This document shows positions 1 through 64,000 of a stretch of 64,000 bases of DNA, in pieces. Every line of letters starts with the position of its first letter. Position 1 is the stretch's first letter. A model generated the notes under the pieces. It did not search any database. It had not been told where the DNA came from and saw only the letters and a program-made list of their open reading frames with translations. The DNA is taken from assembly GCF_001642735.1 (NCBI RefSeq), contig NZ_LWHM01000001.1, positions 186,001-250,000 on the forward strand. The letters are read 5' to 3'. The DNA is from Pseudohongiella nitratireducens. Its GTDB lineage: Bacteria > Pseudomonadota > Gammaproteobacteria > Pseudomonadales > Pseudohongiellaceae. The translations under genes and the position numbers were made by a program.

Positions 1-171
1 GATCACCGGATTAATGGGAGACTCACCCTGGTTAAATGCGGCCAGAAAATACTGCTGCATATCGTGAATCAACAGGGCAGCACGAGAGCTGTCTGGCTGC
101 CAGTCAACCTTGGCCGCTGGTAGCTGTGACTTCTCCGGCAACGGGTAGTTAGCAATACGAGGCACGCCCAT
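1..171 (-). CDS. entB: Isochorismatase (EntB/VibB/DhbB-like), N-terminal part
   Basis: Partial gene; the left window edge cuts it after 57 codons. Isochorismatase converts isochorismate to 2,3-dihydro-2,3-dihydroxybenzoate in catechol siderophore synthesis; in EntB-type proteins a C-terminal aryl carrier domain follows, which would lie outside the window. The visible N-terminus shows the family's usual opening, with a Pro-Leu-Pro segment, KVDWQ at about residues 21-25 and LLIHDMQ at about 34-40, whose Asp is the expected catalytic residue. ATG at 171 is preceded by AAGGA at a good distance. It is the last visible gene of the leftward operon after entC and entE, which supports the call. Whether the carrier domain is present cannot be seen. 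Confidence 0.87.
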   Translation of the reverse strand, partial: MGVPRIANYPLPEKSQLPAAKVDWQPDSSRAALLIHDMQQYFLAAFNQGESPINPVI

Positions 172-184
172 GATAAATCCTTAA

Positions 185-208
185 CTGTTGCTGTTGCTGT
201 TGCTGTTG
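185..208. repeat. (CTGTTG)x4 hexanucleotide repeat before entB
   Basis: Four perfect tandem copies of CTGTTG lie between entE and entB, ending about 14 bases upstream of the entB start codon on the minus strand and just upstream of its AAGGA ribosome-binding site. A short tandem repeat here could change length by slippage and alter spacing in the intergenic region. That is inference only. Confidence 0.9.
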
Positions 209-268
209 CGATAAATATTTCAGTACCAACAAGGTGCCACTGTTCAATGCTTTGGCGGCACCTTAATC

Positions 269-1954
269 TTAGCCTGACAACGATTGCAGATGCTTGTCCC
301 GCAACTGTGCACGAAGCTGCTTGCGGCTGATTTTGCCGACCGCCGTGGTTTGCAGAGAGTCTACAAAAACAATCTGATCGGGAATCTTGAAATCAGCAAC
401 ATGGCGCTCTCGCATCCATTTTTTTAATGCCACCGGGCGCGGTTTCTCACCTTCAGGTACAACAAAGGCACAGCTGCGTTCACCCAGGTATTGATCCGGT
501 ATCGACACGACCGCAACATCAAAAACCTGCGGATGCGCAATCAGGTGGTCTTCGATCTCTTCAGCAGAGACTTTTTCACCGGCCCGATTGATATGATCCG
601 TCGCTCGGCCCTGAACGACCAGGTACCCCTCAGGCGTCATCTTCACCAGGTCACCTGTGCGATAAAAACCCTCATCCGTAAAACTGCGCTGATTGGCTTC
701 CTCGGCATTATGGTAACCACGAATTGTATAAGGGCCACGTGTCAGTAATTGACCGACTTCCCCTTCAGAAACCGGCTGATCCTGTTCATCGACAATGCGT
801 ATTTCATCCGCATCACTGATGGGCCGCCCCTGTGTACCGATCACCAAATGCTCAGGATCACCGGGCCGGGTGTAGTTCACCAGCCCTTCCGCCATGCCGA
901 AGACTTGCTGCAATTCGCAACCCAGCTCCGACTTTACTCGCGCGGCTGATTCCGGCATGAACTTGGCACCACCGACCTGAACCATTTGCAGGCTCGACAG
1001 CGTCGCCTTGCTCCAGCGACCCGACTCTCCGGCTCCAGACCCAGTTTCAGCCCCATTGCCAGTCAGGCCGACAGCTTTCATCCACAACAGCACCAGCGGT
1101 GGCACCAGTGCGGTAATGGTGACCTGCTCTTTTTCAATTAACGGGAATGCCACATCCGGGGACGGTGCTGACGCCATGACTACCGTGCCACCGGCATACA
1201 GAACACCCAGAAAACCGGGTGAACTCATGGGAAAGTTATGGGCAATGGGTAAGGCGGCCAGGAAAACCGTTTTTTCATTGAGCTGGCAAATCTCGGCACT
1301 GGCACGAACGCTATACAGATAGTCATCGTGGGTTCGGGGGATCAGTTTGGACAACCCCGTACTGCCGCCGGATATTTGCATAAAGGCCACATCGGAAGCA
1401 CTGACTTTGGCTGGCGGCTGCGCTTTGCGCAACACCAGATCCTCACTTGCCGATGGGCCGCCCTGTTTCGCCCAGTCAGCAATGTCGACCGTCACCTGCA
1501 AACCAGAGGTCTTATCAGCCAGCAATGCTGCCGCCAGGTCGGCATACTGAAAATTGTCGTGCTTGCCAACGAAAACATAACCCCTTGCTTCCGCCTTGCT
1601 GACAAAATGCGCTATCTCAGTCATCCGGTGTGCCGGTAAGGCATATACAGGAACCATGCCGGCTCGAAACAGACCAAAGACCACGCTGATAAACTCGGGC
1701 ACATTGGGGAGCTGGACGACAACACGATCACCGGGATTCAGGCCGGCTGCCAGAAAAGCGGCTGAGGCCTGTTCAGCGTGTTGCAGCAATTGCTGATAAC
1801 TCCAGCGACGCTGGCCATCTGTCACGGCTGTGTGTTCAGGCCATGTCTCAGCACTGCGCTGCAGGAACTCCCAAAAGGTTTCCCCTGTCCAGTAACCGGC
1901 TTCACGGTAACGCCTTGCCAATGATTCTGGCCACTCTTGTCTCAATGGAATCAA
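269..1954 (-). CDS. entE: 2,3-dihydroxybenzoate-AMP ligase (EntE/DhbE/VibE-like)
   Basis: A 561-residue ANL-superfamily adenylating enzyme. It activates 2,3-dihydroxybenzoate with ATP and loads it onto the aryl carrier domain of the siderophore synthetase. Seen in the sequence: WPESLARRYREAGYW near the N-terminus, as in EntE; the AMP-binding loop SGGSTGLSKLIPRTH near residue 195; FGMAEG near 350; YRTGDLV near 435; and the C-terminal lysine region TAVGKISRKQLR near 540. The length is typical. The start is a TTG at 1954 with AAAGG upstream; it places the WPE motif where EntE has it, and no ATG fits. It lies between entC and entB in the Fur-controlled leftward operon. Confidence 0.93.
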   Translation of the reverse strand: MIPLRQEWPESLARRYREAGYWTGETFWEFLQRSAETWPEHTAVTDGQRRWSYQQLLQHAEQASAAFLAAGLNPGDRVVVQLPNVPEFISVVFGLFRAGMVPVYALPAHRMTEIAHFVSKAEARGYVFVGKHDNFQYADLAAALLADKTSGLQVTVDIADWAKQGGPSASEDLVLRKAQPPAKVSASDVAFMQISGGSTGLSKLIPRTHDDYLYSVRASAEICQLNEKTVFLAALPIAHNFPMSSPGFLGVLYAGGTVVMASAPSPDVAFPLIEKEQVTITALVPPLVLLWMKAVGLTGNGAETGSGAGESGRWSKATLSSLQMVQVGGAKFMPESAARVKSELGCELQQVFGMAEGLVNYTRPGDPEHLVIGTQGRPISDADEIRIVDEQDQPVSEGEVGQLLTRGPYTIRGYHNAEEANQRSFTDEGFYRTGDLVKMTPEGYLVVQGRATDHINRAGEKVSAEEIEDHLIAHPQVFDVAVVSIPDQYLGERSCAFVVPEGEKPRPVALKKWMRERHVADFKIPDQIVFVDSLQTTAVGKISRKQLRAQLRDKHLQSLSG

Positions 1955-2087
1955 CGTCTTGACCTTTCTTTAAGCTAAGGCCTGATAACAGGCCCTGCAC
2001 AAATTCTAAGCTGGATAATTCGCCAGGCATTATACAGCAAGCTGGCCTTTGCGGCTTTACAGGGAGGGCGCCAGCCCTTGTCAGGAT

Positions 2088-3359
2088 TCATTTAGACAAG
2101 GGGTTACCCTGCTCATCGATACCCAGCGCACTGAGCAGGGCGACAAACTTGGCTGAGGTCTCTGCCGCTTCTGCCACCGGGTCTGAATCGGCAACAATAC
2201 CAGCACCAGCAAACAGACGAATCTGATTGGCACAAACTTCACCACAGCGCAGCGAGAGATACCATTCGCCATCGCCCTGACGGTCTGTCCAACCGACTGC
2301 GCCCGCGTAAAAACCACGGTCTACCGGTTCCAGTTTGCGAATCAGCTGCAAAGCTTCATCGGCAGGCGTGCCACCGACAGCGGGCGTGGGGTGCAATGCC
2401 ACGGCAAGTTCCGGCGAAGAGGTGTCATCATTCTTCAACACACCTTCAATTTCTGTTCCCAGGTGCCACATGGACGCAGTGGACTGGAGCTGCATCATGG
2501 CCGGTGCTTTTAACTGACGACAAAAAGGCGCCAGATTATCCAGGATTGATTCAACCACCACCTGGTGTTCACGGCGGTCCTTTTCAGACTTTAATAACGC
2601 TTCAGCTGCTGCCTTATCCACAGCAGGGTCAGCGTGACGTTTTGCCGAACCGGCCAAAGGATTTGAACTGACAATGTGCCCATGACGCGACACCAGTAAT
2701 TCAGGCGTTCCGCCGACCAGCTGCCGTGCCAGCCCGTTGAGGGGCGGCAGACTCGCAATAAATGCGGTCACCGCTTCGTCTTTGGCCAATTGCGAGAGCA
2801 CCGCATAACTATCCAGCGGTTCAGAGGCTGTTGCCAGCAAGCTGCGAGCCAATACCACTTTACTCAAGGCTTGTTTCGCGCTGCTGGTTGGTAATTGTTG
2901 CAGGCTCGCTGCCATTTGCGCCAACGCAGCAGACACCATCGACTGGTATTCCGTTACGCCTGGAGCCCGCTCAACACGCCACTGCCCTGCAACCGGTGGC
3001 TGCGGGGTAACGTTAACACGCGCATAAGTCAGCTCTTCAGGCTGAACCAGATAATCCTCAGCCTGGGGATCAAAGGGCAATACGCCCACCAACAGCTCCG
3101 GGCCATGATGGTTCGTGGCAAAAAATTGCTGCACACGCTGCACCAGCGTTGCCGATGAACCTGATGGCAACTGGGATCGACAGCCATTGGCCTGAATGGA
3201 GCGCCCTGGTGAGCGCAGCAGGAATGCGTGCTGCCCAGACGAAAAAATATTGGCACGGGCGCGCTCTGATTGCACACCCTGGTTACCTGCAGGATTAGTT
3301 GTTGAGCCGGCCACCTCGTGGCCGGTCTCTCTCTGCTCTGCTACATCGGAATAACTCAT
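2088..3359 (-). CDS. entC: Isochorismate synthase (EntC/DhbC-like)
   Basis: A chorismate-utilising enzyme of 423 residues that isomerises chorismate to isochorismate, the first committed step to 2,3-dihydroxybenzoate. Family signatures visible are KVVLARS in the middle, VGGTPELLVSR, LAGSAKR, HPTPAVGGTP and the terminal FYAGAVGW followed by SLRCGEV. Length fits monofunctional isochorismate synthases rather than anthranilate or PABA synthases, and the entE and entB neighbours favour the siderophore pathway over menaquinone. I chose ATG at 3359 over the in-frame TTG at 3365. It follows the YncE-like gene after a short gap and precedes entE by about 130 bases. Confidence 0.92.
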   Translation of the reverse strand: MSYSDVAEQRETGHEVAGSTTNPAGNQGVQSERARANIFSSGQHAFLLRSPGRSIQANGCRSQLPSGSSATLVQRVQQFFATNHHGPELLVGVLPFDPQAEDYLVQPEELTYARVNVTPQPPVAGQWRVERAPGVTEYQSMVSAALAQMAASLQQLPTSSAKQALSKVVLARSLLATASEPLDSYAVLSQLAKDEAVTAFIASLPPLNGLARQLVGGTPELLVSRHGHIVSSNPLAGSAKRHADPAVDKAAAEALLKSEKDRREHQVVVESILDNLAPFCRQLKAPAMMQLQSTASMWHLGTEIEGVLKNDDTSSPELAVALHPTPAVGGTPADEALQLIRKLEPVDRGFYAGAVGWTDRQGDGEWYLSLRCGEVCANQIRLFAGAGIVADSDPVAEAAETSAKFVALLSALGIDEQGNPLSK

Positions 3360-3396
3360 CGACAACGTCTATCCGTCCGGTTAGCTGGTAGGACTA

Positions 3397-4482
3397 TTAA
3401 TGGTTGGGAATGATGCGATTAACCGTATCGCCATTTTCGTCAACCACTGGCTCGGCATCGGCTGGAGCATTACGGCCCAGACCACGCGCCTTGTTGCTGA
3501 CATATACGACTTCGGTTTCCCAGTCGATCGCCAGGGATTGTGGCAGCGTACCGGTGGCCAGGTTTGAGACAATCTCATAGCTTTCCGCATCCACTACACT
3601 GGTAGTACCCGCACGACGGTTGGTCACATAGATGTGATTCGCATCCGGGTTATACGCTACGGACAGTGCGCCTTCACCCGTTGCAATGGTTTCAATGACG
3701 TCACCGTTGCCGGCATTCATGATGGTCAGCGTGCCGCTGCCCTGGTTGGTGACAAACAGACGCTGCCCTTCTGGGTCAACAGCGACATTGATTGTGCTTT
3801 CACCACCGGTTGGCCACTGGTTTAATACGTCGCCAGAATCGATATCAACCTGCACCACGTGATTGGCATTCATATCCGTCATGTAAGCCAGGCCCGCGTC
3901 GATATCCACATCCAGACCCGTCAACGTGCCAGGAATATCAATCTTCTTGGTGATTTCATGCGCATCACCATCAATCACCCACAAACTGCTGGGGATCGGG
4001 TTATCCGTCTCGCGGCGTGATCCGACCACAGAGGCATAAATGGTGTTAGTGTCTTCATCAACAACCAGCTGTCGCACGTGAGCACGATCACCACCGATCA
4101 TACCTTTCACTTCACCGTTTTCCAGGTCCAGAGCAACGATGTGACCGGTACGAGTCGCCGTTCCATACAGTGTCTGGGTACGGTTATTCACGGCCAGACC
4201 ATACAATGCAGTTTCACCCACGTCGTACTCGCTTTGCACGGCCAGAGACTCAGGATCAAGCACCAGAATGCGCGCCGCGTTTTCTTCACCGCGACTGCCA
4301 GTGGCAGCCACATAGAGCACATCCGCCGCCTGGTTGAACTTGATCTCATACAGGCCAGCGACTGGCATTTTTTCGGTTGCGGTGATTTCCGGGTGTGCCT
4401 GGGCAATGGCAGCAGTCAGCAGCATGCTGGCTGCCAGCGTGGTTTGCGCGGCAATCTTGCCGAATTGACGTACAGCTTTCAT
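3397..4482 (-). CDS. YncE-like periplasmic beta-propeller protein
   Basis: A 361-residue protein with a Sec signal peptide (basic start, hydrophobic core, AIAQA at about residues 25-29). The rest repeats a roughly 40-residue blade pattern (YVTN/YncE type), with recurrent segments such as LYVAATG, IYASVVG, LFVTNQG, IYVTNRR and VYVSNKA. E. coli YncE has the same architecture and is Fur-repressed; its exact role is unsettled. Here it lies inside a Fur-controlled siderophore operon between a substrate-binding protein and entC, so a role in periplasmic handling of the siderophore or its iron complex is plausible but unproven. Start ATG at 4482 has AAGGAG seven bases upstream. Confidence 0.78.
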   Translation of the reverse strand: MKAVRQFGKIAAQTTLAASMLLTAAIAQAHPEITATEKMPVAGLYEIKFNQAADVLYVAATGSRGEENAARILVLDPESLAVQSEYDVGETALYGLAVNNRTQTLYGTATRTGHIVALDLENGEVKGMIGGDRAHVRQLVVDEDTNTIYASVVGSRRETDNPIPSSLWVIDGDAHEITKKIDIPGTLTGLDVDIDAGLAYMTDMNANHVVQVDIDSGDVLNQWPTGGESTINVAVDPEGQRLFVTNQGSGTLTIMNAGNGDVIETIATGEGALSVAYNPDANHIYVTNRRAGTTSVVDAESYEIVSNLATGTLPQSLAIDWETEVVYVSNKARGLGRNAPADAEPVVDENGDTVNRIIPNH

Positions 4483-4616
4483 ATCAAACTCCTTGGTTAA
4501 TAATGAGACTTACTTAATGTAATACCGCATTTCCAACATCTGGTTCGGCGAGACATTTACCTCGGAGGAGTCAAACAAACACCCTCTGGCAACATCTCTT
4601 TATCTGGCTGGTTTTG

Positions 4617-5798
4617 TTAATTCGGCTTGATATCAACCCAGTAAGTGCCGCGGTACGGGACTTGCAAATAACGTGTATTGATCGCTTCGAGTGTTGCCGC
4701 CACATCAATATCGGCGAACAGCTCCGGATGAATCCAGGTGGCAAATGCTTCAATGGCAACGACATCCAGGGGCGAGTTGATCAGCTGGTGCGAAAAGCCA
4801 TGCACCCGACCCTTGCTGACTGATGTCAGAAAAGAAATACCGGTGCGCTCGGACACGCCAACCAGTGACTGACGCGCCTCTGATTCCGAGTAACGCGACC
4901 CCAGCACCAGGCCACCGGCACGCTCCAGGTGAGGACCACCCGTGGCGATATAAACATCCGGGTCGCTGGCAATGACATATTCCAGGTTCAACTGACCAAA
5001 TGCCTGCGAAATCACATCGGCGCCAATATTGTGGCCACCGACAAATTCAATAAAATCGCCCATGTTGCCCCGCCCCGGCGAGTTGCAGCAGTCGCTGCTC
5101 ATGCCGGCGTGCGGCTCCAGAAACACGGTAGGACGATCCTCTTCACTCAAGCTGGCAACCCTGGTCTGTATCTCATCCAGTCGCGCCCGGCGAAAGGCCA
5201 GGAAGGACTCAGCTTCGTCTTCACGATTGGTCATAGTGGCCAGCAACATCAAACTGGTTTCCAGGTTCTCAAAGGGGGCTGTGAAGAAATCAATATAAAC
5301 AACCGGCACACCACCCATTTCCAGTTGCTGCACTTGCGCCTCACTCGGACCGGCGCCGGAAGAGACCACCATGACATCAGGGGCGGCAGCCAGAATGGAT
5401 TCCACATTGAAGGCGCCAGCTGAACTGGCGATACGAGGCAGATCATCCAAAGCCGGGTATTTTTCCTGCCAATCGGCATAGACATCTGCCCCGAGACGGT
5501 TGGCATCATGCGCCCAGGCAGCCAGGATGCTGACCGGATCTTCATGGATCAGGGATAGCGCAATCAGGAAGCGCCCATCATCAATCGCTATGCGACTGGC
5601 TGCGTCCGGCACTTCTACCGTTCGGCCACGCACATCCGTGACAGTCTGAGACGCCAGCGCAACTGATGTGGTCGCCATTAGCGCCGTAGCAACTAACGCC
5701 GTAGCCACCACTAAAGGTAAAGCAGAAAGCGCTGAAACTATGAACTGCTGAATAAACCGACCGTAGTGTTTAAAGACAGCAAACCTTTCGTACTGCAT
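4617..5798 (-). CDS. Periplasmic iron-siderophore substrate-binding protein (ABC transporter)
   Basis: A 393-residue protein of the FepB/BtuF-type class III binding family. After a long, hydrophobic, alanine-rich N-terminus (cleavage probably near residue 49, ALAS) comes the typical opening DVRGRTVEVPDAASRIA, then ILAAAPDVMVVSSG around residue 155 and the late FATWIHPELF motif. It should bind a ferric siderophore in the periplasm and hand it to an inner-membrane permease; no permease or ATPase gene is present in the window. A Cys-Cys pair (SSDCCNSPG) near residue 225 is unusual. It is the first gene after the Fur box and probably heads the operon with the YncE-like gene, entC, entE and entB. 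Confidence 0.82.
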   Translation of the reverse strand: MQYERFAVFKHYGRFIQQFIVSALSALPLVVATALVATALMATTSVALASQTVTDVRGRTVEVPDAASRIAIDDGRFLIALSLIHEDPVSILAAWAHDANRLGADVYADWQEKYPALDDLPRIASSAGAFNVESILAAAPDVMVVSSGAGPSEAQVQQLEMGGVPVVYIDFFTAPFENLETSLMLLATMTNREDEAESFLAFRRARLDEIQTRVASLSEEDRPTVFLEPHAGMSSDCCNSPGRGNMGDFIEFVGGHNIGADVISQAFGQLNLEYVIASDPDVYIATGGPHLERAGGLVLGSRYSESEARQSLVGVSERTGISFLTSVSKGRVHGFSHQLINSPLDVVAIEAFATWIHPELFADIDVAATLEAINTRYLQVPYRGTYWVDIKPN

Positions 5799-5839
5799 AG
5801 GTTACAATTCCCAAAAGCACGTATCGTGCAAAACAGGGT

Positions 5840-5858
5840 GAAAATGATAACGATTCTC
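5840..5858. promoter_or_regulatory. Fur box in the divergent siderophore promoter
   Basis: GAAAATGATAACGATTCTC matches 15 of 19 positions of the Fur consensus GATAATGATAATCATTATC. It lies 42 bases upstream of the leftward substrate-binding protein gene and 42 bases upstream of the rightward esterase gene. Iron-dependent repression of both transcription units is therefore expected. Confidence 0.82.
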
Positions 5859-5899
5859 CTTTATATTGGCAACTGACTTTTTGTTACAGAGAGTGCGCA

Positions 5900-6901
5900 A
5901 TGGTGCAGAAAACCGACAACCTTTCTTCACAATTCCCCGATATCGAAGGAACCGTTGCACAATGCAGCCTGCCTAACGCCATCAGTTTCACGCTCAACCT
6001 GGCTTCAACAGCGCTGCGAATCCGTGTCGCACTCCCCCTAAACGAACAGATAGAGACCACGTCAAACAATCCGGCGGCCAACATTCATCGTTACCCGGTG
6101 CTCTATTTACTGGACGCCAATGCCAGTTTCGCCAGCGTGGTGGAGACCAACCGCCGCCTGAGCCGCCGCCCCGACGCCACCCGCGTCACCCCTGCGATTA
6201 TCGTGGGTATCGACGGAGATTCAGGGACGTTATATGACACTGAGTTGCGCAAACAGCTTTATTCACATGTCACCGATCCCGCCACATCATCAGAATCACA
6301 GCCCGCACCGTTAGCGGAAATCAATGCTGAGAAGTTTCTGGGGTTTATTAAAACGGAGTTATTCCCGCTGATTCAGCGCCTCTTCCCAGCCGATCCACAG
6401 CAGCAATACCTGCTGGGACACTCACTGGCTGGCTATTTCACCACCTGGGTGCTGGCCAATCATCCGGCCACCTTTCAGGGCTACGCCGCGATCAGCCCAT
6501 CGCTGTGGCAAAACCCGGACACCCTGAACGCCCTGAGCAGCGGGGTATGGCAGCAACAAGTCACAAATGAAGAAAATGCAGAGCCTGCATCTAAAAAGGA
6601 AGTCTCGGGGAAATCGCCACGGTTATTCCTTGCCGTGGGTGAATGGGAAGAGTCCCTGGCACCCTGGCAGCATGGCCACCCCAAGGCAGATGAGATTGCC
6701 CAACGACGCCAGGCGCGCGGCATGGTCTCTAACGTACTGGCCCTGGGTGAGGCATTAAGCACCCAACTGGGTGAAGAGCAGGTACAGTATGCGGTGTACC
6801 CGGGAGAGGACCATGCTTCTGTGTTCGGCACAACCCTGGGCCGGGCCATGCGTCACTTGCTGATCCCGGACATAACACCCGTAAAAACACCTAAAAAGTG
6901 A
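5900..6901 (+). CDS. Alpha/beta-hydrolase esterase, Fes/IroE-like (putative siderophore esterase)
   Basis: A 333-residue esterase of the PF00756 family. The N-terminal part is a small beta-domain; VLYLLDANASF near residue 70 begins the hydrolase fold; LLGHSLAGYF near residue 175 carries the GxSxG nucleophile; a late DHASVFG segment near residue 310 supplies the expected histidine. There is no signal peptide, so it is probably cytoplasmic, like Fes, which hydrolyses ferric enterobactin to release iron. It is transcribed divergently from the siderophore genes across a shared Fur box. Generic PF00756 esterases look similar, so the substrate rests on context. Confidence 0.78.
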   Translation: MVQKTDNLSSQFPDIEGTVAQCSLPNAISFTLNLASTALRIRVALPLNEQIETTSNNPAANIHRYPVLYLLDANASFASVVETNRRLSRRPDATRVTPAIIVGIDGDSGTLYDTELRKQLYSHVTDPATSSESQPAPLAEINAEKFLGFIKTELFPLIQRLFPADPQQQYLLGHSLAGYFTTWVLANHPATFQGYAAISPSLWQNPDTLNALSSGVWQQQVTNEENAEPASKKEVSGKSPRLFLAVGEWEESLAPWQHGHPKADEIAQRRQARGMVSNVLALGEALSTQLGEEQVQYAVYPGEDHASVFGTTLGRAMRHLLIPDITPVKTPKK

Positions 6902-6920
6902 AAAATTACGCCCGAATCCG

Positions 6921-6949
6921 TTGACAAGCGCCCCTCATATGGGCAAAAT
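6921..6949 (+). promoter_or_regulatory. Sigma70 promoter of tRNA-Leu
   Basis: A perfect TTGACA at 6921-6926 is followed after a 17-base spacer by CAAAAT at 6944-6949. The tRNA starts 29 bases later. A GC-rich stretch (GCGCGC) directly after the -10 resembles the discriminator of stringently controlled stable-RNA promoters. Confidence 0.7.
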
Positions 6950-6978
6950 GCGCGCTCTGTTTTGCTCCATCCCTAAAT

Positions 6979-7065
6979 GCCCAGGTGGTGGAATTGGTAG
7001 ACACGCTAGCTTCAGGTGCTAGTGCTCGCAAGGGCGTGGAGGTTCAAGTCCTCTCCTGGGCACCA
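6979..7065 (+). tRNA. tRNA-Leu (CAG)
   Basis: The 87-base gene folds as a class II tRNA. The acceptor stem pairs GCCCAGG with CCTGGGC, the D-arm contains GGAATTGGTAGAC, the anticodon stem-loop reads CTAGC-TTCAGGT-GCTAG with anticodon CAG, and a long variable arm is followed by the T-arm GAGGTTCAAGTCCTC. CCA is encoded. The sequence is close to bacterial leucine CAG tRNAs. Its 3' end is the apparent integration site of the adjacent element. Confidence 0.97.
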
Positions 7066-7066
7066 T
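7050..7066 (+). other. attL core at the tRNA-Leu 3' end
   Basis: The last bases of the tRNA, CCTCTCCTGGGCACCAT, recur at 27722-27737 with one G missing. An integrase gene begins 184 bases downstream, the normal arrangement for tRNA-targeting tyrosine integrases. The tRNA stays intact on this side. Confidence 0.65.
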
Positions 7067-7159
7067 TTAGTCATCCCGCATCGTCCGACAAAGTCTTTTT
7101 TACCCTATAAATTCAGCACTTTACGCCACATTTGCGTCCAGCAGCATCCTATACTGTTT

Positions 7160-7199
7160 GGTAACAACCACGTAATTTAGTAACATCCATAGTAACAAC
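7160..7199 (+). repeat. Direct repeats near attL, possible integrase arm sites
   Basis: GGTAACAAC at 7160, AGTAACATC at 7179 and AGTAACAAC at 7191 lie between the tRNA and the integrase gene. The last two are 12 bases apart, the same spacing as the AGCAACAAC pair near the right end at 27641 and 27653. Arm-type binding by the integrase is inference. Confidence 0.5.
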
Positions 7200-7249
7200 G
7201 GCGAACCTGGGCACGACCTGTTGTTGCTTTTTTATGGGATGTGGCAATT

Positions 7250-8494
7250 ATGGCGAGAGGATACGAACGTCTTTCGGATGTCGAAGTCCGTCAGGCGAAA
7301 GCAAAAGACAAAGAATACAATCTGGCCGATGGCAGAAACCTGTATTTACGGGTGAGAACCACTGGCAGCAAGGTCTGGATTCTTAACTACTACCGACCTG
7401 GCACCAAGAAACGCGCAAATGTTGGCTTGGGTGCATACCCTGATGTTTCCCTCAAAGATGCGCGCAAACGCGCCAAAGAGCTTCGTACAGCCCTTGCTGA
7501 CGGTATTGACCCCAAAGAGCACCGTGAAGATAAGCAGCGGGCCATTGCCGAGAAAAATACCAACACCTTTGAGCACATCGCCCGAAAATGGCTGGCACTG
7601 AAAGAAGGCAAGGTATCTCCTGCCTACTACGGCAAAATCAGTAGTCGCCTCGAGCTGTACATCTTCCCCAAAATGGGCGCTACGCCAATCCATAAGGTTA
7701 ACGCGGTCACTACCATTGAGATCATTCAGCCCCTGGCTGACGATGAAAAGCTGGAGACCGTCAAAAAGGTTTGCCGCTGGATCAATGAAATCATGGTATA
7801 TGCCGTAAACACCGGCGTCATACATGCCAACCCGCTAGCTGGTATCGGCAAAGCATTCAATGCTCCCAAAGTCACCAACCTGCCAACACTGAGACCCGAA
7901 GAGCTGCCGTCGCTCATGCATGCCATACAGCACTCTACTACCAAACTGGTGACTCGCTGCCTGATTGAATGGCAACTTCACACCATGGTCCGCCCTGGTG
8001 AAGCTGCTGCCGCTAAATGGAGTGAAATCGACTTCGAAAAAGCGGAATGGACCATACCGGCAGCGCGCATGAAAAAGAACCGGGACCATATCGTTCCGTT
8101 AAGTGTCCAGGCAATTCAGTTGCTAGAGGTATTGCGACCGGTGTCAGGCCATAGAGAGTTTATATTCCCCTCTGACCACAATCCCAGGAAACCAGCTAAC
8201 TCACAGTCAGCAAACCGTGCCTTGGGCCGCATGGGATTCCATGGACGATTGGTGTCTCATGGTCTGCGGGCATTGGCCAGCACGACACTCAACGAACAGG
8301 GTTTTGATCCGGATGTGATTGAGGCTGCTCTGGCTCACGTGGATAAAAACTCCATTCGTGCGGCTTATAACCGGGCTCAGTACTTGGAAAGGCGGCGGAA
8401 GATGATGGATTGGTGGTCGAACCATATTGCGCTTTGCGCGTCTGGACAGATGCCGAAATATGAAGGTAACACCCACCTAAAGGTAGTCAATTAA
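7250..8494 (+). CDS. P4-type tyrosine recombinase / integrase
   Basis: A 414-residue site-specific recombinase of the P4 integrase family. The N-terminal DUF4102-like arm-binding domain (about residues 5-90) contains DGRNLYLRVRTTGSKVW and LGAYPDVSLKDARKRA. The catalytic domain (about 200-400) shows the first Arg in RPGEAAAAKWSEID, HGLR for the His and second Arg, LAHVD for the second His, and the nucleophilic Tyr in AAYNRAQYL. It should excise and insert the element at tRNA-Leu, which lies directly upstream. I prefer ATG at 7250; an in-frame GTG at 7241 would add three residues. Length is normal and no lesion is seen. Confidence 0.93.
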   Translation: MARGYERLSDVEVRQAKAKDKEYNLADGRNLYLRVRTTGSKVWILNYYRPGTKKRANVGLGAYPDVSLKDARKRAKELRTALADGIDPKEHREDKQRAIAEKNTNTFEHIARKWLALKEGKVSPAYYGKISSRLELYIFPKMGATPIHKVNAVTTIEIIQPLADDEKLETVKKVCRWINEIMVYAVNTGVIHANPLAGIGKAFNAPKVTNLPTLRPEELPSLMHAIQHSTTKLVTRCLIEWQLHTMVRPGEAAAAKWSEIDFEKAEWTIPAARMKKNRDHIVPLSVQAIQLLEVLRPVSGHREFIFPSDHNPRKPANSQSANRALGRMGFHGRLVSHGLRALASTTLNEQGFDPDVIEAALAHVDKNSIRAAYNRAQYLERRRKMMDWWSNHIALCASGQMPKYEGNTHLKVVN

Positions 8495-8842
8495 GGTTGC
8501 CCGTACGCAAGGAATTTAGTCGATGACAGTGAACAATATCCTTGCAGTACGCAGCATATCTAGCCCCGTTTTCTATACTAAATTCGAGGTTATATTCTTA
8601 CGATATTTCCATGCCGTACAGACCGCCATAAAATCTGGCTCAGCACTCACAAATACCCTTCCCTCAACCTTATCTAAACCTTATCTAAACCTTATCTAAA
8701 CCTTATCTAAAACTTATCTTTTACCCTTTGCTGAACCTTTACTAATTTCACAGTTTACTCTTGACTAAAACCCAGCACACAGAAGGCCTATGTTACTGAA
8801 TTTGCTATTATTTTATAAATACCATTCAGACCTTCCCAGATT
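8495..8842. other. Gene-free stretch between integrase and YfjJ-like gene
   Basis: No convincing gene lies here. The stretch is AT-rich and contains the four-and-a-half-copy 11-base tandem repeat described separately. Both flanking genes end in this region (convergent), so it holds no start sites for them. Confidence 0.6.
8667..8721 (+). repeat. 11-bp tandem repeat (ACCTTATCTAA)x4 plus a degenerate copy
   Basis: Four perfect head-to-tail copies of ACCTTATCTAA occupy 8667-8710, followed by a diverged copy reading AACTTATCTTT. The unit equals one helical turn, so bound proteins would line up on one face. It lies between the integrase and the YfjJ-like gene. Iteron-like replication origin or regulator binding array are possibilities; neither is shown by sequence alone. 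Confidence 0.85.
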
Positions 8843-9418
8843 TCAGCCTCTTTTAGCTTTTAAACGACTGAATGAGTAATCATTTGTAGAAGGAGAACGT
8901 CCTGTTTTCGACCTGATTTTGGCCATGTAGCTCAAATGATAAAATGCCTCACTCATGCCCTTACGCTCATCACGACGAACCATGTGAGATTTCATGAAAC
9001 TTGGCCATGGATACCCCCGCGCTTTCATGATTTCAACAACCAGACTTTGTACCCCACGAAACCAACGAACTTTATTCCCATCCAAAAAAATCACAACGTG
9101 ATAATGCTGAACACCTGATTGTCCTGTCTCACGAACCCAGCCCCCCGAAACTCTTGATAACCCATAGCGTCGAGAGAGTCGTTTTTTAAAAACCCTCATC
9201 AAGTCTGATATCCCAGAGTTTTTCTGCTCATACACATGGCAATGAACAACAAATTGGACGACATACACTTTGCAATGAAAGCTAAGCATAGATGCCAAAT
9301 TAGACTGAATCGCACGCAATATTTCGACAAAGCATCCCTGCCCTTTCGATTTATTCGTATTGATCCTGTAGTTTTCACCATTGAGCTCGATTTCGCTATC
9401 CATGATGACGCGCTTCAT
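8843..9418 (-). CDS. YagK/YfjJ-type (inovirus Gp2-like) protein
   Basis: A 191-residue protein of the YagK/YfjJ C-terminal family found in P4-like islands and related to inovirus Gp2-type replication proteins. Seen are YVVQFVVHCHVYEQ near residue 55, an HYHVVIFLDGNK segment near 115 (HUH-like His pair separated by Tyr), MKARGYPW near 145 and the terminal YHLSYMAKIRSKTGR followed by FSRLKAKRG. A role in element replication is inferred from the family. It is the last gene of the leftward alpA operon and overlaps the preceding small ORF by 23 bases. An internal ATG at codon 6 is an alternative start. Confidence 0.75.
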   Translation of the reverse strand: MKRVIMDSEIELNGENYRINTNKSKGQGCFVEILRAIQSNLASMLSFHCKVYVVQFVVHCHVYEQKNSGISDLMRVFKKRLSRRYGLSRVSGGWVRETGQSGVQHYHVVIFLDGNKVRWFRGVQSLVVEIMKARGYPWPSFMKSHMVRRDERKGMSEAFYHLSYMAKIRSKTGRSPSTNDYSFSRLKAKRG

Positions 9419-9638
9419 GCTCAGGGTACTGACCAGGTACTTCCATGTATCTAATCAAGTAAACTTTCTTAAAGATAATATTAAAAACCGAGTTGAAATG
9501 CGCTAAGCCTCTGGACTGCTCGCCGCGCCTTGCTTGACTATGCACCGTCCCAATGGAACAAAAACAGGGGTAGAATTTCGTTGTGGTCCGAATCAGAGCT
9601 TGGAAGTCAGGTAAAGCTAAAATATTTGAACTATCCAT
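9396..9638 (-). CDS. Small hypothetical protein in the alpA operon
   Basis: An 80-residue ORF starting MDSSNILALPDFQ and ending in YLIRYMEVPGQYPEHEARHHG. I do not recognise the family. It is accepted because it fills exactly the gap in a tightly packed operon: its start overlaps the stop of the Cys-rich gene by eight bases (ATGGATAG) and its stop overlaps the YfjJ-like start by 23 bases. An AAGGAG directly abuts the ATG, closer than normal; an in-frame ATG at 9665 is the alternative start. It could be a chance ORF. Confidence 0.42.
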   Translation of the reverse strand: MDSSNILALPDFQALIRTTTKFYPCFCSIGTVHSQARRGEQSRGLAHFNSVFNIIFKKVYLIRYMEVPGQYPEHEARHHG

Positions 9639-9900
9639 CTCCTTGCCCTCTTGAACGCTCAGCATCTGTTAAAAAAACATCAGATCGCTCAGTTTTTTCG
9701 GATTGACGGGACGTGAGATTAGTACTCCGAGCTTTGGTAGCACCTGGCCTCACATTGAACAAGGGGCATGAAAAAGAACGGCAATTTGACACTTGTTTAC
9801 GCCAAGAGCCATAACCTGCGCTTTTGTCGTAGATACAAGCTTTACAGAAGGCATTGACTGCTGGTCGTAACCGAAGGGCTGGGGGCGATAAACGATTCAT
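9631..9900 (-). CDS. Small Cys-rich (zinc-binding-like) element protein
   Basis: An 89-residue basic protein with CKACIYD near residue 19 and, 17-22 residues later, NCRSFSCPLFNVRP. The pattern C-x2-C ... C-x4-C-P-L resembles a small zinc-binding module seen beside AlpA/YfjJ-type genes in island operons (family memory, not checked). Its ATG overlaps the alpA stop by four bases (ATGA), indicating translational coupling. The C-terminal third is Ser/Arg/Thr-rich and probably disordered. Function unknown. Confidence 0.6.
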   Translation of the reverse strand: MNRLSPPALRLRPAVNAFCKACIYDKSAGYGSWRKQVSNCRSFSCPLFNVRPGATKARSTNLTSRQSEKTERSDVFLTDAERSRGQGDG

Positions 9901-10109
9901 AGCTCACCTCCAGTTTGGTTTTTCGCACGACTGCACTCAATTCGTTCTTTAATCCAATCTTGAACCTCACCCTCAATCCATCCTACTGCCCGACCTCCCA
10001 AACTTATCGGTTTCGGGAATTCTCCTTCAGCAACTCGAAGGTAGATCGTGCTTCGAGATAAACCAGTCAAAGCTTTAACACTTGGAAGTCTAAGTATTGA
10101 TTTAGCCAT
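9897..10109 (-). CDS. AlpA-family DNA-binding regulator
   Basis: A 70-residue winged-helix/MerR-like protein of the AlpA/phage regulatory family. RLPSVKALTGLSRSTIYLRVAEGEFPKPISLG is the standard helix-turn-helix region, followed by VGWIEGEVQDWIKERI. AlpA proteins activate excision or integrase expression in P4-like elements. The start at 10109 is set by a strong AAAGGAGG seven bases upstream; an upstream in-frame ATG at 10139 lacks such a site. It heads a leftward operon of four overlapping genes. Confidence 0.9.
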   Translation of the reverse strand: MAKSILRLPSVKALTGLSRSTIYLRVAEGEFPKPISLGGRAVGWIEGEVQDWIKERIECSRAKNQTGGEL

Positions 10110-10205
10110 GTTAGCGCCTCCTTTGGCGTTATTGAACATGGCCGGATAATGCCGAAATAATCATAACTATTGACCGAAATCGGATTTCGACTTTCCGATT
10201 TCGGT

Positions 10206-10982
10206 TTATCTGCTTCTACTTTCAAGCGCTGAATCTATTTGTTTGAGAACACGATTAATCGTGTCGTCAGATACAGGAGAGCCAAGTTCTTCAGTCATTT
10301 TTTGAATAGCGGATGAAATACCTCGCTGTTTATAGTTAATCTTTGCCTCACTGCAAAGTGCGGCTATTAAAATCAGCAATGTATTTCGCTCTTTGCTACC
10401 AAGGCTTGTTTTTCTATCAGTTTTCAATCTGTTTTTTTGGATGTTTTCTTTTGCCTGACTTTCAGATTGAATAAGCGAATCCAAATGAGCACGTTTAAAA
10501 AGCAGTAGATTAGGGAACTCCTTCATCAACTTCCCCCATTTCAGCAGTTCGAAATCGAGTCTATACTCAGGGCTCCAATTTCCATCCCAACGTATATAAA
10601 CAGGTACATTCTGACTACTTTCGAAACTCTCGTCATTCATCCAAGAAAAGATCCAAACGGGCTCATCTTCACCATACCCCCTTTGCATTACACTTCTGGA
10701 AATCGGCTCAGCAAAAAGCTGTCTCAAAAGCTTGCCGTTAACATGATGAGATGAATTCTCGTCAATAGATTCTACGTTGAAAAGCTTATGCGGGTAAGAA
10801 GTCGCCTCTTCCAATCTCAACACATAGACTGCTGGGTCTTTAAAATCCAAATTCATCTCAAACTGTAATGCCGTATACGCTTTGATCAAGGCAGGCAAAG
10901 AGACTTCGATATCGGATAACTTCAAATAAGAAATTGCTTCCTTGGCGTTCAGCCAATCATGTAAATGCAGGAAATGCGACAT
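10206..10982 (-). CDS. Hypothetical protein, island-associated, C-terminal regulator-like segment
   Basis: A 258-residue protein without signal peptide or membrane segments. The N-terminal 150 residues contain WLNAKEAISYLKLS and several aromatic-rich stretches. The C-terminus has a KERNTLLILIAALCSEAKINY block followed by a DDTINRVLKQIDSALESR end. I recall similar endings in hypothetical proteins of genomic islands and proviruses (not checked). It sits between the alpA operon and brxL, same strand, separated from both by 97-191 bases, so it is probably transcribed on its own. No function is assigned. Confidence 0.6.
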   Translation of the reverse strand: MSHFLHLHDWLNAKEAISYLKLSDIEVSLPALIKAYTALQFEMNLDFKDPAVYVLRLEEATSYPHKLFNVESIDENSSHHVNGKLLRQLFAEPISRSVMQRGYGEDEPVWIFSWMNDESFESSQNVPVYIRWDGNWSPEYRLDFELLKWGKLMKEFPNLLLFKRAHLDSLIQSESQAKENIQKNRLKTDRKTSLGSKERNTLLILIAALCSEAKINYKQRGISSAIQKMTEELGSPVSDDTINRVLKQIDSALESRSR

Positions 10983-11173
10983 AATGATATATATCTACAA
11001 ATTGTAATGAATATTTTCACGTTCAATGATTGTTTGCCGTATAACTTTGTAAGCAGGCCATGAGCACTGCCTATTGTCATCAAAGACGACAAATCAACTT
11101 CTTTAATTAAATCACTGTATTTTATAGCGGGTCATTTTGAATAGATTTGTCGTTGATAAGTTCAGTCACAGCC

Positions 11174-13267
11174 TTAACTTTTAAATATATCGATTTTGGT
11201 TTCTAAACACTTTCTCAAAGCCAGATCGTTAACGCCAATAGCAAACCAATTATCAGGTTTTTGATAATAGTCGAGTCCCCGTCCAATCTTGATAACCCAA
11301 CCGTTATCAACGCGAATTTCTCGATCATGCATGTGATCGTTCACTTTTACTTCTAGCTCAACATCAATCTCTATCAGGCTTTGCTTCAGCTCGCTCAGTC
11401 GCTCAGAAAGCTGCTTCACATCGGTCTCTTCATCATAGCTGGTGGTGAGCACAATTTTTCTGACGGAGGGTGCTTTTAAAACAGCCTCACAGAAGCGAAC
11501 AAAATTCTGAACCTGATGAGTCGCGCGAATATAGGGGTCCTCGACTTCAACCTTTTTGGCCCCCAATAGATACGGCCCTATCAGGCTTTCATAGCTGTAC
11601 CCTGTATCACCGTAGTGAATTGTGAAATGTTGCTCCTGCGGCTCCTTAGGCTCGACCACAGCGTCGGCATGAACTACAGGCACCTCTGCCTCCGATTTGT
11701 CAAGGGCAGGCTTAGTTGGTTCCGATGCCTTTGCTTGCCGAGCGTTTTTTTCTGACTTAAACTCTTCAAACTCACCAGCATGGATATTTTTCCTAGAAGG
11801 TTCCTGTGTTGCAGAGGCAGTCTGCGACTCCGGGCAGTAAACTACCTTCTCTTGGCCGTCGGAGGAAATATATGACAGATTGATCAATGCAAATTCATCG
11901 TCTGTCTTGCGCTTATTCATTTGCTCCTTCACACGACGCCGACATTCGACTGCGTAAGATACGTATTCTTCAAACTCATCGTCAGAGGGCGAAGATGATG
12001 GATGCAAAATTTTCAGTAGCCCAGAAACCGTCTTTTTGATCCCCTTCTCATCGCGCCCCTCGACTTCCTTGCCCAACCGGATGCGCTTACTCACCTCTTC
12101 ATAGCGGTTCGTATGCTTGAGTTGATAGTGGAAGGCTTCCGCTAGGTAGTCTGTGATAAACCCGTAGTTATTGGTTAGGAAGTCACTGCTGTTCTTTGGC
12201 ATTTCCCAGCCAGGCAAGTAACAGGCAAAGCGGTCCATTACCGCCAAATCGAATTCCTTGGGCAGGGGCTGGAATAGGTCGTAGACCTCCGAGTTCACCA
12301 CCTGCTGAACCGAAAGGTCCAAGTTGCCTACAAACGCCATTGAGGCATCTGCAATCACTTCCACACCACGGGAGAATCGACCATTCGCCATGAAATCCTT
12401 CATGATCTGAATGGTGTCTGGGTCTTTGACTTTAATACCACCCACTTCATCGAACGCAACGGTATCCCAGAAACCAACAAGGCCTATCTTCTTGCGCTGG
12501 TTGTTATAGAACAACGTGGCTTTAGTTGCCTGACCACCACTGATTAACGTGGAATACGGGGAGAATTCACTAAAGAAATATGACTTACCGGTGCCCCGCG
12601 GCCCCAGCTCGATAAAATTGAAGTTAGGCTCCACCAATGGCAACAAACGAGCCATAAAGTGCATCTTCAACCGCTGAGACAACCTGGTCGGCTCAAGACC
12701 GACGGACCGGAGAATCACATCCATCCAGTCATTACGGCTGAACTCTTCCCTGCCCTCGCAGTACTGCTCAAAGCTGAAGCGGCTCAGCTGGATGGGGCGA
12801 AGGTCTTCGATATAAAAGGCGTAGTCATCTTCCTCGATTTCGTTATAGGCGATGGTCACTTCGCACCAAAGCCCACCCTGCAGCAATCGATCATTGTCCC
12901 GGTAAAACTTTTCAGCAATCGCCACCCGCCGAGAGTCAAAGTTCTCCAGCGCAGCCCAGTGCCTGCGGTCCTTCTCAACGTAATTGACGTGCACCTTGTC
13001 GATAAACCGGTGTTTGCCCTTGGTTGCAACCACTGATTGGGCCCGGTTAGCCTCATTGGGCCGCACATAGTTGTCGTTAAGAGTATCCAGAACCGCCTCA
13101 AGCCCAGCCTGGATCTCGGCTTCCTCATCACTGGCGCAATAGCGGGCAAGCAGAAACTCCAGAACAAACGTAGGCACGTTAGTGCCCTTCTTGATCCGGT
13201 GCAGCAGATCCTTCCGAACTACTTTGCCATCAAAGATTGGCGTTACTTTCTGATCAAGTTCATCCAT
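11174..13267 (-). CDS. brxL: BREX protein BrxL (AAA+ ATPase)
   Basis: A 697-residue BrxL, last gene of the BREX operon. BrxL is an AAA+ DNA-binding motor needed for BREX defence. Visible are Walker A GPRGTGKS (residues 222-229), Walker B FWDTVAFDEVGG (about 266-277) and a charged, probably disordered linker around 480-540. The C-terminal 150 residues contain GDTGYSYESLIGPYL and HDREIRVDNGW...GRGLDYY, which resembles an MIT C-terminal (phospholipase-D-like) domain; I could not identify a Lon Ser/Lys dyad. ATG at 13267 follows the pglZ stop by three bases. brxL after pglZ is the type 1 BREX order. Confidence 0.9.
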   Translation of the reverse strand: MDELDQKVTPIFDGKVVRKDLLHRIKKGTNVPTFVLEFLLARYCASDEEAEIQAGLEAVLDTLNDNYVRPNEANRAQSVVATKGKHRFIDKVHVNYVEKDRRHWAALENFDSRRVAIAEKFYRDNDRLLQGGLWCEVTIAYNEIEEDDYAFYIEDLRPIQLSRFSFEQYCEGREEFSRNDWMDVILRSVGLEPTRLSQRLKMHFMARLLPLVEPNFNFIELGPRGTGKSYFFSEFSPYSTLISGGQATKATLFYNNQRKKIGLVGFWDTVAFDEVGGIKVKDPDTIQIMKDFMANGRFSRGVEVIADASMAFVGNLDLSVQQVVNSEVYDLFQPLPKEFDLAVMDRFACYLPGWEMPKNSSDFLTNNYGFITDYLAEAFHYQLKHTNRYEEVSKRIRLGKEVEGRDEKGIKKTVSGLLKILHPSSSPSDDEFEEYVSYAVECRRRVKEQMNKRKTDDEFALINLSYISSDGQEKVVYCPESQTASATQEPSRKNIHAGEFEEFKSEKNARQAKASEPTKPALDKSEAEVPVVHADAVVEPKEPQEQHFTIHYGDTGYSYESLIGPYLLGAKKVEVEDPYIRATHQVQNFVRFCEAVLKAPSVRKIVLTTSYDEETDVKQLSERLSELKQSLIEIDVELEVKVNDHMHDREIRVDNGWVIKIGRGLDYYQKPDNWFAIGVNDLALRKCLETKIDIFKS

Positions 13268-13270
13268 ACA

Positions 13271-15793
13271 TTACACCGTGTAGTCTGTTTCAAGTTCCAG
13301 CTGGCAGTATACTGCCATGGTCGTTGGGTTGAGGGCTTTCACCTTGAACTTGCCCTCAAACTCCATCTGCATTCGAAGTGTCACTTGCGCTTTCTCACCG
13401 GGGTGCAAAGTTATGGTTCCGGTGGCAGGGTTAACGACTCCGCCAGCCTTAGCCTCGCCCACGACATCGCCTTTCTTAGTCTGAGCTTCGAGCAAAATCT
13501 CAAACTCATCCTCGACAGAGAACATATCCTCGGTCTCAATGCTCAAATCAATGACCGGCATGCGGGTTGTGATGCGTTTTGCGCCATTTTTATAGCTCAA
13601 CACCACATTGGCCTTCTGCACTTTCGGTTGGTCCGCACCACTCAGTTGAAGCGAAATCACGGGCACAACGCATTCCTGCAACGAGACTCCACCGTGGTAA
13701 TACAGCAAACCGGACTTATATGACGCCATAGTTCTGGGGCCGGCTAGCTGAGGGAAATCACCACGAATGCCCGCTTTCTCCGCCGTAATTTGATAGTGCC
13801 CAGGGTCAGACGCCCCCTCGCCCATCAAACAACGCTCATGCACATTGATCCAGTTACCAGGTAACTTCTGGGTGGTGTCACCCGGGCCAGCATGGGTGTT
13901 CATGAAGAAGCCGTGGTCGGTGGCAATAACAACCTCATTAAACCCCTGGTCTTTCAGCTTATGGACCGCCACCCGGATGCGCTTCAGAGCGTTGGAGATT
14001 TCAGTAGGTGCCGTATCAGGGTGATTCTCGAAGTGGCTATCGATCTCGACGGAACGGAGCACCAACAGCTCAATGTCTGGCCCAACCTCGAAACGACTAC
14101 GAACAAACTCCTCCAGGCGTCCTTCCTGGAAACGCTGACCGTAACATTTGCGAATCCAGTCCATACGCTGTGAGACGCTCGTAATCACCTGGTCCCCCAT
14201 CATTGGGATGAGGCTGTTTTCCTTCCGGGTCAGCTTAAGGCTGGAACTCGCTTCCGGCAGCAAGCTTGTCATTCCCACCAGGGTAATGCTGGGTAGTTGT
14301 ACCATTGCCGGTTGAAGATCAATCTTGCCGTCATCCGCCAGCTGGTGCTCTAAAGCAACCCCCAGCTCATAACGCAGAGCATCAACCATTAAGTAGGCAA
14401 TCCGATAACCGCTCTGTTTAAGCTTTGGTGCTACCAACCGGTCAAAGACATCGCTATTGGAGAGGTATCCATGCAGGGGCCAACCGGTGTTCTCAAAATG
14501 CTTGGTGAACGGTCCCTGAACCTTCTCAATCAAGCGACCATACTGCTCCCTAACCCGCTTTTTGACTGGCTCCATCGTGCCCTGGGCATCCTGCCAATCA
14601 AAATCGCTTACCGCTTGCTCAAACTCACGGTGCAGCCTGTCAGCCTCCCGAAGGTGAGACACATAGAACTCAACCAAAGAACCGATACTCTTGGTATGGT
14701 CTGCCAAAACACGGTCGAGATCTTCGCACTTATCAATTAAACCTGAAGCCGCCTTTAGCAGATCCCACTGCGCCTGACTCTCACCCTTACCGGTCCACAC
14801 AGATCCACGATGTCGAGATAAAATCTTGCGCACCTGATCCGTGTCGTCGTTGAGCAGAGCCTCAATCGCCTGGTGCATGAAGGTGCGCTCTTCGAACGGG
14901 AAGGTATCGAGCACACCCAGGTCAACCATGTCGCCGCAATGAGTCCGCAGTTCCAGCTCAGCTTCAATCGCTTCAGCTCGGTCTATGTAAGTGGACTGCG
15001 TTCGACGGTCACTCCTGAGACGCTCACATAAATCCTCTACGAGCTGCCTGGCCTCACCCGGAGCGCGCGGCATGTCTCCCAGAGCTTGCGGAAGCTCCTC
15101 TGGTAGATCGAATGCAAATTCACTGAAAAGCAGATAGGTCCAAAGTTCATCAGCAACCGAACTCCAGGACTTCCCTCTGGTACGCAACTTAAGGCCAATG
15201 CTTGCCTGGAACAAAGCCTTCGCTTCAGAGACCCAGGCATCACTGCCTTTCAATGCCTCTTGCTGCTGTTCACTTGGAACGAGCAGAGCAAACAAAATAT
15301 CTCGGGAAGACTCGACACCGAGCAGAGCGCGCAAATTCGGCCAATCCAATCCGCCACCAATCGCATTAATAACGGCGAAACTGGGGTTGTCATCTTTTTC
15401 GAAGGCGCTGCGGATTTGCGTGGCGTGATCAGGCTTAGCTCGCAAGCACAAACTCAGGTAACTATCGCCGTCCCCCTCCGGAAAAACACCACCGCATGCC
15501 ATATAAACGGAGAACGGATCGCCTTGGCAATGTTCATCCTCTAAGGGCTTTGCGGCGGGAACATACACAAGCATCTGGCTTATATCCGCTCTGCCGAGCT
15601 CTTGGAGACCCGCTAATGCTTCAGCGCGACTGTCCAGACTGGATTCGGTCGCATCGACGACTTTGCACCGCTCACTTGCCATTCCCACACATAGCTCGCG
15701 ATATCGTTGGGCTGGGTCATAAACCACAACCACCTCATTTTTGCTCAGGCGCGGTTGCAATACTTCATCCTGAATAAACTGCTCAATCGTCAC
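13271..15793 (-). CDS. pglZ: BREX phosphatase-like protein PglZ
   Basis: An 840-residue PglZ, the alkaline-phosphatase-superfamily hallmark protein of BREX. The N-terminal half is variable and helical. The core has AYLMVDALRYELGVALE (metal-binding Asp) near residue 470 and VVIATDHGFFMNTHAG near residue 630, both standard PglZ metal-site motifs. The C-terminal 130 residues look like a beta-sandwich domain. The start is a GTG at 15793 that overlaps the end of the upstream brxU-like gene by 11 bases, so the two are translationally coupled. PglZ is essential for BREX defence and methylation in studied systems; its substrate is unsettled. Confidence 0.93.
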   Translation of the reverse strand: MTIEQFIQDEVLQPRLSKNEVVVVYDPAQRYRELCVGMASERCKVVDATESSLDSRAEALAGLQELGRADISQMLVYVPAAKPLEDEHCQGDPFSVYMACGGVFPEGDGDSYLSLCLRAKPDHATQIRSAFEKDDNPSFAVINAIGGGLDWPNLRALLGVESSRDILFALLVPSEQQQEALKGSDAWVSEAKALFQASIGLKLRTRGKSWSSVADELWTYLLFSEFAFDLPEELPQALGDMPRAPGEARQLVEDLCERLRSDRRTQSTYIDRAEAIEAELELRTHCGDMVDLGVLDTFPFEERTFMHQAIEALLNDDTDQVRKILSRHRGSVWTGKGESQAQWDLLKAASGLIDKCEDLDRVLADHTKSIGSLVEFYVSHLREADRLHREFEQAVSDFDWQDAQGTMEPVKKRVREQYGRLIEKVQGPFTKHFENTGWPLHGYLSNSDVFDRLVAPKLKQSGYRIAYLMVDALRYELGVALEHQLADDGKIDLQPAMVQLPSITLVGMTSLLPEASSSLKLTRKENSLIPMMGDQVITSVSQRMDWIRKCYGQRFQEGRLEEFVRSRFEVGPDIELLVLRSVEIDSHFENHPDTAPTEISNALKRIRVAVHKLKDQGFNEVVIATDHGFFMNTHAGPGDTTQKLPGNWINVHERCLMGEGASDPGHYQITAEKAGIRGDFPQLAGPRTMASYKSGLLYYHGGVSLQECVVPVISLQLSGADQPKVQKANVVLSYKNGAKRITTRMPVIDLSIETEDMFSVEDEFEILLEAQTKKGDVVGEAKAGGVVNPATGTITLHPGEKAQVTLRMQMEFEGKFKVKALNPTTMAVYCQLELETDYTV

Positions 15794-17642
15794 TCTGTGG
15801 CTCCTGCTGACTCCAGATCTGGTCCAACGTCGGCTGTTTACCTCGGGTCAATTCCAAAACGGCAGCTTCAACTAACACGGCTCGATCTTTCAGGAACTGA
15901 TCAAAGTCCGCCCTCAGTCGACTCGCCAAAGGCTCTCCTTCGAGATCAGCGTAATGGGCTTTGCTGAGGCACTCGTAGGGAATAAGGTGTGATTTCAAAC
16001 GGGTACGCACCGCATCTTCATTCGACAGGTCGACCCGCTCCTTGATGTATTCCAGAGGGTCTTTTCGACCAATAATTCGGTTGGTTTTCCATGTAATCAA
16101 TGCACAGTTCAAAGCGAGATAGCTGGGAATCTCAGCCTCGGCAAGCAGCGCATCGGGGAAAATATGGTGATACTCACGCTTACGAACATTTCCGTAACTG
16201 ATCCGCTTATCGTCGGCGAAATCATTTGCACCGAAGTAACTGGAAACCGCCAAAATGCCCCGGCGTTCAATGCCGACGTTCTTTGGCCACCCAGCACTGA
16301 TAAGCGAGTCTTGATCTGCCAGCGGGTGCTCCTCTCGGTTAAAGATGGGAACCTGCTTCCAGTCAGCCTCTGTGAAGTCTCGGCGAATCAGCAATTCTTT
16401 CAGCGCCCTGAAGTCCGCGTAAGCCCGCGATGCAGCCGAGTTCTCGTACCGATCGGTGAAGAAAGCAGACCACAGATACGCCCTCAACAGCTCTTCTGCT
16501 TTGGCAACAAAATCCCCATCTTCAGGCACATGCTCGTAAGCTGCCGCCAACACCGCCAGCACAGCATTGGTGGGCAGCCTTGCCTCATCTACTACACCCT
16601 GGCTTTCTAGCAGATTGGCCATTCGCTCCAAACCAACTTCAAGCGTGCCCCAGTTATCCAGCAGGACCTGCTTGTTCATTTCGATCATTCCGCGATTATT
16701 CGGCAGCTTTTCCTGAAGCAGAGCGGATGTGGCCAGAATCAGGTTGCGGACATCCCCATAGCGCATCGCTTTGGGACAGGATTCCACCAACTCTTGTTCT
16801 AAATCGTGGAGTGAGCGTTGGGCGATGCTCTCTACTTCTGCAACGATGATGTCGTACAGGGACAGCGGTTTACTGTTGGTATTCATGTTGATGAATACCT
16901 GCAAAGCGACATCTTTACTGGTCTGTGCTGGCAGGGATAGATACGGCAAGTTGAAGTGCTTTACACGTTCCCGCAGCTCAGAAATCTGAGCCTTGAGCCT
17001 GTCTTTAACCGCGGTATACGCCTTGTACTTCTTCAGAGCCTCTGGCTCGTCATCAGCCGGTTCAAGAGACGCTGTGGCTTCGGTTATCCACTGATCCACT
17101 TCGCTGGATAGATCTTCAGGACGGAGAAGGTCAATTGGGATCAACCCCCTGTCCAAGCACTTAGCAGGCTCATCAGACCAAATGGGTCGACGGGTGCCGT
17201 TGTTCGCGGTCCAGCGATTCTGTGAGCGAATGGAAATGTCGCGCTCTTCATTCCCTTCCAGTGATTTATCAAACTCCGGAAGGTGCACGAAAAAAGTCAC
17301 CCACTCATAGTTGTTGTGCATGCTCCGCCAAAAAGCAGTCAGTCGCTGCTGTCCATCAAGCAGGTGCTGGTTGACGGTACCTGGCGAGGCGGGATCAGCC
17401 GTAGAGATATAGCGAGAAAGAAACTTCTCCTCACCGGCCACTTCCAGCGCCAAGGTAACCCCAACGGGTAAGTTGTGGATGATCGTATCCAGAAAACTCG
17501 CAACTCGATGACGATCCCAGGCCTCGTATCTCTGGAACCTAGGGAGCTTTACGTAACCATGCTGGATGTTTTGAAACCACACCCCCAAGGGACGATCTTG
17601 CGCTTTGCTGGATTGCTGCATTGCAGTATTACCGTGACTCAC
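15783..17642 (-). CDS. brxU: GmrSD/BrxU-like DUF262-DUF1524 protein (probable type IV restriction enzyme)
   Basis: About 619 residues. N-terminal DUF262 (ParB-like nucleotidase fold) with LPRFQRYEAWD near residue 35-45 and DGQQRLTAF near residue 100. C-terminal DUF1524 HNH-type nuclease region with REYHHIFPDALL, then NCALITWKTNRIIG. GmrSD and BrxU enzymes of this build cut modified phage DNA, complementing BREX, which acts on unmodified DNA. BrxU of the Escherichia fergusonii system occupies the same place between pglX and pglZ. GTG at 17642 has AGGGGG seven bases upstream and overlaps the preceding gene by 14 bases; ATG at 17621 is an alternative. The symbol is by analogy. Confidence 0.8.
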   Translation of the reverse strand: MSHGNTAMQQSSKAQDRPLGVWFQNIQHGYVKLPRFQRYEAWDRHRVASFLDTIIHNLPVGVTLALEVAGEEKFLSRYISTADPASPGTVNQHLLDGQQRLTAFWRSMHNNYEWVTFFVHLPEFDKSLEGNEERDISIRSQNRWTANNGTRRPIWSDEPAKCLDRGLIPIDLLRPEDLSSEVDQWITEATASLEPADDEPEALKKYKAYTAVKDRLKAQISELRERVKHFNLPYLSLPAQTSKDVALQVFINMNTNSKPLSLYDIIVAEVESIAQRSLHDLEQELVESCPKAMRYGDVRNLILATSALLQEKLPNNRGMIEMNKQVLLDNWGTLEVGLERMANLLESQGVVDEARLPTNAVLAVLAAAYEHVPEDGDFVAKAEELLRAYLWSAFFTDRYENSAASRAYADFRALKELLIRRDFTEADWKQVPIFNREEHPLADQDSLISAGWPKNVGIERRGILAVSSYFGANDFADDKRISYGNVRKREYHHIFPDALLAEAEIPSYLALNCALITWKTNRIIGRKDPLEYIKERVDLSNEDAVRTRLKSHLIPYECLSKAHYADLEGEPLASRLRADFDQFLKDRAVLVEAAVLELTRGKQPTLDQIWSQQEPQSDD

Positions 17643-19644
17643 TGCGCAGCCCCCTATCGTCAATCACCTCCTGGATGAGTTTTGAGATCTCAGTTTCAGA
17701 TAGATCCCGAGCCTCCCAATCTAATCTGGTTTTGCCGGTATCGTTCCCCCTACGGATGACCGGAACTTCAACCTCTTCCCAGAACAATTCCTCAACATCG
17801 TGGGCGATAGCAATGCTTCGATCTTCGGTGCATTTACGCAAAACCCGCTCGGGCCAGTAGTTCAGCGCCAGACGCGCCCAGTCGTATTCACCCTTCTCCA
17901 ACCTGTCCCAGGTTTCCTGCAAAGCTTTTTGCCATTGCTTATGGTGGAACAGAGACCAAAGAGGTGCAGCATTTATCTGAACACCATCGTTCATGCTGGG
18001 GCGGAATGTAGGTGCAACTTCCAGTAGAGTGTCACGCAGATCAGCCAGATCGTGCTCCAGGTCTTCCAGCTTTTCGAGCTCTTTCTCCTCTTGCTTGCTT
18101 CGACTACCACCTTTGATGCGCAGGCTGCCAAGATCGTCACGAACAGAATTGAGTTTGGGCTCGACAAAATCATTCACGGCCGAAAACAAAGTCTGACTAG
18201 TAAGCTCGGGATAGTAGAGCCATAGCGTGTAACTGCCGGTAGCCGTCGACAAAGGCCAGTAGATCGGAGCTTTACGGCGACTTTTGGAGTAGCGCCTCAG
18301 GTGAAAAGAGAAAAAATCCTTACGCAACCAGCGGCGAATATCCTGACTAACCGATGTACCAACAGTATCCAAAACCTGCTCGATCAGTCTGGGCAAATCA
18401 TGCTGATGCCCCTCGCCATCCACTAAGATACCCGCATGAACATGAAATGGTTCTTCACCACTGGGAAGCATACCCGGGCTTTTATCTGGGAGAGAATCAA
18501 AGGGATTTGGTTCTGGTGGGATTTGTCGTTGGCCCGTAGCTAGGCGCCAATCGAAACGGCCAAATGCAACCCCGACCGCCCAACTCAATAGACTTGTCGT
18601 CTGATCAATGGGTTTAGCACCTTCATCTCCGTCAGCTCCATCGACTATGCTACCGCCTGCGTCATTCTCGCTTATTGGGGCGTAGCTGTCCTGCAAAGCA
18701 GCTTTGTCTACATCGCTAAACCCATAGAGTTCATACGCAAGAGAATCGATATCCGTCTGAACAGATGCGAGCTCTGATTCTATGGTCGACGGGTCATACT
18801 CACTCAGTTGGATTCGCAGGGCGAACGGAAGAATAAATGCGTGTGAATTTTCTTCAATGGTGTCTAATGATCGCTTCAGGGACCATGCACGATGGGCCAT
18901 TCTCGCCAGCCTATCTTGATTCGCCACACTGAGTTCGGGTAACGGCGTTTTCTGGATCACGCCTACCTCATAAGACCTCGCTGCAGCATCCGCAGCAGCC
19001 AATTGCAGCGATACGAGCAAGCCAAAGGCCCTACTATTGGTGACAGCGCACAATGCCATAAGGTCGTCCGTAGAATTACCAGCCACGAATGCGGCAGGCC
19101 CTTTGTCAGCGAATATACAGCCTTGGGGCATGGCACGCATGCTAAGGCCGCTAGTGGTGCGCCGTGGCCAAGTGATCCCAGGGCGCAGATAAAACTGCGG
19201 ATTTTTAGCCACGAACTCCGCATTGCCGTACAGATAGGGATAACGCCTGCAAATACCAGCTTTTATTTCAGAACCATCCGTATTCCAGTAAGCCATGAGA
19301 TAAACGTCTGCGTAAAACGGCGAAAACGATCCGCCTTTCGCAAAGCCATGCCACCCGTCTCCAGGCTCCTCCCACCAAGTTCGAACAAAACGAAAGTCCT
19401 CTGCTGTGGCTAAACCTTGGCGTGCAGTACGGCCCTCAGATTCAAACGCGGGCATACGTTCAAAGGTCTGCCGGACTTCTTCACTCACCCAATAAGCAAA
19501 TGGCTTCCCTGGCACTGCATCAAAAGCTTCCGGCTCCACTTCAAAAATCCGTGCATCATCTTCACCTTTTCGCAGCTGCTGGCTTACCTCCCTCAGGGCA
19601 CTAGTTTTATCGCTTTCATCAAGGAAACGTAGGAACTGGCTCAT
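17629..19644 (-). CDS. pglX: PglX C-terminal half as a separate gene (target recognition / DUF7008-like)
   Basis: A 671-residue protein equivalent to the C-terminal half of BREX methyltransferase PglX. It opens with SQFLRFLDESDKTSALREV and PGKPFAYWVSEEVRQTFERMP, followed by a target-recognition region (CIFADKGPAAFVAGN, AFGLLVSLQL) and ends with a coiled region and DYDWARL-type NYWPERVLRKCTEDRS, typical of PglX ends. There is no SAM-binding motif; that is in the preceding gene. ATG at 19644 overlaps the upstream stop by four bases (ATGA), so reinitiation could make both chains at similar levels. It presumably associates with the N-terminal chain to form the adenine methyltransferase. Confidence 0.82.
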   Translation of the reverse strand: MSQFLRFLDESDKTSALREVSQQLRKGEDDARIFEVEPEAFDAVPGKPFAYWVSEEVRQTFERMPAFESEGRTARQGLATAEDFRFVRTWWEEPGDGWHGFAKGGSFSPFYADVYLMAYWNTDGSEIKAGICRRYPYLYGNAEFVAKNPQFYLRPGITWPRRTTSGLSMRAMPQGCIFADKGPAAFVAGNSTDDLMALCAVTNSRAFGLLVSLQLAAADAAARSYEVGVIQKTPLPELSVANQDRLARMAHRAWSLKRSLDTIEENSHAFILPFALRIQLSEYDPSTIESELASVQTDIDSLAYELYGFSDVDKAALQDSYAPISENDAGGSIVDGADGDEGAKPIDQTTSLLSWAVGVAFGRFDWRLATGQRQIPPEPNPFDSLPDKSPGMLPSGEEPFHVHAGILVDGEGHQHDLPRLIEQVLDTVGTSVSQDIRRWLRKDFFSFHLRRYSKSRRKAPIYWPLSTATGSYTLWLYYPELTSQTLFSAVNDFVEPKLNSVRDDLGSLRIKGGSRSKQEEKELEKLEDLEHDLADLRDTLLEVAPTFRPSMNDGVQINAAPLWSLFHHKQWQKALQETWDRLEKGEYDWARLALNYWPERVLRKCTEDRSIAIAHDVEELFWEEVEVPVIRRGNDTGKTRLDWEARDLSETEISKLIQEVIDDRGLRSESR

Positions 19645-21563
19645 GATTGTTTCTCCAAAACGTAGGCAGCTGCCTCCACCATCGCATCATCCATCACCCC
19701 GTATCCCAAGTCCGCCAAAACTTCTGGCTTCGCATTTAACAGCACAACGTGCTCACGCCATTTCTGGAAACTAGATAGAAAAAAGCATGTGCGTGAGGTA
19801 ATAGCCCCCAAGCGGCCGGATTTTCGAAGTAGCTCCACGCCTCGTTCAACAAATACGGCCAGAAGATCGTTTTTGCTATTTGGGTATATCTTTCCAATCT
19901 TTGTTTTGGTGTTGCTCGATAACGCTCCAAATGGCGGATTCATCACCACCACATCAAAAACTTCACGAGTTAAGTCAATCAGTCTCAGTCCCTGCAGTGC
20001 ATCCAACGCAAACAGCTGACTTTGATAGTTGCTACTTACCTGTTCAGTGAAGTTGATCAACGCATTGCGTAAACGGTACTCAGCTTGATTCCAAACCTCC
20101 TGTTCTTGTTCCGCAAAAAGATCATTTCCACTCCCTCCATAAACTTGCTTTATCAACTTGGGCAGCTCCCGCTCCACCTGCAGCAACACTCCCAATTCAG
20201 GCAGGTTATGCAGCAGTTGCAGACTTTTCTCGAATAGCTGTCCATCCTTGGTATCCAGCTGTTCAGAAAACTGCTGGCGCAGTTCTTTTTCGGCAGGTGG
20301 CGCAATGGCCGCCACTACATGGCCTTGGCCAATGATGGGGCGTTGCTGCGCTTTTACATCGGCATCGTGCCAAGCACGCTGGGCTCGAAGCCACAGCGCC
20401 AGGGTGGCTATCTGGGCAGCACGGGGGTCAATATCCACTCCGTAGATGTTATGTTCGATTATCAGACGCGGAACATCCCTCAGGTAGGCAATTTCATCTT
20501 CGTAAGTCTGACTTAAGGGCTTTAACCCCATATCCGGCTGAGTGGAGACATCTAGACTGCCGGGGCCTTGCTGGTGTTCCCAAGCCCATGCTTCACGGTA
20601 GATCTCCAAGAAAAGGTCAAAGGCATAGAGACCAAAATGCATGGAGCCACAGGCGGGGTCTAGCAGTTTGAGCGTACGCGGGTCACGCAGGGTGCACGGT
20701 GCCGGTTCGCCTCGTTTGGCTTCCAATTCTTCCGGCTTCACTAGCAGGTATTGGCAACGGTCATATAAGCTGGTGTTGCCGTTGGTGGCATCAAACCAAA
20801 TCCGTCCAAGGGTGTTATCCACCAGAAACTCCACCACGTAGCGCGGGGTGAAGAACTGATTGCGCACCGCCAGTTCACGACTGTTACGTGGAGCCTGCGA
20901 CTCCTTGCGCATTTTTTTGCGCTCTTCCTGGGAGTTGAAGTACTGGTAGATCCAGCCGATGGTTTCGTCTTCCGCCCAGAGGTGTTCTATATCTGGATGG
21001 TTGATCTGTTCAAGAACTTCCAACAACGTGCCTTCACGAGGGAAAAGTCGCCCTTGTGGGCTATGCCTATCGAATAACACAGCCATGTCTAGGGCAAACT
21101 CGTCAAACAGGCTGAACAGATAGCTAATATAGGCATCCCCCGTTTCACCGTGGGCTGTGCTCGCCAGGGAGCGATAGAGCTGAAATCCCTTTGAATTCTG
21201 CCCTTGGGCTATCGATTCAATCAGAAATCCACGTGCTTCCGCCATTCGGAGGGCTGCAAGTCGGTTCAGGACTGTGAACGCCTGCTCTCTCACGATACGC
21301 TCCAGGGCTTGTTTTTTTCGCCCCGCCTCGTCCTTACCTGGAGTCGCTGCAACGTAGTGTGCCAACATCTCCCTTAATAATTGGGCAGTCTGACGCTGTC
21401 GGTTATCCAGATGCGTAAGCTCATCCAGCTCCGCAACGTGCCCCGTGCTTGGGTCTAAGCCATAGAGAGATTGAAACTGTCGGGTCAGTTCTTCGCTTAA
21501 AGATACTCGGCAGTTGGTGACAAACTTCTGGAGCCGGCCCCGGGTGCTTTGATCAAACGCCAT
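19641..21563 (-). CDS. pglX: BREX adenine methyltransferase PglX, N-terminal half (catalytic)
   Basis: A 640-residue chain with the catalytic part of PglX, the N6-adenine methyltransferase that marks self DNA in BREX. Visible are an N-terminal helical region, the FTPRYVVEFLVDNTLGR segment near residue 235, SAM motif I LLDPACGSMHFGL near 315, a motif near 390 (NIYGVDIDPRAAQIA) and the catalytic NPPFG near 545. It stops after YGVMDDAMVEAAAYVLEKQS, precisely where ordinary PglX proteins of about 1200 residues continue into the recognition region. Start ATG at 21563 lies three bases after brxC. Either a natural gene split or the result of an indel. Confidence 0.85.
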   Translation of the reverse strand: MAFDQSTRGRLQKFVTNCRVSLSEELTRQFQSLYGLDPSTGHVAELDELTHLDNRQRQTAQLLREMLAHYVAATPGKDEAGRKKQALERIVREQAFTVLNRLAALRMAEARGFLIESIAQGQNSKGFQLYRSLASTAHGETGDAYISYLFSLFDEFALDMAVLFDRHSPQGRLFPREGTLLEVLEQINHPDIEHLWAEDETIGWIYQYFNSQEERKKMRKESQAPRNSRELAVRNQFFTPRYVVEFLVDNTLGRIWFDATNGNTSLYDRCQYLLVKPEELEAKRGEPAPCTLRDPRTLKLLDPACGSMHFGLYAFDLFLEIYREAWAWEHQQGPGSLDVSTQPDMGLKPLSQTYEDEIAYLRDVPRLIIEHNIYGVDIDPRAAQIATLALWLRAQRAWHDADVKAQQRPIIGQGHVVAAIAPPAEKELRQQFSEQLDTKDGQLFEKSLQLLHNLPELGVLLQVERELPKLIKQVYGGSGNDLFAEQEQEVWNQAEYRLRNALINFTEQVSSNYQSQLFALDALQGLRLIDLTREVFDVVVMNPPFGALSSNTKTKIGKIYPNSKNDLLAVFVERGVELLRKSGRLGAITSRTCFFLSSFQKWREHVVLLNAKPEVLADLGYGVMDDAMVEAAAYVLEKQS

Positions 21564-21566
21564 CCG

Positions 21567-24500
21567 TTATCCCTCGTCCTTCAAATTCAGCACCAGCTCG
21601 AACTCGTGAGCGTAATAAAGTTCAGCTCGAAGCTTGTTCAATTCACCGATCAAGACATCGAGGTCATCCATAGTTGTGATTTTGGCTTTGGAGGCGAACT
21701 GACGCTTCATTGGTTGGGGCTTTCCTTCGGCAGCAGCCTTGTCTTGCTCTGCTTTTACCTTTTCTCGAACTCGCTCACTACCGATCTTCTGAATACGGCG
21801 TTTCACATCCTGCACTTGGCTGTTGATCATGTACTCTTGGTTCACTAGCGCCTGCAGGCCTGCCAGGTCTTGTGCTGCTTCAAGCTGCAGAGCCTCTAGG
21901 TCGCCAAGCAACGAGTTCTGCTCTTGCTGGGTGAGTTCTACCCACTCAGGCAAACGATCAAGGTCCTCCTGGGCGGATTTGATCCTTTGGGCCTGCTCGT
22001 TTTGCAAAGCAATCGCAGAATCGCGAACTCTTGTTTTCAGCGTTGTTACGCCACCGGAGAACTCTGTCGCATATCTGAAGAATTCCTGATGATTGAGCCG
22101 GTCCTGAATTTGGATTAATTCATCCGAGAGTTCATTTTTTAGTTTTCCTGGCACACCGCTGTCAGGCAGCGTTTGGACCGTGGACACGTACTTTTGCAGT
22201 TCCCGCAACGTATTCTCTAGTCCATTCTCAAGTGCACGATGAAGCTCAGCAGCCCATTTCAGGCTTTCGTACAATTCTGAGTTTTCATTGCCCAGGCGCT
22301 TTGGTGCATCCGATGCGTCGTTCGAGAGGATATCTCTCATGTCGCTTGAGAGGTTTTCCAGTCGATCACTGCCCGGCAATCCCAGAGCTTTCAACTTTTC
22401 TGACAGCGGGCCATAACGGTGCTGAAGCTGCGGCAACATTTTCACCGTTGCTTTGCTGATGTCGTCTTCCAAAGGAACCACAACATCGCCTGTCAGCTCG
22501 GTGAGTCGTTCAGCTGCACGCGCTTGCACTTCCATGCTGGGACGGTCTTCCCCACGCAAAGAAACGCCAACGGACTTGAAGCTGTTATTGGTTTTTAATG
22601 CATCAATTGCCTGCTGCCCGTTAACGGTTACTTCTCGGCCACCCACCTTCAGCTTGATCTCGCCGGCAATCAGCATGGCGGCAACCAGGTAGCGCAGAGT
22701 ATCTTGAGACCAGCCAAAAGGCGGTGCCGTGAAGATATCGGCAAGGCGCTTGCCTTCGATGGAGCCCTGTCGCTCGATCATGTCGGTAATGCTTGTTATG
22801 GCTTTGTGAGAGGTATCGATAGAAGGCCCTTTGACCGTTTTCTGAACCAATCCCAATGGGTCTACTGCAGCCGTCACGCCGGTAAGGTTACCCAGGCGCA
22901 GAAACTTCTCTGCCAGGTCTGTCCCCGCACGGGTAGGTGCCTCGGAATGTCGGTCGAACACTTGTTCTGCAACATCACCGATGTGTTTTCTGGCGGCGTT
23001 GAGAAGCTCTTGATCCAGCGAGTTCACCGCTGTTGGAGTACCACGGAAAATGAAAGATCCTTGAAGCAAGCTGCGTCGAATTTGCCGTTCCAGGTCGCTC
23101 ATCAAACGAGCTGCGCGATCTGATTGGCCGGCACAATAGTCTTTTACTTCCTGGTCGGGCTCATTACGGTACCGGGTAACCACTTCTTTGCAGCGGTATA
23201 TTTCCGTGGTCAGTTCATCCATTACTGGCGTTGTGCGCCCCAGAAGGAAGATGGAGTGCTGCTCGGCCTTCTGCCGACTGTCGTTTACCAGGCGAGCCTT
23301 GGCTGCATCGTAATCAGTGGGGTTGACCAACTCGACGATGGTTTGGATTGGGTTTCTTTCCCCTGCCAACGATGATGGGACGGACCCGGAGGTTGCCTGA
23401 ACTTTAAGACCGGTCGCGACACCCAGGGACCCGTTGAGCTGGGTTTGGGGCAATGGCGAATACACTTCTTTCAGCGCATCGCTGACGATTCTGCGCAGCT
23501 CCACCGCTCGGGTGGCTATATTGGCTCGCTCTTGCTCAATCTCGTTCAGTTTTTCGCTGAAGAAACAAAGGTTTCCGTCCTGTTCCCCGAACGGCACTCT
23601 GGAATCAGAAATAAGTTCTTCAACCGCCTTTGTCACTTGCTCTGTAGCCGCAGTTTGGGTGACACCTGAATGCATCAGACTGGTGACGTTTTGGCGAGTT
23701 ACAGGCAGGTTGTTCAGGATTTGAAGAACACATACAGTTTTTGCGATCTGCTGATGAATCTCCGAATCATGAAAATGAATATTTGTCACCTGCTCCACGG
23801 AATTATGAAGAGCTTGGAAAGCACGACGAATATCTTTTTCCAGCGCATCATAGAGGGTTACTGTGTTGGCCAGCCAACCCACAGGCTGACCTGCCACTGG
23901 TGTTCGTCCATCTGGCCCTTCCACGAGAATGTCCTGAACCACCTTAATGGCGGAGCGCAGGCCAATACCTCCTGTAGATTTCGCCAAGGCGCCCAGCAGG
24001 TGCAGGAGAATGTCGAAGTGCGCGGGGAGGAACGGGTATAAGTCGATGAAAGTCTGGCGATCGAAATCAGCACCGTATACTCTTGCGTCTACAAGCTTGG
24101 TGTTGTGACGCAATGCCTGACCATGCTGATCAAACAGGCCACCCAATTCTTCTTCGCCAGAGGGAGACTTACCAAGCAGCCGCCGGTAACAAATCTCTTT
24201 GATATCGCTTGCTTCCAGATCAATTTGAATTGGGAAGCGGTCGTTGAGTTTAAACAGCTCGGCGGAGTTCAGTGCGGCCTTGGTGTCGTCTTCTGTCAGT
24301 GTTTGCTGCGCGGTGCCGATGATCCAGACCTTACCGTCGCCAATGTGTTTCAGGTTCTTGGCCAGTCCATCTAGGTTAAGGATCAGGTTTTGGCGAGAGG
24401 CGACGTACTGCCCTACCTCATCGATGATGAAGATGATGTAGTCTTTGCCCGTTGCTTCGCGGGCGATATCGAGCATTTCTTTGACCCGATCATCCTCGAA

Positions 24501-25211
24501 GCGAATCACTTCGCTGGTCTCTGTTGAGAACGAAGTAGGGGTGGTGAACAGTGCCGGATACATTTTGTGGGCAAGTTCAGGAATGATGCTGTCTACAACA
24601 AGCTCGTCGTTTCGGTAATCAGCCCATTCCTCGCCATCCGTATGCTCTCGGAATAACTGCAAGAACTCCTCGTGGCGACCTTCTTTTTTGAGTCGGCGCT
24701 CAAATGCTGCCACCTTCAAGTTTCGAGAATACCCAGCCCACTGCAGCACTTTGTAGTACAGCACCGTGGACACCTCTTCCATAGTGGCGCCGGCGACCTG
24801 CTCACTGGCTAAGTCCAGCATGAGCACTGCAGCGGGAAAGCGTTTGGCAACTGAGCTTAACAGAGCTTTCGTGGTGCTTTTGTGCAGGCGATCTTGCAGG
24901 TGCTGAATGAAAGGCACTCCGTCGATCTTAATATTGTCATCAAAAGCCAAGCCCAGGTACTTGGTGAAGGAACTTTTACCGGAGCCATAGAAACCGGACA
25001 CCCAAACCCCGACTTCGTTTTCTCCGCCAGCATCCATGGCGTGCTGCATTTTGCCCAGCAGCTTTTCGAATTGGTCTTCGATGCTTTCAGTAACAACGTA
25101 CTCAGAAATCTCCGCCTTCAGCCGAGCCTCTTGGGACGCACCGTAGGTGATGACCTTCTCAATGGAGCGGTAGATGTCTTTGTTACTATCGAAAAGCGAT
25201 TTGATTTCCAT
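21567..25211 (-). CDS. brxC: BREX P-loop ATPase BrxC
   Basis: A 1214-residue P-loop protein (BrxC/PglY type). N-terminal IKSLFDSNKDIYRSIEKVI, then Walker A GFYGSGKSS at residues 73-81, and a Walker B-like IIFIIDEVGQYV near residue 265. A large helical C-terminal half contains likely coiled coils. BrxC is a core component of BREX, thought to act with BrxB and PglZ. ATG at 25211 follows AGGA. The gene lies between brxB and pglX in the canonical order, and its length is normal. Confidence 0.93.
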   Translation of the reverse strand: MEIKSLFDSNKDIYRSIEKVITYGASQEARLKAEISEYVVTESIEDQFEKLLGKMQHAMDAGGENEVGVWVSGFYGSGKSSFTKYLGLAFDDNIKIDGVPFIQHLQDRLHKSTTKALLSSVAKRFPAAVLMLDLASEQVAGATMEEVSTVLYYKVLQWAGYSRNLKVAAFERRLKKEGRHEEFLQLFREHTDGEEWADYRNDELVVDSIIPELAHKMYPALFTTPTSFSTETSEVIRFEDDRVKEMLDIAREATGKDYIIFIIDEVGQYVASRQNLILNLDGLAKNLKHIGDGKVWIIGTAQQTLTEDDTKAALNSAELFKLNDRFPIQIDLEASDIKEICYRRLLGKSPSGEEELGGLFDQHGQALRHNTKLVDARVYGADFDRQTFIDLYPFLPAHFDILLHLLGALAKSTGGIGLRSAIKVVQDILVEGPDGRTPVAGQPVGWLANTVTLYDALEKDIRRAFQALHNSVEQVTNIHFHDSEIHQQIAKTVCVLQILNNLPVTRQNVTSLMHSGVTQTAATEQVTKAVEELISDSRVPFGEQDGNLCFFSEKLNEIEQERANIATRAVELRRIVSDALKEVYSPLPQTQLNGSLGVATGLKVQATSGSVPSSLAGERNPIQTIVELVNPTDYDAAKARLVNDSRQKAEQHSIFLLGRTTPVMDELTTEIYRCKEVVTRYRNEPDQEVKDYCAGQSDRAARLMSDLERQIRRSLLQGSFIFRGTPTAVNSLDQELLNAARKHIGDVAEQVFDRHSEAPTRAGTDLAEKFLRLGNLTGVTAAVDPLGLVQKTVKGPSIDTSHKAITSITDMIERQGSIEGKRLADIFTAPPFGWSQDTLRYLVAAMLIAGEIKLKVGGREVTVNGQQAIDALKTNNSFKSVGVSLRGEDRPSMEVQARAAERLTELTGDVVVPLEDDISKATVKMLPQLQHRYGPLSEKLKALGLPGSDRLENLSSDMRDILSNDASDAPKRLGNENSELYESLKWAAELHRALENGLENTLRELQKYVSTVQTLPDSGVPGKLKNELSDELIQIQDRLNHQEFFRYATEFSGGVTTLKTRVRDSAIALQNEQAQRIKSAQEDLDRLPEWVELTQQEQNSLLGDLEALQLEAAQDLAGLQALVNQEYMINSQVQDVKRRIQKIGSERVREKVKAEQDKAAAEGKPQPMKRQFASKAKITTMDDLDVLIGELNKLRAELYYAHEFELVLNLKDEG

Positions 25212-25234
25212 TGTCTTATCCTTTGACTACGTTT

Positions 25235-25816
25235 TTACCCACCAACGTGTTCGGAGCGGTAGTTGCCATCTTCTGGGTAAAAACCAAGAAACTTCAGTCG
25301 GGTTTTACCAGTGCGTACACCGGGATAGAAAAATACTGTGGGGACGGAGAACTTGCCTTGGAGCTGCCCTTCAATGGAGCCAATCCTCATATAGGGATGC
25401 AGCGCCTCTAGGTCGGTCACTAGCAGGATGGCGTTGGGTTCTTGTTCCAGCTCGGTTAAGAGGTCTTCCAACTTGGACTGCAGAGTTCCCTTTTCTAGCC
25501 TGTTCGCCAAGGCAGCGTTGGTTTTTTGCCATTGCTGAGGAGCCTCGGCATCTTTCTTATGCCAAGCATTCTTAATAATGCTTGGGGTCGACTCGAAAAT
25601 TTCCTGGATGGCATCAGCGATAGAGAATTTGTGGACGATCCAACCATCATTGGTCAGGCGAGCTTCCCAGGCTTTCATCTGGCGTTTGACGGCCAAAATA
25701 TCGCTGGGTGAAAAAACCAGATAATAAATCGGCTCAAAGCTGGCTTGGCCAAATTCCCTGCCTCGCTTAATTCGCTCAATGACTTCGTTAAAATCAGCGT
25801 TCAGCGATGATGACAT
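25235..25816 (-). CDS. brxB: BREX protein BrxB (DUF1788)
   Basis: A 193-residue DUF1788 protein. NEADFNEV-like start (SSSLNADFNEVIERI), YYLVFSPSDILAVKRQMKAWEARL, then AILLVTDLEALHPYMRIGSIEGQLQGKFSVPTVFFYPG, ending in RLKFLGFYPEDGNYRSEHVGG, all typical of BrxB. I chose ATG at 25816, which overlaps the brxA stop by 23 bases; a longer in-frame ORF from 25864 has no family support. BrxB is a small conserved BREX protein of unclear mechanism required for defence in studied systems. Confidence 0.92.
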   Translation of the reverse strand: MSSSLNADFNEVIERIKRGREFGQASFEPIYYLVFSPSDILAVKRQMKAWEARLTNDGWIVHKFSIADAIQEIFESTPSIIKNAWHKKDAEAPQQWQKTNAALANRLEKGTLQSKLEDLLTELEQEPNAILLVTDLEALHPYMRIGSIEGQLQGKFSVPTVFFYPGVRTGKTRLKFLGFYPEDGNYRSEHVGG

Positions 25817-26579
25817 CGACCACCTCTTCCATTGATTTGTACTGCCAACTGATTCGCACCACATCCGCTGCGGATTGAACGATCAGCCAATTGTTCTTCG
25901 CTAGCCGTTTCAGCTCGTCTTTCACATCCATAGGCTCAAGACCAAACAGCTCCCACGACGGATGATTGATAACCGCGTTATCCCCTAGCCCGTTTAAATG
26001 ATGCATGTATGCCAGGTAGAGAACCGTCGACTGCTCGATTCGAATGGGCTGGATGTCTCTGGTTGCGGATCGCCTGGACGATAAGAGACCGTAGTCAGCA
26101 CAACATCCTATCAGGTAGGAGGACATCCTTTTGATTGTAGACTCAGCCCAATGCTTCTGCGTTTTACCATCCCTGACTGCTTGCTCTACGAAGTCTTTGG
26201 CGTCATCCAGGGAGATGGTACTCCGACCACCAGCATAGTGAGGCCAATATACTTCTCGGACGAAATCCCTGAATATTAGATTGGCTTCAGCGGTGTAAAC
26301 CATCAGAAGCTGGTTCAAAGTAGAGGTACTTACCTCACTCGCCAGCCGCTTCAGATGCGGCGCTCCGCCCTGCTTGATGTATCTGGGCGCGAAACACTCG
26401 GAGACGATGTTTCTCAATCTTCGAGCCGACACCATGGGAAACAGGCCGGAGCTTAACGCGCTCTCATAGAGTTCTGCGCTGGTTTGTCCCGGCTCGTAGA
26501 TCGAGAGCAGCAGTTTTGTTTCCTCAACCAAGCCTAATCCAGCTTGTAATTGGGTGGTGTATTGCACAGCTTCAGTCAC
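25794..26579 (-). CDS. brxA: BREX protein BrxA (DUF1819)
   Basis: A 261-residue DUF1819 protein, a little longer than the usual ~200 residues. It contains RLRNIVSECFAPRYI, a LNQLLMVYTAEANLIFRDFVREVYWP segment and IKRMSSYLIGCCADYGLL, typical of BrxA, a DNA-binding fold protein. The preferred start is GTG at 26579: it forms a four-base GTGA overlap with the brxE stop. An ATG at 26606 would add nine residues and a larger overlap. Operon position after brxE and before brxB fits. Confidence 0.88.
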   Translation of the reverse strand: MTEAVQYTTQLQAGLGLVEETKLLLSIYEPGQTSAELYESALSSGLFPMVSARRLRNIVSECFAPRYIKQGGAPHLKRLASEVSTSTLNQLLMVYTAEANLIFRDFVREVYWPHYAGGRSTISLDDAKDFVEQAVRDGKTQKHWAESTIKRMSSYLIGCCADYGLLSSRRSATRDIQPIRIEQSTVLYLAYMHHLNGLGDNAVINHPSWELFGLEPMDVKDELKRLAKNNWLIVQSAADVVRISWQYKSMEEVVDVIIAER

Positions 26580-27082
26580 GCAGTCTCTCTCATGAACGGG
26601 TAACATTTTGTGCCGAATTGAAAGGCTGCCAGGTAGTAGCCTGCGGCCTCCTGCAACATCTCACTGAGATTCGCATCGGAGTACTGGCCGACAGCAACCG
26701 GCCCTTCCGCTTGGTTACCGCTTCCACTCGCCAGCCTCTGCAATACACCTAATGCCGACTCTTGGCTATCGAGCATTCGGGGGTAATGGTCCTCGTCTTT
26801 TGCCTGGACGTAATCCGCAGCGGCATGTTCGACGGCTTCGGGTAACCGGAAGAGGTGGTAATTCCTACCGATACCAATAAACTCGTCGTGCACGAGAAGC
26901 GCCGCCTCTGTTACCCCTCTGTACTGCGCTAACGCCACGGTTCTTGGGTAGATTGGCGAAAGGTATGTTTTCGCTTGGGGTGCTAGAAAGCTGGATGACC
27001 ACCAGTTGTTTTGGGACTTTTCACCCAGGTAGCCTACGGCCATGCGGAGGCCTGCCAAGTCCCTGATATCTAATCGATCCAT
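26576..27082 (-). CDS. brxE: BREX protein BrxE
   Basis: A 168-residue protein recognised as BrxE from LRMAVGYLGEKSQNNWW, FLAPQAKTYLSPIYPRT, GIGRNYHLFRLPEAVE, and the ending AAGYYLAAFQFGTKCYPF. BrxE was defined as a component of type 6 BREX; type 1 systems normally lack it. It is the first gene of the operon here, and everything downstream overlaps or abuts, so the BREX genes are probably one transcript from a promoter upstream of 27082. Function unknown. Confidence 0.8.
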   Translation of the reverse strand: MDRLDIRDLAGLRMAVGYLGEKSQNNWWSSSFLAPQAKTYLSPIYPRTVALAQYRGVTEAALLVHDEFIGIGRNYHLFRLPEAVEHAAADYVQAKDEDHYPRMLDSQESALGVLQRLASGSGNQAEGPVAVGQYSDANLSEMLQEAAGYYLAAFQFGTKCYPFMRETA

Positions 27083-27640
27083 TAAAATTCCATTATTGTA
27101 AATTTTATTTGCAAGGGCGTATCAAGCCCTAGCTCGACATCGTTAACTCTGAGGCCGAGAACAACACAACCGACCACATAAAACAAAGCAAAACAATACT
27201 TTAGCAACAATGCCATGTTTTTTATTAATCTATAAACGATTAGATTGGGTATACCGAACACGTATTAATGTAGAAAATTACTCGAACTCCATAGACTTAA
27301 GGTTACTTCAGACTATTCCGTCACGGAGCAACTCCATTACACGGCCTTTTCCGCTTTTAGTTAATTGCTTGCTCCAAGCCCAGATGTCACTGCTTCAGTT
27401 GGATAACTCTCTTATTAAGACCTGGTCAGTAAGGGGTTTCAAAGTGTTACAACAATTTATCCGATAATCGTTGTACCACAGTTTGTTCCATGTCACTTTT
27501 TTCTGCAATGTTATAGGGCTGGATGGATACAGCTTACAATAGACTGCAAAGAACAATAAAGTCATGTTATTCGCGAACAGGATTTCGAAGTAATCAGCAA
27601 GAACATCAGGGTGAGAAATTCTGCTTCACACAAAATAAAA

Positions 27641-27661
27641 AGCAACAACATAAGCAACAAC
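27641..27661 (+). repeat. AGCAACAAC direct repeat near attR
   Basis: Two identical AGCAACAAC copies start at 27641 and 27653, 12 bases apart and about 60-80 bases inside the right core. They match the AGTAACAAC repeats inside the left end in sequence (one transition) and spacing. This is best explained as integrase arm sites, though proof requires binding data. Confidence 0.5.
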
Positions 27662-27721
27662 AGAATTTTCACAAAATACATTAAATTATAAATATCAGAT
27701 ATATAAAAAGTTATTTACAGA

Positions 27722-27737
27722 CCTCTCCTGGCACCAT
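27722..27737 (+). other. Putative attR core of the tRNA-Leu element
   Basis: CCTCTCCTGGCACCAT equals the tRNA 3' end at 7050-7066 except for one missing G. The duplicate of the tRNA 3' terminus, the flanking arm-like repeats and the end of the BREX cargo just to the left support it as the right boundary. Confidence 0.62.
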
Positions 27738-27836
27738 AATTCTTCGATTACCTTTCAAGCAACCATCTTGCATTTGCGCTATTCTTGGTTATAGTGATTT
27801 ATAAAACTAAGCAATTTCCACTATTGGGTAATTATT

Positions 27837-28013
27837 ATGTCAGGCATCAATAAGTCTCGACAAAAAGCGGCCGAGTCGCTGAAAAAATCTGGGGTCATCG
27901 TATCCAAGACAGGTGGTGCATATAAAGACCCAGCTACCATTATCCAATCCAGCACTGCTCAGAACCAATTAAGAGCAATCGCGGCTTTCAAGAAACAGCT
28001 ACAACCTTCCTAA
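27837..28013 (+). CDS. Small hypothetical protein (58 aa)
   Basis: A 58-codon ORF from ATG at 27837 to TAA at 28013. The product is basic, starts MSGINKSRQKAAESLKKSG and contains TGGAYKDPATIIQSSTAQNQLRA; Lys/Arg- and Gln-rich, no Cys, no membrane segment. I do not recognise it. Support: reasonable codon use, a short GGGT before the ATG at a loose distance, and a membrane protein gene beginning 28 bases downstream on the same strand. A structured small DNA- or RNA-binding protein is possible from its charge, but nothing more can be said. Confidence 0.5.
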   Translation: MSGINKSRQKAAESLKKSGVIVSKTGGAYKDPATIIQSSTAQNQLRAIAAFKKQLQPS

Positions 28014-28041
28014 ATCCCTACAACAACTCTAGGTAGCACAT

Positions 28042-28776
28042 ATGGACATTGGCTACTCTCCATTATTCTTATTGGGCCTGGTTGCCGGATTTAACTTCAT
28101 TAAAGAATGGGAAGCTACCCGCTATCGTTTAGCTCGAGAGGATGGCCACAAGCTATATTTTCGCGCAGCATTTTGGGGATTGGTGGTTTGTGTTGTTACA
28201 TCGTTATTCTTTTTTGGTCTACTGCACTTCATACCAGATAGTTGGAGAGGTCCGTTCAATTATCTGCTCGACGACACTGCTTCTTTTGTGATCCAAGTTT
28301 TACTAACGTCCCCATTCTTTGCTTTTCTAATCGCAAAACTTTTCAATAAATTCACCAATGAATACGAATACTATTTAGATGCTCTGCAAGAAAACGAGTT
28401 TGAGTGGTTACTAGTCAACGCCATGGAAACAAATTTCATGGTGATGATTACGCTTGAAGACGGCAAGGTTTACGTGGGCTGGGTATACAGAGTTTCTGAC
28501 CCAGCAAAAGACCCCAGGAAATACTTTAGTATCATACCTGTCGTAACCGGGTTCAGGGACGATAAACAGAAGGTTTACTTCACCACCTTCTATGACCAAC
28601 TATATGAATCAATGAGTAAGTCGTTATCGCATTTGGATACAGAGCATTTTATGACTGTACTACCAGCGCAACGACTAGCGTCATGCAGGCTATTTGATCC
28701 TGATGCCTATGCGGAATTCCAAGGAATTTTTGACAATTCTACAGTGGAAGCTGAGCAAGCTACTTCAAGGAATTAA
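28042..28776 (+). CDS. Hypothetical inner-membrane protein with a soluble C-terminal domain
   Basis: A 244-residue protein. Hydrophobic segments at about residues 5-20, 43-65 and 82-100 (AFWGLVVCVVTSLFFFGLL; FVIQVLLTSPFFAFLIAKLF) are followed by a soluble domain with an MITLEDGKVYVGWVYRV segment near residue 135 and YFSIIPVVTGFRDDKQKVYFTTFY, which looks like a small beta-barrel (inference). Family unknown. It is separated by 28 bases from the preceding 58-residue gene and lies between the BREX element and a restriction operon, so membership in a defence block is possible but untested. Confidence 0.62.
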   Translation: MDIGYSPLFLLGLVAGFNFIKEWEATRYRLAREDGHKLYFRAAFWGLVVCVVTSLFFFGLLHFIPDSWRGPFNYLLDDTASFVIQVLLTSPFFAFLIAKLFNKFTNEYEYYLDALQENEFEWLLVNAMETNFMVMITLEDGKVYVGWVYRVSDPAKDPRKYFSIIPVVTGFRDDKQKVYFTTFYDQLYESMSKSLSHLDTEHFMTVLPAQRLASCRLFDPDAYAEFQGIFDNSTVEAEQATSRN

Positions 28777-28813
28777 TCGGCTCAACATTAGTACACCACT
28801 ATGCAAGATACCG

Positions 28814-31285
28814 TTATACTGAATACAAGTATCGCTGGAAACCAACAAAGGTGTTTCTGATTTCACCAGGTTGACCTAGCTTTGTCGCCGCATCGCTTAT
28901 TGTGTTGTATTTTAATTCCAACAAGCTGCGCATCTTGTTAGGCGATAATTCTCCCACTCCATCCTGAACATATTTCTCTAGAATGAAGTCAATAAACTCG
29001 CGTTGTTTGTAATCTGAGTAGGCCTGAAAAATTGATGGTCTGGCTTCTTTTACGCGCTCGATCCGAGTATGTATTTCTGTAGCGTAAGCTACGTAAGCCA
29101 GGACATCGTAGACATCACTGTCTTTGGCATCGATCAGGTCTTTCATCCCTTCAAGTTTGTCTTCGTCATAACCTGCTTCTGCTAAGTCTTCGAGAAGTTT
29201 TTCACGGGTTGTTGGGTCGCTCCAGATCCGACGGAGCTGTTCTTCGTCAGAGAAAAATTGAGGAAGGTCGTCAAACATACGCTGGAGGAATTCTCTGGCC
29301 GTAATGGGTCTGCCTTCGGGACTCCAGTACATGGCAGAGTAGATATGTTTAATCTGTCTTGCCTTGCCATCTGACAGCTGAATAACAACTTTCTTTTCGC
29401 ACACGCAGGGGCGTTGCCCGCAATCTAAACAAGGCTCAGGTGGTGGCTTTTCACAAGAGCAGTGGCTATTTTCGCAAACGGAGCAAACACCTTCTTCCGT
29501 GCCCCCTTTTTCACATTGACAAGGGCTCTTACCACAACGCTGACAAATGACAGGCTGATCTTCTGGTGGCAATGGTTCACCATCCCAGTCAGGGTCAGCG
29601 AAATTGTAATGCGCTTTCACAAAATCGTAGATGGTGAAATAGTCTTTGCCCTCATACATTCGCGTGCCGCGGCCAATGATTTGCTTGAACTCGATCATGT
29701 TGTTACACGGTCGCATCAGCACAATATTGCGCACATTGCGAGCATCCACGCCCGTCGAAAGTTTACGAGAGGTCGTCAGGACGGTCGGGATCGTTTTTTC
29801 GTTGTCCTGAAAAGTCTTCAGGTCATTCTCACCGGACACACCGTCATTAGCGGTCACTCGGACACAGTAACCGGGATTGCTCGTCCAGCCTTTTTCGACA
29901 GCATATTGATTGATGAAATCTCTGACGATACCTGCGTGCTCCTGGGTGGCACAGAACACAATGGTTTTTTCATGAGGATTAAACCGATCCATCCAGTAGT
30001 GGACTCGCATTTTCTCCCGTTCAGGGATGGTAATAATGCGATTGAAATCGGCTTCTTTATACACTCTACCTGGCTCTGGCTCGCCTTTGACGACCAGACC
30101 GTCACCGGGAGTATAAATGTATTCGTCCATCGTACCGACGATGGGCAGCACCTTGAACGGAGTCAGGAAGCCATCGTTAATCCCATCTTTCAGTGCATAG
30201 CTGTATACGGGCTCACCAAAGTAAGCGTAAGTGTCGGCGTTAACGGTGCGCTTCGGGGTAGCGGTTAACCCCAGTTGTACCGCCGGGGAGAAGTAGTTAA
30301 GTATTTCACGCCAGGTACTTTCGTCATTGGCGCCACCGCGATGACATTCATCAACAATAATAAAGTCGAAAAAGTCACTCGGATAATCACCGAAATAGGG
30401 AGAGGGATTGCCATCTGCATCCGTACCGGACATAAAGGTCTGAAAGATCGTGAAGAACACACTGGCATTCTTGGGAACTGACCCTTTCTTTTTTATCTCA
30501 CCCGGCTCCAGTCGCACAATAGCATCTTCACCAAAGGGGCCAAAGTCGTTAAAGGCTTGATTCGCTAACACGTTGCGGTCGGCCAGAAACAAGATACGCG
30601 GGCGTTTTTTGGCGGCATCGGGTTGGCGCTGTGCGCTTAGGCTCCAGCGGCTGTGGAACAGTTTCCAGGCCATCTGAAACGCGATACAGGTTTTGCCAGT
30701 ACCCGTCGCCAGGGTGAGCAGGATACGTTGTTTTCCCTGAGCGATAGCCTCCAGGGCATTATTAATAGCGTTTTCCTGATAGTAACGGGGCTGCCAATCG
30801 CCTTTGCATTCAAAGGGGATTTGGGCGAAACGCTCACGCCAGACGGCAGCAAAGTCGGGCTCGGGCTGTTCACCACCAGGCCTCTGGACAGGATCAAAAG
30901 TCAGTTGCCAGAGCTGATCCGGGCCCAGGAACTGTTCGACCAGCTTTTCCTCGCCGGTGAGCATATCCATCTGATAGATATCGTGACCGTTGGTGGCATA
31001 GCCAAAACGGCACTGCAGACGCAGGGCGTACTCTTTGGCCTGCCGCACCCCCTCGGTATAGCTCAGGCTCTCTTTTTTCGCCTCAATCGCCGCCAGTTTG
31101 CGGCCCTGATATTCCAGTACATAGTCGCTGCTTAATGCCGAAGCGCGTTTGCCGCCGCCGATAATCCTGCCCTGGGTAATACTGACCTCACGGCGGATAT
31201 AGCTGTTCTCCACCTTGCCCCAGCCAGCATCGACCAGCTTGGGGTCAATGAGGTTGGCTCTGGTGTCCGCTTCGTTCATGGTCAT
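28814..31285 (-). CDS. hsdR: Type I restriction enzyme R subunit (HsdR), with Cys-knuckle repeats
   Basis: An 823-residue HsdR, the ATP-dependent translocase and nuclease of a type I R-M complex. The N-terminal RecB-like nuclease has D54, E68-x-K70 and Q82-x3-Y86. The SF2 motor has LLTLATGTGKT near residue 195, DECHRGG near 310 and GLTATPKRT near 335, with the C-terminal motor motifs QIIGRGTRMYEGKD near 535. Around residues 579-630 are three tandem Cys4 units (C-x2-C-x4-C-x-C-E-K). It is separated from the upstream fic gene by 160 bases that contain a palindromic operator, so it may be transcribed separately from hsdM-hsdS. A second ATG at 31279 is an alternative start. Confidence 0.93.
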   Translation of the reverse strand: MTMNEADTRANLIDPKLVDAGWGKVENSYIRREVSITQGRIIGGGKRASALSSDYVLEYQGRKLAAIEAKKESLSYTEGVRQAKEYALRLQCRFGYATNGHDIYQMDMLTGEEKLVEQFLGPDQLWQLTFDPVQRPGGEQPEPDFAAVWRERFAQIPFECKGDWQPRYYQENAINNALEAIAQGKQRILLTLATGTGKTCIAFQMAWKLFHSRWSLSAQRQPDAAKKRPRILFLADRNVLANQAFNDFGPFGEDAIVRLEPGEIKKKGSVPKNASVFFTIFQTFMSGTDADGNPSPYFGDYPSDFFDFIIVDECHRGGANDESTWREILNYFSPAVQLGLTATPKRTVNADTYAYFGEPVYSYALKDGINDGFLTPFKVLPIVGTMDEYIYTPGDGLVVKGEPEPGRVYKEADFNRIITIPEREKMRVHYWMDRFNPHEKTIVFCATQEHAGIVRDFINQYAVEKGWTSNPGYCVRVTANDGVSGENDLKTFQDNEKTIPTVLTTSRKLSTGVDARNVRNIVLMRPCNNMIEFKQIIGRGTRMYEGKDYFTIYDFVKAHYNFADPDWDGEPLPPEDQPVICQRCGKSPCQCEKGGTEEGVCSVCENSHCSCEKPPPEPCLDCGQRPCVCEKKVVIQLSDGKARQIKHIYSAMYWSPEGRPITAREFLQRMFDDLPQFFSDEEQLRRIWSDPTTREKLLEDLAEAGYDEDKLEGMKDLIDAKDSDVYDVLAYVAYATEIHTRIERVKEARPSIFQAYSDYKQREFIDFILEKYVQDGVGELSPNKMRSLLELKYNTISDAATKLGQPGEIRNTFVGFQRYLYSV

Positions 31286-31380
31286 AATTGCCTATTACTT
31301 ATGCCGCTCAAGTTAGAGCATACTTACACAGAATCTCTCATATGTATGGACGGCTGGCTTAATCTCACATATAAAATTCT

Positions 31381-31413
31381 ATATGTAAAGTTTTGAGCCG
31401 CATCTTTACATAT
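31381..31413. promoter_or_regulatory. Inverted-repeat operator upstream of hsdR
   Basis: ATATGTAAAG at 31381-31390 is repeated in perfect inversion as CTTTACATAT at 31404-31413 with a 13-base spacer. Further partial copies (CATATGTATG at 31340, GTATGTAAG near 31422) lie around it. It sits between the end of the upstream fic gene and the start of full-length hsdR, about 96 bases before hsdR. The adjacent Fic protein has a winged-helix C-terminus and is the obvious candidate to bind it (inference). Confidence 0.6.
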
Positions 31414-31445
31414 GGAGTGTTGTATGTAAGCCTGCTCTCCTTAAT

Positions 31446-32597
31446 TTACGAAGTAAATAACTCCAGATACCTATCAAAGAAGAATACCCGGTTTCGCTGA
31501 TACCCCGTTACTTCTACTAATACGCCGTCGGTGACAAGTTTTTTCAATAAGGAGGAAGCCGTCTGATGACTAACTCCCAATAGCGCTGCGGCATCGTTGG
31601 CCGTAATCGCCGGGCGACGGTATAAGTGTTTTAGTAAGGTTTGCGCATTCTCCGCACGCTTACCATAAGCAAACAGTAAGCTATCCATCTCTCGGCGTAA
31701 GCGCAAAATCGACTCGAAGGTTTGCTTGCCATTATTCGCGGTTTCTATCACTGCCTGGAGAAAAAACTTCACCCAATGCAGCACATCATTAGATTCGCGC
31801 ACCCGTGTCAACGCATCGTAATAGCTGCCACGATTGCGTTCGAAAAAGTCTGACAAATACAGGGAGGGCTTGCGTAGCAAGCCTTTATTGACCAAATACA
31901 GCGTAATTAACAAACGGCCAATCCGCCCGTTGCCATCCAGAAACGGGTGAATTGTTTCAAATTGATAGTGACTAAGCGCAATGCGGATCAGCTCGGGTAC
32001 ATGGATGTGCTCATTGTGCCAGAACAGCTCCAAATCGCCCATTAATTCTGGCACCAAACCCTGGCGGGGAGGGATAAAGGCCGCGTCTTTTAACCCGCTG
32101 CCGCCAATCCAGTTTTGGCTTACACGAAAATCACCCGGGGTTTTATTTTCGCCGCGCACGCCCTGCATCAAAATTTCGTGAGTACGTTTTAGCAGGCGAT
32201 TGGATAACGGCAGGGTTTCCAGCTCAACGATTGCCTCGTTAATGGCCTGCACATAGTTGCGCACCTCTGCCCAGTCGTCGCGCTTTTCCGGTGCCAGTTG
32301 CTCGGCCTCCAGCACGGCTTCATCCATTTGCGTTTGTGTGCCCTCGATACGCGACGAGGTGTTGGCCTCTTTGGTGATGTGCATCTGAATAAACAGATCA
32401 ACATCTGGCACAATCAGAGTAAAGGCATCCAACTCCGCCAGCGCACGGGATGCCTGTTCCAGCAATGTATTTATTAAGGGGTCTTCCCAATACCATTCGC
32501 GATTAATTCGCGTCGGGGCAAAGCTTTTGTATTGGTATTGCTGGACTCGCTGCCCGGACTTGAATTCTTCGAATTTGATGGGGGCAAGCACATTCAT
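31446..32597 (-). CDS. Fic-family protein with winged-helix C-terminus (first copy, inside the hsd locus)
   Basis: A 383-residue Fic protein; this family usually transfers AMP to target proteins. The inhibitory helix motif S-x3-E-G occurs as SSRIEG near residue 80, marking an N-terminally autoinhibited (class II) Fic. The active loop is HPFLDGNGRIGR near residue 210. Residues about 320-383 form a winged helix (RPAITANDAAALLGVSHQTA, LVTDGVLVEV). The start ATG at 32597 forms TAATG with the stop of the truncated hsdR copy, so it is translationally coupled to hsdM-hsdS-hsdR'. It ends 160 bases before full hsdR. Likely role: regulator or toxin-like modifier linked to the R-M system (inference). 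Confidence 0.87.
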   Translation of the reverse strand: MNVLAPIKFEEFKSGQRVQQYQYKSFAPTRINREWYWEDPLINTLLEQASRALAELDAFTLIVPDVDLFIQMHITKEANTSSRIEGTQTQMDEAVLEAEQLAPEKRDDWAEVRNYVQAINEAIVELETLPLSNRLLKRTHEILMQGVRGENKTPGDFRVSQNWIGGSGLKDAAFIPPRQGLVPELMGDLELFWHNEHIHVPELIRIALSHYQFETIHPFLDGNGRIGRLLITLYLVNKGLLRKPSLYLSDFFERNRGSYYDALTRVRESNDVLHWVKFFLQAVIETANNGKQTFESILRLRREMDSLLFAYGKRAENAQTLLKHLYRRPAITANDAAALLGVSHQTASSLLKKLVTDGVLVEVTGYQRNRVFFFDRYLELFTS

Positions 32598-32974
32598 TAG
32601 AGAACGACCTCTCTGCATTTCCGGGGCACATTAGCGAATAGCGAATCCAATTGGAAAATATTGTGACCGCTGGTGGCATGCCCAAACCGGCACTGCAAAC
32701 GCTGGGCGTAGTCCTTAGCCTGACGCACCCCTTCGGTATAGCTCAGACTCTCTTTTTTCGCCTCAATCGCCGCGAGCTTTCGGCCTTGATATTCCAGTAC
32801 ATAGTCGCTACTTAATGCCGAAGCGCGTTTCCCGCCGCCGATGATGCGTCCCTGGGTAATAGTGACCTCGCGACGGATATAGCTGTTTTCCACCTTGCCC
32901 CAGCCAGCACCGACCAGCTTGGGCTCGATCAGATCGGCTCGAGTATCGGTTTCGTTGCGGCTCTCATGCGTCAT
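32597..32974 (-). CDS. Truncated second HsdR copy: stand-alone N-terminal nuclease fragment
   Basis: A 125-residue ORF. Residues about 7-112 are 88 percent identical (my count, 13 differences in about 106) to the N-terminus of the full HsdR at 28814-31285. The nuclease residues Asp57, Glu71-x-Lys73 and Gln85-x3-Tyr89 are all kept; the motor is absent. A short unrelated tail of about 13 residues ends in CREVVL. Its ATG forms TAATG with the hsdS stop, where hsdR normally begins, and its stop forms TAATG with fic. It may be the relic of the original hsdR, displaced by a fic-hsdR insertion, or a retained functional fragment. Confidence 0.75.
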   Translation of the reverse strand: MTHESRNETDTRADLIEPKLVGAGWGKVENSYIRREVTITQGRIIGGGKRASALSSDYVLEYQGRKLAAIEAKKESLSYTEGVRQAKDYAQRLQCRFGHATSGHNIFQLDSLFANVPRKCREVVL

Positions 32975-34203
32975 TAGGCGGCAGCCTCTCCCATATTTTT
33001 AGTTAATTCACCCGAAAAGGCTTTTTGGAGTAGAGACTTTTTCAGCGTATCTAACTCGAGCAATTTATTCTGATAAATAGATTCGAGATTCCCTATTTCA
33101 CTCTCCATTAATTCTATAGATCGAACCACGCTCTTTTGTTTTTGTAACGCTGGATACGTAATTAGGAATTTCCTTACCGACTTAACGTTAAGGTTTGGAA
33201 CTCCAGAACTTGTAATGCTTGATCGAGCTAGCGATTTTATTTGCGGTGAATTAAGTAAATATTTTAAATAGTAGCTATCGAGCTTGGCTTCAATCGGCTG
33301 AATCAATGTAAGGCTGACATATACACTAAATTCAAATTCATGTTCAACCACCGCAGCCTCTCCAAAACCTGCACCTACGCGAGAGTATAAAATATCTCCC
33401 TTTTTGGGCATATTTTTCTTAGTCAGCTTTGCATGGAGATCCTTGGAAATATGCCTGTATTTATCCAACACTACTTTCCCTGATTTAACATTTTGTGCAG
33501 ATAAGAATGGTACTCCTTCAGACTCGTCTACATATTTCGGAGTAGCTGCAACACCGCAAGTGATTAACTCGCAAGCATCATCTAAAGCTTCTTCCACATA
33601 CCTATCCCCAATTAAACTAAACACCTGCTGCAAATAGCTTTCAAACAGTTCGCGGACGTTTCTGAGGTTTTGTTCGGTTAAAGCGCGGGCTTTGTCGATA
33701 TGGGTAAAGGCCTGGTCGAGGATGGCGACGATGCGTTTTTGTTCCTCTAGAGATGGATAAGAAATATCCATCTTTTTAAGATGGGAAGGACCAACATTTT
33801 TAATAGCCGTGCCAGTGGAATGGCCCAGAAGTTCATCTATGAATAAATCTGTCTTAAAGTAGTAATAAACAAATTTTGGGTCTAAATCAGGTGTGAGCGA
33901 TTTGAATCGAACAACGCTCGTATTCATAAGCAATGGCAGGTCAGCTTCTTTCACTATCGCTGAGCGACCAATGGTCCCAGAAATAGTGTATAGGATGTCG
34001 CCTTCATCGACCTGAAAGTGCTTCCACTTGGTAGTAGCTAGCTCCATGCTCGCGCATCTTGCGCTGGACATATCAATATATCCATCCTGGACACACCTCA
34101 CATTTATCATGGGGTAGCCATTCTCTTCGTATTCATATTTTCGAATACCAGGCCCCTCTTGAATGAACAAAACATCAGGTAACTTCTGCGTTATCCAACT
34201 CAC
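32974..34203 (-). CDS. hsdS: Type I restriction specificity subunit (HsdS)
   Basis: A 409-residue specificity subunit with two target recognition domains (about 1-150 and 200-355), each followed by a conserved helical spacer. The first spacer is LEEQKRIVAILDQAFTHIDKARALTEQNLRNVRELFESYLQQVF; the second contains NKLLELDTLKKSLLQKAFSGEL near the C-terminus. HsdS recognises the bipartite DNA target and holds HsdM and HsdR. It starts with GTG at 34203, sharing one base with the hsdM stop (TAGTG). TRDs are the variable part of the locus and cannot be assigned a sequence here. Confidence 0.93.
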   Translation of the reverse strand: MSWITQKLPDVLFIQEGPGIRKYEYEENGYPMINVRCVQDGYIDMSSARCASMELATTKWKHFQVDEGDILYTISGTIGRSAIVKEADLPLLMNTSVVRFKSLTPDLDPKFVYYYFKTDLFIDELLGHSTGTAIKNVGPSHLKKMDISYPSLEEQKRIVAILDQAFTHIDKARALTEQNLRNVRELFESYLQQVFSLIGDRYVEEALDDACELITCGVAATPKYVDESEGVPFLSAQNVKSGKVVLDKYRHISKDLHAKLTKKNMPKKGDILYSRVGAGFGEAAVVEHEFEFSVYVSLTLIQPIEAKLDSYYLKYLLNSPQIKSLARSSITSSGVPNLNVKSVRKFLITYPALQKQKSVVRSIELMESEIGNLESIYQNKLLELDTLKKSLLQKAFSGELTKNMGEAAA

Positions 34204-35669
34204 TACACCAGCTCCTGAATCTTGCCCAATATCGCCTCACTCTCTTTATCCAGAGCAATAATCTCAGCAATGATCTCCTTAGGCTCGCGCAGCTCGACCT
34301 CCTCCTTGCTATTAGGATTTTTCACCGACAGATCCCAGGTGGCCTGATCCAGATCCGCCACATTAAGCGACCAGGATTTATCCGAATCCTCAAAGCCTTT
34401 CTGCAATTCAACAAACTCTTGCAAATCCTTGTCATTGAGCGGATTGGTTTTACCCAAACTGCGACCAGGATCAAGCTGGTAGTACCAGATTTTTTGCGTC
34501 GGTTCGCCTTTGGTAAAAAACAGCACCACGGTTTTTACCCCCGCGCCGAGGAAGGTTTTGGCGGGGCAGTCGAGCACAGTGTGCAGATTGTGGTTTTGCA
34601 GTAGCTCTTTTCTGAGGGCAATGGCAGCGTTATCGGTATTACTTAAAAAAGTGTTTTTGATCACAATGGCAGCGCGGCCACCAGGCTTAAGGGCCTTCAT
34701 AAAATGCTGCAGAAACAGGAAGGCGGTTTCGCCTGTTTTAATGGGGAAGTTCTGCTGGACCTCTTTGCGCTCTTTGCCGCCAAAAGGGGGATTGGCCAGG
34801 ATTATATCGTGCTGTTGGCTTGGCTGTATGTCCTGCAGGTTCTCCGCCAGGGTGTTGGTGTGGATCACGTTAGGGGTTTCGATGCCGTGCAGAATCATAT
34901 TCATGATAGCGATGACATAGGCCAGGGATTTCTTCTCCTTGGCGTAGAAGGTGCGCTCCTGCAGCGTTTTGAGATCTTTGGTGGACAGTTTCTTTTGCGC
35001 TCTGCCACCCTGCCTGAGGTAGTCGTAGGCCTCGCAGAGGAAGCCCGCTGAGCCTGCGGCACCGTCGTAGATGGTCTCGCCGATCTTGGGCTGGATAACG
35101 TCGATCATGGCGCGGATCAGGGGACGCGGTGTGTAGTATTCGCCACCGTTGCGCCCGGCATTGCCCATGTTTTTGATTTTGGTTTCGTAGAGGTGGCTGA
35201 GCTCGTGCTTTTCTTCCTGGGAGCGAAAGCGCAGTTCGTCGACTTTTTCGAGGGCATCTCGCAATGAGTAGCCGCTCTGAATCTTGTTTTTGATCTCACC
35301 AAAGATCTCACCAATTTTGTATTCAATGGTGTCTGGGCTGTCCGCGCTTTTCTTGAACCCCTTCAGGTAGGGAAATAGTTCGCCATCGACGTAGTCAATC
35401 AGGTCAGAGCCAGTCAGCGCGTTATTGTGGTCGAAATTGCCGTTCGCGTCTTTAGGGGCCGCCCAACGGCTCCAGCGGTGTTCTGGGGCAATGATGTACT
35501 GATATTCCCTGCCTTCAAGTTCCGCGTTGAATTTTCGGTCTTGTTCAAAGTCATCAAGGTACTTAAGGAATAGCATCCAGCTGGTTTGCTCCGTGTAATC
35601 GAGCTCACTGGAGCATCCAGCATCTTTCCACAGGACGTCGTCTATCGCTTTAAAAGTTTGTTCGAACAT
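34203..35669 (-). CDS. hsdM: Type I modification methyltransferase (HsdM)
   Basis: A 488-residue N6-adenine methyltransferase subunit. The N-terminal helical domain carries DYTEQTSWMLFLKYLDDFE, the catalytic domain opens with GGEYYTPRPLIRAMI, motif I YDGAAGSAGFL lies near residue 205 and the catalytic NPPFGGKER near 295. With HsdS it methylates the recognition site and protects host DNA. It is the first hsd gene, 60 bases after fic2 on the same strand, and reads directly into hsdS. Confidence 0.94.
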   Translation of the reverse strand: MFEQTFKAIDDVLWKDAGCSSELDYTEQTSWMLFLKYLDDFEQDRKFNAELEGREYQYIIAPEHRWSRWAAPKDANGNFDHNNALTGSDLIDYVDGELFPYLKGFKKSADSPDTIEYKIGEIFGEIKNKIQSGYSLRDALEKVDELRFRSQEEKHELSHLYETKIKNMGNAGRNGGEYYTPRPLIRAMIDVIQPKIGETIYDGAAGSAGFLCEAYDYLRQGGRAQKKLSTKDLKTLQERTFYAKEKKSLAYVIAIMNMILHGIETPNVIHTNTLAENLQDIQPSQQHDIILANPPFGGKERKEVQQNFPIKTGETAFLFLQHFMKALKPGGRAAIVIKNTFLSNTDNAAIALRKELLQNHNLHTVLDCPAKTFLGAGVKTVVLFFTKGEPTQKIWYYQLDPGRSLGKTNPLNDKDLQEFVELQKGFEDSDKSWSLNVADLDQATWDLSVKNPNSKEEVELREPKEIIAEIIALDKESEAILGKIQELV

Positions 35670-35729
35670 GCTTACACAATCCGTTATGTCAAATGCTTTT
35701 TTTCACTGAGTTTCCAGTGGTCGGTATGT

Positions 35730-36836
35730 TTATTCATACGGCTTAAATTCATTGTGATCCACCGTCACCAGTTGAATCAACTTTGGATGAATATACAGCC
35801 GCTCTCTACCCGCCTGCTGTTCTACCAACACACCAATACCCACCAGCTTTTTTAGATATTCCGAAGCTGTCTGACGTTTGGCGATACCTGCGTCTACCAG
35901 GTTGCTAATGCGGCAGCAGGGTTGCTCAAAGATCGTATCAACCAGTTCGCGGCTATAAATTTTCGGCAACTGCGCTCGCACATAATCCGCCGTACGGTCA
36001 GACAGGGCACGGATGCTGAGTATCTTTTGTGTGGTCCATTTTGCCGTGCTTTCAACCGCATCAAGCATATACAGCAACCAGGGTTCCCAGGCTTGCTCTT
36101 TGGTCACGGCTAACAGGCCACTATAGTACTGGCCTTTGCTGGCAATGATATAGCGGCTCAAATACAGAATAGGCAGCGACAGCAGCTCCTCTTGCACCAA
36201 ATACAAAATATTGAGGATTCGCCCTGTACGGCCATTACCATCAGTGAACGGATGAATCGCCTCAAACTGGTAGTGCATCACGGCCATACGAATCAGTGGA
36301 TCGAGATCAGGTTGCTTGTGCAAAAAACTTTCCCAGTTACTCAACAGGTCTCGCAACACCTTTTCACCAGCCGGCGGTGTAGAAATGATTTCACCCGTGT
36401 GATCATTAGCCAGCGCAGTGCCTGGTACTTTCCGCACCGCCATGTCGACACCTTTGATCTGACTGCAGATCGATTCAACCATATTGGTATTAATGGGACG
36501 GTTGGCCAATGTTTGCCAACCTTCATATAGCGCGCTGCGATAGCGAAGTGCTTCTTTCGTGGCAGGGTCCGCATGCGCCTCATCACTACCGGCATACTGG
36601 AAAAGCTTATCGGTGGTGGTGACAATGTTTTCGATTTCTGAGCTGTCTTTGGCTTCCAGGATAGGCAAGGTGTTAATCAGCATAGCCTGATTAGGGATAA
36701 GCGCTGCCGCTTGCTTGAGCTCAGCAAGGGCGGCCCGGGCAGAAATACAGCGTTTAAGCACGGTCTTGGTTTCCAGCTCAACGCCTGGGGGTAGCAAAGG
36801 AAGGTCGTTATACGGCTTTTCAGGATGCCAGTTCAT
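35730..36836 (-). CDS. Fic-family protein with winged-helix C-terminus (second copy, upstream of hsdM)
   Basis: A 368-residue Fic protein. The inhibitory motif is SSEIEN near residue 68 (S-x3-E-N), and the active-site loop HPFTDGNGRTGR is near residue 195. The C-terminal 70 residues form a winged helix (RISNLVDAGIAKRQTASEYLKKL, GIGVLVEQQAGRERLY). It differs strongly from the other Fic in this locus. Five copies of an ATCGACA motif lie just upstream of its start, indicating autoregulation. It precedes hsdM by 60 bases and may share its transcript. Confidence 0.88.
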   Translation of the reverse strand: MNWHPEKPYNDLPLLPPGVELETKTVLKRCISARAALAELKQAAALIPNQAMLINTLPILEAKDSSEIENIVTTTDKLFQYAGSDEAHADPATKEALRYRSALYEGWQTLANRPINTNMVESICSQIKGVDMAVRKVPGTALANDHTGEIISTPPAGEKVLRDLLSNWESFLHKQPDLDPLIRMAVMHYQFEAIHPFTDGNGRTGRILNILYLVQEELLSLPILYLSRYIIASKGQYYSGLLAVTKEQAWEPWLLYMLDAVESTAKWTTQKILSIRALSDRTADYVRAQLPKIYSRELVDTIFEQPCCRISNLVDAGIAKRQTASEYLKKLVGIGVLVEQQAGRERLYIHPKLIQLVTVDHNEFKPYE

Positions 36837-36857
36837 ATCTTTATAAATTTTAATTTT

Positions 36858-36934
36858 ATCGACATGATTTGAGCTTATGTCGATAGTATCGACACGTCAA
36901 GAATATATGTCGATATTTTCCAAATAATCGACAT
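36858..36934. promoter_or_regulatory. Five-copy TGTCGAT / ATCGACA operator array upstream of fic2
   Basis: The heptamer occurs in alternating orientation: ATCGACAT at 36858, ATGTCGAT at 36877, ATCGACA at 36888, ATGTCGAT at 36907 and ATCGACAT at 36927. The middle pair forms a palindrome with 8-base arms around one central base (36878-36894). The outer pair has ten-base arms (36905-36936). It covers the 20-100 bases upstream of the fic2 start codon, the expected place for promoter control. Binding by the Fic winged helix is inference. Confidence 0.75.
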
Positions 36935-37048
36935 ATACCCTTCTACCTGCTCAATAATGGCTTCTATTGAGTATCTCACTCAGGCCATGATCTTTCTCAA
37001 AAACCCTCACCGGTAGTCCAGTAACCGTGCAATCTCTCAGATCCTCAG

Positions 37049-38677
37049 TTAACCAATCACATGCTCCCCCACCCTAGTGACCAGCCGCGTGCTTTCCTCT
37101 ACCTCATACTCCGGCTCAAGCACCGTTGAGACATAGAAGAACTGGGTGGCAACCTCGTCACGGGTGATGTCCACTTCCATCCAGCCGCGGCCCATGCCGC
37201 GCATAAAACGCATTTCCGGGCTGTCGCGCATGAAAAACTCTTCCAGTTTTTCTTCCGGCAGCGGCATGAAGCCCTCAAACCCGGGCGAGGTCACACCCGG
37301 TGTGCCGAATTCAACCGCAACGGGATCACCTTGCTCATCGTGCAAATCGAAGGCCCAGGAGCTGTGGGTATCACCAGCGAGTACGACGGCGTTGTTGGCC
37401 AGCGTGCGGAATTGCTGCAACACCCGTTCACGGTTGGCCGGGTAACCATCCCAGGCATCCAGGTTCAACGGTAACTGCGCTCTGCCACGTTCGCGCAGCA
37501 TGGCATAGCGACCTGAGATTGCCGCTTCACGTACGTCTTCCGGAAATTCTTCGTCTTCGACGACAGGGATATTCTTGCGCCCCATGATGACCTGCTGACC
37601 GATCACCTGCCAGGGAATACCAGCATCCTTGGAACGGCGCAGTTCCTCAGCCAGGAAGTCTTCCTGCCTGCTACCCAGGATGGTTCGCTCAGGGTCGGCC
37701 AGGCGTTCGCGCAACGTCTCCACATCCATGGCGAAAGTCAGCTGCTCATCACGTCCAACCAGACGGGTATCGAGCATGATCAGTGAAGCCAGATCACCAA
37801 TATCAAAACTGCGATAAATGGCGCCTTCTTCTACGCTGCTTTGTTCGCGTATCGGCAACCACTCATAGAACGCCTGAATGGCAGCGCGGCGGCGTGGATC
37901 GAAATCGCCCTCTCCCTGCTCCGGGTTGTGATTCTGGGCGCCGGTTTTGTAAGTATTGTTGGTGATCTCGTGATCATCCCAGACACAAATAAAGGGATGC
38001 GCCTGATGCACAGCCTGCAGATCTTCGTCAGTTCGATAAAGGCCATACCGCATGCGGTAGTCTTCCAGCGTCACAATCTCATGCAGCGGCTGAACGTGAC
38101 GTCCCTTGTCCAGGGCTTCCGGGTTAGCATAACCCCCATCAGCATATTCATAAATATAATCGCCCAGGTGCAACACCGCATCACAGTCGCGAGCCGCGAT
38201 TTCCTTATAGGCATTGAAGTAGCCCTGTGGGTAGTTTGAGCAGGACACGACTGCCAGCCGCGTTTGTTCCACACCCGCTGATGGCAACGTACGGGTACGA
38301 CCAATGACGCTCTCTACGCCTTCAGCGACAAAGCGATAGAAATAGGTTTTACCCGCCTCCAGGCCAGTGGCGTCCACTTTCACGGTGTAATCGCGCTCAG
38401 GACCGGTCTGAGTGTTACCGGAAGCGGCAATATTGTTGAAACGCTGGTCACTGGCCACCTGCCATTGCACGGACAGGGATTCTGGTTGACCGCTACCAGG
38501 CAGCACGCGCGTCCACAGGATCACCCGATCCTGCAAGGGGTCACCGCTGGCAACGCCATGAGTAAAATGCGAGGGGGCAGCGGCCTGTACTGGCAAGCCA
38601 CGGATCGCCAGGCTACCCAGCGTAGCGGCGGATATGGCCAGAAACCGGCGGCGGCTCAAAGGGAAACGTTGGCTCAT
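37049..38677 (-). CDS. PhoD-like alkaline phosphatase / phosphodiesterase (Tat-exported)
   Basis: A 542-residue PhoD-family metallophosphoesterase. The start has the Tat motif SRRRFLAISAATLG and an alanine-rich signal (cleavage near VQAAAP). The N-terminal beta-domain contains HGVASGDPLQDRVILWTRV; the core has VLHLGDYIYEY (metal ligands), VWDDHEITNN and LAGDTHSSWAFDL. Such enzymes release phosphate from phosphodiesters in the periplasm. ATG at 38677 has AGGAGAGC eight bases before it; an upstream in-frame ATG at 38695 is less likely. It stands alone and is the first ordinary gene right of the defence block. Confidence 0.9.
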   Translation of the reverse strand: MSQRFPLSRRRFLAISAATLGSLAIRGLPVQAAAPSHFTHGVASGDPLQDRVILWTRVLPGSGQPESLSVQWQVASDQRFNNIAASGNTQTGPERDYTVKVDATGLEAGKTYFYRFVAEGVESVIGRTRTLPSAGVEQTRLAVVSCSNYPQGYFNAYKEIAARDCDAVLHLGDYIYEYADGGYANPEALDKGRHVQPLHEIVTLEDYRMRYGLYRTDEDLQAVHQAHPFICVWDDHEITNNTYKTGAQNHNPEQGEGDFDPRRRAAIQAFYEWLPIREQSSVEEGAIYRSFDIGDLASLIMLDTRLVGRDEQLTFAMDVETLRERLADPERTILGSRQEDFLAEELRRSKDAGIPWQVIGQQVIMGRKNIPVVEDEEFPEDVREAAISGRYAMLRERGRAQLPLNLDAWDGYPANRERVLQQFRTLANNAVVLAGDTHSSWAFDLHDEQGDPVAVEFGTPGVTSPGFEGFMPLPEEKLEEFFMRDSPEMRFMRGMGRGWMEVDITRDEVATQFFYVSTVLEPEYEVEESTRLVTRVGEHVIG

Positions 38678-38836
38678 CGAAAGCTCTCCTGTCAAACACG
38701 TGAGAAAACGCCTGACAGGCTAAATCGTATTCACGACAGGGGAGTGACAGGGCCACATTACAAGCGAAACCCATTATTGCCCTCGTAGATTGAGCCAATG
38801 CTACGAAAAACCCTAAGCGCCGATTAGCATTAAACG

Positions 38837-40018
38837 TTAGCGCGACTCCGGAACTGGCCCAAGGCCTGGCATGAAAGTATGGAGCACAGCCCGCATGGGA
38901 TAGTCGCTGTCTACTTCATAACGATTCATAAACACGATGATCGCGGCTTCCTGGTCCGGGAAGCGGCCAAATTTTGCCACAAATCCCGCAACCTGTCCGC
39001 TATGACGTTGCGATGTGAGTCCAGCGTAGGGATCAACATTCCATCCAAAGCCATATTCGACACGGCGTCCATCGGATAGTACGGTTGGCGCCCACATTGC
39101 GGCTTTCGATTCGGCTGTCAATAATTGATCCCCGTATAGCGATTTATCCCATTTCGCTAGGTCGCTGGCTGAAGACAGGATTCCCCCAGCGCCGAGCGTT
39201 GACGAGGTTTCCGTTGCCCTGCGATTGATGAGCTTGCCTGCTTTGTTAACCCAATAGCCCGATGCACGGTTGGGGATAATCGCCTCCGGGTCTGTCATCC
39301 GGATCTGGGTCATATCCAGGGGGTCGAAGATTCGTGATTCCAGTATTTCACCAAGCGGCTGGCCCTCTATTCGCTCGACGATCAGACTCAGTAAGTAATA
39401 GCCCGTATTGCTGTAGTACCATCCAGTCCCTGGCTCGAAGTCCATTGGCCGGGAATGTGCGATCTTAATCACATCTTCTGATGTCAGACGAGAGCCATAT
39501 ACGTCATAAGACGCGATTTCTTCATAATCCGGGATACCTGACGTATGCGTTAACAGCTGCCGCACCGTCACACCAAGCCACTCGCTGGGGAGGCCCTGCA
39601 GGTGCTGATGGATAGTATCTTCCAGCCCCAACTTGTCTTCCTGGACCAATAGCATCACTGCGGCGGCAACAAACTGCTTACTGATAGAGCCGATCTCGAA
39701 CACGGTTTCGCCGTTGACGGGCACTGAAAGCTCAACATTTGCCATCCCATAGGCTTGCTGGTGAATCAGCGTCCCGTTCGAGCTCACGGCTACGAGTCCC
39801 CCCGGTATATTGTTTTCATCCATGTATGTCTGGATTTGAGCATCGAGGTCAGCAAGCTCGGCGTCTGTTGGTTGCACGAATGGATCCGCAGCGACTGCCG
39901 CTCCTGCGTACAGAAAAACAGAAATCAATCCCAGCTTCTGAGCAAATCTTTTTAACGAAGAAACTGAACTCGATAGCCTCATGATCAAGGCGCTAGTATC
40001 TCCTGTTCCTGTTTTCAT
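38837..40018 (-). CDS. Beta-lactamase-fold serine hydrolase (class C / EstB type), secreted
   Basis: A 393-residue hydrolase of the PF00144 family. A signal-like N-terminus (LGLISVFLYAGAAVAA, about residues 29-44) is followed by the S-x2-K motif SISK at residues 111-114, the Tyr motif YYSNTGYYLL near 205 and HSGQVAGF near 345 in the place of the KTG box. These proteins are carboxylesterases, D-aminopeptidases or penicillin-binding relatives; the substrate cannot be read from sequence. ATG at 40018 with GAGGAGAATG-type upstream sequence. Confidence 0.85.
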   Translation of the reverse strand: MKTGTGDTSALIMRLSSSVSSLKRFAQKLGLISVFLYAGAAVAADPFVQPTDAELADLDAQIQTYMDENNIPGGLVAVSSNGTLIHQQAYGMANVELSVPVNGETVFEIGSISKQFVAAAVMLLVQEDKLGLEDTIHQHLQGLPSEWLGVTVRQLLTHTSGIPDYEEIASYDVYGSRLTSEDVIKIAHSRPMDFEPGTGWYYSNTGYYLLSLIVERIEGQPLGEILESRIFDPLDMTQIRMTDPEAIIPNRASGYWVNKAGKLINRRATETSSTLGAGGILSSASDLAKWDKSLYGDQLLTAESKAAMWAPTVLSDGRRVEYGFGWNVDPYAGLTSQRHSGQVAGFVAKFGRFPDQEAAIIVFMNRYEVDSDYPMRAVLHTFMPGLGPVPESR

Positions 40019-40114
40019 TCTTCATTCTCCTCAAGTTTAGACGTCCCGGGGTTGCACCCTGATTTTACGGACAATTCAGAAAAGCCTCGTAGCTCCATAA
40101 TTGTTAAGAACTGT

Positions 40115-40984
40115 TTAAGCCACATTAGACGCTTTTTCCAAAACAGTCAGCCTGACATCAACCGTCACCCGCAACTCCGTCAACTCCTCCACCTTGCCCA
40201 GGCCGTCCGCGCTGGCACGATAAAGATGCGGCGTCATCATCAGCAGGTTGCTGATCTGTTGCGCGTCTGGTATCAGTACTGAAAACCTGACCTGCCGGGT
40301 TGCCACCTGCAAAAAGCCTTCAGGTATCTCTTTTTTCGGTGGTCGGGACGGCTTCAATACTGGATAGATAATCTCCCGCAATTCCCGCAAATGATCAGCG
40401 CCAGCATCGGCCATCAACAACCGTCCACCGGGTTTTAACACGCGCAGAAATTCTGCATAGACAGGAAAACCAAACAGGCATAACATCCGGTCGATTGTTG
40501 CCGGCAACACCGGCAGATTGGCGTTATTGCCGACCACCCATGACATCTGTTTGTCCTGACGCGCAGCGGACTGTACCGCCCACTTGGAGATGTCCAGGCC
40601 GATCAGATTCAGTGCCTGCACCGATTGCGCATGTGCAGCAAGCTGACGCAGGTAGTACCCTTCCCCGCACCCGGCATCCAGGCAATTCAACTCGGCAGAT
40701 GGTTCCGTGTCGCTCAGCACGGCCTCCGCTACGGCATCGGCAACCGGCTGATAATAACCTTCGGTCAAAAATGCCTGACGAGCGACAACCATCGGTTTGC
40801 AGTCCCCTGGATCGCGGGAGCGCTTGTTTTGTACTGGCAGCAGATTGACGTAGCCCTGCCGCGCAACATCAAAACTGTGCCCCTTTGCACAGGTCCAGAT
40901 ATTACCTGCTCGTTGTAGCGGCTCACCGTCCAGGGGACAGGCGAGTTTTTCAAAGGGCGTGACTGTACAACCAGTTGCGTTCAA
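40115..40984 (-). CDS. rlmA: 23S rRNA (guanine745-N1)-methyltransferase RlmA, altered zinc site
   Basis: A 289-residue RlmA homologue. It keeps GYVNLLPVQNKRSRDPGD, identical to E. coli RlmA over most of this stretch, and the SAM motif LDAGCGEGYYLRQL. The N-terminal zinc knuckle is CPLDGEPL...CAKGHSF, so the second Cys of the usual C-x2-C pair is Asp. The enzyme methylates G745 in 23S rRNA helix 35. It starts with TTG at 40984, overlapping the preceding gene's stop by four bases (TTGA), the only start that keeps the family N-terminus. Confidence 0.88.
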   Translation of the reverse strand: MNATGCTVTPFEKLACPLDGEPLQRAGNIWTCAKGHSFDVARQGYVNLLPVQNKRSRDPGDCKPMVVARQAFLTEGYYQPVADAVAEAVLSDTEPSAELNCLDAGCGEGYYLRQLAAHAQSVQALNLIGLDISKWAVQSAARQDKQMSWVVGNNANLPVLPATIDRMLCLFGFPVYAEFLRVLKPGGRLLMADAGADHLRELREIIYPVLKPSRPPKKEIPEGFLQVATRQVRFSVLIPDAQQISNLLMMTPHLYRASADGLGKVEELTELRVTVDVRLTVLEKASNVA

Positions 40985-42294
40985 TCTCTCAAACTCTCAT
41001 AAATAATATCCCGGGCAGTCGTTCGCATATCCGCCGCCCCCGGACGCGTTGCCCCCTGCGCCTGAATCATACCCAGCCAGAAAATATCATTGACCGGGTC
41101 AATCCAGAACCAGGTGCCAGCAGCCCCTGCCCAGAAGTAGGTACCCGGTCCTTGCGGCGAATCGGCAGCAACGGGATCGTAAATCACCCCCATGTCGACG
41201 CTCCAGCCCACCCCTGCGTCTCCGATTCCGCCAATCGCATAGCTCATGTCCTCGTCACCGGTCAGACTGTTGGTGCTGAGGATGCGGACGGTTTCAGGTG
41301 CCAGGATGCGCGTGCCATCCAGTTCACCCTGATTGATCAGCATCTGGATAAAGCGGGCATAGTCATGCGCGGATGAGACCATGCCACCGCCGCCAGACTC
41401 CAGGCGATTGGGGTCGAGGTAACTGGGGCGGTCAGTGCGATGCGGCTGTTGTGCCAGGCTTTCGGCTTCACTGTCCCAGTAGTGCACCTCGGCAAAGCGC
41501 TCACGATCCTCCGCTTTCACGTAGAAACGCGTATCCATCATGTCCAGCGGCTCAAACAGGTGTTGGCGCAGGTACTCGCCATAGCTCATGCCGGTGAGCT
41601 GTTCGACGATATAGCCTTGGATATCCATGCCAATGGAGTAGTACCACTGCTCACCGGGCTGGGCCAAAAGCGGAGTACCTGCCACTTTTTCAACAAGGTC
41701 GTCCAGATCACTGGAAGCCAATACGGCCTGGTCACGAAACGCCTGGTTCACTGGGTCGTCACCCATGAGGCCATAGGCAAAACCGGCGGTATTGCTCATC
41801 AGCTCACGCATGGTAGGCTGGCGTTCCAGCGGTTCCAGCTCCATGTTGCCATCACCGTCGTAATCGGCCATGACCTTCAGGTTGCTGAACTGGGGCACAT
41901 GCTTGCTGATCGGGTCATCAAAGTCCCAGAGACCGTCTTCCCAGAGCATCATCATGGCCACGCCGGTGACCGGTTTGCTCATGGAGTAAATTCTGAATAG
42001 TGAATCCTTGCTCATCGGCGCCTGGTCATTGATGCGCGCGATACCTGCCGACTCATAGGTGGCGATCTGACCGTCTTTACCCAGCATCCAGACCATACCG
42101 GCCACGTCCTGATTGGCGACAACCTCCCGCATGGCGTCGTCCAGTCTCTCGATACCAGCCTCGCTAAACCCGGCCGCTTCGGCACCGGCTTCATGTTGCG
42201 GCCAGGACTGGGCATGTGCCAGCCCCGTCACAATGGCGGCCATTGAAAGACAAATCAATTGATTGAGGGCAGGTAACCGAAGGGTAAGTTGCAT
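40981..42294 (-). CDS. Beta-lactamase-fold serine hydrolase (second copy), secreted
   Basis: A 437-residue PF00144 hydrolase unrelated in detail to the one at 38837-40018. It has a signal peptide (about residues 1-28, ending TGLAHAQ), the S-x2-K motif SMSK in IYSMSKPVTG, and YYSIGMDIQGYIVE as the Tyr motif. A C-terminal GTYFWAGAAGTWFWIDP segment is typical of the esterase subgroup. Its stop overlaps the rlmA TTG start by four bases, so the two are co-translated in tandem. Substrate unknown; probably periplasmic. Confidence 0.84.
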   Translation of the reverse strand: MQLTLRLPALNQLICLSMAAIVTGLAHAQSWPQHEAGAEAAGFSEAGIERLDDAMREVVANQDVAGMVWMLGKDGQIATYESAGIARINDQAPMSKDSLFRIYSMSKPVTGVAMMMLWEDGLWDFDDPISKHVPQFSNLKVMADYDGDGNMELEPLERQPTMRELMSNTAGFAYGLMGDDPVNQAFRDQAVLASSDLDDLVEKVAGTPLLAQPGEQWYYSIGMDIQGYIVEQLTGMSYGEYLRQHLFEPLDMMDTRFYVKAEDRERFAEVHYWDSEAESLAQQPHRTDRPSYLDPNRLESGGGGMVSSAHDYARFIQMLINQGELDGTRILAPETVRILSTNSLTGDEDMSYAIGGIGDAGVGWSVDMGVIYDPVAADSPQGPGTYFWAGAAGTWFWIDPVNDIFWLGMIQAQGATRPGAADMRTTARDIIYESLRD

Positions 42295-42514
42295 GGCAGG
42301 GACTCCGTCTATTCTTGTTATCGTTTTTTATGGCTTCTGTTTCGTTTCTTTGACTGCTTCTTTATTGCTTTATTGTTTCATTGTTTCATTGCTTCCTTCA
42401 TAAAAGGATGCATGGAAGTTACAGCTATCTTAGAGTGTCCGATACCGTCGTACAACTCAGATCAAGGCTCTACGGTATATCTGGTACAACGCCAGGCAAA
42501 TGCGCTGCGCAATG

Positions 42515-43347
42515 TTACAGGTTGATCTCACCATCAATGACTTTAACCACCTCACCGGCAACCCAGACCGTATCTGAGGATTTGTGCAGATGGATCCGGC
42601 CGGCCCGTTGCAGCATCGTGCCCTGGGCTGACAGGTAAGTTGACTTCACAACATTTTCCTCCATGAGCCACTGCGCCAGACTGGCGTTCAAACTTCCCGT
42701 CACCGGATCCTCGTAGCCGCCTTCCCCAACAAAGGCCCGCACTTCGATATCTGCCTCATGGGAGGAATCATGAAGACCAACCACGCCCAGGTTGAGTGGA
42801 GAAAGTGCGGCCCAATCAGGCTTGAGGGAAAGCACCTGTTGTGCAGAACGCAACATAATGGCACACCAACCCGGCCCATTATCCACCCACTGATGACGGA
42901 CAATATCTGATAACGGCAAACCAAAAGCGTTCGCAATCTTGTTAACCACATCCTCTTCCAGAGGCCCGAACGGACTAACGGTGGTGCCGCAAATGCGAGA
43001 GATGAGCCTTCTCGGCGAATGCTGATCAGCCCTGCTTCACACTGCTGTACGATCACATCTGATTTGCCTGGCTTGCCACCTGCTGACAACCAGGCATGAC
43101 ATGAACCTAGCGTCGGGTGTCCCGCAAATGGCAGCTCACCACCAGGAGAAAAAATGCGTAGCCTGTAATCAGCCGCTGGATCGTCCGGTTGTAACAAAAA
43201 CGTGGTTTCGGACAAATTTGTCCAGCGCGCCAGGGCAAACATCTGCTTCTCAGAAAGCGAATCGGCGCCATGGATCACGGCAACCGGATTGCCCGAAAGG
43301 GGGTCAGCAGAAAATACGTTGATTTGAGAAAAACGAAAACGGGACAT
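42515..43347 (-). pseudogene. PhzF-family isomerase gene with a frameshift
   Basis: The 5' part (from ATG at 43347) encodes a PhzF N-terminus, including NVFSADPLSGNPVAVI and GGELPFAGHPTLGS, up to APPLVRSG at about 42966. The rest, in another frame, continues with PLEEDVVNKIAN through CAIMLRS, GGYEDPVTGSLNASLAQWL to the normal end at 42515. Joining the two gives LVRSGPLEED, as expected for the family; one extra G:C in the GCCC run at 42963-42966 would restore the frame. The gene is therefore either a recent single-base-deletion pseudogene or a sequence error. PhzF proteins are isomerases or epimerases of uncertain substrate. Confidence 0.82.
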
Positions 43348-43408
43348 ATTGATTGCGCCTTTATAACGCTTCGCTAGTAAGTCGAATTGATCCAGATGCG
43401 ATTATTAT

Positions 43409-43729
43409 CTACGTGCTTGTTTGAAACCAGAATTCAATCTCATCGGTTTCTACCTCAAAATCTGCCGCATGCTCAGTGTTTGCCGGTACATAGTACCAAT
43501 CACCTACCCCGATGCGACTCGTTTCGCCATTCATGGTCAGAATGAGCTCACCCCGCGTAATGACCCCGTAATTATCTGTTTCGTGCGTATGCGGCGGGAT
43601 GGACGTGCCAGCAGGGTACGAGGCGAACAGCACATCGCCCCCCTCAGCCTTCAGCTTATAAGCGTCAAAGCGTCCGTCATATAAAGGCAATCTCTTTATT
43701 CTGTCAGGATAGCTGCCTGGCACTTGCAC
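43409..43729 (-). CDS. Small cupin protein
   Basis: A 106-residue single-domain cupin. The first cupin motif is PPHTHETDNYGVITRGELILTM (His-x-His, then the Glu position occupied by Asp/Tyr, then G) near residues 46-66; the second, DWYYVPANTEHAADF, supplies the later His near residue 90. It has no signal peptide. It would bind a metal ion, often Fe or Mn; the substrate is unknown. It is flanked by the frameshifted PhzF gene and a secreted lectin-like gene, all leftward, but spacing does not require an operon. Confidence 0.8.
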   Translation of the reverse strand: MQVPGSYPDRIKRLPLYDGRFDAYKLKAEGGDVLFASYPAGTSIPPHTHETDNYGVITRGELILTMNGETSRIGVGDWYYVPANTEHAADFEVETDEIEFWFQTST

Positions 43730-43752
43730 CTCCTTTGGATAGATAGATGTGA

Positions 43753-44391
43753 TTACCAGGCAAAGCAGTAAAACAACCCGTCACCGCCGGTGCTTTCCAG
43801 GTTCTCCTGGCTGCAGCCTCGGGTGCCGTGGGCACTGTTCCAGGAAGTGGGGTTGGCACCGCCACCCTGCCGGTCATGGTGGCCGACCTGGGCGCTGCCT
43901 TCGCCATTGGATGTCCAGTTGCTGCAACTGGCGCCAGCTGCCATGGCCATACCATCCAGCGTACTGCCGGTGAGGATATCGTGCATGTTGGGGTCGTCAT
44001 CTCGACCATTCACCTGATCACCGTTTTCGTCGACAGAGTTTTCCTTGCTCAGCCTGTTGTTGTCGCTGTGCAGATCATCGACATTAGCGGCAACCTGCAC
44101 GCCATTGGCATTGAACCAGGGGCCGCTGCCGATACGGTCACGCGCATTGACAGCATCATTGCCATCAGCGGCGTGAGTGCTGAGGTAAGCACGCCAGGTT
44201 TTGCCGGTGATACCAGCGGCTTCGGCCAGTTCGGCGCAATGGGCATCAGCGCCCTCCAGGCCGCCGAGGTTGGCACCATCGCCAGAACCAACGCTGGTGA
44301 TAAAGAAACTCAGGGTATTGTCTTGCGCAAACGCGAAAGAGGAACAGACCGCCAGAGTAGCTGCGGCCAGGGGAGCAACGATCTTTTTCAT
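43753..44391 (-). CDS. Secreted lectin-like protein (endostatin/DUF1554-like fold)
   Basis: A 212-residue protein with a clear Sec signal peptide (MKKIVAPLAAATLAV...SFAFAQ, cleavage about residue 22). The mature part contains FFITSVGSGDGANLGGL, GADAHCAELAEAAG, TWRAYLSTHAADG and NARDRIGSGPWFNANG, features shared with extracellular lectin-like/collagen-endostatin-fold proteins of bacteria, and four or more Cys (HCAEL, ASCSNW, RGCSQE, LFYCFA) that could form disulfides. Function unknown; periplasmic or extracellular. Confidence 0.7.
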   Translation of the reverse strand: MKKIVAPLAAATLAVCSSFAFAQDNTLSFFITSVGSGDGANLGGLEGADAHCAELAEAAGITGKTWRAYLSTHAADGNDAVNARDRIGSGPWFNANGVQVAANVDDLHSDNNRLSKENSVDENGDQVNGRDDDPNMHDILTGSTLDGMAMAAGASCSNWTSNGEGSAQVGHHDRQGGGANPTSWNSAHGTRGCSQENLESTGGDGLFYCFAW

Positions 44392-44540
44392 TGTAGGGCT
44401 CCTAAAAGCGTAACTTGAACGTTATTTACATGAATAAACACTATCGAGTAACACGCAAATACATTGCCATGGATTTTGCCTGGATACAAACCTGCCTTTC
44501 TTATACGAACCTCATACGGGCCTGATACCAATCCCATACG

Positions 44541-44573
44541 AAAAAAGGGGCGAGAATCACCTCCGCCCCTTTT
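44541..44573 (-). terminator. Rho-independent terminator of the TonB receptor gene
   Basis: AAAAGGGGCG at 44543-44552 pairs with CGCCCCTTTT at 44564-44573, an 11-base loop between. Read on the minus strand it follows the receptor stop codon by about 40 bases and ends in a run of six T, fitting an intrinsic terminator. Confidence 0.8.
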
Positions 44574-44613
44574 ACCGATAAATCACAACAACTACCGATA
44601 AAATCACATCAAC

Positions 44614-46974
44614 TTAGAAATTAACGTTTACACCCACCCAGAAGTTACGGGCTTTGTCTTTGTTGTTGTAGTCATCAATGAACTCAGGCTCGTAAACGCC
44701 ACCGCCCAGGTCTTCAAACACCGTGCGGAATGACGTGAAATCCTCATCCAGCAGGTTATTGATACGACCATTAACCGAAATGCTGTCTGTGATGTGATAC
44801 TGAGCGCCCAGGTGCAGCACCTCATAAGCCTTGTAGTGCATGTCATCACCGTTGGCATCCACACCACGGAAGCGGTCAGAACGCGATTCGACGGTTAGCT
44901 GAGTGCTGAAACGGTCGTTAACCATCCAGTCCAGCGTCGCATTAGCCATGTGCTCAGCAGTATTGGTCAGCGGCTGACCTTTATCAGGACCTGTCAGTTG
45001 TTCACTGTCTGTCCAGGTGTAGTTGGCACGCAAGGACAGCGAATCCAGAATGCGATATCGGCCGACCACTTCCAGGCCATTGATCTCAGCCTCATCAACG
45101 TTGATATTCTGGCTGTAGCTGGTGAAACCCAGATCACCGTATGCACCCAGGTTTACACAGGGGCGAACACCACCAGTTTCATCACAGTTTTGCGTGGTTT
45201 CACCGCGAGCAATCTTGTCTTCAAAATCATTGGTGAAGTATGTGATGTTAAATGTGTGACCTACATCACCTGCCCAGTACAACGCAATCTCTTTGTTGAC
45301 ACTGGTCTCTGGCTCAAGGTCGGGGTTACCCGCAAACGGGATGGTGCCCTGGCCACCAAAACCGGTAATACCATCGTACAAGTCTGTGGTATCCGGTGTT
45401 TTATAACCGGTGCTGACACCGCCTTTAACAGTCCAGTTGTCACTGATACTATACACCGCATAGGCACGCGGGCTGATTTGTGAGCCGAAGAAATCATGGT
45501 TATCGTAGCGCACACCTGCAGTCAGGGTCAGCGCTTCGACAGGTGACCAGTTGTCTTCTACAAACAGGGAGTACATTTCCTGTTCCTGCACCACACCGGC
45601 ACCGTCATCACCAGCCTCCATGCCGAACACACCATCATTCAGTTCGCCGTCAATCAGTTGTGCACCGACCGCCAGGTTATGGCTACCGGCCAGATCCTGC
45701 AAAGGAATGTCCAGACGGGCATCAAAGGTGTACTGGCTGCTGCTCAGCGGGCGATCCGGACGGGGCAGGAAAGTCTGCTCGGCCAGGTCTTTGCGAGCCT
45801 GTTCACTCATCCCCGCGTAGTCGCCAGTGGCATAGTACATTTCTGCCAGAAGCTGACGTTCTGCTACGGTCAGTGGCAGGGTACGACCTTCATTGCTGGT
45901 TTCGATGTTGGCCAGTGACAGGTAGCTTTGCGCAAAGCCCAGATCCGCTTCGTGGGTAAAGGCATACTGTTCACGGGTAAATTCCTGATCAGCGGCATAA
46001 CCGGCTCGAGGGCTCAGGCTACCACGACGCTCGGCCCAGATGGATTCGATGTTATCCACCGTTCCCAGCGGGTAAGACAAAGTGCCCAGGTTGTTGGCGA
46101 ACGGCGTGTTGTCGTAATCCTGCTGGGAATTATCATAATCCACGGTCAGGCGCTGCTTCTCACTGATATTCCAGCCCAGGGTGAAACCCAGTGACTGGTT
46201 GACGTTGTCCACCGTCTTGCCGCCACGGCCAAACCCCAGCGAACGCTCGTGTGTCACACCTGCAGGGTCAGTGATCAGTTCGTATTCTGGCTCGGAAGCA
46301 TCACGCTCATAGCGAGAGGCTCGCAGGGAAATATTCAGTACGTTTTGAATCAGCGGACCATTGACGACCATGTCGTAGGTCGTGTCCGTACCGAACATGT
46401 CATTGTCCTGAAAGCTGTGGCCAGCTGTGAATGACCCCGACCAACGCTCGATATTGCGCTTGGTGATGACGTTAATCACACCACCGAGGGCGTCTGCGCC
46501 GTACAAAGTTGACGCCGGGCCACGAATTACCTCAATACGCTCAATCGTATCCAACGGCGGAATGTGGTTGAACTGGTTGCCACCAAAGTTGTTCGGGTAA
46601 ATGTCGCCGTGGTTATTCTGTCGCTTGCCATCAATCAGCAGTAATGTGTAATCGCCACCCATGCCACGCATACTGATGGTGCGCTGGCCGGTTTTATCAG
46701 ATGTTTCACCAACATCAACACCTTCCAGTTCACGAACAGCGTCTATCAGTGTCATGTAAGGCCGCTGTTTCAACTCTTCGGCACTGACCAGGCTGATACT
46801 GGCTGGCGCGTCTATCAAGCGTTGGCTAAAACCGGATGCTGTTACTACGATTTCCTCTGGATTTTCAGATACTTCCTGAGCCTGAACAGCAACTGCCGAC
46901 AGCCCCATTAATGTGGCACTCATAGCGACAAACAACGATTTACGACGCGCAGACAAACTAACTGCGTTGAACAT
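44614..46974 (-). CDS. TonB-dependent receptor, FepA/CirA-like, Fur-box promoter
   Basis: A 786-residue outer-membrane receptor. A signal peptide (about 1-33, ending AVAVQA) is followed by a TonB box EEIVVTASGF, a plug domain with ISMRGMGGDYTLLLIDGKR and EVIRGPASTLYGADALGGVINVIT, and a barrel ending in the aromatic-terminated VGVNVNF. The plug resembles catecholate receptors (FepA/CirA type), so ferric-catechol uptake is plausible and would fit the siderophore genes in the window, though 40 kb away. ATG at 46974 has GAGG nearby; an in-frame start at 47022 would extend past the signal peptide. A Fur box lies 63 bases upstream of the start. Confidence 0.9.
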   Translation of the reverse strand: MFNAVSLSARRKSLFVAMSATLMGLSAVAVQAQEVSENPEEIVVTASGFSQRLIDAPASISLVSAEELKQRPYMTLIDAVRELEGVDVGETSDKTGQRTISMRGMGGDYTLLLIDGKRQNNHGDIYPNNFGGNQFNHIPPLDTIERIEVIRGPASTLYGADALGGVINVITKRNIERWSGSFTAGHSFQDNDMFGTDTTYDMVVNGPLIQNVLNISLRASRYERDASEPEYELITDPAGVTHERSLGFGRGGKTVDNVNQSLGFTLGWNISEKQRLTVDYDNSQQDYDNTPFANNLGTLSYPLGTVDNIESIWAERRGSLSPRAGYAADQEFTREQYAFTHEADLGFAQSYLSLANIETSNEGRTLPLTVAERQLLAEMYYATGDYAGMSEQARKDLAEQTFLPRPDRPLSSSQYTFDARLDIPLQDLAGSHNLAVGAQLIDGELNDGVFGMEAGDDGAGVVQEQEMYSLFVEDNWSPVEALTLTAGVRYDNHDFFGSQISPRAYAVYSISDNWTVKGGVSTGYKTPDTTDLYDGITGFGGQGTIPFAGNPDLEPETSVNKEIALYWAGDVGHTFNITYFTNDFEDKIARGETTQNCDETGGVRPCVNLGAYGDLGFTSYSQNINVDEAEINGLEVVGRYRILDSLSLRANYTWTDSEQLTGPDKGQPLTNTAEHMANATLDWMVNDRFSTQLTVESRSDRFRGVDANGDDMHYKAYEVLHLGAQYHITDSISVNGRINNLLDEDFTSFRTVFEDLGGGVYEPEFIDDYNNKDKARNFWVGVNVNF

Positions 46975-47036
46975 GACCCAACCCTCTTCCTTAATCAGCA
47001 GCAATAATTGCGTGAGATACAATTAACAATAATGAT

Positions 47037-47055
47037 GCGCATGATAATCATTACC
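47037..47055. promoter_or_regulatory. Fur box upstream of the TonB receptor
   Basis: GCGCATGATAATCATTACC matches 15 of 19 Fur consensus positions, and flanking AATAATGAT on the left extends it to an overlapping second half-site. It lies 63 bases upstream of the receptor ATG (46974). Confidence 0.82.
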
Positions 47056-47141
47056 GTTACCATTTGGAAGCGTTTTTTAACATCTCTGAAAATACGGCTG
47101 GATACAGCCTCCCATTATCTGCCACATGTGCGGCTTAGGGA

Positions 47142-47810
47142 TTACATATCAGGTTTGTCGGCATCCGTCGGTTTACGGAATTCAAGCTGCACATTGGCCG
47201 AGTAGATAACCCGGAAATCATCACTTTGATGCGGTTCCGTGTTGTGTGTCAGATAACTGGGAAAGACAACAAACATGCCTTTTTTGGGCTGAAGTGTGAA
47301 TCGATACGGCATCCAGCAGATCTCGGGGGGATAGAAATGCTGAAAATGTCCCCTGGCGGGATTCTCAAAGATCAGTTCTCCCGTCCCTTCGGTTGCCGCT
47401 GCATAGAACACCATGCTGAGATGCGCCATGGGATGAGTATGCTGCGGGATAAAGTGCCCTTTGCCATAAACAGATGCCCAGGCACTACCCAGGTGCATAG
47501 CGATATCAGGCTTGCCTACCACTTTCATATACTGAGCAAAAACGGCCAGAGCGGCCTTATTCATAAAGCTGAAATCATCTCTTTTCGCCAGATTCACATT
47601 GTAAAAAGAAGTAAAGCCGTGTTGTTCAATATCACGTTCACTTTCTGCTCGCTTACCACTATGCCAGGCATCACTGATTAGCCCAGCATCGGGGTACTCT
47701 TGTTTTAGCCCCATGGCTTTTTCATAAAATTTGTCAGCAAGAAGCTGAGTTTCCGGGAAATCATCAATGGTGATAACCGGATGGCTGAACATTTGAATGA
47801 TCTGACTCAT
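47142..47810 (-). CDS. 2OG-Fe(II) oxygenase-like protein (TIGR02466 type)
   Basis: A 222-residue protein of the putative 2-oxoglutarate/Fe(II)-dependent oxygenase family. Features include FIPQHTHPMAHLSMVFYAA near residue 115-130 (His ligand region), the GTGELIFENPARG strand and KKGMFVVFPSYLTHNTEPH (distal His) near 175-190, with RVIYSANVQLEF as the last strand. Hydroxylation of a peptide or small molecule is expected but the substrate is unknown. It follows the MauG-like gene by 53 bases, same strand, with AGGAG before its ATG, so it may belong to the amine dehydrogenase operon. Confidence 0.72.
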   Translation of the reverse strand: MSQIIQMFSHPVITIDDFPETQLLADKFYEKAMGLKQEYPDAGLISDAWHSGKRAESERDIEQHGFTSFYNVNLAKRDDFSFMNKAALAVFAQYMKVVGKPDIAMHLGSAWASVYGKGHFIPQHTHPMAHLSMVFYAAATEGTGELIFENPARGHFQHFYPPEICWMPYRFTLQPKKGMFVVFPSYLTHNTEPHQSDDFRVIYSANVQLEFRKPTDADKPDM

Positions 47811-47863
47811 GAAGCTCCTAGCAGAAAAGTTGCTGACGTCGTAATGCGGTTATTAAGCAACAT

Positions 47864-49429
47864 TTAGTCCAATAGATGTTCATACTGTTGATCGGTCAGC
47901 ATACGTAAAAACGCCGTTAAAGCCTCTATTTGCACAGGGCTTAATGGAAACCCGCTACGCAGTTTCTCCAGCACAATCTGATCCGGATAATTGGCAGCCT
48001 GCCAGGGAGCGCCAGTTTCCGGGTTGGTCTGGCCTGCATCACCCGTTTCATTGAAATGGTTATAAAACAGCATCACGGTAGACAATTCATCAAAAACGCC
48101 GTTATGCATGTAAGGGCCAGTAACTGCCACGTTTCTGAGACTGGGAACTTTAATGCGACCAGCAACCAGCTCACTGCCTGCGCCTTTGGCTATTTGCGGG
48201 TTTTCGGCCAAGCCTGAATCTATGTAGTCCTCACCGTAACCGCTGGCAGCCAGCAACTGCGGATTCACCGGGGCACCGATGTTTTCGTAACGGTGATTGG
48301 TAAAGAGTTCTCCGGCTGCGTAGTCATGTGTAGAAGACTGGTGACACTGGGCACAACTGGTAAAACCAGGAGAAAAGAACAGTCCCATCCCCACGACTTC
48401 TTTACGTGTCGCTTCCACTTCGCCCTTGAGGTAGCGATCATATCGCGAGTCAAACGCATTTAATGCATCACTGCGCAAATAACTCGTCAGCGCACTGGCC
48501 AGTGGTTCAATGAAGTCTGATGGCGACGTTGCGCCCATCACGAAATCAGCATAGACAGGGTTATCTAATACGCGGCTGCCCAGTTCATTCAGGTCAGCCA
48601 GTCCCATTTCCCGGGCATTAACAAACGGAGTAAGCACCTGGGCTTCGAGCGTGGGTTCACGCCCGTCCCAAAAAAAACCGCCGCGGATAGCGTCTTCAGC
48701 AGACGCCCCGCGATCCAGGTTAGTCAGATCCTCCATCGAGAATACTGGCGTTTGAGCGACATAAGTCAACGCTGGCGCATTGCGATGTCCCAACGATTTA
48801 TCGTCAGAACCAAACGATGCGCCTGCACTGATAGATGCTGGTCGCGCATCCGAAAAGGCACGACCAGGATCATGACAACTGGCACAGGCCTGGTTGCCAT
48901 TGCGGGACAAACTGGTATCGGAGAACAGCAACTGACCAAAGGCCCGTTGCTGTGCAGCAGACAGCTCAACAGTGGCAGTGGCACTATTTACATCCGCAGA
49001 AGCAGCCTGAATCTTCTCAACCAGCACCGCACGCTCTTCGGGAGGATTATGCATGCGATTACGCCGGTGTGCTGTCACCTCTTCTTCAGTAAACGGTTCA
49101 GCTTCAACACCTGGTGCAAACCGATCTACCATCCAGTTAAGCAGTACAGCCAGATCGGCATCACTCAGTGGCGATTGTGATGAACCAGGGACACGAATCA
49201 GATAAGCACGTCCCTCCTCCATCGTCGCGAAATTTCCCGTATGTTCATTGAGATCGGGAATTCCGGCGTCCACCATGCCAACACCATCTTCCAGGTGGCA
49301 GCCCGCACAATGCAACAGGTAGTCGAAAGCGGGCTTTGCCGCTACTGCCTTTGCCGAAGCAAAAGACAGTAGCATGCAAAGCAGCAGTGTTGAGACTGAC
49401 CGATTACTGAGCTGTGTTGCTGTCAGCAT
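47864..49429 (-). CDS. mauG: MauG-like diheme enzyme with an extra N-terminal cytochrome c domain (triheme)
   Basis: A 521-residue secreted protein with three CxxCH heme sites: CAGCH at residues 41-45, CASCH at 182-186 and CAQCH at 359-363. The N-terminal single-heme domain (about 30-110) is followed by a bacterial diheme peroxidase/MauG fold. In MauG a Tyr replaces the distal Met of diheme peroxidases; by my alignment Tyr456 (in STVMLFYNH) occupies that place here. MauG of methylamine dehydrogenase makes the tryptophan-tryptophylquinone cofactor on the light chain, whose gene directly precedes this one with a 26-base overlap. The signal peptide ends near KAVAAK. ATG at 49429 is preferred over TTG at 49435. 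Confidence 0.85.
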   Translation of the reverse strand: MLTATQLSNRSVSTLLLCMLLSFASAKAVAAKPAFDYLLHCAGCHLEDGVGMVDAGIPDLNEHTGNFATMEEGRAYLIRVPGSSQSPLSDADLAVLLNWMVDRFAPGVEAEPFTEEEVTAHRRNRMHNPPEERAVLVEKIQAASADVNSATATVELSAAQQRAFGQLLFSDTSLSRNGNQACASCHDPGRAFSDARPASISAGASFGSDDKSLGHRNAPALTYVAQTPVFSMEDLTNLDRGASAEDAIRGGFFWDGREPTLEAQVLTPFVNAREMGLADLNELGSRVLDNPVYADFVMGATSPSDFIEPLASALTSYLRSDALNAFDSRYDRYLKGEVEATRKEVVGMGLFFSPGFTSCAQCHQSSTHDYAAGELFTNHRYENIGAPVNPQLLAASGYGEDYIDSGLAENPQIAKGAGSELVAGRIKVPSLRNVAVTGPYMHNGVFDELSTVMLFYNHFNETGDAGQTNPETGAPWQAANYPDQIVLEKLRSGFPLSPVQIEALTAFLRMLTDQQYEHLLD

Positions 49430-50000
49430 GACCAATCACCAGAGCCAGCGTACAGTGGTATGCGTGGCTGTTCGCCCCGAAACACCACAAGATGCTGTTT
49501 GACTTGGATGGGAAGTAAACAGGACGGTCACCCTCAGAGCGGTGACAGCCACAACCACAGCTACCTTTACCACAACAGTCGTTATAGGAAATCAGGTAGT
49601 TGCGTCCGTCCGTCGGGTTATGGCACGAGCCAATCCAGGCGACAGATGCGGTTTCCGAACCCGGAGGGCATGAAGTCAACGTACCACCACAGCAGCTGCA
49701 CAAAGAGCCGCTGAATGCACAGTAGCGCCAGTAGTCACAGCTTTTTACATCACCCATTTCTTCAATGTCATCAACACCGTTTACTTCAGGCACTGAATCA
49801 ACGGGCGGTGGAAACGGTGTTTGTGCTGATGCCCGCGACATTGGCAGCAACGGAATAGCTCCCATGCCGGCAATGAAAACACCGAATCGCCCCAGGAATG
49901 ACCGTCGTGATGTACGAGCCGCCAGGAAGCGTATCGCGCCAGTCGTGACAGAGTCCAGGTCCTTGTATAATTGTGCGATTAGTTCTTGGCGGTTACTCAT
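49404..50000 (-). CDS. mauA: Quinoprotein amine dehydrogenase light chain (MauA/AauA)
   Basis: A 198-residue light (beta) subunit. A long Tat signal contains TSRRSFLGRFG (Arg32-Arg33). The mature part carries at least 12 Cys arranged as in the family: SCDYWRYCAFSG, LCSCCGG, SCPPGSE, SCHNPTDG, NDCCGKGSCGCGC, YHCT. The two Trp of the tryptophan-tryptophylquinone cofactor are Trp122 (in VAWIGSCH) and Trp172 (in ILWCFG), about 50 apart as in methylamine dehydrogenase. It oxidises a primary amine in the periplasm with the heavy chain MauB. ATG overlaps the mauD stop by four bases (ATGA). Methylamine versus aromatic amine cannot be decided. Confidence 0.93.
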   Translation of the reverse strand: MSNRQELIAQLYKDLDSVTTGAIRFLAARTSRRSFLGRFGVFIAGMGAIPLLPMSRASAQTPFPPPVDSVPEVNGVDDIEEMGDVKSCDYWRYCAFSGSLCSCCGGTLTSCPPGSETASVAWIGSCHNPTDGRNYLISYNDCCGKGSCGCGCHRSEGDRPVYFPSKSNSILWCFGANSHAYHCTLALVIGHADSNTAQ

Positions 50001-50617
50001 GACGCCTCCTCCACTAAACCTTCTTTAACCATGTAGTCCTGGATCGAAGCGTATCCGCTCTGCATTGCATGCACCATCGACTCCAGATGCTCGCGAGAAT
50101 TAACGAGACCTTTTGACTTCAGTACACCATCGCCATCGATCAGAACTGCATAAGGCAATTTACCCACTTCAAACTTCATGCCCAGTTCCAGCGACACAAT
50201 GTAAGGGTAATCCTGCAGTTTCATTTTCTCGATGTACTGCAGGTGCTGCTCTGCCTGGCCACCATCACTGCCCAATATCAGAGCAAGGTTGTCGCTTTTA
50301 GCCATGCTTTTTGCAGTGGGAACCAGCTCTTTACAGATCGGGCATGAAGGCGAAACGAACAACAAAAGCTGAGCTTTAGACGACTTTGCCGCTGCGCCAG
50401 TGGCACCGATTTCAACGGGAGTACCGTGGATATCAGGAATGGTCATGTTGGTAATTTTCTCGTCCAGCTTAGGACCTGAATCTGTCATCAGGGCGCCAGC
50501 TGGGGCAAGACGTGTATGTAAAATGCCGATCTGACGAGCCAGTGCGACTACAGCAAACACGAGCATCATTACGACAAAGGTCAGGAAAAACAAAATGGCT
50601 GCCAATACATTACTCAT
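49997..50617 (-). CDS. mauD: MauD-like thiol-disulfide protein
   Basis: A 206-residue membrane-anchored thioredoxin-fold protein. One N-terminal transmembrane segment (about 5-25, ILFFLTFVVMMLVFAVVAL) is followed by a thioredoxin domain with the CPIC active site in SPSCPICKELVP near residue 95 and a cis-Pro region KLPYAVLIDGDG near 155. MauD assists disulfide formation in the heavily cross-linked light chain. The ATG has AAAGGAG upstream. It stands between mauE and mauA, the usual place. Confidence 0.9.
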   Translation of the reverse strand: MSNVLAAILFFLTFVVMMLVFAVVALARQIGILHTRLAPAGALMTDSGPKLDEKITNMTIPDIHGTPVEIGATGAAAKSSKAQLLLFVSPSCPICKELVPTAKSMAKSDNLALILGSDGGQAEQHLQYIEKMKLQDYPYIVSLELGMKFEVGKLPYAVLIDGDGVLKSKGLVNSREHLESMVHAMQSGYASIQDYMVKEGLVEEAS

Positions 50618-50621
50618 GGCA

Positions 50622-51146
50622 TTACTCCTTTCTAGCTATTAGGGTGTGATTACGAGTGAGTTGTTCCAGCATTTGATAACTGGCACAACAAGCGCCGATA
50701 AACATCATCGCAAAGGTGAAGTCCAACAGGCTCAACGGGCGAGAAGCGACAGGTGTCAGTAACATTAGTGCAGCGACGGCCAGAACGGCATTTCGCAACA
50801 ACAACCAAACTGACAGGCTTTGCGGTGTATCACCGCAACCGCAATCGATCTCGGCTCTGCCACGAACCAGATTGACTGCCATTGCCAGTAAATACATCAC
50901 CAGCATTGTCGCTGCAGCAACCGCAGCAAAAGGTCGTGTCATTGCAAACAGCAACCCGGCACCGACTGCAATCTCTATCCATGGCAGAACCTTTGCGACA
51001 GGTTTTACCAGAACATCCGGCAGTATGTGATAGGCAAATAGCTGTGCAGCGAAGCGTGGCTGAGCAATGATCTTGTGGCGAGCAGCCAACAGGAACAGAA
51101 CAGCTAGCGACGAAGCAATGACTAAGGGGATCATAGGATCAATCAT
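50622..51146 (-). CDS. mauE: MauE-like inner-membrane protein
   Basis: A 174-residue DoxX/MauE-family membrane protein with about four hydrophobic spans (IPLVIASSLAVLFLLAA; VLPWIEIAVGAGLLFAM; VAAATMLVMYLLAMAVN; AVLAVAALMLLTP). The IDCGCGDTP motif between spans 3 and 4 is characteristic of MauE, which works with MauD in light chain maturation. ATG at 51146 follows the mauB stop by one base; an in-frame start at 51182 would overlap mauB and lacks support. Confidence 0.88.
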   Translation of the reverse strand: MIDPMIPLVIASSLAVLFLLAARHKIIAQPRFAAQLFAYHILPDVLVKPVAKVLPWIEIAVGAGLLFAMTRPFAAVAAATMLVMYLLAMAVNLVRGRAEIDCGCGDTPQSLSVWLLLRNAVLAVAALMLLTPVASRPLSLLDFTFAMMFIGACCASYQMLEQLTRNHTLIARKE

Positions 51147-51147
51147 A

Positions 51148-52293
51148 TTACATCCCCTCGTAGAGGCTCTGAATGCTTCCACCTTCCAGCATCTCTACCG
51201 TTCTCAGCAAACGGCCTGAGCGAGGATCGCGGACTTGCATGCCAATACTGGTTGAAACAATCAGCAAAGGATCTTCATCTGGTGTCATCATGACACTGGA
51301 AGCGGTTGCACCATCTTCCAGCTCAATACGATAACCACGGTTTCCGGTTTTCATATTGAAACCCCAGATTTCGGTACCTGGGTCCTCAAAGACCTCCTGA
51401 CCACCACCTTCATGCATAATAGTCACCAGAATGGCTTCGTCATCATGAAAGGTAAATGGCTGACGGCCAACAATGCGCCAGTCATCATCATCCTCGCGGA
51501 AGACACCATTGATATCTGGCGTACCATTACTTTCCGGATTGATGTCGAATGGCTCGGTGACATTAACAGCAGCACCATCAAACGTCACTTTGCGCAACAG
51601 CCCTTCAAAGGACATGTACATCCAGCCATCAGTGGCAGGTACAGCATAGTCAAAGACCGGATCTTCAAAGACATCAAAGAAAGATTCACTGGTCACCCGG
51701 CGTGTTTCCTGACCGGCCATATTCAGTTCAATGTACTGCGCAGTACCATCACCACACATGGAAACCCAGCCTTGCGCAAGCGGATAAATACCCGAACAGC
51801 TAGGCAGGGCCACTTCAGCGACAAACGCATCGGTTTCTGTATCAACCAGACTGACTGTCGTAGCAGGTGTAATATTCCAGACACCAATGAACTTGTCATT
51901 AATAATACCCATCATACCTGGGTGACCAATACCGGCAGAACGCGCCGGGATTTCAACCTCACCGATGGGCTCAGTAGTCGAAGCATCAAACTCCAGCACG
52001 ACATCTGTCCGATCACCATATTCAGTGCGAGTATAGAAAGCGCCATAGGAATAGATTTTTCCGTTCTTGAGGTCTGGCGCGATCGCTGGTGAGAAATTAG
52101 ACGTGTAGAGTGTACCTTCCACTTCCCCCGTATCCGCATCCACCAGATACACCGTGCCCCCACTGCGTACAGAAACCCAGTACCGGTCGTAACCTTCAAT
52201 AATACTGGTGCCACCCACTACGCTGTCCCATTGCGCATTAACTGCGCTACAGGCAACGAGCGATGTTACCAGTGCCAATGTTTTCATCTTCAT
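51148..52293 (-). CDS. mauB: Quinoprotein amine dehydrogenase heavy chain (MauB/AauB)
   Basis: A 381-residue heavy (alpha) subunit, a seven-bladed beta-propeller. A signal peptide of about 20 residues (ALVTSLVACSAVNAQ) is followed by repeated blades, with DRYWVSVRSGGTVYLVDADTGEVEG, HPGMMGIINDKFIG, GMQVRDPRSGRLLRTV. It pairs with MauA in the periplasm to form the alpha2beta2 dehydrogenase. The length fits the family. ATG at 52293 is preceded by GGGGTG. It is the first gene of the mauBEDA set. Confidence 0.88.
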   Translation of the reverse strand: MKMKTLALVTSLVACSAVNAQWDSVVGGTSIIEGYDRYWVSVRSGGTVYLVDADTGEVEGTLYTSNFSPAIAPDLKNGKIYSYGAFYTRTEYGDRTDVVLEFDASTTEPIGEVEIPARSAGIGHPGMMGIINDKFIGVWNITPATTVSLVDTETDAFVAEVALPSCSGIYPLAQGWVSMCGDGTAQYIELNMAGQETRRVTSESFFDVFEDPVFDYAVPATDGWMYMSFEGLLRKVTFDGAAVNVTEPFDINPESNGTPDINGVFREDDDDWRIVGRQPFTFHDDEAILVTIMHEGGGQEVFEDPGTEIWGFNMKTGNRGYRIELEDGATASSVMMTPDEDPLLIVSTSIGMQVRDPRSGRLLRTVEMLEGGSIQSLYEGM

Positions 52294-52369
52294 TTCACAC
52301 CCCACTGTTTACCAGTTTGCATTACCGTTTCGTGTTGAAATCGTGAATTTCTATCTATTTTTCTTTGCT

Positions 52370-54019
52370 TCATAACCTCTCACTTCTCTGGGTTTCCAAT
52401 TCATGACCAGGGGCCATATCAATACCCGCGGCTTGAAGCGCTGTCACAAGCGGCTCAAGGTAGGATATATAAGGTTGTGCGCGACCGCTGAAAGCGGATG
52501 AAACAGGCTGCCTGACCTGCACAGCACTGAATGTAGAAATCGACCGCTTGGTTTTATGTGGCTCAAAACAGGCCAGCTCTTCTGCTAACCCTGAATAATC
52601 GAGTAGACGGCTGATTTCTTTTTTGGGATTAGTAATCATTTTCTTGTGCTCAACAACCAGGAAGTTGCTGGCATTGCACTGGGTCCAGTGCTGCATAATG
52701 CGATGATGAACACCCATGTAATGGCCAATATCTTCAAGGCGATGAGCGCATGGCCAGTTTTTGGAGAAGTCATGTCTGTAAATTGACAGACCGACTTCCA
52801 GCACATCCCGCTGAGTAGCAATAATTGGCGATTCAGGAAACAGCATGCGAATCAAACCAATGGAACGAAAGTTCAATGGCTGCTTATCAACAACCCAACC
52901 ACCATTCCCACTATCTGGCAGTGCTGCTAGATAGCGTTCACGCCAGTGGTCAATCTTGCAGCTAATAACTTCACGAGCCTCCCAGGCGCCAATGCGGCGC
53001 GCCAGAGCGATCAGTTCATCGTGAATTTCAGGCAACGCTGGCAATTCACCCGCTCCTGACACGTTGCTATGTGACGCCAGGATGGACTCGATCAGGGTTG
53101 TTCCTGATCTTGGCATGCCGAGTACAAATATTGGCTGCACTTTGTCGCAGTTTTTAGATGGAGAAGCAGCCAGCTCATTCCCTTTGACATCGGGGAATAA
53201 TGCCCTGATGATCTCAGTTTCTTCCTCTTGCCGGGCCCGGTTGTAGCGAATACCTTCTTGACGGGATATGTGCAGATTCACACGATTCGCTTCCTGCCAC
53301 GCTGTGAAAGCGCCCGCGACATCCCTGGTCGCATCCAAAGCATCACCTAAGGTGAAAAACAGTGAGGCTTTATATTCAGGATGCAGACGGGGCACTGCCA
53401 GCAATCGTCGCAAGTCACCAATCTCGTCGGTGCTGAGTTTTCCCTGTCGCAACTGCCCTAATGTGATATAAGCCGGTGCAAGATTAGGGTTAATCTTCAG
53501 TGCTTTCCGGCAGTCCTCTTCCGCCTGCTCTAACTCACCTGTCAAATAATTCAACCGGCAAGATGCCAGTAAAACATCACTGGACTCCGGGCTGATCTTC
53601 GTCGCCACAGCCAGGTGTGCTCGCGCGCTGTCGTATTGTTCCGCTGCCGTTGCGATGCGTGCCGCACTCACACGGTGTCGATAGTTTTCAGGATCAAGGG
53701 AAATAACAACATCAAACGCTGCTATCGCATCAACAAACTGTTTTTGCTCAAAGCAAGCGTGAGACAGGGACTGCCAGGCCTGGACCGATTCAGGAGAGGA
53801 TCGGGTCCAGGCACCGGCAGTTTGCATCATCATTGACCAATTCCGCAATTTGGCCGCCAGAGAACAAGCCAAGGACAAAGCTTCAGTATTTTCTGGCTCC
53901 ATCCTGCTAACCTCAGTTAACAGAGATAAGGCTTCAGGCAGATTGCCAGCCCGGGCTTGCGCCCGAGCCAGCATCCATGCATCGCGAGAACCGGTCATTT
54001 GATGTACTGCCAGGCTCAT
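52370..54019 (-). CDS. TPR-sulfotransferase
   Basis: A 549-residue protein with about six tetratricopeptide repeats in residues 10-260 and a C-terminal sulfotransferase domain. The PAPS-binding loop is FVLGMPRSGTTLIES near residue 290; the second motif lies near residue 390 (ATQRDVLEVGLSIYRHDF). It transfers sulfate from PAPS to an unknown acceptor, or the domain has been recruited for another transfer. ATG at 54019 shares one base with the TonB receptor stop (TAATG), so the pair is co-translated. Its end lies 76 bases before mauB. Confidence 0.85.
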   Translation of the reverse strand: MSLAVHQMTGSRDAWMLARAQARAGNLPEALSLLTEVSRMEPENTEALSLACSLAAKLRNWSMMMQTAGAWTRSSPESVQAWQSLSHACFEQKQFVDAIAAFDVVISLDPENYRHRVSAARIATAAEQYDSARAHLAVATKISPESSDVLLASCRLNYLTGELEQAEEDCRKALKINPNLAPAYITLGQLRQGKLSTDEIGDLRRLLAVPRLHPEYKASLFFTLGDALDATRDVAGAFTAWQEANRVNLHISRQEGIRYNRARQEEETEIIRALFPDVKGNELAASPSKNCDKVQPIFVLGMPRSGTTLIESILASHSNVSGAGELPALPEIHDELIALARRIGAWEAREVISCKIDHWRERYLAALPDSGNGGWVVDKQPLNFRSIGLIRMLFPESPIIATQRDVLEVGLSIYRHDFSKNWPCAHRLEDIGHYMGVHHRIMQHWTQCNASNFLVVEHKKMITNPKKEISRLLDYSGLAEELACFEPHKTKRSISTFSAVQVRQPVSSAFSGRAQPYISYLEPLVTALQAAGIDMAPGHELETQRSERL

Positions 54020-57000
54020 TAGAAGAGGCCTATTCCAGTGAGGCTTTCAAAGCTCGCGCTCACGCCCATGTAGACATACCGCCCACGTGCGCCAACCGGC
54101 ACGTTCAGGTAGGTTCGATCAGGCAACTCATCAGTCAGATTGTTAACACCCAGGTAGGCTCGCAGACCTTCGTTGAAGCGATAGTCAGCCTGGATATCAT
54201 GAACCAGCAGATCTTTAGTGCCCATCATCTCCGAGATATCAGGAGAGCGAGAGACTTCGTCTGCAGTAAATCTGTCCAGGCCACTTTGATAATGTGAGCC
54301 ATAGGCGACTGTAACCGGCCCACGCTCCCATGCCGCGTCAAAGTTAAACACCCATTCCGGCGCCTGCCCGCCCAACAGCGTTTCCACCTGCCCAACTTCA
54401 TCCACAAGCTTGGGAGCGACAGTCGGCTGGGTCATCAGCTCTTCCAGCTTGGTACCGGCGAAACTCAATGACAAGGAACCTGCGTCATAACCAAGGTCGG
54501 TCTGGTATGAAAGACTGAAATCGATACCCGATGTTTTGATCTGGCTGACGTTAACAGGGCGTTGCTCCAGCGCGTCTACTACACCGAGCACACCTTCGAC
54601 CCCTTCTGAAACACGCGTAAACATGTCACAGAACTGGTTATCCAGGCTCGCCGCGCTATAACACTGCTCGACAATTTCATCATCACTGGGGTACAGAATC
54701 CCGTCTTCCAGTGAAATGGTCCAGTAGTCCAGTGTGGCAACAACGTTCGGCAAAAATGTCGGTGTAAAGACCACACCAATGGTATCCGTCTCACTGGTCT
54801 CTTCACTCAGATCCGGGTTACCACCAACCAGGCCAGGGCGACCTACCGGATACGCATTAATGAACGTAGCGGGATCAACGCCAAGCGCTGAAAGTTCAGC
54901 GGCACAGTTAGCGATTGTGGTTGGGGATTGAATGCCCAGGTTGGTCTGTTCACACACATCATCCGGGCGGAAAGAGCCTTCGTTATCTGGCTCGAACAAT
55001 TCTTCAAGGTTCGGGGATCGTACGGACTTGCCATGTGAACCACGCAAAATGATACTGTCGTTCAGCGTCCAGTTGGCACCAACACTAAACGCGCTGGTCT
55101 GACCAATGGTTGAATAGTCTGAGAAACGATAAGCACCATCCACTCGCAGCATCTGCATTAATGGTCCCAGGTCTTCAAAGACTGGAACTGATACTTCTGT
55201 AAAGATCTCACTGACATCGTAGGATGACTTGCTGTCACGCTCAAAACTGAGCTGCGTCAGACCGTTTTCATTACTGCTGATGTCGTTAATGTCGTTGACA
55301 ATTTTCTCTTCGCGGTATTCACCGCCGAGCACAAAATCGATCGGACCTGCAGGCAGGCTGAAACCAACACCACCGGTATTACCTGACACAAAGCCATTTA
55401 ATACTGTTTGCGTCACTTGACCCTTGTTAACCAGCGGCACACCGTTCCCGGTAATAAAGTCAATTGCGGCAGCGTTCGGGAAACTGTCTGGCAGGTTGCC
55501 TGAGGCAAAGTAACCAGGCGTCCCATCGACCAATGGGTTAAAAGGAATACAACCGCTATTAGCCCCTGGCGTGAATGTCATGTTTGCAGAATCACCCCAA
55601 ACCTCAGGTTTCCATGAGGACACGATGCTATCATTCGGCGGCACTGCACTGGGATCCAGGTTCGAACGACAGGTTGGCTCACCTGTAGCCGGGTCAATCA
55701 CAGCATCGATAGCTGCGAAGTAACGGTCTTCGCGACGCATGTTGGAAATTCTTGCTTCGACTTCAGTTCGGCCATAGTTGGCTGACACTTCATAGTTAAG
55801 CCAATCAGTCAGCTCACCACGGAAACCGGCCACAGCTCGATACGTTTCACGTGTGTTGTCATCAATGGAGCGCAACTCGATGTCATCACGTGCCAGACTG
55901 ATAGTCGGGTCGTTAACGCCAGCCAGCGCTTCTTGAAATGAATCCGTCAGGAAGGGGTTATCCAGCTTCAACTCAAGTGCTGATGTAAATGACGCATTTC
56001 GAGGGCTAACCGCATCCGTCTTTACGTACTTCAACTCAGTAAAGGCCGTTGTGGTCGGGGTCAGGTCATAACGTCCCAACATGTTAACGGAGTGAACTTC
56101 CGTTTCTGGCAGGAACTGGTTAGTAAAGTAAGCAGTCGGCGTACCGTCACCACCTTCACCAATGTAATGCGCACCCGATACTGGTGTGCCCAGGCGGTAG
56201 GTGTTGCCCATATTATTGAGTGTCAGATCACCAAAGGCGATCTCTTCACCCGTTGTTGCATCAGTACCCATGATGTCATAACGACCCGCAGGTGATGTGA
56301 AGATATAGTGGCGCTGCCCTGCTACGATGCGATCAGGCACATTCGGGTCATCTGTCTGACGGAACTCATCCGGGTTATTTACCAGATACTCACGATTTTC
56401 GAGACCAAAATCACGCTCGAAAATTTCCAGTTTATTCTGTTTACGGAATTCGTAACTGGCTGTGATGTTGCCCCGATCATCATCAAAGTTAGAACCCCAG
56501 ACAAACGAAGCAAAGAAGTCTTCCGCGTCACCACGGTCAGCCATGCCGCCCTGGGTCCGCATATCAAAGCCTTCAAAATCATCTTTCAGTACAAAGTTAA
56601 CTGCACCTGATACCGCATCAGCACCATAAACCGCTGACGCACCACCAGTCAGCACGTCCACTCGTTCAATCAGCGCCGTAGGAATCGTATTGGTATCAAC
56701 GAGCGGCTCACCGGATGCGATGGAACTCACATGTCGACGACCATTAACCAGAACCAGCGTTCGGTTAGTGCCCAGGTTACGCATATTGAGTGCGTTAACA
56801 CCTGTCATTGCACCACCTTCGTCAGCACCTTCAAAGGAACCGTCAGAGCCAACGAGCGCAGCTACTTCGCTCACGAAGTCTTCTACGTTAACTTTACCGG
56901 AGCGCTCCATTTGCTGGGCATCCATGGACAGCACTGGAGCGACAAAGTCACCTTCAAATCTTGTGATACGCGACCCTGTTACCACCACCTCTTCCAATTG

Positions 57001-57117
57001 CGGTTCCTCTTGCGCCACTACCAGTGGGGCTGCTACTGGAAACAGTGAAACGGAAACAGCCGCAGAGAGCAGTTTCATCTTGAAAGGTTTTCTGGTTTTC
57101 TCATACTTCCTAGGCAT
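54019..57117 (-). CDS. Large TonB-dependent receptor (1032 aa)
   Basis: A 1032-residue receptor of the large marine-type TonB family. The signal peptide (MKLLSAAVSVSLFPVAAPLVVAQ, residues about 14-36) is followed by the TonB box EEVVVTGSRI, a plug with NMRNLGTNRTLVLVNGRRH and DVLTGGASAVYGADAVSGAVNFV, and a long barrel that ends in F. These receptors import bulky compounds such as oligosaccharides, peptides or iron complexes; the substrate is unknown. ATG at 57117 has GAGGA nine bases before it. It is the first gene of a leftward series with sulfotransferase and the mau genes, opposite the SRPBCC gene. Confidence 0.88.
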   Translation of the reverse strand: MPRKYEKTRKPFKMKLLSAAVSVSLFPVAAPLVVAQEEPQLEEVVVTGSRITRFEGDFVAPVLSMDAQQMERSGKVNVEDFVSEVAALVGSDGSFEGADEGGAMTGVNALNMRNLGTNRTLVLVNGRRHVSSIASGEPLVDTNTIPTALIERVDVLTGGASAVYGADAVSGAVNFVLKDDFEGFDMRTQGGMADRGDAEDFFASFVWGSNFDDDRGNITASYEFRKQNKLEIFERDFGLENREYLVNNPDEFRQTDDPNVPDRIVAGQRHYIFTSPAGRYDIMGTDATTGEEIAFGDLTLNNMGNTYRLGTPVSGAHYIGEGGDGTPTAYFTNQFLPETEVHSVNMLGRYDLTPTTTAFTELKYVKTDAVSPRNASFTSALELKLDNPFLTDSFQEALAGVNDPTISLARDDIELRSIDDNTRETYRAVAGFRGELTDWLNYEVSANYGRTEVEARISNMRREDRYFAAIDAVIDPATGEPTCRSNLDPSAVPPNDSIVSSWKPEVWGDSANMTFTPGANSGCIPFNPLVDGTPGYFASGNLPDSFPNAAAIDFITGNGVPLVNKGQVTQTVLNGFVSGNTGGVGFSLPAGPIDFVLGGEYREEKIVNDINDISSNENGLTQLSFERDSKSSYDVSEIFTEVSVPVFEDLGPLMQMLRVDGAYRFSDYSTIGQTSAFSVGANWTLNDSIILRGSHGKSVRSPNLEELFEPDNEGSFRPDDVCEQTNLGIQSPTTIANCAAELSALGVDPATFINAYPVGRPGLVGGNPDLSEETSETDTIGVVFTPTFLPNVVATLDYWTISLEDGILYPSDDEIVEQCYSAASLDNQFCDMFTRVSEGVEGVLGVVDALEQRPVNVSQIKTSGIDFSLSYQTDLGYDAGSLSLSFAGTKLEELMTQPTVAPKLVDEVGQVETLLGGQAPEWVFNFDAAWERGPVTVAYGSHYQSGLDRFTADEVSRSPDISEMMGTKDLLVHDIQADYRFNEGLRAYLGVNNLTDELPDRTYLNVPVGARGRYVYMGVSASFESLTGIGLF

Positions 57118-57732
57118 AGCGATATTCCTCGTATGTGTAGTCAAGCCCCGCTTACTTCAGGTCTCTTAATAGTCTTTTGGTCGTTATGATTTTTTATGCC
57201 GCATCGACAGCTGATGTTCTGTCCGGATTTTTGTTATTGCGGTAAGTCAGAAGGGGTTGAGCACGTTTCGTGCCAGCCATCAAATTGAGACCTGGCGTCA
57301 ATTAGCCAAATAGGGTATCCAGGATTGGGCACTGCAAATCAGAAAAATCACTGAAAAGGTGCACGCCCAACGTAAGGTGCGAAACCATTGCGACTTAGAG
57401 CATTAGCTCGGCACCACTTAAGCTCACGAACTGCACCAAAACTGAAAAACGCACCATTGCAGAATGAAAAGTAAAATTAAAAATATATTTTCCTGTCATC
57501 TTCAACTGACAAAAGCACAAAATTGGCGCAGGCCTATTCGCCTCGCAATGGTGCGGTTTTCTGCACGCTTGATGCATCTATGTGCATTTATAGCGACAAG
57601 TTGAGCTTATATTCAGGTGAACTGACTGCTGACTGCGACAGCTCGTTGAAGTCATGAATCGCCTAAGAACCGGTTTTCTGAGACAATCGCTACAACCTTG
57701 TAAGGCATGACTAATAAAAAAGGATCCAATCG
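57118..57732. other. Gene-free divergent promoter region with inverted repeat
   Basis: A 615-base gene-free stretch between the leftward TonB receptor and the rightward SRPBCC gene. A 17-base sequence at 57444-57460 recurs inverted at 57545-57561 with one mismatch (core CGCACCATTGC / GCAATGGTGCG), 84 bases between; a diverged third copy is near 57376. The interval between the arms is AT-rich. Divergent promoters and a shared regulator site are the natural reading, unproven. A small perfect hairpin, GCACG-TTT-CGTGC, starts at 57261. No coding region is convincing. Confidence 0.6.
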
Positions 57733-58233
57733 ATGAAGAAGGCACTGATTACACTATCCGCACTAAGCACCCTGGCATTTTCCACCTTCACGCTGGCTGA
57801 GCCGGAATACGCAGCAATAGCCTTGCAAATTGATGTAGAAGGAACTGCCAGTGAAGTATGGTCTCAAGTCGGTGAGGATTATTGCAGCATCAGTGACTGG
57901 CTAGGGGTGGACTGCACTATCTCGGAAGGTGATGGTGAAATTGGCACTGTTCGTGTTCTGGCTGGTGGCCGTATTACGGAAATAATGGTGGCCAAGACGC
58001 CTCTTTCCTACGGCTACACTCAACCAGCGATCCCCGGAGAATTCCATAATCTCTACCATGGTTTCATGGAAGCACGCCCTATAGATGCCAATAACACACA
58101 GTTGCGCTATACCGTGATGCTGGATGTTTCCAATCATGCCGACCAGGCAGCAAAGGATGAAGATCTGGCGCGGAGGCGTGCCACATTTGAGCGCGCGCTT
58201 GGTAATATGAAGGCAATGGTAGAAGGCGAGTAG
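57733..58233 (+). CDS. Exported SRPBCC-family protein
   Basis: A 166-residue protein with a Sec signal peptide (MKKALITLSALSTLAFSTFTLAE, cleavage about 22). The mature part has the START/polyketide-cyclase (SRPBCC) pattern: EVWSQVGEDYCSISDWLGVDC near the N-terminus (helix over the pocket), EIGTVRVLAGGRITEIMVA, and the final helix RRRATFERALGNMKAM. Such folds bind hydrophobic ligands; no catalytic function is evident. ATG at 57733 has AAAAGGATC upstream. It is divergent from the receptor gene and may be co-regulated with it. Confidence 0.75.
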   Translation: MKKALITLSALSTLAFSTFTLAEPEYAAIALQIDVEGTASEVWSQVGEDYCSISDWLGVDCTISEGDGEIGTVRVLAGGRITEIMVAKTPLSYGYTQPAIPGEFHNLYHGFMEARPIDANNTQLRYTVMLDVSNHADQAAKDEDLARRRATFERALGNMKAMVEGE

Positions 58234-58280
58234 ACGGATTCTGAGACCTTGTAAAGCAGGTCATACAGCAAGAAAGAAAA

Positions 58281-58319
58281 AAGCCGACTGTCACACTGAG
58301 GAATCAGAACAGTCGGCTT
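58281..58319. terminator. Intrinsic terminator between SRPBCC and peroxiredoxin genes
   Basis: AAGCCGACTGT at 58281-58291 pairs perfectly with ACAGTCGGCTT at 58309-58319. T residues follow on the right and A residues precede on the left, so it can work for both converging genes (58233 ends rightward, 58347 ends leftward). Confidence 0.85.
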
Positions 58320-58346
58320 TATTATAGTGCAGCTTACTTAGGTTAT

Positions 58347-59000
58347 TTACTTAGGCGATTTGGCAAAACGCAGGTAAGGTAACTTGATATCCAGGTCGCC
58401 GAATTTCTCTTTTGCCTGGTCATCATTCAAGCTCAATGCCACGATCACATCTTCACCCGGCACCCAGTTTGCTGGGGTTGCCACAGGTACTCCATCAGTT
58501 GCCTGCAGTGCATCCAGAGCCCGCAGAATCTCGGCAAAGTTACGACCGACTGTCATAGGGTAAGTCATCATCAGGCGGACTTTTTTGTCAGGACCAATAA
58601 TGAACACCGTGCGCACAGTGGCACTGTCGGCAGGTGTACGACCGTCAGGCAAGTAAGCCTCTGCTGGCAGCATGTTATAGAGCTTGGACACAGCTAATGA
58701 TGTGTCATCAATAATCGGGAAGTCAGCAGGCGCTCCGGCAAATGCCTCAATATCCTGCTTCCACTTCTTGTGATCATCCACACTATCGACTGACACACCC
58801 ATCACCTTCGTATTGCGCTTGGCAAACTCGGGCGCCAGTTGGGCGACTGCCCCAAACTCTGTCGTGCATACTGGCGTAAAGTCTTTCGGGTGGGAAAACA
58901 GGATGGCATAGCTGTCGCCTATCCAGTTATGGAAATTTAATTCACCGGCAGTCGAGTCGGCAGTAAAATCCGGTGCAACATCATTAATTCTCAGGGACAT
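58347..59000 (-). CDS. 1-Cys peroxiredoxin (Prx6/AhpC-TSA family)
   Basis: A 217-residue thiol peroxidase that reduces hydroperoxides. The peroxidatic Cys is Cys45 in FSHPKDFTPVCTTEFG. The C-terminal extension with PANWVPGEDVIVALS is typical of Prx6-type, which lacks a resolving Cys; the protein has just this one obvious redox Cys. ATG at 59000 has GGAGG seven bases before; an upstream in-frame ATG (59042) gives an improbable Thr/Pro tail. Confidence 0.93.
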   Translation of the reverse strand: MSLRINDVAPDFTADSTAGELNFHNWIGDSYAILFSHPKDFTPVCTTEFGAVAQLAPEFAKRNTKVMGVSVDSVDDHKKWKQDIEAFAGAPADFPIIDDTSLAVSKLYNMLPAEAYLPDGRTPADSATVRTVFIIGPDKKVRLMMTYPMTVGRNFAEILRALDALQATDGVPVATPANWVPGEDVIVALSLNDDQAKEKFGDLDIKLPYLRFAKSPK

Positions 59001-59213
59001 GGGTGTGACCTCCGTAGGTTGTCGCGATGTATTAGTTGGCATTCATTGGCACTATGACTAGTAATGAGGGCAATCTTGCTTTTGATCAACCCCTGTACAC
59101 CATTCTGTGTAACACTTTGTTATTATTTTTCAGCATGTATTTATACCACTTCGACATGATGAGAGGTATGGTTACACGCCTTAATAAAGACGACGACAGG
59201 AATACTGACCAAC

Positions 59214-61235
59214 ATGAAATCAACCGTTGTACGGCTGATTATGCTGCTGGCTGTTATCTGCAGCATAACATTGGCACACGCCCAGCCGCCTCGCCAGCCC
59301 CGGGAAGGGAACCCGGTGGCCACGCCATTTTCCACGGATGTACAGCGCGAGTGGCTATCTCAGGTGATGCCTGAGGCAGATGCTTTTTCCGACGAAAAAT
59401 CAGGTGAACCACCCGTCTGGGAGGCCTATCAGGTCAACCCTGACTCTGGCCAGCAAACCCTGATCGGTTATGTATTCCTGACAGCAGATGTACCACCCGA
59501 AGAAAGAGGCTTCAGCGCCCCTATTGCAATGCTTGCCGGCATTAACACGGATAACCAGATTACTGGTTTCAAGATCCTCCATTATGTCGAGTCGTATACC
59601 AACACCGTAGGCGATTTTGCTGCCGATCCGGTCTTCCAGGCCCAGTATTACGGCAAAAGTATTCTTGATGATTTTCAGGTGCGACAAGACATTGATGGCA
59701 TCTCCGGCGCTACCGTTACCAGCTTTGCCATCAGCCGTGGTCTGCGAGAAGCCGGACGGCGGGTTGCCGCAGCCTATAACGGTTTCACGCTGGAAACCGC
59801 GGTGGACCGTGCCCGTAAAACACGAATTCTGGACCAGCTAAAACCCTATACCTGGGAACAATTGCTTGCAGAAGGGATCGTTCACCAATTGACCATGCCT
59901 ATTCCCGGAGGTCAGGAGTTACAGTTAACACTGACTTACATGGGCGATGCTGCTTTAGGTGAGTACTGGATCGGTCAGGACGCTTATGCCCGAGCGGAAC
60001 GAGATGCCGCTGCCCGCCTTGGCGGTAGCGAGATGATTCTGCTTGGCGTCGGCGGCTCCGGCTACCAGCAATTTCGTCAGGACCGGCTAACATTGCAGCA
60101 AGGTGACATGCCGACCCGACGCATCACTGCCAACCGCCTGGTGACTGCTGGCAATGCCGATGCAGGCATGATTGCCGGCCGAGCCGAATTTGCTGGCGCC
60201 CTGGTCATCGATGATTCCTACGACATTACAGAGCCAATCAACATCGGCTTCCAGCCCTTGGGCAGTCTCGAACCCTACAAGATTGAGTTTCAGCCAGTCG
60301 GTCTGGGTATGCAACTGGCACAGAACATTCCTGTGCTCAGTGAGGAGGAAATAGCTGATATCGAGCGTTGGGAAAATAACGCCGTGCGTCAGTTCGTGGC
60401 AGATCCGCCCTGGGGCGTCACCGCCTGGGAGAAAGTCGTTATTATCGGGATAATTTTTGCCCTGGTACTGATTGCCTTCTTTACCAAAAACACCCGCTGG
60501 CGCTGGGCAGCACTACTTTCCACACTCGTCTATTTAGGCTTCATGGAGGCCGGCTTCCTGTCTGTCGCGCACATTACGGGCGTACTGACACAAGGACCGT
60601 CAGCCTTCCTGAACAACCTGCCAGTGACCATGATTGTTGTCTTCACACTGGTGACTACCCTGATCTGGGGCCGCGTGTTCTGTTCCTCGCTGTGCCCCTT
60701 TGGCGCCGTCCAGGACATCATTACCAAACTGACGCCAAAATCGCTGCGCAATAAGATGCCCAAAATGCCTCAGGCCGTTCACGAAAAGGCGCTGTACATC
60801 AAATATGGCTTCCTGGCATTCATTATCATCATGGCCGTGGTGTTCAATAACGTACAGATATTCCAGTACTTTGAGCCTTTTGGCACACTGTTTTTCATGA
60901 GCGGTTCGGCCATACTGTTTGCCATCCTTGCGGCTTTCCTGTTGGCCTCGTTTGTCATTCCACGCTTTTACTGCCGCTACGTTTGCCCACTCGGCGCGGC
61001 GCTGGGCGTTATTTCTCTGGTCGCCCCCAAACGTATCAAACGTGTACCGCAGTGTGAATTGTGTTCAGTCTGTGAGAAGTCATGTCCAACCGGTGCCATC
61101 AAACGCGAAAAGATCGACTTCAAAGAGTGCGTGCGTTGCGACATTTGCGAAGACAAACTGATCAAGAAAGCCGGCACCTGTCGTCATGATATGAGCAAGA
61201 TCATAGTCAGGCACAAAGAGCTGAGCGCAGGCTGA
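59214..61235 (+). CDS. NosR/NirI-like membrane flavo-iron-sulfur protein
   Basis: A 673-residue protein. A signal peptide (residues 1-23) leads an FMN-binding domain; DGISGATVTS places Thr167 as the likely covalent flavinylation site. From about residue 400 come several membrane spans (VVIIGIIFALVLIAFFT; LSTLVYLGFMEAGFLSVAH; MIVVFTLVTTLIWG), each loop with FCSSLCPFGA or YCRYVCPLGAA motifs, and a C-terminal 4Fe-4S pair (CELCSVCEKSCP; CVRCDICEDKL). NosR/NirI proteins carry electrons from the quinol pool to periplasmic reductases. No nitrous oxide reductase genes are in the window, so its partner is unknown. Confidence 0.86.
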   Translation: MKSTVVRLIMLLAVICSITLAHAQPPRQPREGNPVATPFSTDVQREWLSQVMPEADAFSDEKSGEPPVWEAYQVNPDSGQQTLIGYVFLTADVPPEERGFSAPIAMLAGINTDNQITGFKILHYVESYTNTVGDFAADPVFQAQYYGKSILDDFQVRQDIDGISGATVTSFAISRGLREAGRRVAAAYNGFTLETAVDRARKTRILDQLKPYTWEQLLAEGIVHQLTMPIPGGQELQLTLTYMGDAALGEYWIGQDAYARAERDAAARLGGSEMILLGVGGSGYQQFRQDRLTLQQGDMPTRRITANRLVTAGNADAGMIAGRAEFAGALVIDDSYDITEPINIGFQPLGSLEPYKIEFQPVGLGMQLAQNIPVLSEEEIADIERWENNAVRQFVADPPWGVTAWEKVVIIGIIFALVLIAFFTKNTRWRWAALLSTLVYLGFMEAGFLSVAHITGVLTQGPSAFLNNLPVTMIVVFTLVTTLIWGRVFCSSLCPFGAVQDIITKLTPKSLRNKMPKMPQAVHEKALYIKYGFLAFIIIMAVVFNNVQIFQYFEPFGTLFFMSGSAILFAILAAFLLASFVIPRFYCRYVCPLGAALGVISLVAPKRIKRVPQCELCSVCEKSCPTGAIKREKIDFKECVRCDICEDKLIKKAGTCRHDMSKIIVRHKELSAG

Positions 61236-61250
61236 GCGCCTCAGAACTCC

Positions 61251-61280
61251 AGTCGGACAGTTCATGCGAGCTGTCCGGCT
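61251..61280 (+). terminator. Possible terminator after the NosR-like gene
   Basis: AGTCGGACAG (61251-61260) pairs with CTGTCCGGCT (61271-61280), including one G-U pair. It follows the stop codon by 15 bases. Only a weak pyrimidine stretch follows, so this is a modest candidate. Confidence 0.4.
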
Positions 61281-61417
61281 GTTCTGCCTCAAACACCATC
61301 ATCCATTTTTCTATCGTTATCTGTATCGATGATACAAATAATCAAAGGGGTATTTCCTGCAGTTAGTTTAGACTTCGCGCCATTGCGTCTACCCGACGAC
61401 TGTGGAGCTGTCTGCAA

Positions 61418-63316
61418 TTGGAAACCTCATCCCTGCGTAAAGAAAAATTTGGCACCGTTCTTGGTTTAGCCCCTGGCAATGTCCCAGCGTACTCCTGCGA
61501 TTACCAAAGCGCCAGCGACGAAGATCTACCTACACGCAAGGCCTATCGAAGTGAAATCAATGGTGTTTACCTGGGCCACAAATGGCAGTGCGTGGAGTTT
61601 GCGCGGCGCTGGCTGTACCTGCACCATGGTTACGTTTTTGACGACATCGCGATGGCACACGATATTTTCCGGCTGACATCGGTCCTCCATGTTGCCGATA
61701 AAAAGAGATTGCCATTGCACTCTTTCAAAAACGGATGCAAACGTCACCCGACGGCAGGCAGCCTGCTGATTTATGAAGAGGGTGGTGAATTTGAAATGAC
61801 CGGCCACGTTGCTGTCATCACTGAAGTCAGTGAACAATTTGTTCGTCTTGCCGAGCAGAATGTCGGAGACTGGCGTTGGCCTGAGGGGTGCAATTACTCC
61901 CGCCAGATCAAGGCAATGGTGACCGACGACGGTGACTATTGGCTGGAGTGCTCCTTCGGCGACGCAACCATCCTGGGCTGGGTCATGCAGACTGATGACG
62001 CCAGTGAAGCAGAAATTATCGAAGCACCGCCACCTGAACTTTTTAATCTGCAGGCTAACCGGGCAAATATTCAACAGACTAAACGAAACCGCGCCTGGTT
62101 GAATATGGCCAATGCGGATGAAGCTGCCTATGTTGCGATGATGAAAGGCCATCGACTTGCAGCCAGCGGGCAGGATGATCTTTTCTATATCGCCTCCGAA
62201 ACGGCAATGGCAGAGCTGCAGCGTGCCTCCAATGAGTTGCATGCACTGTACATGCATGCCACAGAATATGTGTTGAAAGACGACTCATTGCTACGCTATT
62301 TCAACATCCCCGAGGTGCTTTGGAGCAGGATACGGCAGTCATGGAATAACCGGCGGAACCAGATGATTACCGGGCGCTTCGATTTTTCACTGTCTGAGAA
62401 AGGCCTTAAAACCTATGAGTACAACTGTGACTCTGCCGCCTGTTATATGGAAACCGGTAAAGTTCAGGGGCGCTGGGCCAAACATTTTGCCTGTAACATC
62501 GGCGCCAATCCGGGCAAACAGCTCCACAAATGCCTGCGCAAGGCCTGGAAAAACAGCGATGTCGACGGCCTGATTCATATCATGCAGGACGATGACCCGG
62601 AAGAGACCTACCATGCGCTATTCATGCGCGAAGCGATGGAAGAGGCCGGTATCCCAAGCAAAATACTTTATGGCGTAGAGGGACTCAACTGGGCTCCTGA
62701 TGGCTCCATAGTTGATGCCGATGGCACCAGGATCCGCAGGGTCTGGAAGACCTGGGCCTGGGAAACCGCACTGAATCAAATCCGAGAAGAGTGCAACAAC
62801 GACGCGGCTCAACTGGAACGCTATCAACCCGGTGAGCCACACAGTGGTTCGCCACGACTGGTCGATGTGCTATTACGTGGTGATGTCATGGTTTACGAAC
62901 CGCTTTGGACACTCATCCCCAGTAACAAAGCCATATCCCCGGTATTGTGGCAACTGTTCCCCGAGTACTCCTATTTACTCGAATCGGCTTTTGAATTGAC
63001 GGCATCACTGACAGCAAGCGGTTATGCCATAAAACCTATTGTGGGACGCGGCGGCGCCAACATTACGCTGCTCAACCAGCAGGACAAAGTGATGGCAAGC
63101 ACAAAAGGTAAATTCGACAGCCAGGACCAAATCTATCAGCAATTCTTCCCGCTACCCAGAATCGCAGAACAGTATGTGCAGGTCAGCACATTTACCGTAG
63201 CCGGTCGTTATGCTGGTGCCAGTGTGCGTATCGATCCAACACCCGTGATAGGCATGAACAGCGATTGCCTTTGCCTGCGTGTAGTCGAGGATGATCACTT
63301 TCTGCGCATGTTCTAA
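61418..63316 (+). CDS. gss: Bifunctional glutathionylspermidine synthetase/amidase
   Basis: A 632-residue two-domain enzyme like E. coli Gss. The N-terminal CHAP amidase (about 10-190) has HKWQCVEFARRW with Cys58 as nucleophile, GHVAVITEV with the catalytic His and a later AEQNVGDW. The C-terminal ATP-grasp synthetase (about 200-632) has ITGRFDFSLSEKGLKTYEYNCDSA and GRGGANITLLNQQ. It makes and cleaves glutathionylspermidine, linking glutathione and polyamine levels. TTG at 61418 matches the E. coli N-terminus; no suitable ATG exists. Confidence 0.9.
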   Translation: METSSLRKEKFGTVLGLAPGNVPAYSCDYQSASDEDLPTRKAYRSEINGVYLGHKWQCVEFARRWLYLHHGYVFDDIAMAHDIFRLTSVLHVADKKRLPLHSFKNGCKRHPTAGSLLIYEEGGEFEMTGHVAVITEVSEQFVRLAEQNVGDWRWPEGCNYSRQIKAMVTDDGDYWLECSFGDATILGWVMQTDDASEAEIIEAPPPELFNLQANRANIQQTKRNRAWLNMANADEAAYVAMMKGHRLAASGQDDLFYIASETAMAELQRASNELHALYMHATEYVLKDDSLLRYFNIPEVLWSRIRQSWNNRRNQMITGRFDFSLSEKGLKTYEYNCDSAACYMETGKVQGRWAKHFACNIGANPGKQLHKCLRKAWKNSDVDGLIHIMQDDDPEETYHALFMREAMEEAGIPSKILYGVEGLNWAPDGSIVDADGTRIRRVWKTWAWETALNQIREECNNDAAQLERYQPGEPHSGSPRLVDVLLRGDVMVYEPLWTLIPSNKAISPVLWQLFPEYSYLLESAFELTASLTASGYAIKPIVGRGGANITLLNQQDKVMASTKGKFDSQDQIYQQFFPLPRIAEQYVQVSTFTVAGRYAGASVRIDPTPVIGMNSDCLCLRVVEDDHFLRMF

Positions 63317-63331
63317 AGGCTCACCTGGGGT

Positions 63332-63892
63332 TCATGAACGCAGGGACGCGTCCTGAATGAACCCCTGAATCAGCGGCAAGGCCTCTTCCATATGACTGAA
63401 GCGGTGGCTGCCGCCAGCGAAGGCATGCACTGGCATAAGCGGTTCCAGTACAGTTTTTGTGATTTCAGAGTCAATCAGTTCATCCCCCATATCCAGCAGC
63501 ACCATACCCAGGTCAGCGCTCGGGAGAAAGTCGGGATACGTACTGACAGTCTGTTCGCTCAACGTAAAAGTGCGACCGACATGATCCTGGTGAGTGCCGA
63601 TATATTTGCTCAGGGTTGCCTGGGTTCTTAGCACCGGGTTAATGGCCACGAACGGCTTGCCTGTCAGCTCACACAGGCGCGAGACCAGAAACCCGCCCAT
63701 GGAGGTGCCCAGCATGAGGTCGGCTTTATCCAGATAAGGCTGAACGGTTGCCAATACGTCTTCATACGACGTTGAATAATCCGGTGCCACGGCTTCGACT
63801 TGCGCAATCTTGTCCAGTGCCATGCGCTTGTCGCTACTGGGATCGACTTTCGAGCCAAAGCCATGAATATACAGGATGTTGAGCTCTTTCAT
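63332..63892 (-). CDS. YqiA-like esterase
   Basis: A 186-residue alpha/beta hydrolase of the YqiA family. HGFGS near residue 10 forms the oxyanion-hole region, GTSMGGF near 63 carries the nucleophilic Ser, and FAGGSHRFSHME near 160 supplies the catalytic His. The length is normal. The E. coli homologue is an esterase on short-chain substrates with unknown physiological role. It converges on gss with only 15 bases between stops. Confidence 0.82.
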   Translation of the reverse strand: MKELNILYIHGFGSKVDPSSDKRMALDKIAQVEAVAPDYSTSYEDVLATVQPYLDKADLMLGTSMGGFLVSRLCELTGKPFVAINPVLRTQATLSKYIGTHQDHVGRTFTLSEQTVSTYPDFLPSADLGMVLLDMGDELIDSEITKTVLEPLMPVHAFAGGSHRFSHMEEALPLIQGFIQDASLRS

Positions 63893-64000
63893 ATTATCTC
63901 CATTACTGACAGCTGCTGCGCCAGGCTGCTGACTTTCTGCTATAAATGCCGGAAAGGAACAGAGTTCCTTACATCCAGCTGTAGAAATTCTTTTGCATGA
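63893..64000. other. Right end of window, no gene assigned
   Basis: The last 108 bases lie upstream of the YqiA-like gene. An ORF entering at 63800 on the plus strand runs mostly through the esterase antisense and shows no features. I see no RNA gene or strong promoter here. Confidence 0.5.

What the first reader, a model, noticed from the sequence alone, without database searches (positions are those of the whole stretch)
31381..32597. Fic gene and palindromic operator inserted between hsdS and hsdR
A Fic protein with a winged helix is coupled to the methylase-specificity genes, and a 33-base inverted repeat follows it, directly before hsdR. This would let a DNA-binding Fic protein delay or limit nuclease expression until methylation is complete, as C proteins do in type II systems. 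Control of a type I nuclease by a Fic-winged-helix protein would be new to me.
Basis: inference. Interest (0 to 1): 0.75.

Follow-up and report, generated by a model that had tools for sequence, protein, structure and literature searches.

The report
Fic regulator with hsdR operator array
A Fic enzyme gene sits in a DNA-restriction operon next to a row of matching DNA sites in front of the nuclease gene, and comparison with related loci indicates that the Fic protein binds those sites and so probably controls the nuclease.

Summary
fic2 (31446-32597, - strand) encodes a SoFic-like Fic protein with a C-terminal winged helix. The 33-base repeat is the linker between two of three tandem 24-bp operators (TTACATA-N10-TATGTAA), 41 bp apart, in the fic-hsdR gap. 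Among 44 related fic loci such an array follows fic in 35, against 1 of 44 in a control region. Operator sequence and Fic recognition helix change together: 19 of 19 HQ-helix rows have TACATA half-sites, 2 of 23 others, and the HQ label needs 4 changes on the Fic tree. Among 38 testable HsdR orthologues an array precedes hsdR in 5 of 5 with a winged-helix Fic directly upstream, and in 2 of the other 33. So Fic2 very probably binds this array and probably regulates hsdR. Repression is the likelier sign, from a published Fic repressor and promoter-like elements inside relatives' operators; a C-protein-like delay is not shown. An hsdR 5' stub upstream of fic2 looks like a scar of cassette exchange. 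Fic repressors and a type I repressor (RptR) are published; eight literature searches listed no such arrangement.

The parts
31446..32597 (-). fic2: SoFic-like Fic protein with Fic_N, Fic motif HPFLDGNGRIGR, internal inhibitory motif SSRIEG and C-terminal winged helix; ORF is open from 32618, probable start 32597
31554..31571 (-). codons for S-H-Q-T-A-S (ORF residues 350-355), start of the predicted recognition helix (351-363)
31406..31429 (.). operator 1, TTACATA-N10-TATGTAA, 0 mismatches; centre 132.5 nt before hsdR ATG
31365..31388 (.). operator 2, 1 mismatch; centre 91.5 nt before hsdR ATG
31324..31347 (.). operator 3, 2 mismatches; centre 50.5 nt before hsdR ATG
28814..31285 (-). hsdR, EcoAI/FtnUII-type HsdR (NF046051, 778.8 bits, cut-off 550)
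32597..32974 (-). hsdR 5' stub (125-aa ORF, about 110 aa HsdR-like); its ATG overlaps the hsdS stop (TAATG) and its stop overlaps the fic2 ATG (TAATG)
32974..34203 (-). hsdS
34203..35669 (-). hsdM
35730..36836 (-). fic1, true SoFic by model (NF046030, 626.9 bits, cut-off 550)
36857..36915 (.). two tandem palindromes TATCGACAT-N11-ATGTCGATA, 30 bp apart, directly upstream of fic1 (a second, different Fic operator set, inferred)

Best explanation
Fic2 is a dual-function protein: an autoinhibited class II AMPylase whose C-terminal winged helix binds, probably as a dimer on each palindrome, a tandem array of three operators spaced about four helical turns apart. In this operon the array fills the gap between fic2 and hsdR and so most likely covers the hsdR promoter region. 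fic2 is the last of a chain of overlapping genes (hsdM-hsdS-stub-fic2), so its level should follow that of the methylase. Bound Fic2 most likely represses hsdR (and may block read-through from upstream), keeping the nuclease subunit scarce relative to HsdM/HsdS. SHOWN by computation: array, spacing, link to fic, co-change of operator and recognition helix, link to hsdR position. INFERRED: binding itself, dimer use, effect on hsdR, sign (repression), any coupling to AMPylation. My odds: about 0.9 for binding, 0.75 for regulation of hsdR, 0.6 that the sign is repression given regulation; the stated confidence is for binding plus regulation of hsdR.
For: Array directly downstream of fic in 35 of 44 loci (z>3) against 1 of 44 in the region 220-470 nt further on. 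A free search without selection puts the best spacing at 40-41 bp in 32 of 44, against 1 of 39 in the control region. TACATA half-sites in 19 of 19 loci with an [ST]HQ helix and 2 of 23 others; matching TACATA dyads in 8 of 19 and 0 of 23. On the tree of Fic bodies the HQ label needs 4 changes, 3 of them forced by well-supported branches: L046 (THQTAS, TACATA) lies in a 14-row clade (100/100) of 12 Campylobacterota and 2 Neisseriaceae-labelled rows, its 13 other rows without HQ; L021/L022 (S[SL]TAAT, GGATA) are grouped with L008 (SHQAAS, TACATA) at 100/99; L010/L045 (THTAAN, GCATA) are nested among HQ rows. L160, fetched later, has SHQVAN and TTACATA operators. The helix residues fall at the start of helix 351-363 of the model, whose best fold match is SoFic. 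HsdR orthologues: array in 5 of 5 with a winged-helix Fic directly upstream, 2 of the other 33. FicX, 31-37% identical to Fic1/Fic2, holds the same slot with another motif. By eye, L096 and L077 have a -35-like hexamer inside an operator upstream of fic; L026 and L028 have TATAAT in the last operator 25-26 nt before the next gene. CccR, a Fic plus HTH protein, represses its own promoter through palindromes near -35/-10 (PMC9755527, passages).
Against: No binding was measured. No convincing sigma-70 promoter was found in the window's gap, so the hsdR start and the sign are unknown; strong distal and weak proximal sites would also fit activation. At least eight loci keep an array at z>3 although no same-strand restriction gene was found after fic (L010, L014, L017, L022, L034, L036, L037, L038; L009 looks like a ninth but shows a broken hsdR start by eye). 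In L032, L049 and L043 the array is upstream of fic. The partial Mantel test of helix against whole 20-base profile was not significant (325 of 2000 permutations as high). A blind motif search in viral contigs gave 2 loci, neither near Fic, neither with the TT flank. L176 has a FicX-type array but no Fic next to it. L046's gene is broken, in a MAG, and on a long branch. L045's array is weak (z 2.0). The loci are related and some sets hold near-copies.
Confidence: 0.72

Rival explanations
1. C-protein-like activator or dual switch: Fic2 fills the two strong distal sites first and activates a weak hsdR promoter, then fills the weak proximal site and represses, so that HsdR appears only after HsdM/HsdS/Fic2 have accumulated.
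For: Operators have 0, 1 and 2 mismatches going towards hsdR, with centres 132.5, 91.5 and 50.5 nt before the ATG. No good sigma-70 promoter in the gap. For Type IB EcoAI pre-expressed hsdR kills a recipient of the other genes (PMC12707154, passage), so delay would pay.
Against: Promoter-like elements lie inside operators of some relatives, and CccR is a repressor. The weak-proximal pattern was not tested across loci.
Confidence: 0.2
2. Pure Fic autoregulation: the array serves fic itself (or transcription across it), and hsdR is only a bystander that follows.
For: Arrays persist next to fic without hsdR. In a more distant set the array is upstream of fic in 24 of 92 loci (z>3) against 4 of 89 in the control; that set holds near-copies.
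Against: In the operon form fic overlaps hsdS (TAATG in L006) and the upstream region shows no array, while the array sits in a gap of 97-436 nt before the next gene in the 23 loci listed. In HsdR orthologues without a visible Fic of this kind, the gap to the previous ORF is 33 nt or less in 24 of 29 measured (after moving L170 and L179 to the Fic group).
Confidence: 0.15
3. The array acts as RNA: hairpins forming a terminator, attenuator or antitoxin-like RNA that Fic2 binds.
For: Tandem palindromes could fold in the transcript; the repeat length resembles type III antitoxin repeats (recalled).
Against: No terminator-like site listed on the - strand between 31286 and 31445, no Rfam match there at gathering score. 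The 40-41 bp spacing and co-change with a winged-helix recognition helix fit double-stranded DNA. The RNA was not folded.
Confidence: 0.04
4. Fic2 is a toxin or defence gene that uses the hsdS-hsdR slot as a landing place and acts on HsdR or other proteins by AMPylation, without regulating hsdR.
For: Fic motif intact in 42 of 42 rows and inhibitory motif in 39 of 42, the other three being partial rows. PADLOC model SoFic matches (399.5 bits); Sofic is reported to defend by AMPylation (PMC12249575, abstract start and passages). The slot hosts DarTG2 in an E. coli island (PMC12255303, passages).
Against: Does not explain the array or its co-change with the recognition helix. It can be true together with the best explanation.
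Confidence: 0.15

Closest known systems
SoFic / SO_4266 (3eqx, 3zcn), class II Fic with C-terminal winged helix
   Same: fold (TM 0.70-0.76), Fic motif, inhibitory motif, C-terminal winged helix
   Different: 26-28% identity in the fold match; Fic2 scores 165.9 against the NF046030 cut-off of 550, so it is not SoFic itself. A 2023 paper says DNA binding by SoFic had not been shown to date (PMC10628234, passage)
CccR of Yersinia pseudotuberculosis (PMC9755527, abstract and passages)
   Same: Fic plus DNA-binding domain and palindromic sites; repression shown there, by analogy here
   Different: CccR represses its own promoter and is a secreted effector; Fic2's array lies 3' of fic, before hsdR, as three sites 41 bp apart
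CbFic2 (PMC10628234, abstract and passages)
   Same: Fic with C-terminal HTH; DNA binding proposed to switch AMPylation to deAMPylation
   Different: described as a host-directed effector; no operon or operator array in the passages seen
RptR, repressor of type I R-M islands (PMC12255303, abstract and passages)
   Same: repressor tied to type I R-M, three tandem sites; that island also has accessory genes between hsdS and hsdR
   Different: small protein with no mention of Fic (0 occurrences); 6-bp palindromes in the promoter of the whole island, not in front of hsdR alone
C (controller) proteins of type II R-M (recalled)
   Same: regulator encoded within the R-M operon, tandem palindromes of unequal strength
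   Different: no Fic domain; type II; positive control of R is not shown here

Membership tests
Class II Fic AMPylase (SoFic-like) | Fic motif HPFxDGNGRxxR | tested here: met
   HPFLDGNGRIGR; 42 of 42 rows
Class II Fic AMPylase (SoFic-like) | inhibitory (S/T)xxxE(G/N) N-terminal to the Fic motif | tested here: met
   SSRIEG at 88-93; S88, E92, G93 invariant in 16 aligned; 39 of 42, three partial rows lacking it
Class II Fic AMPylase (SoFic-like) | AMPylation activity | not testable with these tools
   no assay
SoFic proper (NF046030) | score above curated cut-off 550 | tested here: not met
   Fic2 165.9 bits (Fic1, upstream of hsdM, 626.9)
Winged-helix transcription factor | winged helix whose operator co-changes with the recognition helix | tested here: met
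   19 of 19 HQ rows with TACATA, 2 of 23 others; HQ label needs 4 changes on the tree, 3 forced; but partial Mantel on whole profiles not significant
Winged-helix transcription factor | binding to the operator | not testable with these tools
   EMSA or footprint needed
C (controller) protein of R-M systems | small HTH protein of the C-protein type (recalled definition) | tested here: not met
   Fic_N + Fic + MarR_2, 383-390 aa
C (controller) protein of R-M systems | activates the R gene after a delay | not testable with these tools
   sign of regulation unknown
Type I R-M, EcoAI/FtnUII type (IB) | hsdM, hsdS, hsdR with HsdR of that type | tested here: met
   HsdR NF046051 778.8 bits against cut-off 550; HsdM PDLC03021; HsdS Methylase_S

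The most novel reading that the evidence does not exclude
The array is the switch of the enzyme as well as of the gene: Fic2 dimers held on the hsdR operators are AMPylation-silent (as DNA binding is proposed to redirect CbFic2), and loss of occupancy, for example when a phage alters or degrades host DNA, both derepresses hsdR and frees an AMPylating Fic2, so that restriction and abortive infection are fired by one DNA-bound guard. This would be a cassette that moves between type I operons and other helicase-nuclease loci.
Probability: 0.12. Interest if true: 0.88.

Novelty: new variant of a known kind. Interest (0 to 1): 0.7.

Why it matters
[quoted passage not shown] If right, a mobile cassette (fic plus operator array) puts hsdR alone under an AMPylase-repressor that is made together with the methylase. 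The helix-operator pairs (HQ with TTACATA, KPT with TTTACTA or TTAACTA, TAAT with GGATA) are ready-made swap experiments, and the arrangement allows a direct test of whether Fic enzyme activity is gated by operator DNA.

Tried and rejected
Rejected: the 31381-31413 repeat as the operator itself (it is the linker register between operators 1 and 2). Rejected: a terminator or known RNA element. Inconclusive: promoter scoring in the gap (matrices recalled from memory). Negative: partial Mantel test on whole 20-base profiles, perhaps because weak arrays entered in the wrong register. Negative: blind array search in viral contigs, two loci without a Fic match; both lack the TT flank. Phage records hold only relatives under 60% identity (35 records, 12 listed, two of these annotated MloA); a paper search for mloA gave one unrelated paper. 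Literature: eight searches answered; one search listed 20 of 43 papers and 15 of 38. In the listings and passages that I saw there is no Fic-operator-hsdR system.

Counting notes: the script tally itself reads 3 of 5 with a Fic motif upstream and 4 of 33 without. I regrouped: L170 and L179 moved to the Fic group because only the C-terminal end of their Fic lies in the stretch held; L187 (Fic, no winged helix seen by eye) and L189 (Fic with another HTH) moved out. The Fisher value for helix against motif used 22 instead of 23 other rows, so I cite counts only; rows are related and no p-value is claimed. L157, L158 and L159 repeat L007, L009 and L023, and L139 appears to repeat L020; none is counted as new evidence, though L139 is in the totals. 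L039, L047 and L051-L054 (fic cut or broken) were left out of the array counts. L044 was left out of the tree. The downstream Pfam tally was given 34 of 43 neighbours; nine on the opposite strand were left out. The upstream tally was given 37 of 41.

Full report
WHAT IS THERE. The - strand carries fic1 (36836-35730), hsdM (35669-34203), hsdS (34203-32974), a 125-aa hsdR 5' stub (32974-32597), fic2 (32597-31446; ORF open from 32618), a gap of 160 nt, and hsdR (31285-28814). hsdS and stub, and stub and fic2, overlap by TAATG. A BREX set (BrxE, A, B, C, PglX in two pieces, PglZ, BrxL) follows at 27082-11174. Fic2 has Fic_N, Fic and a MarR-type winged helix. Its best-scoring solved relatives include SoFic. 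The AlphaFold2 model (mean pLDDT 77) has a helix at 351-363 in the winged helix, taken here as the recognition helix, and matches SoFic best.

THE REPEAT. The better description is three operators TTACATA-N10-TATGTAA at 31406-31429, 31365-31388 and 31324-31347, with 0, 1 and 2 mismatches, 41 bp apart. Single matches are at chance level: 4 places in the genome against 7 for the backward control. The two-operator pattern is found at this place only, in none of the other 368 class genomes, with no backward match in the own genome.

THE ARRAY GOES WITH FIC. A scan with the Fic2 protein gave 49 loci. After the fic stop many show tandem palindromes. A score tested against dinucleotide shuffles gave z>3 in 35 of 44 loci downstream (43 loci plus the window), 1 of 44 in the next 250 nt, and 4 of 43 upstream. 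Three of the four upstream cases (L032, L049, L043) lack the downstream array. That score looked only at spacings of 39.5-41.5 bp. A free search from 22 to 65 bp, all 44 loci, has its best spacing at 40-41 bp in 32, against 1 of 39 in the control region. In a more distant set (94 loci fetched from viral contigs and class genomes, 93 with a usable match, near-copies among them) the array is upstream of fic in 24 of 92, downstream in 12 of 92, with 4 of 89 in the control.

RECOGNITION HELIX AND OPERATOR CHANGE TOGETHER. Rows with [ST]HQ at the helix start carry TACATA half-sites: 19 of 19, against 2 of 23 other rows (L021 with 2, L034 with 1); matching TACATA dyads occur in 8 of 19 and 0 of 23. 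SKPTAN rows carry TTTACTA or TTAACTA, AK/TK rows GAACTA, S[SL]TAAT rows GGATA, THTAAN rows GCATA (the longer forms read by eye). On the tree of Fic bodies without the winged helix the HQ label needs 4 changes, 3 forced by well-supported branches. L046 (THQTAS, TACATA) lies in a 14-row clade whose other 13 rows lack HQ; L021/L022 group with L008; L010/L045 lie among HQ rows. L046 is on a long branch and its gene is broken, and the L010/L045 arrays are weak next to fic, which weakens those cases. L160, fetched afterwards, has SHQVAN and TTACATA operators. Against this, a partial Mantel test on whole 20-base profiles was not significant (325 of 2000).

LINK TO hsdR. The gene after fic matched HSDR_N in 15 of the 34 neighbours scanned (the window's own included) and ResIII in 22 of 34; nine opposite-strand neighbours were not scanned. 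The gene before fic matched Methylase_S in 11 of 37. Six loci (L027, L029, L030, L033, L035, L040) have a similar helicase gene after fic instead (DEAD/ResIII confirmed singly for L027 and L035). The reverse test starts from HsdR: 14 of 390 order genomes and 27 of 369 class genomes have an orthologue at E<=1e-200, the own genome being in both. That is 40 loci, 38 with a testable start. A winged-helix Fic directly upstream is visible in 5 (L167 own, L168; L170, L171, L179 with FicX), and all 5 have an array. Of the other 33, L176 has a FicX-type array behind an hsdR 5' stub but no Fic match between hsdS and hsdR, and L194 reaches z 3.5 (1 of 60 shuffles; the previous ORF ends 8 nt before hsdR, so the stretch is probably coding). 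L187 has a Fic with no winged helix seen and L189 a Fic with another HTH, both close to or overlapping hsdR, and neither has an array. Without a Fic of this kind hsdR usually follows the previous ORF closely (33 nt or less in 24 of 29 measured). The script's own grouping was different (3 of 5, 4 of 33); the regrouping is explained in Tried and rejected.

HISTORY. In L006 the hsdS stop overlaps the fic ATG by TAATG; in the window the hsdS stop overlaps the stub ATG in the same way. The stub is 86% identical to the window's hsdR and 80% to that of L169, whose slot holds another gene. hsdR pieces also lie near L008, L170/L208 and L176/L207. I read the stub as the start of a resident hsdR left behind when a fic-array-hsdR cassette recombined in; a local duplication is not excluded. 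None of the five genus mates in the order sample has a Fic2 match at E<=1e-130, so acquisition is likely.

HOW IT MOST LIKELY WORKS. Binding of the array by Fic2 is strongly indicated. Regulation of hsdR follows from position and from the HsdR-based test. Repression is preferred: CccR represses through palindromes near -35/-10, L096 and L077 show a -35-like hexamer within an operator (by eye), and L026 and L028 have TATAAT in the last operator. The window's gap shows no clear promoter, so an activating or dual role remains open. The intact Fic and inhibitory motifs suggest that the enzyme is kept. CbFic2, whose activity is reported to change on DNA binding, makes DNA gating of AMPylation worth testing.

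KNOWN OR NEW. Fic-HTH autorepression (CccR), DNA-responsive Fic (CbFic2), a repressor of type I islands (RptR) and accessory genes between hsdS and hsdR (DarTG2) are published (abstracts and passages seen, not whole texts). A Fic-operator array in front of hsdR did not appear in what eight searches of the open-access library listed; that library lacks most subscription papers and preprints. I file it as a new variant of a known kind.

Noticed in passing
window 36857-36942: fic1 (SoFic) has its own tandem palindromes TATCGACAT-N11-ATGTCGATA, 30 bp apart, directly upstream, so one type I operon holds two Fic genes with different putative operators.
   Followed up: partly
window 32597-32974: The hsdR stub is an intact ORF with part of the HSDR_N region and TAATG overlaps on both sides; it might be made as a small protein.
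   Followed up: partly
window 17629-21563: BREX PglX is split into two overlapping ORFs (640 and 671 aa) matching the two halves of a 1332-aa model.
   Followed up: no
window 15783-17663: 626-aa ORF between PglX and PglZ with only weak N-terminal matches to PDC-M55C and HEC-05 models.
   Followed up: no
L027:9267-12333 and L033:9247-12328: After fic and its array lies a two-gene unit, a 640-aa helicase plus a 387/388-aa protein; the L027 pair has no PADLOC 2023 match at 1e-10. It may be an undescribed defence pair under Fic control.
   Followed up: partly
L209:4005-4985 (- strand of the locus): A 327-aa ORF with a Doc-like HPFSDGNKRSG stretch (RhuM-like by eye) occupies the hsdS-hsdR slot in a locus without the Fic array.
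   Followed up: no
L154:10174-10234: Tandem CGACATAT..ACATATGTACG repeats of about 40 bp in a viral contig with no match to the window's Fic proteins in the locus.
   Followed up: no
own genome C28, C9, C19 (L003, L004, L005): Three further Fic-type matches in the same genome, distant from Fic2 (23-28% identity).
   Followed up: no
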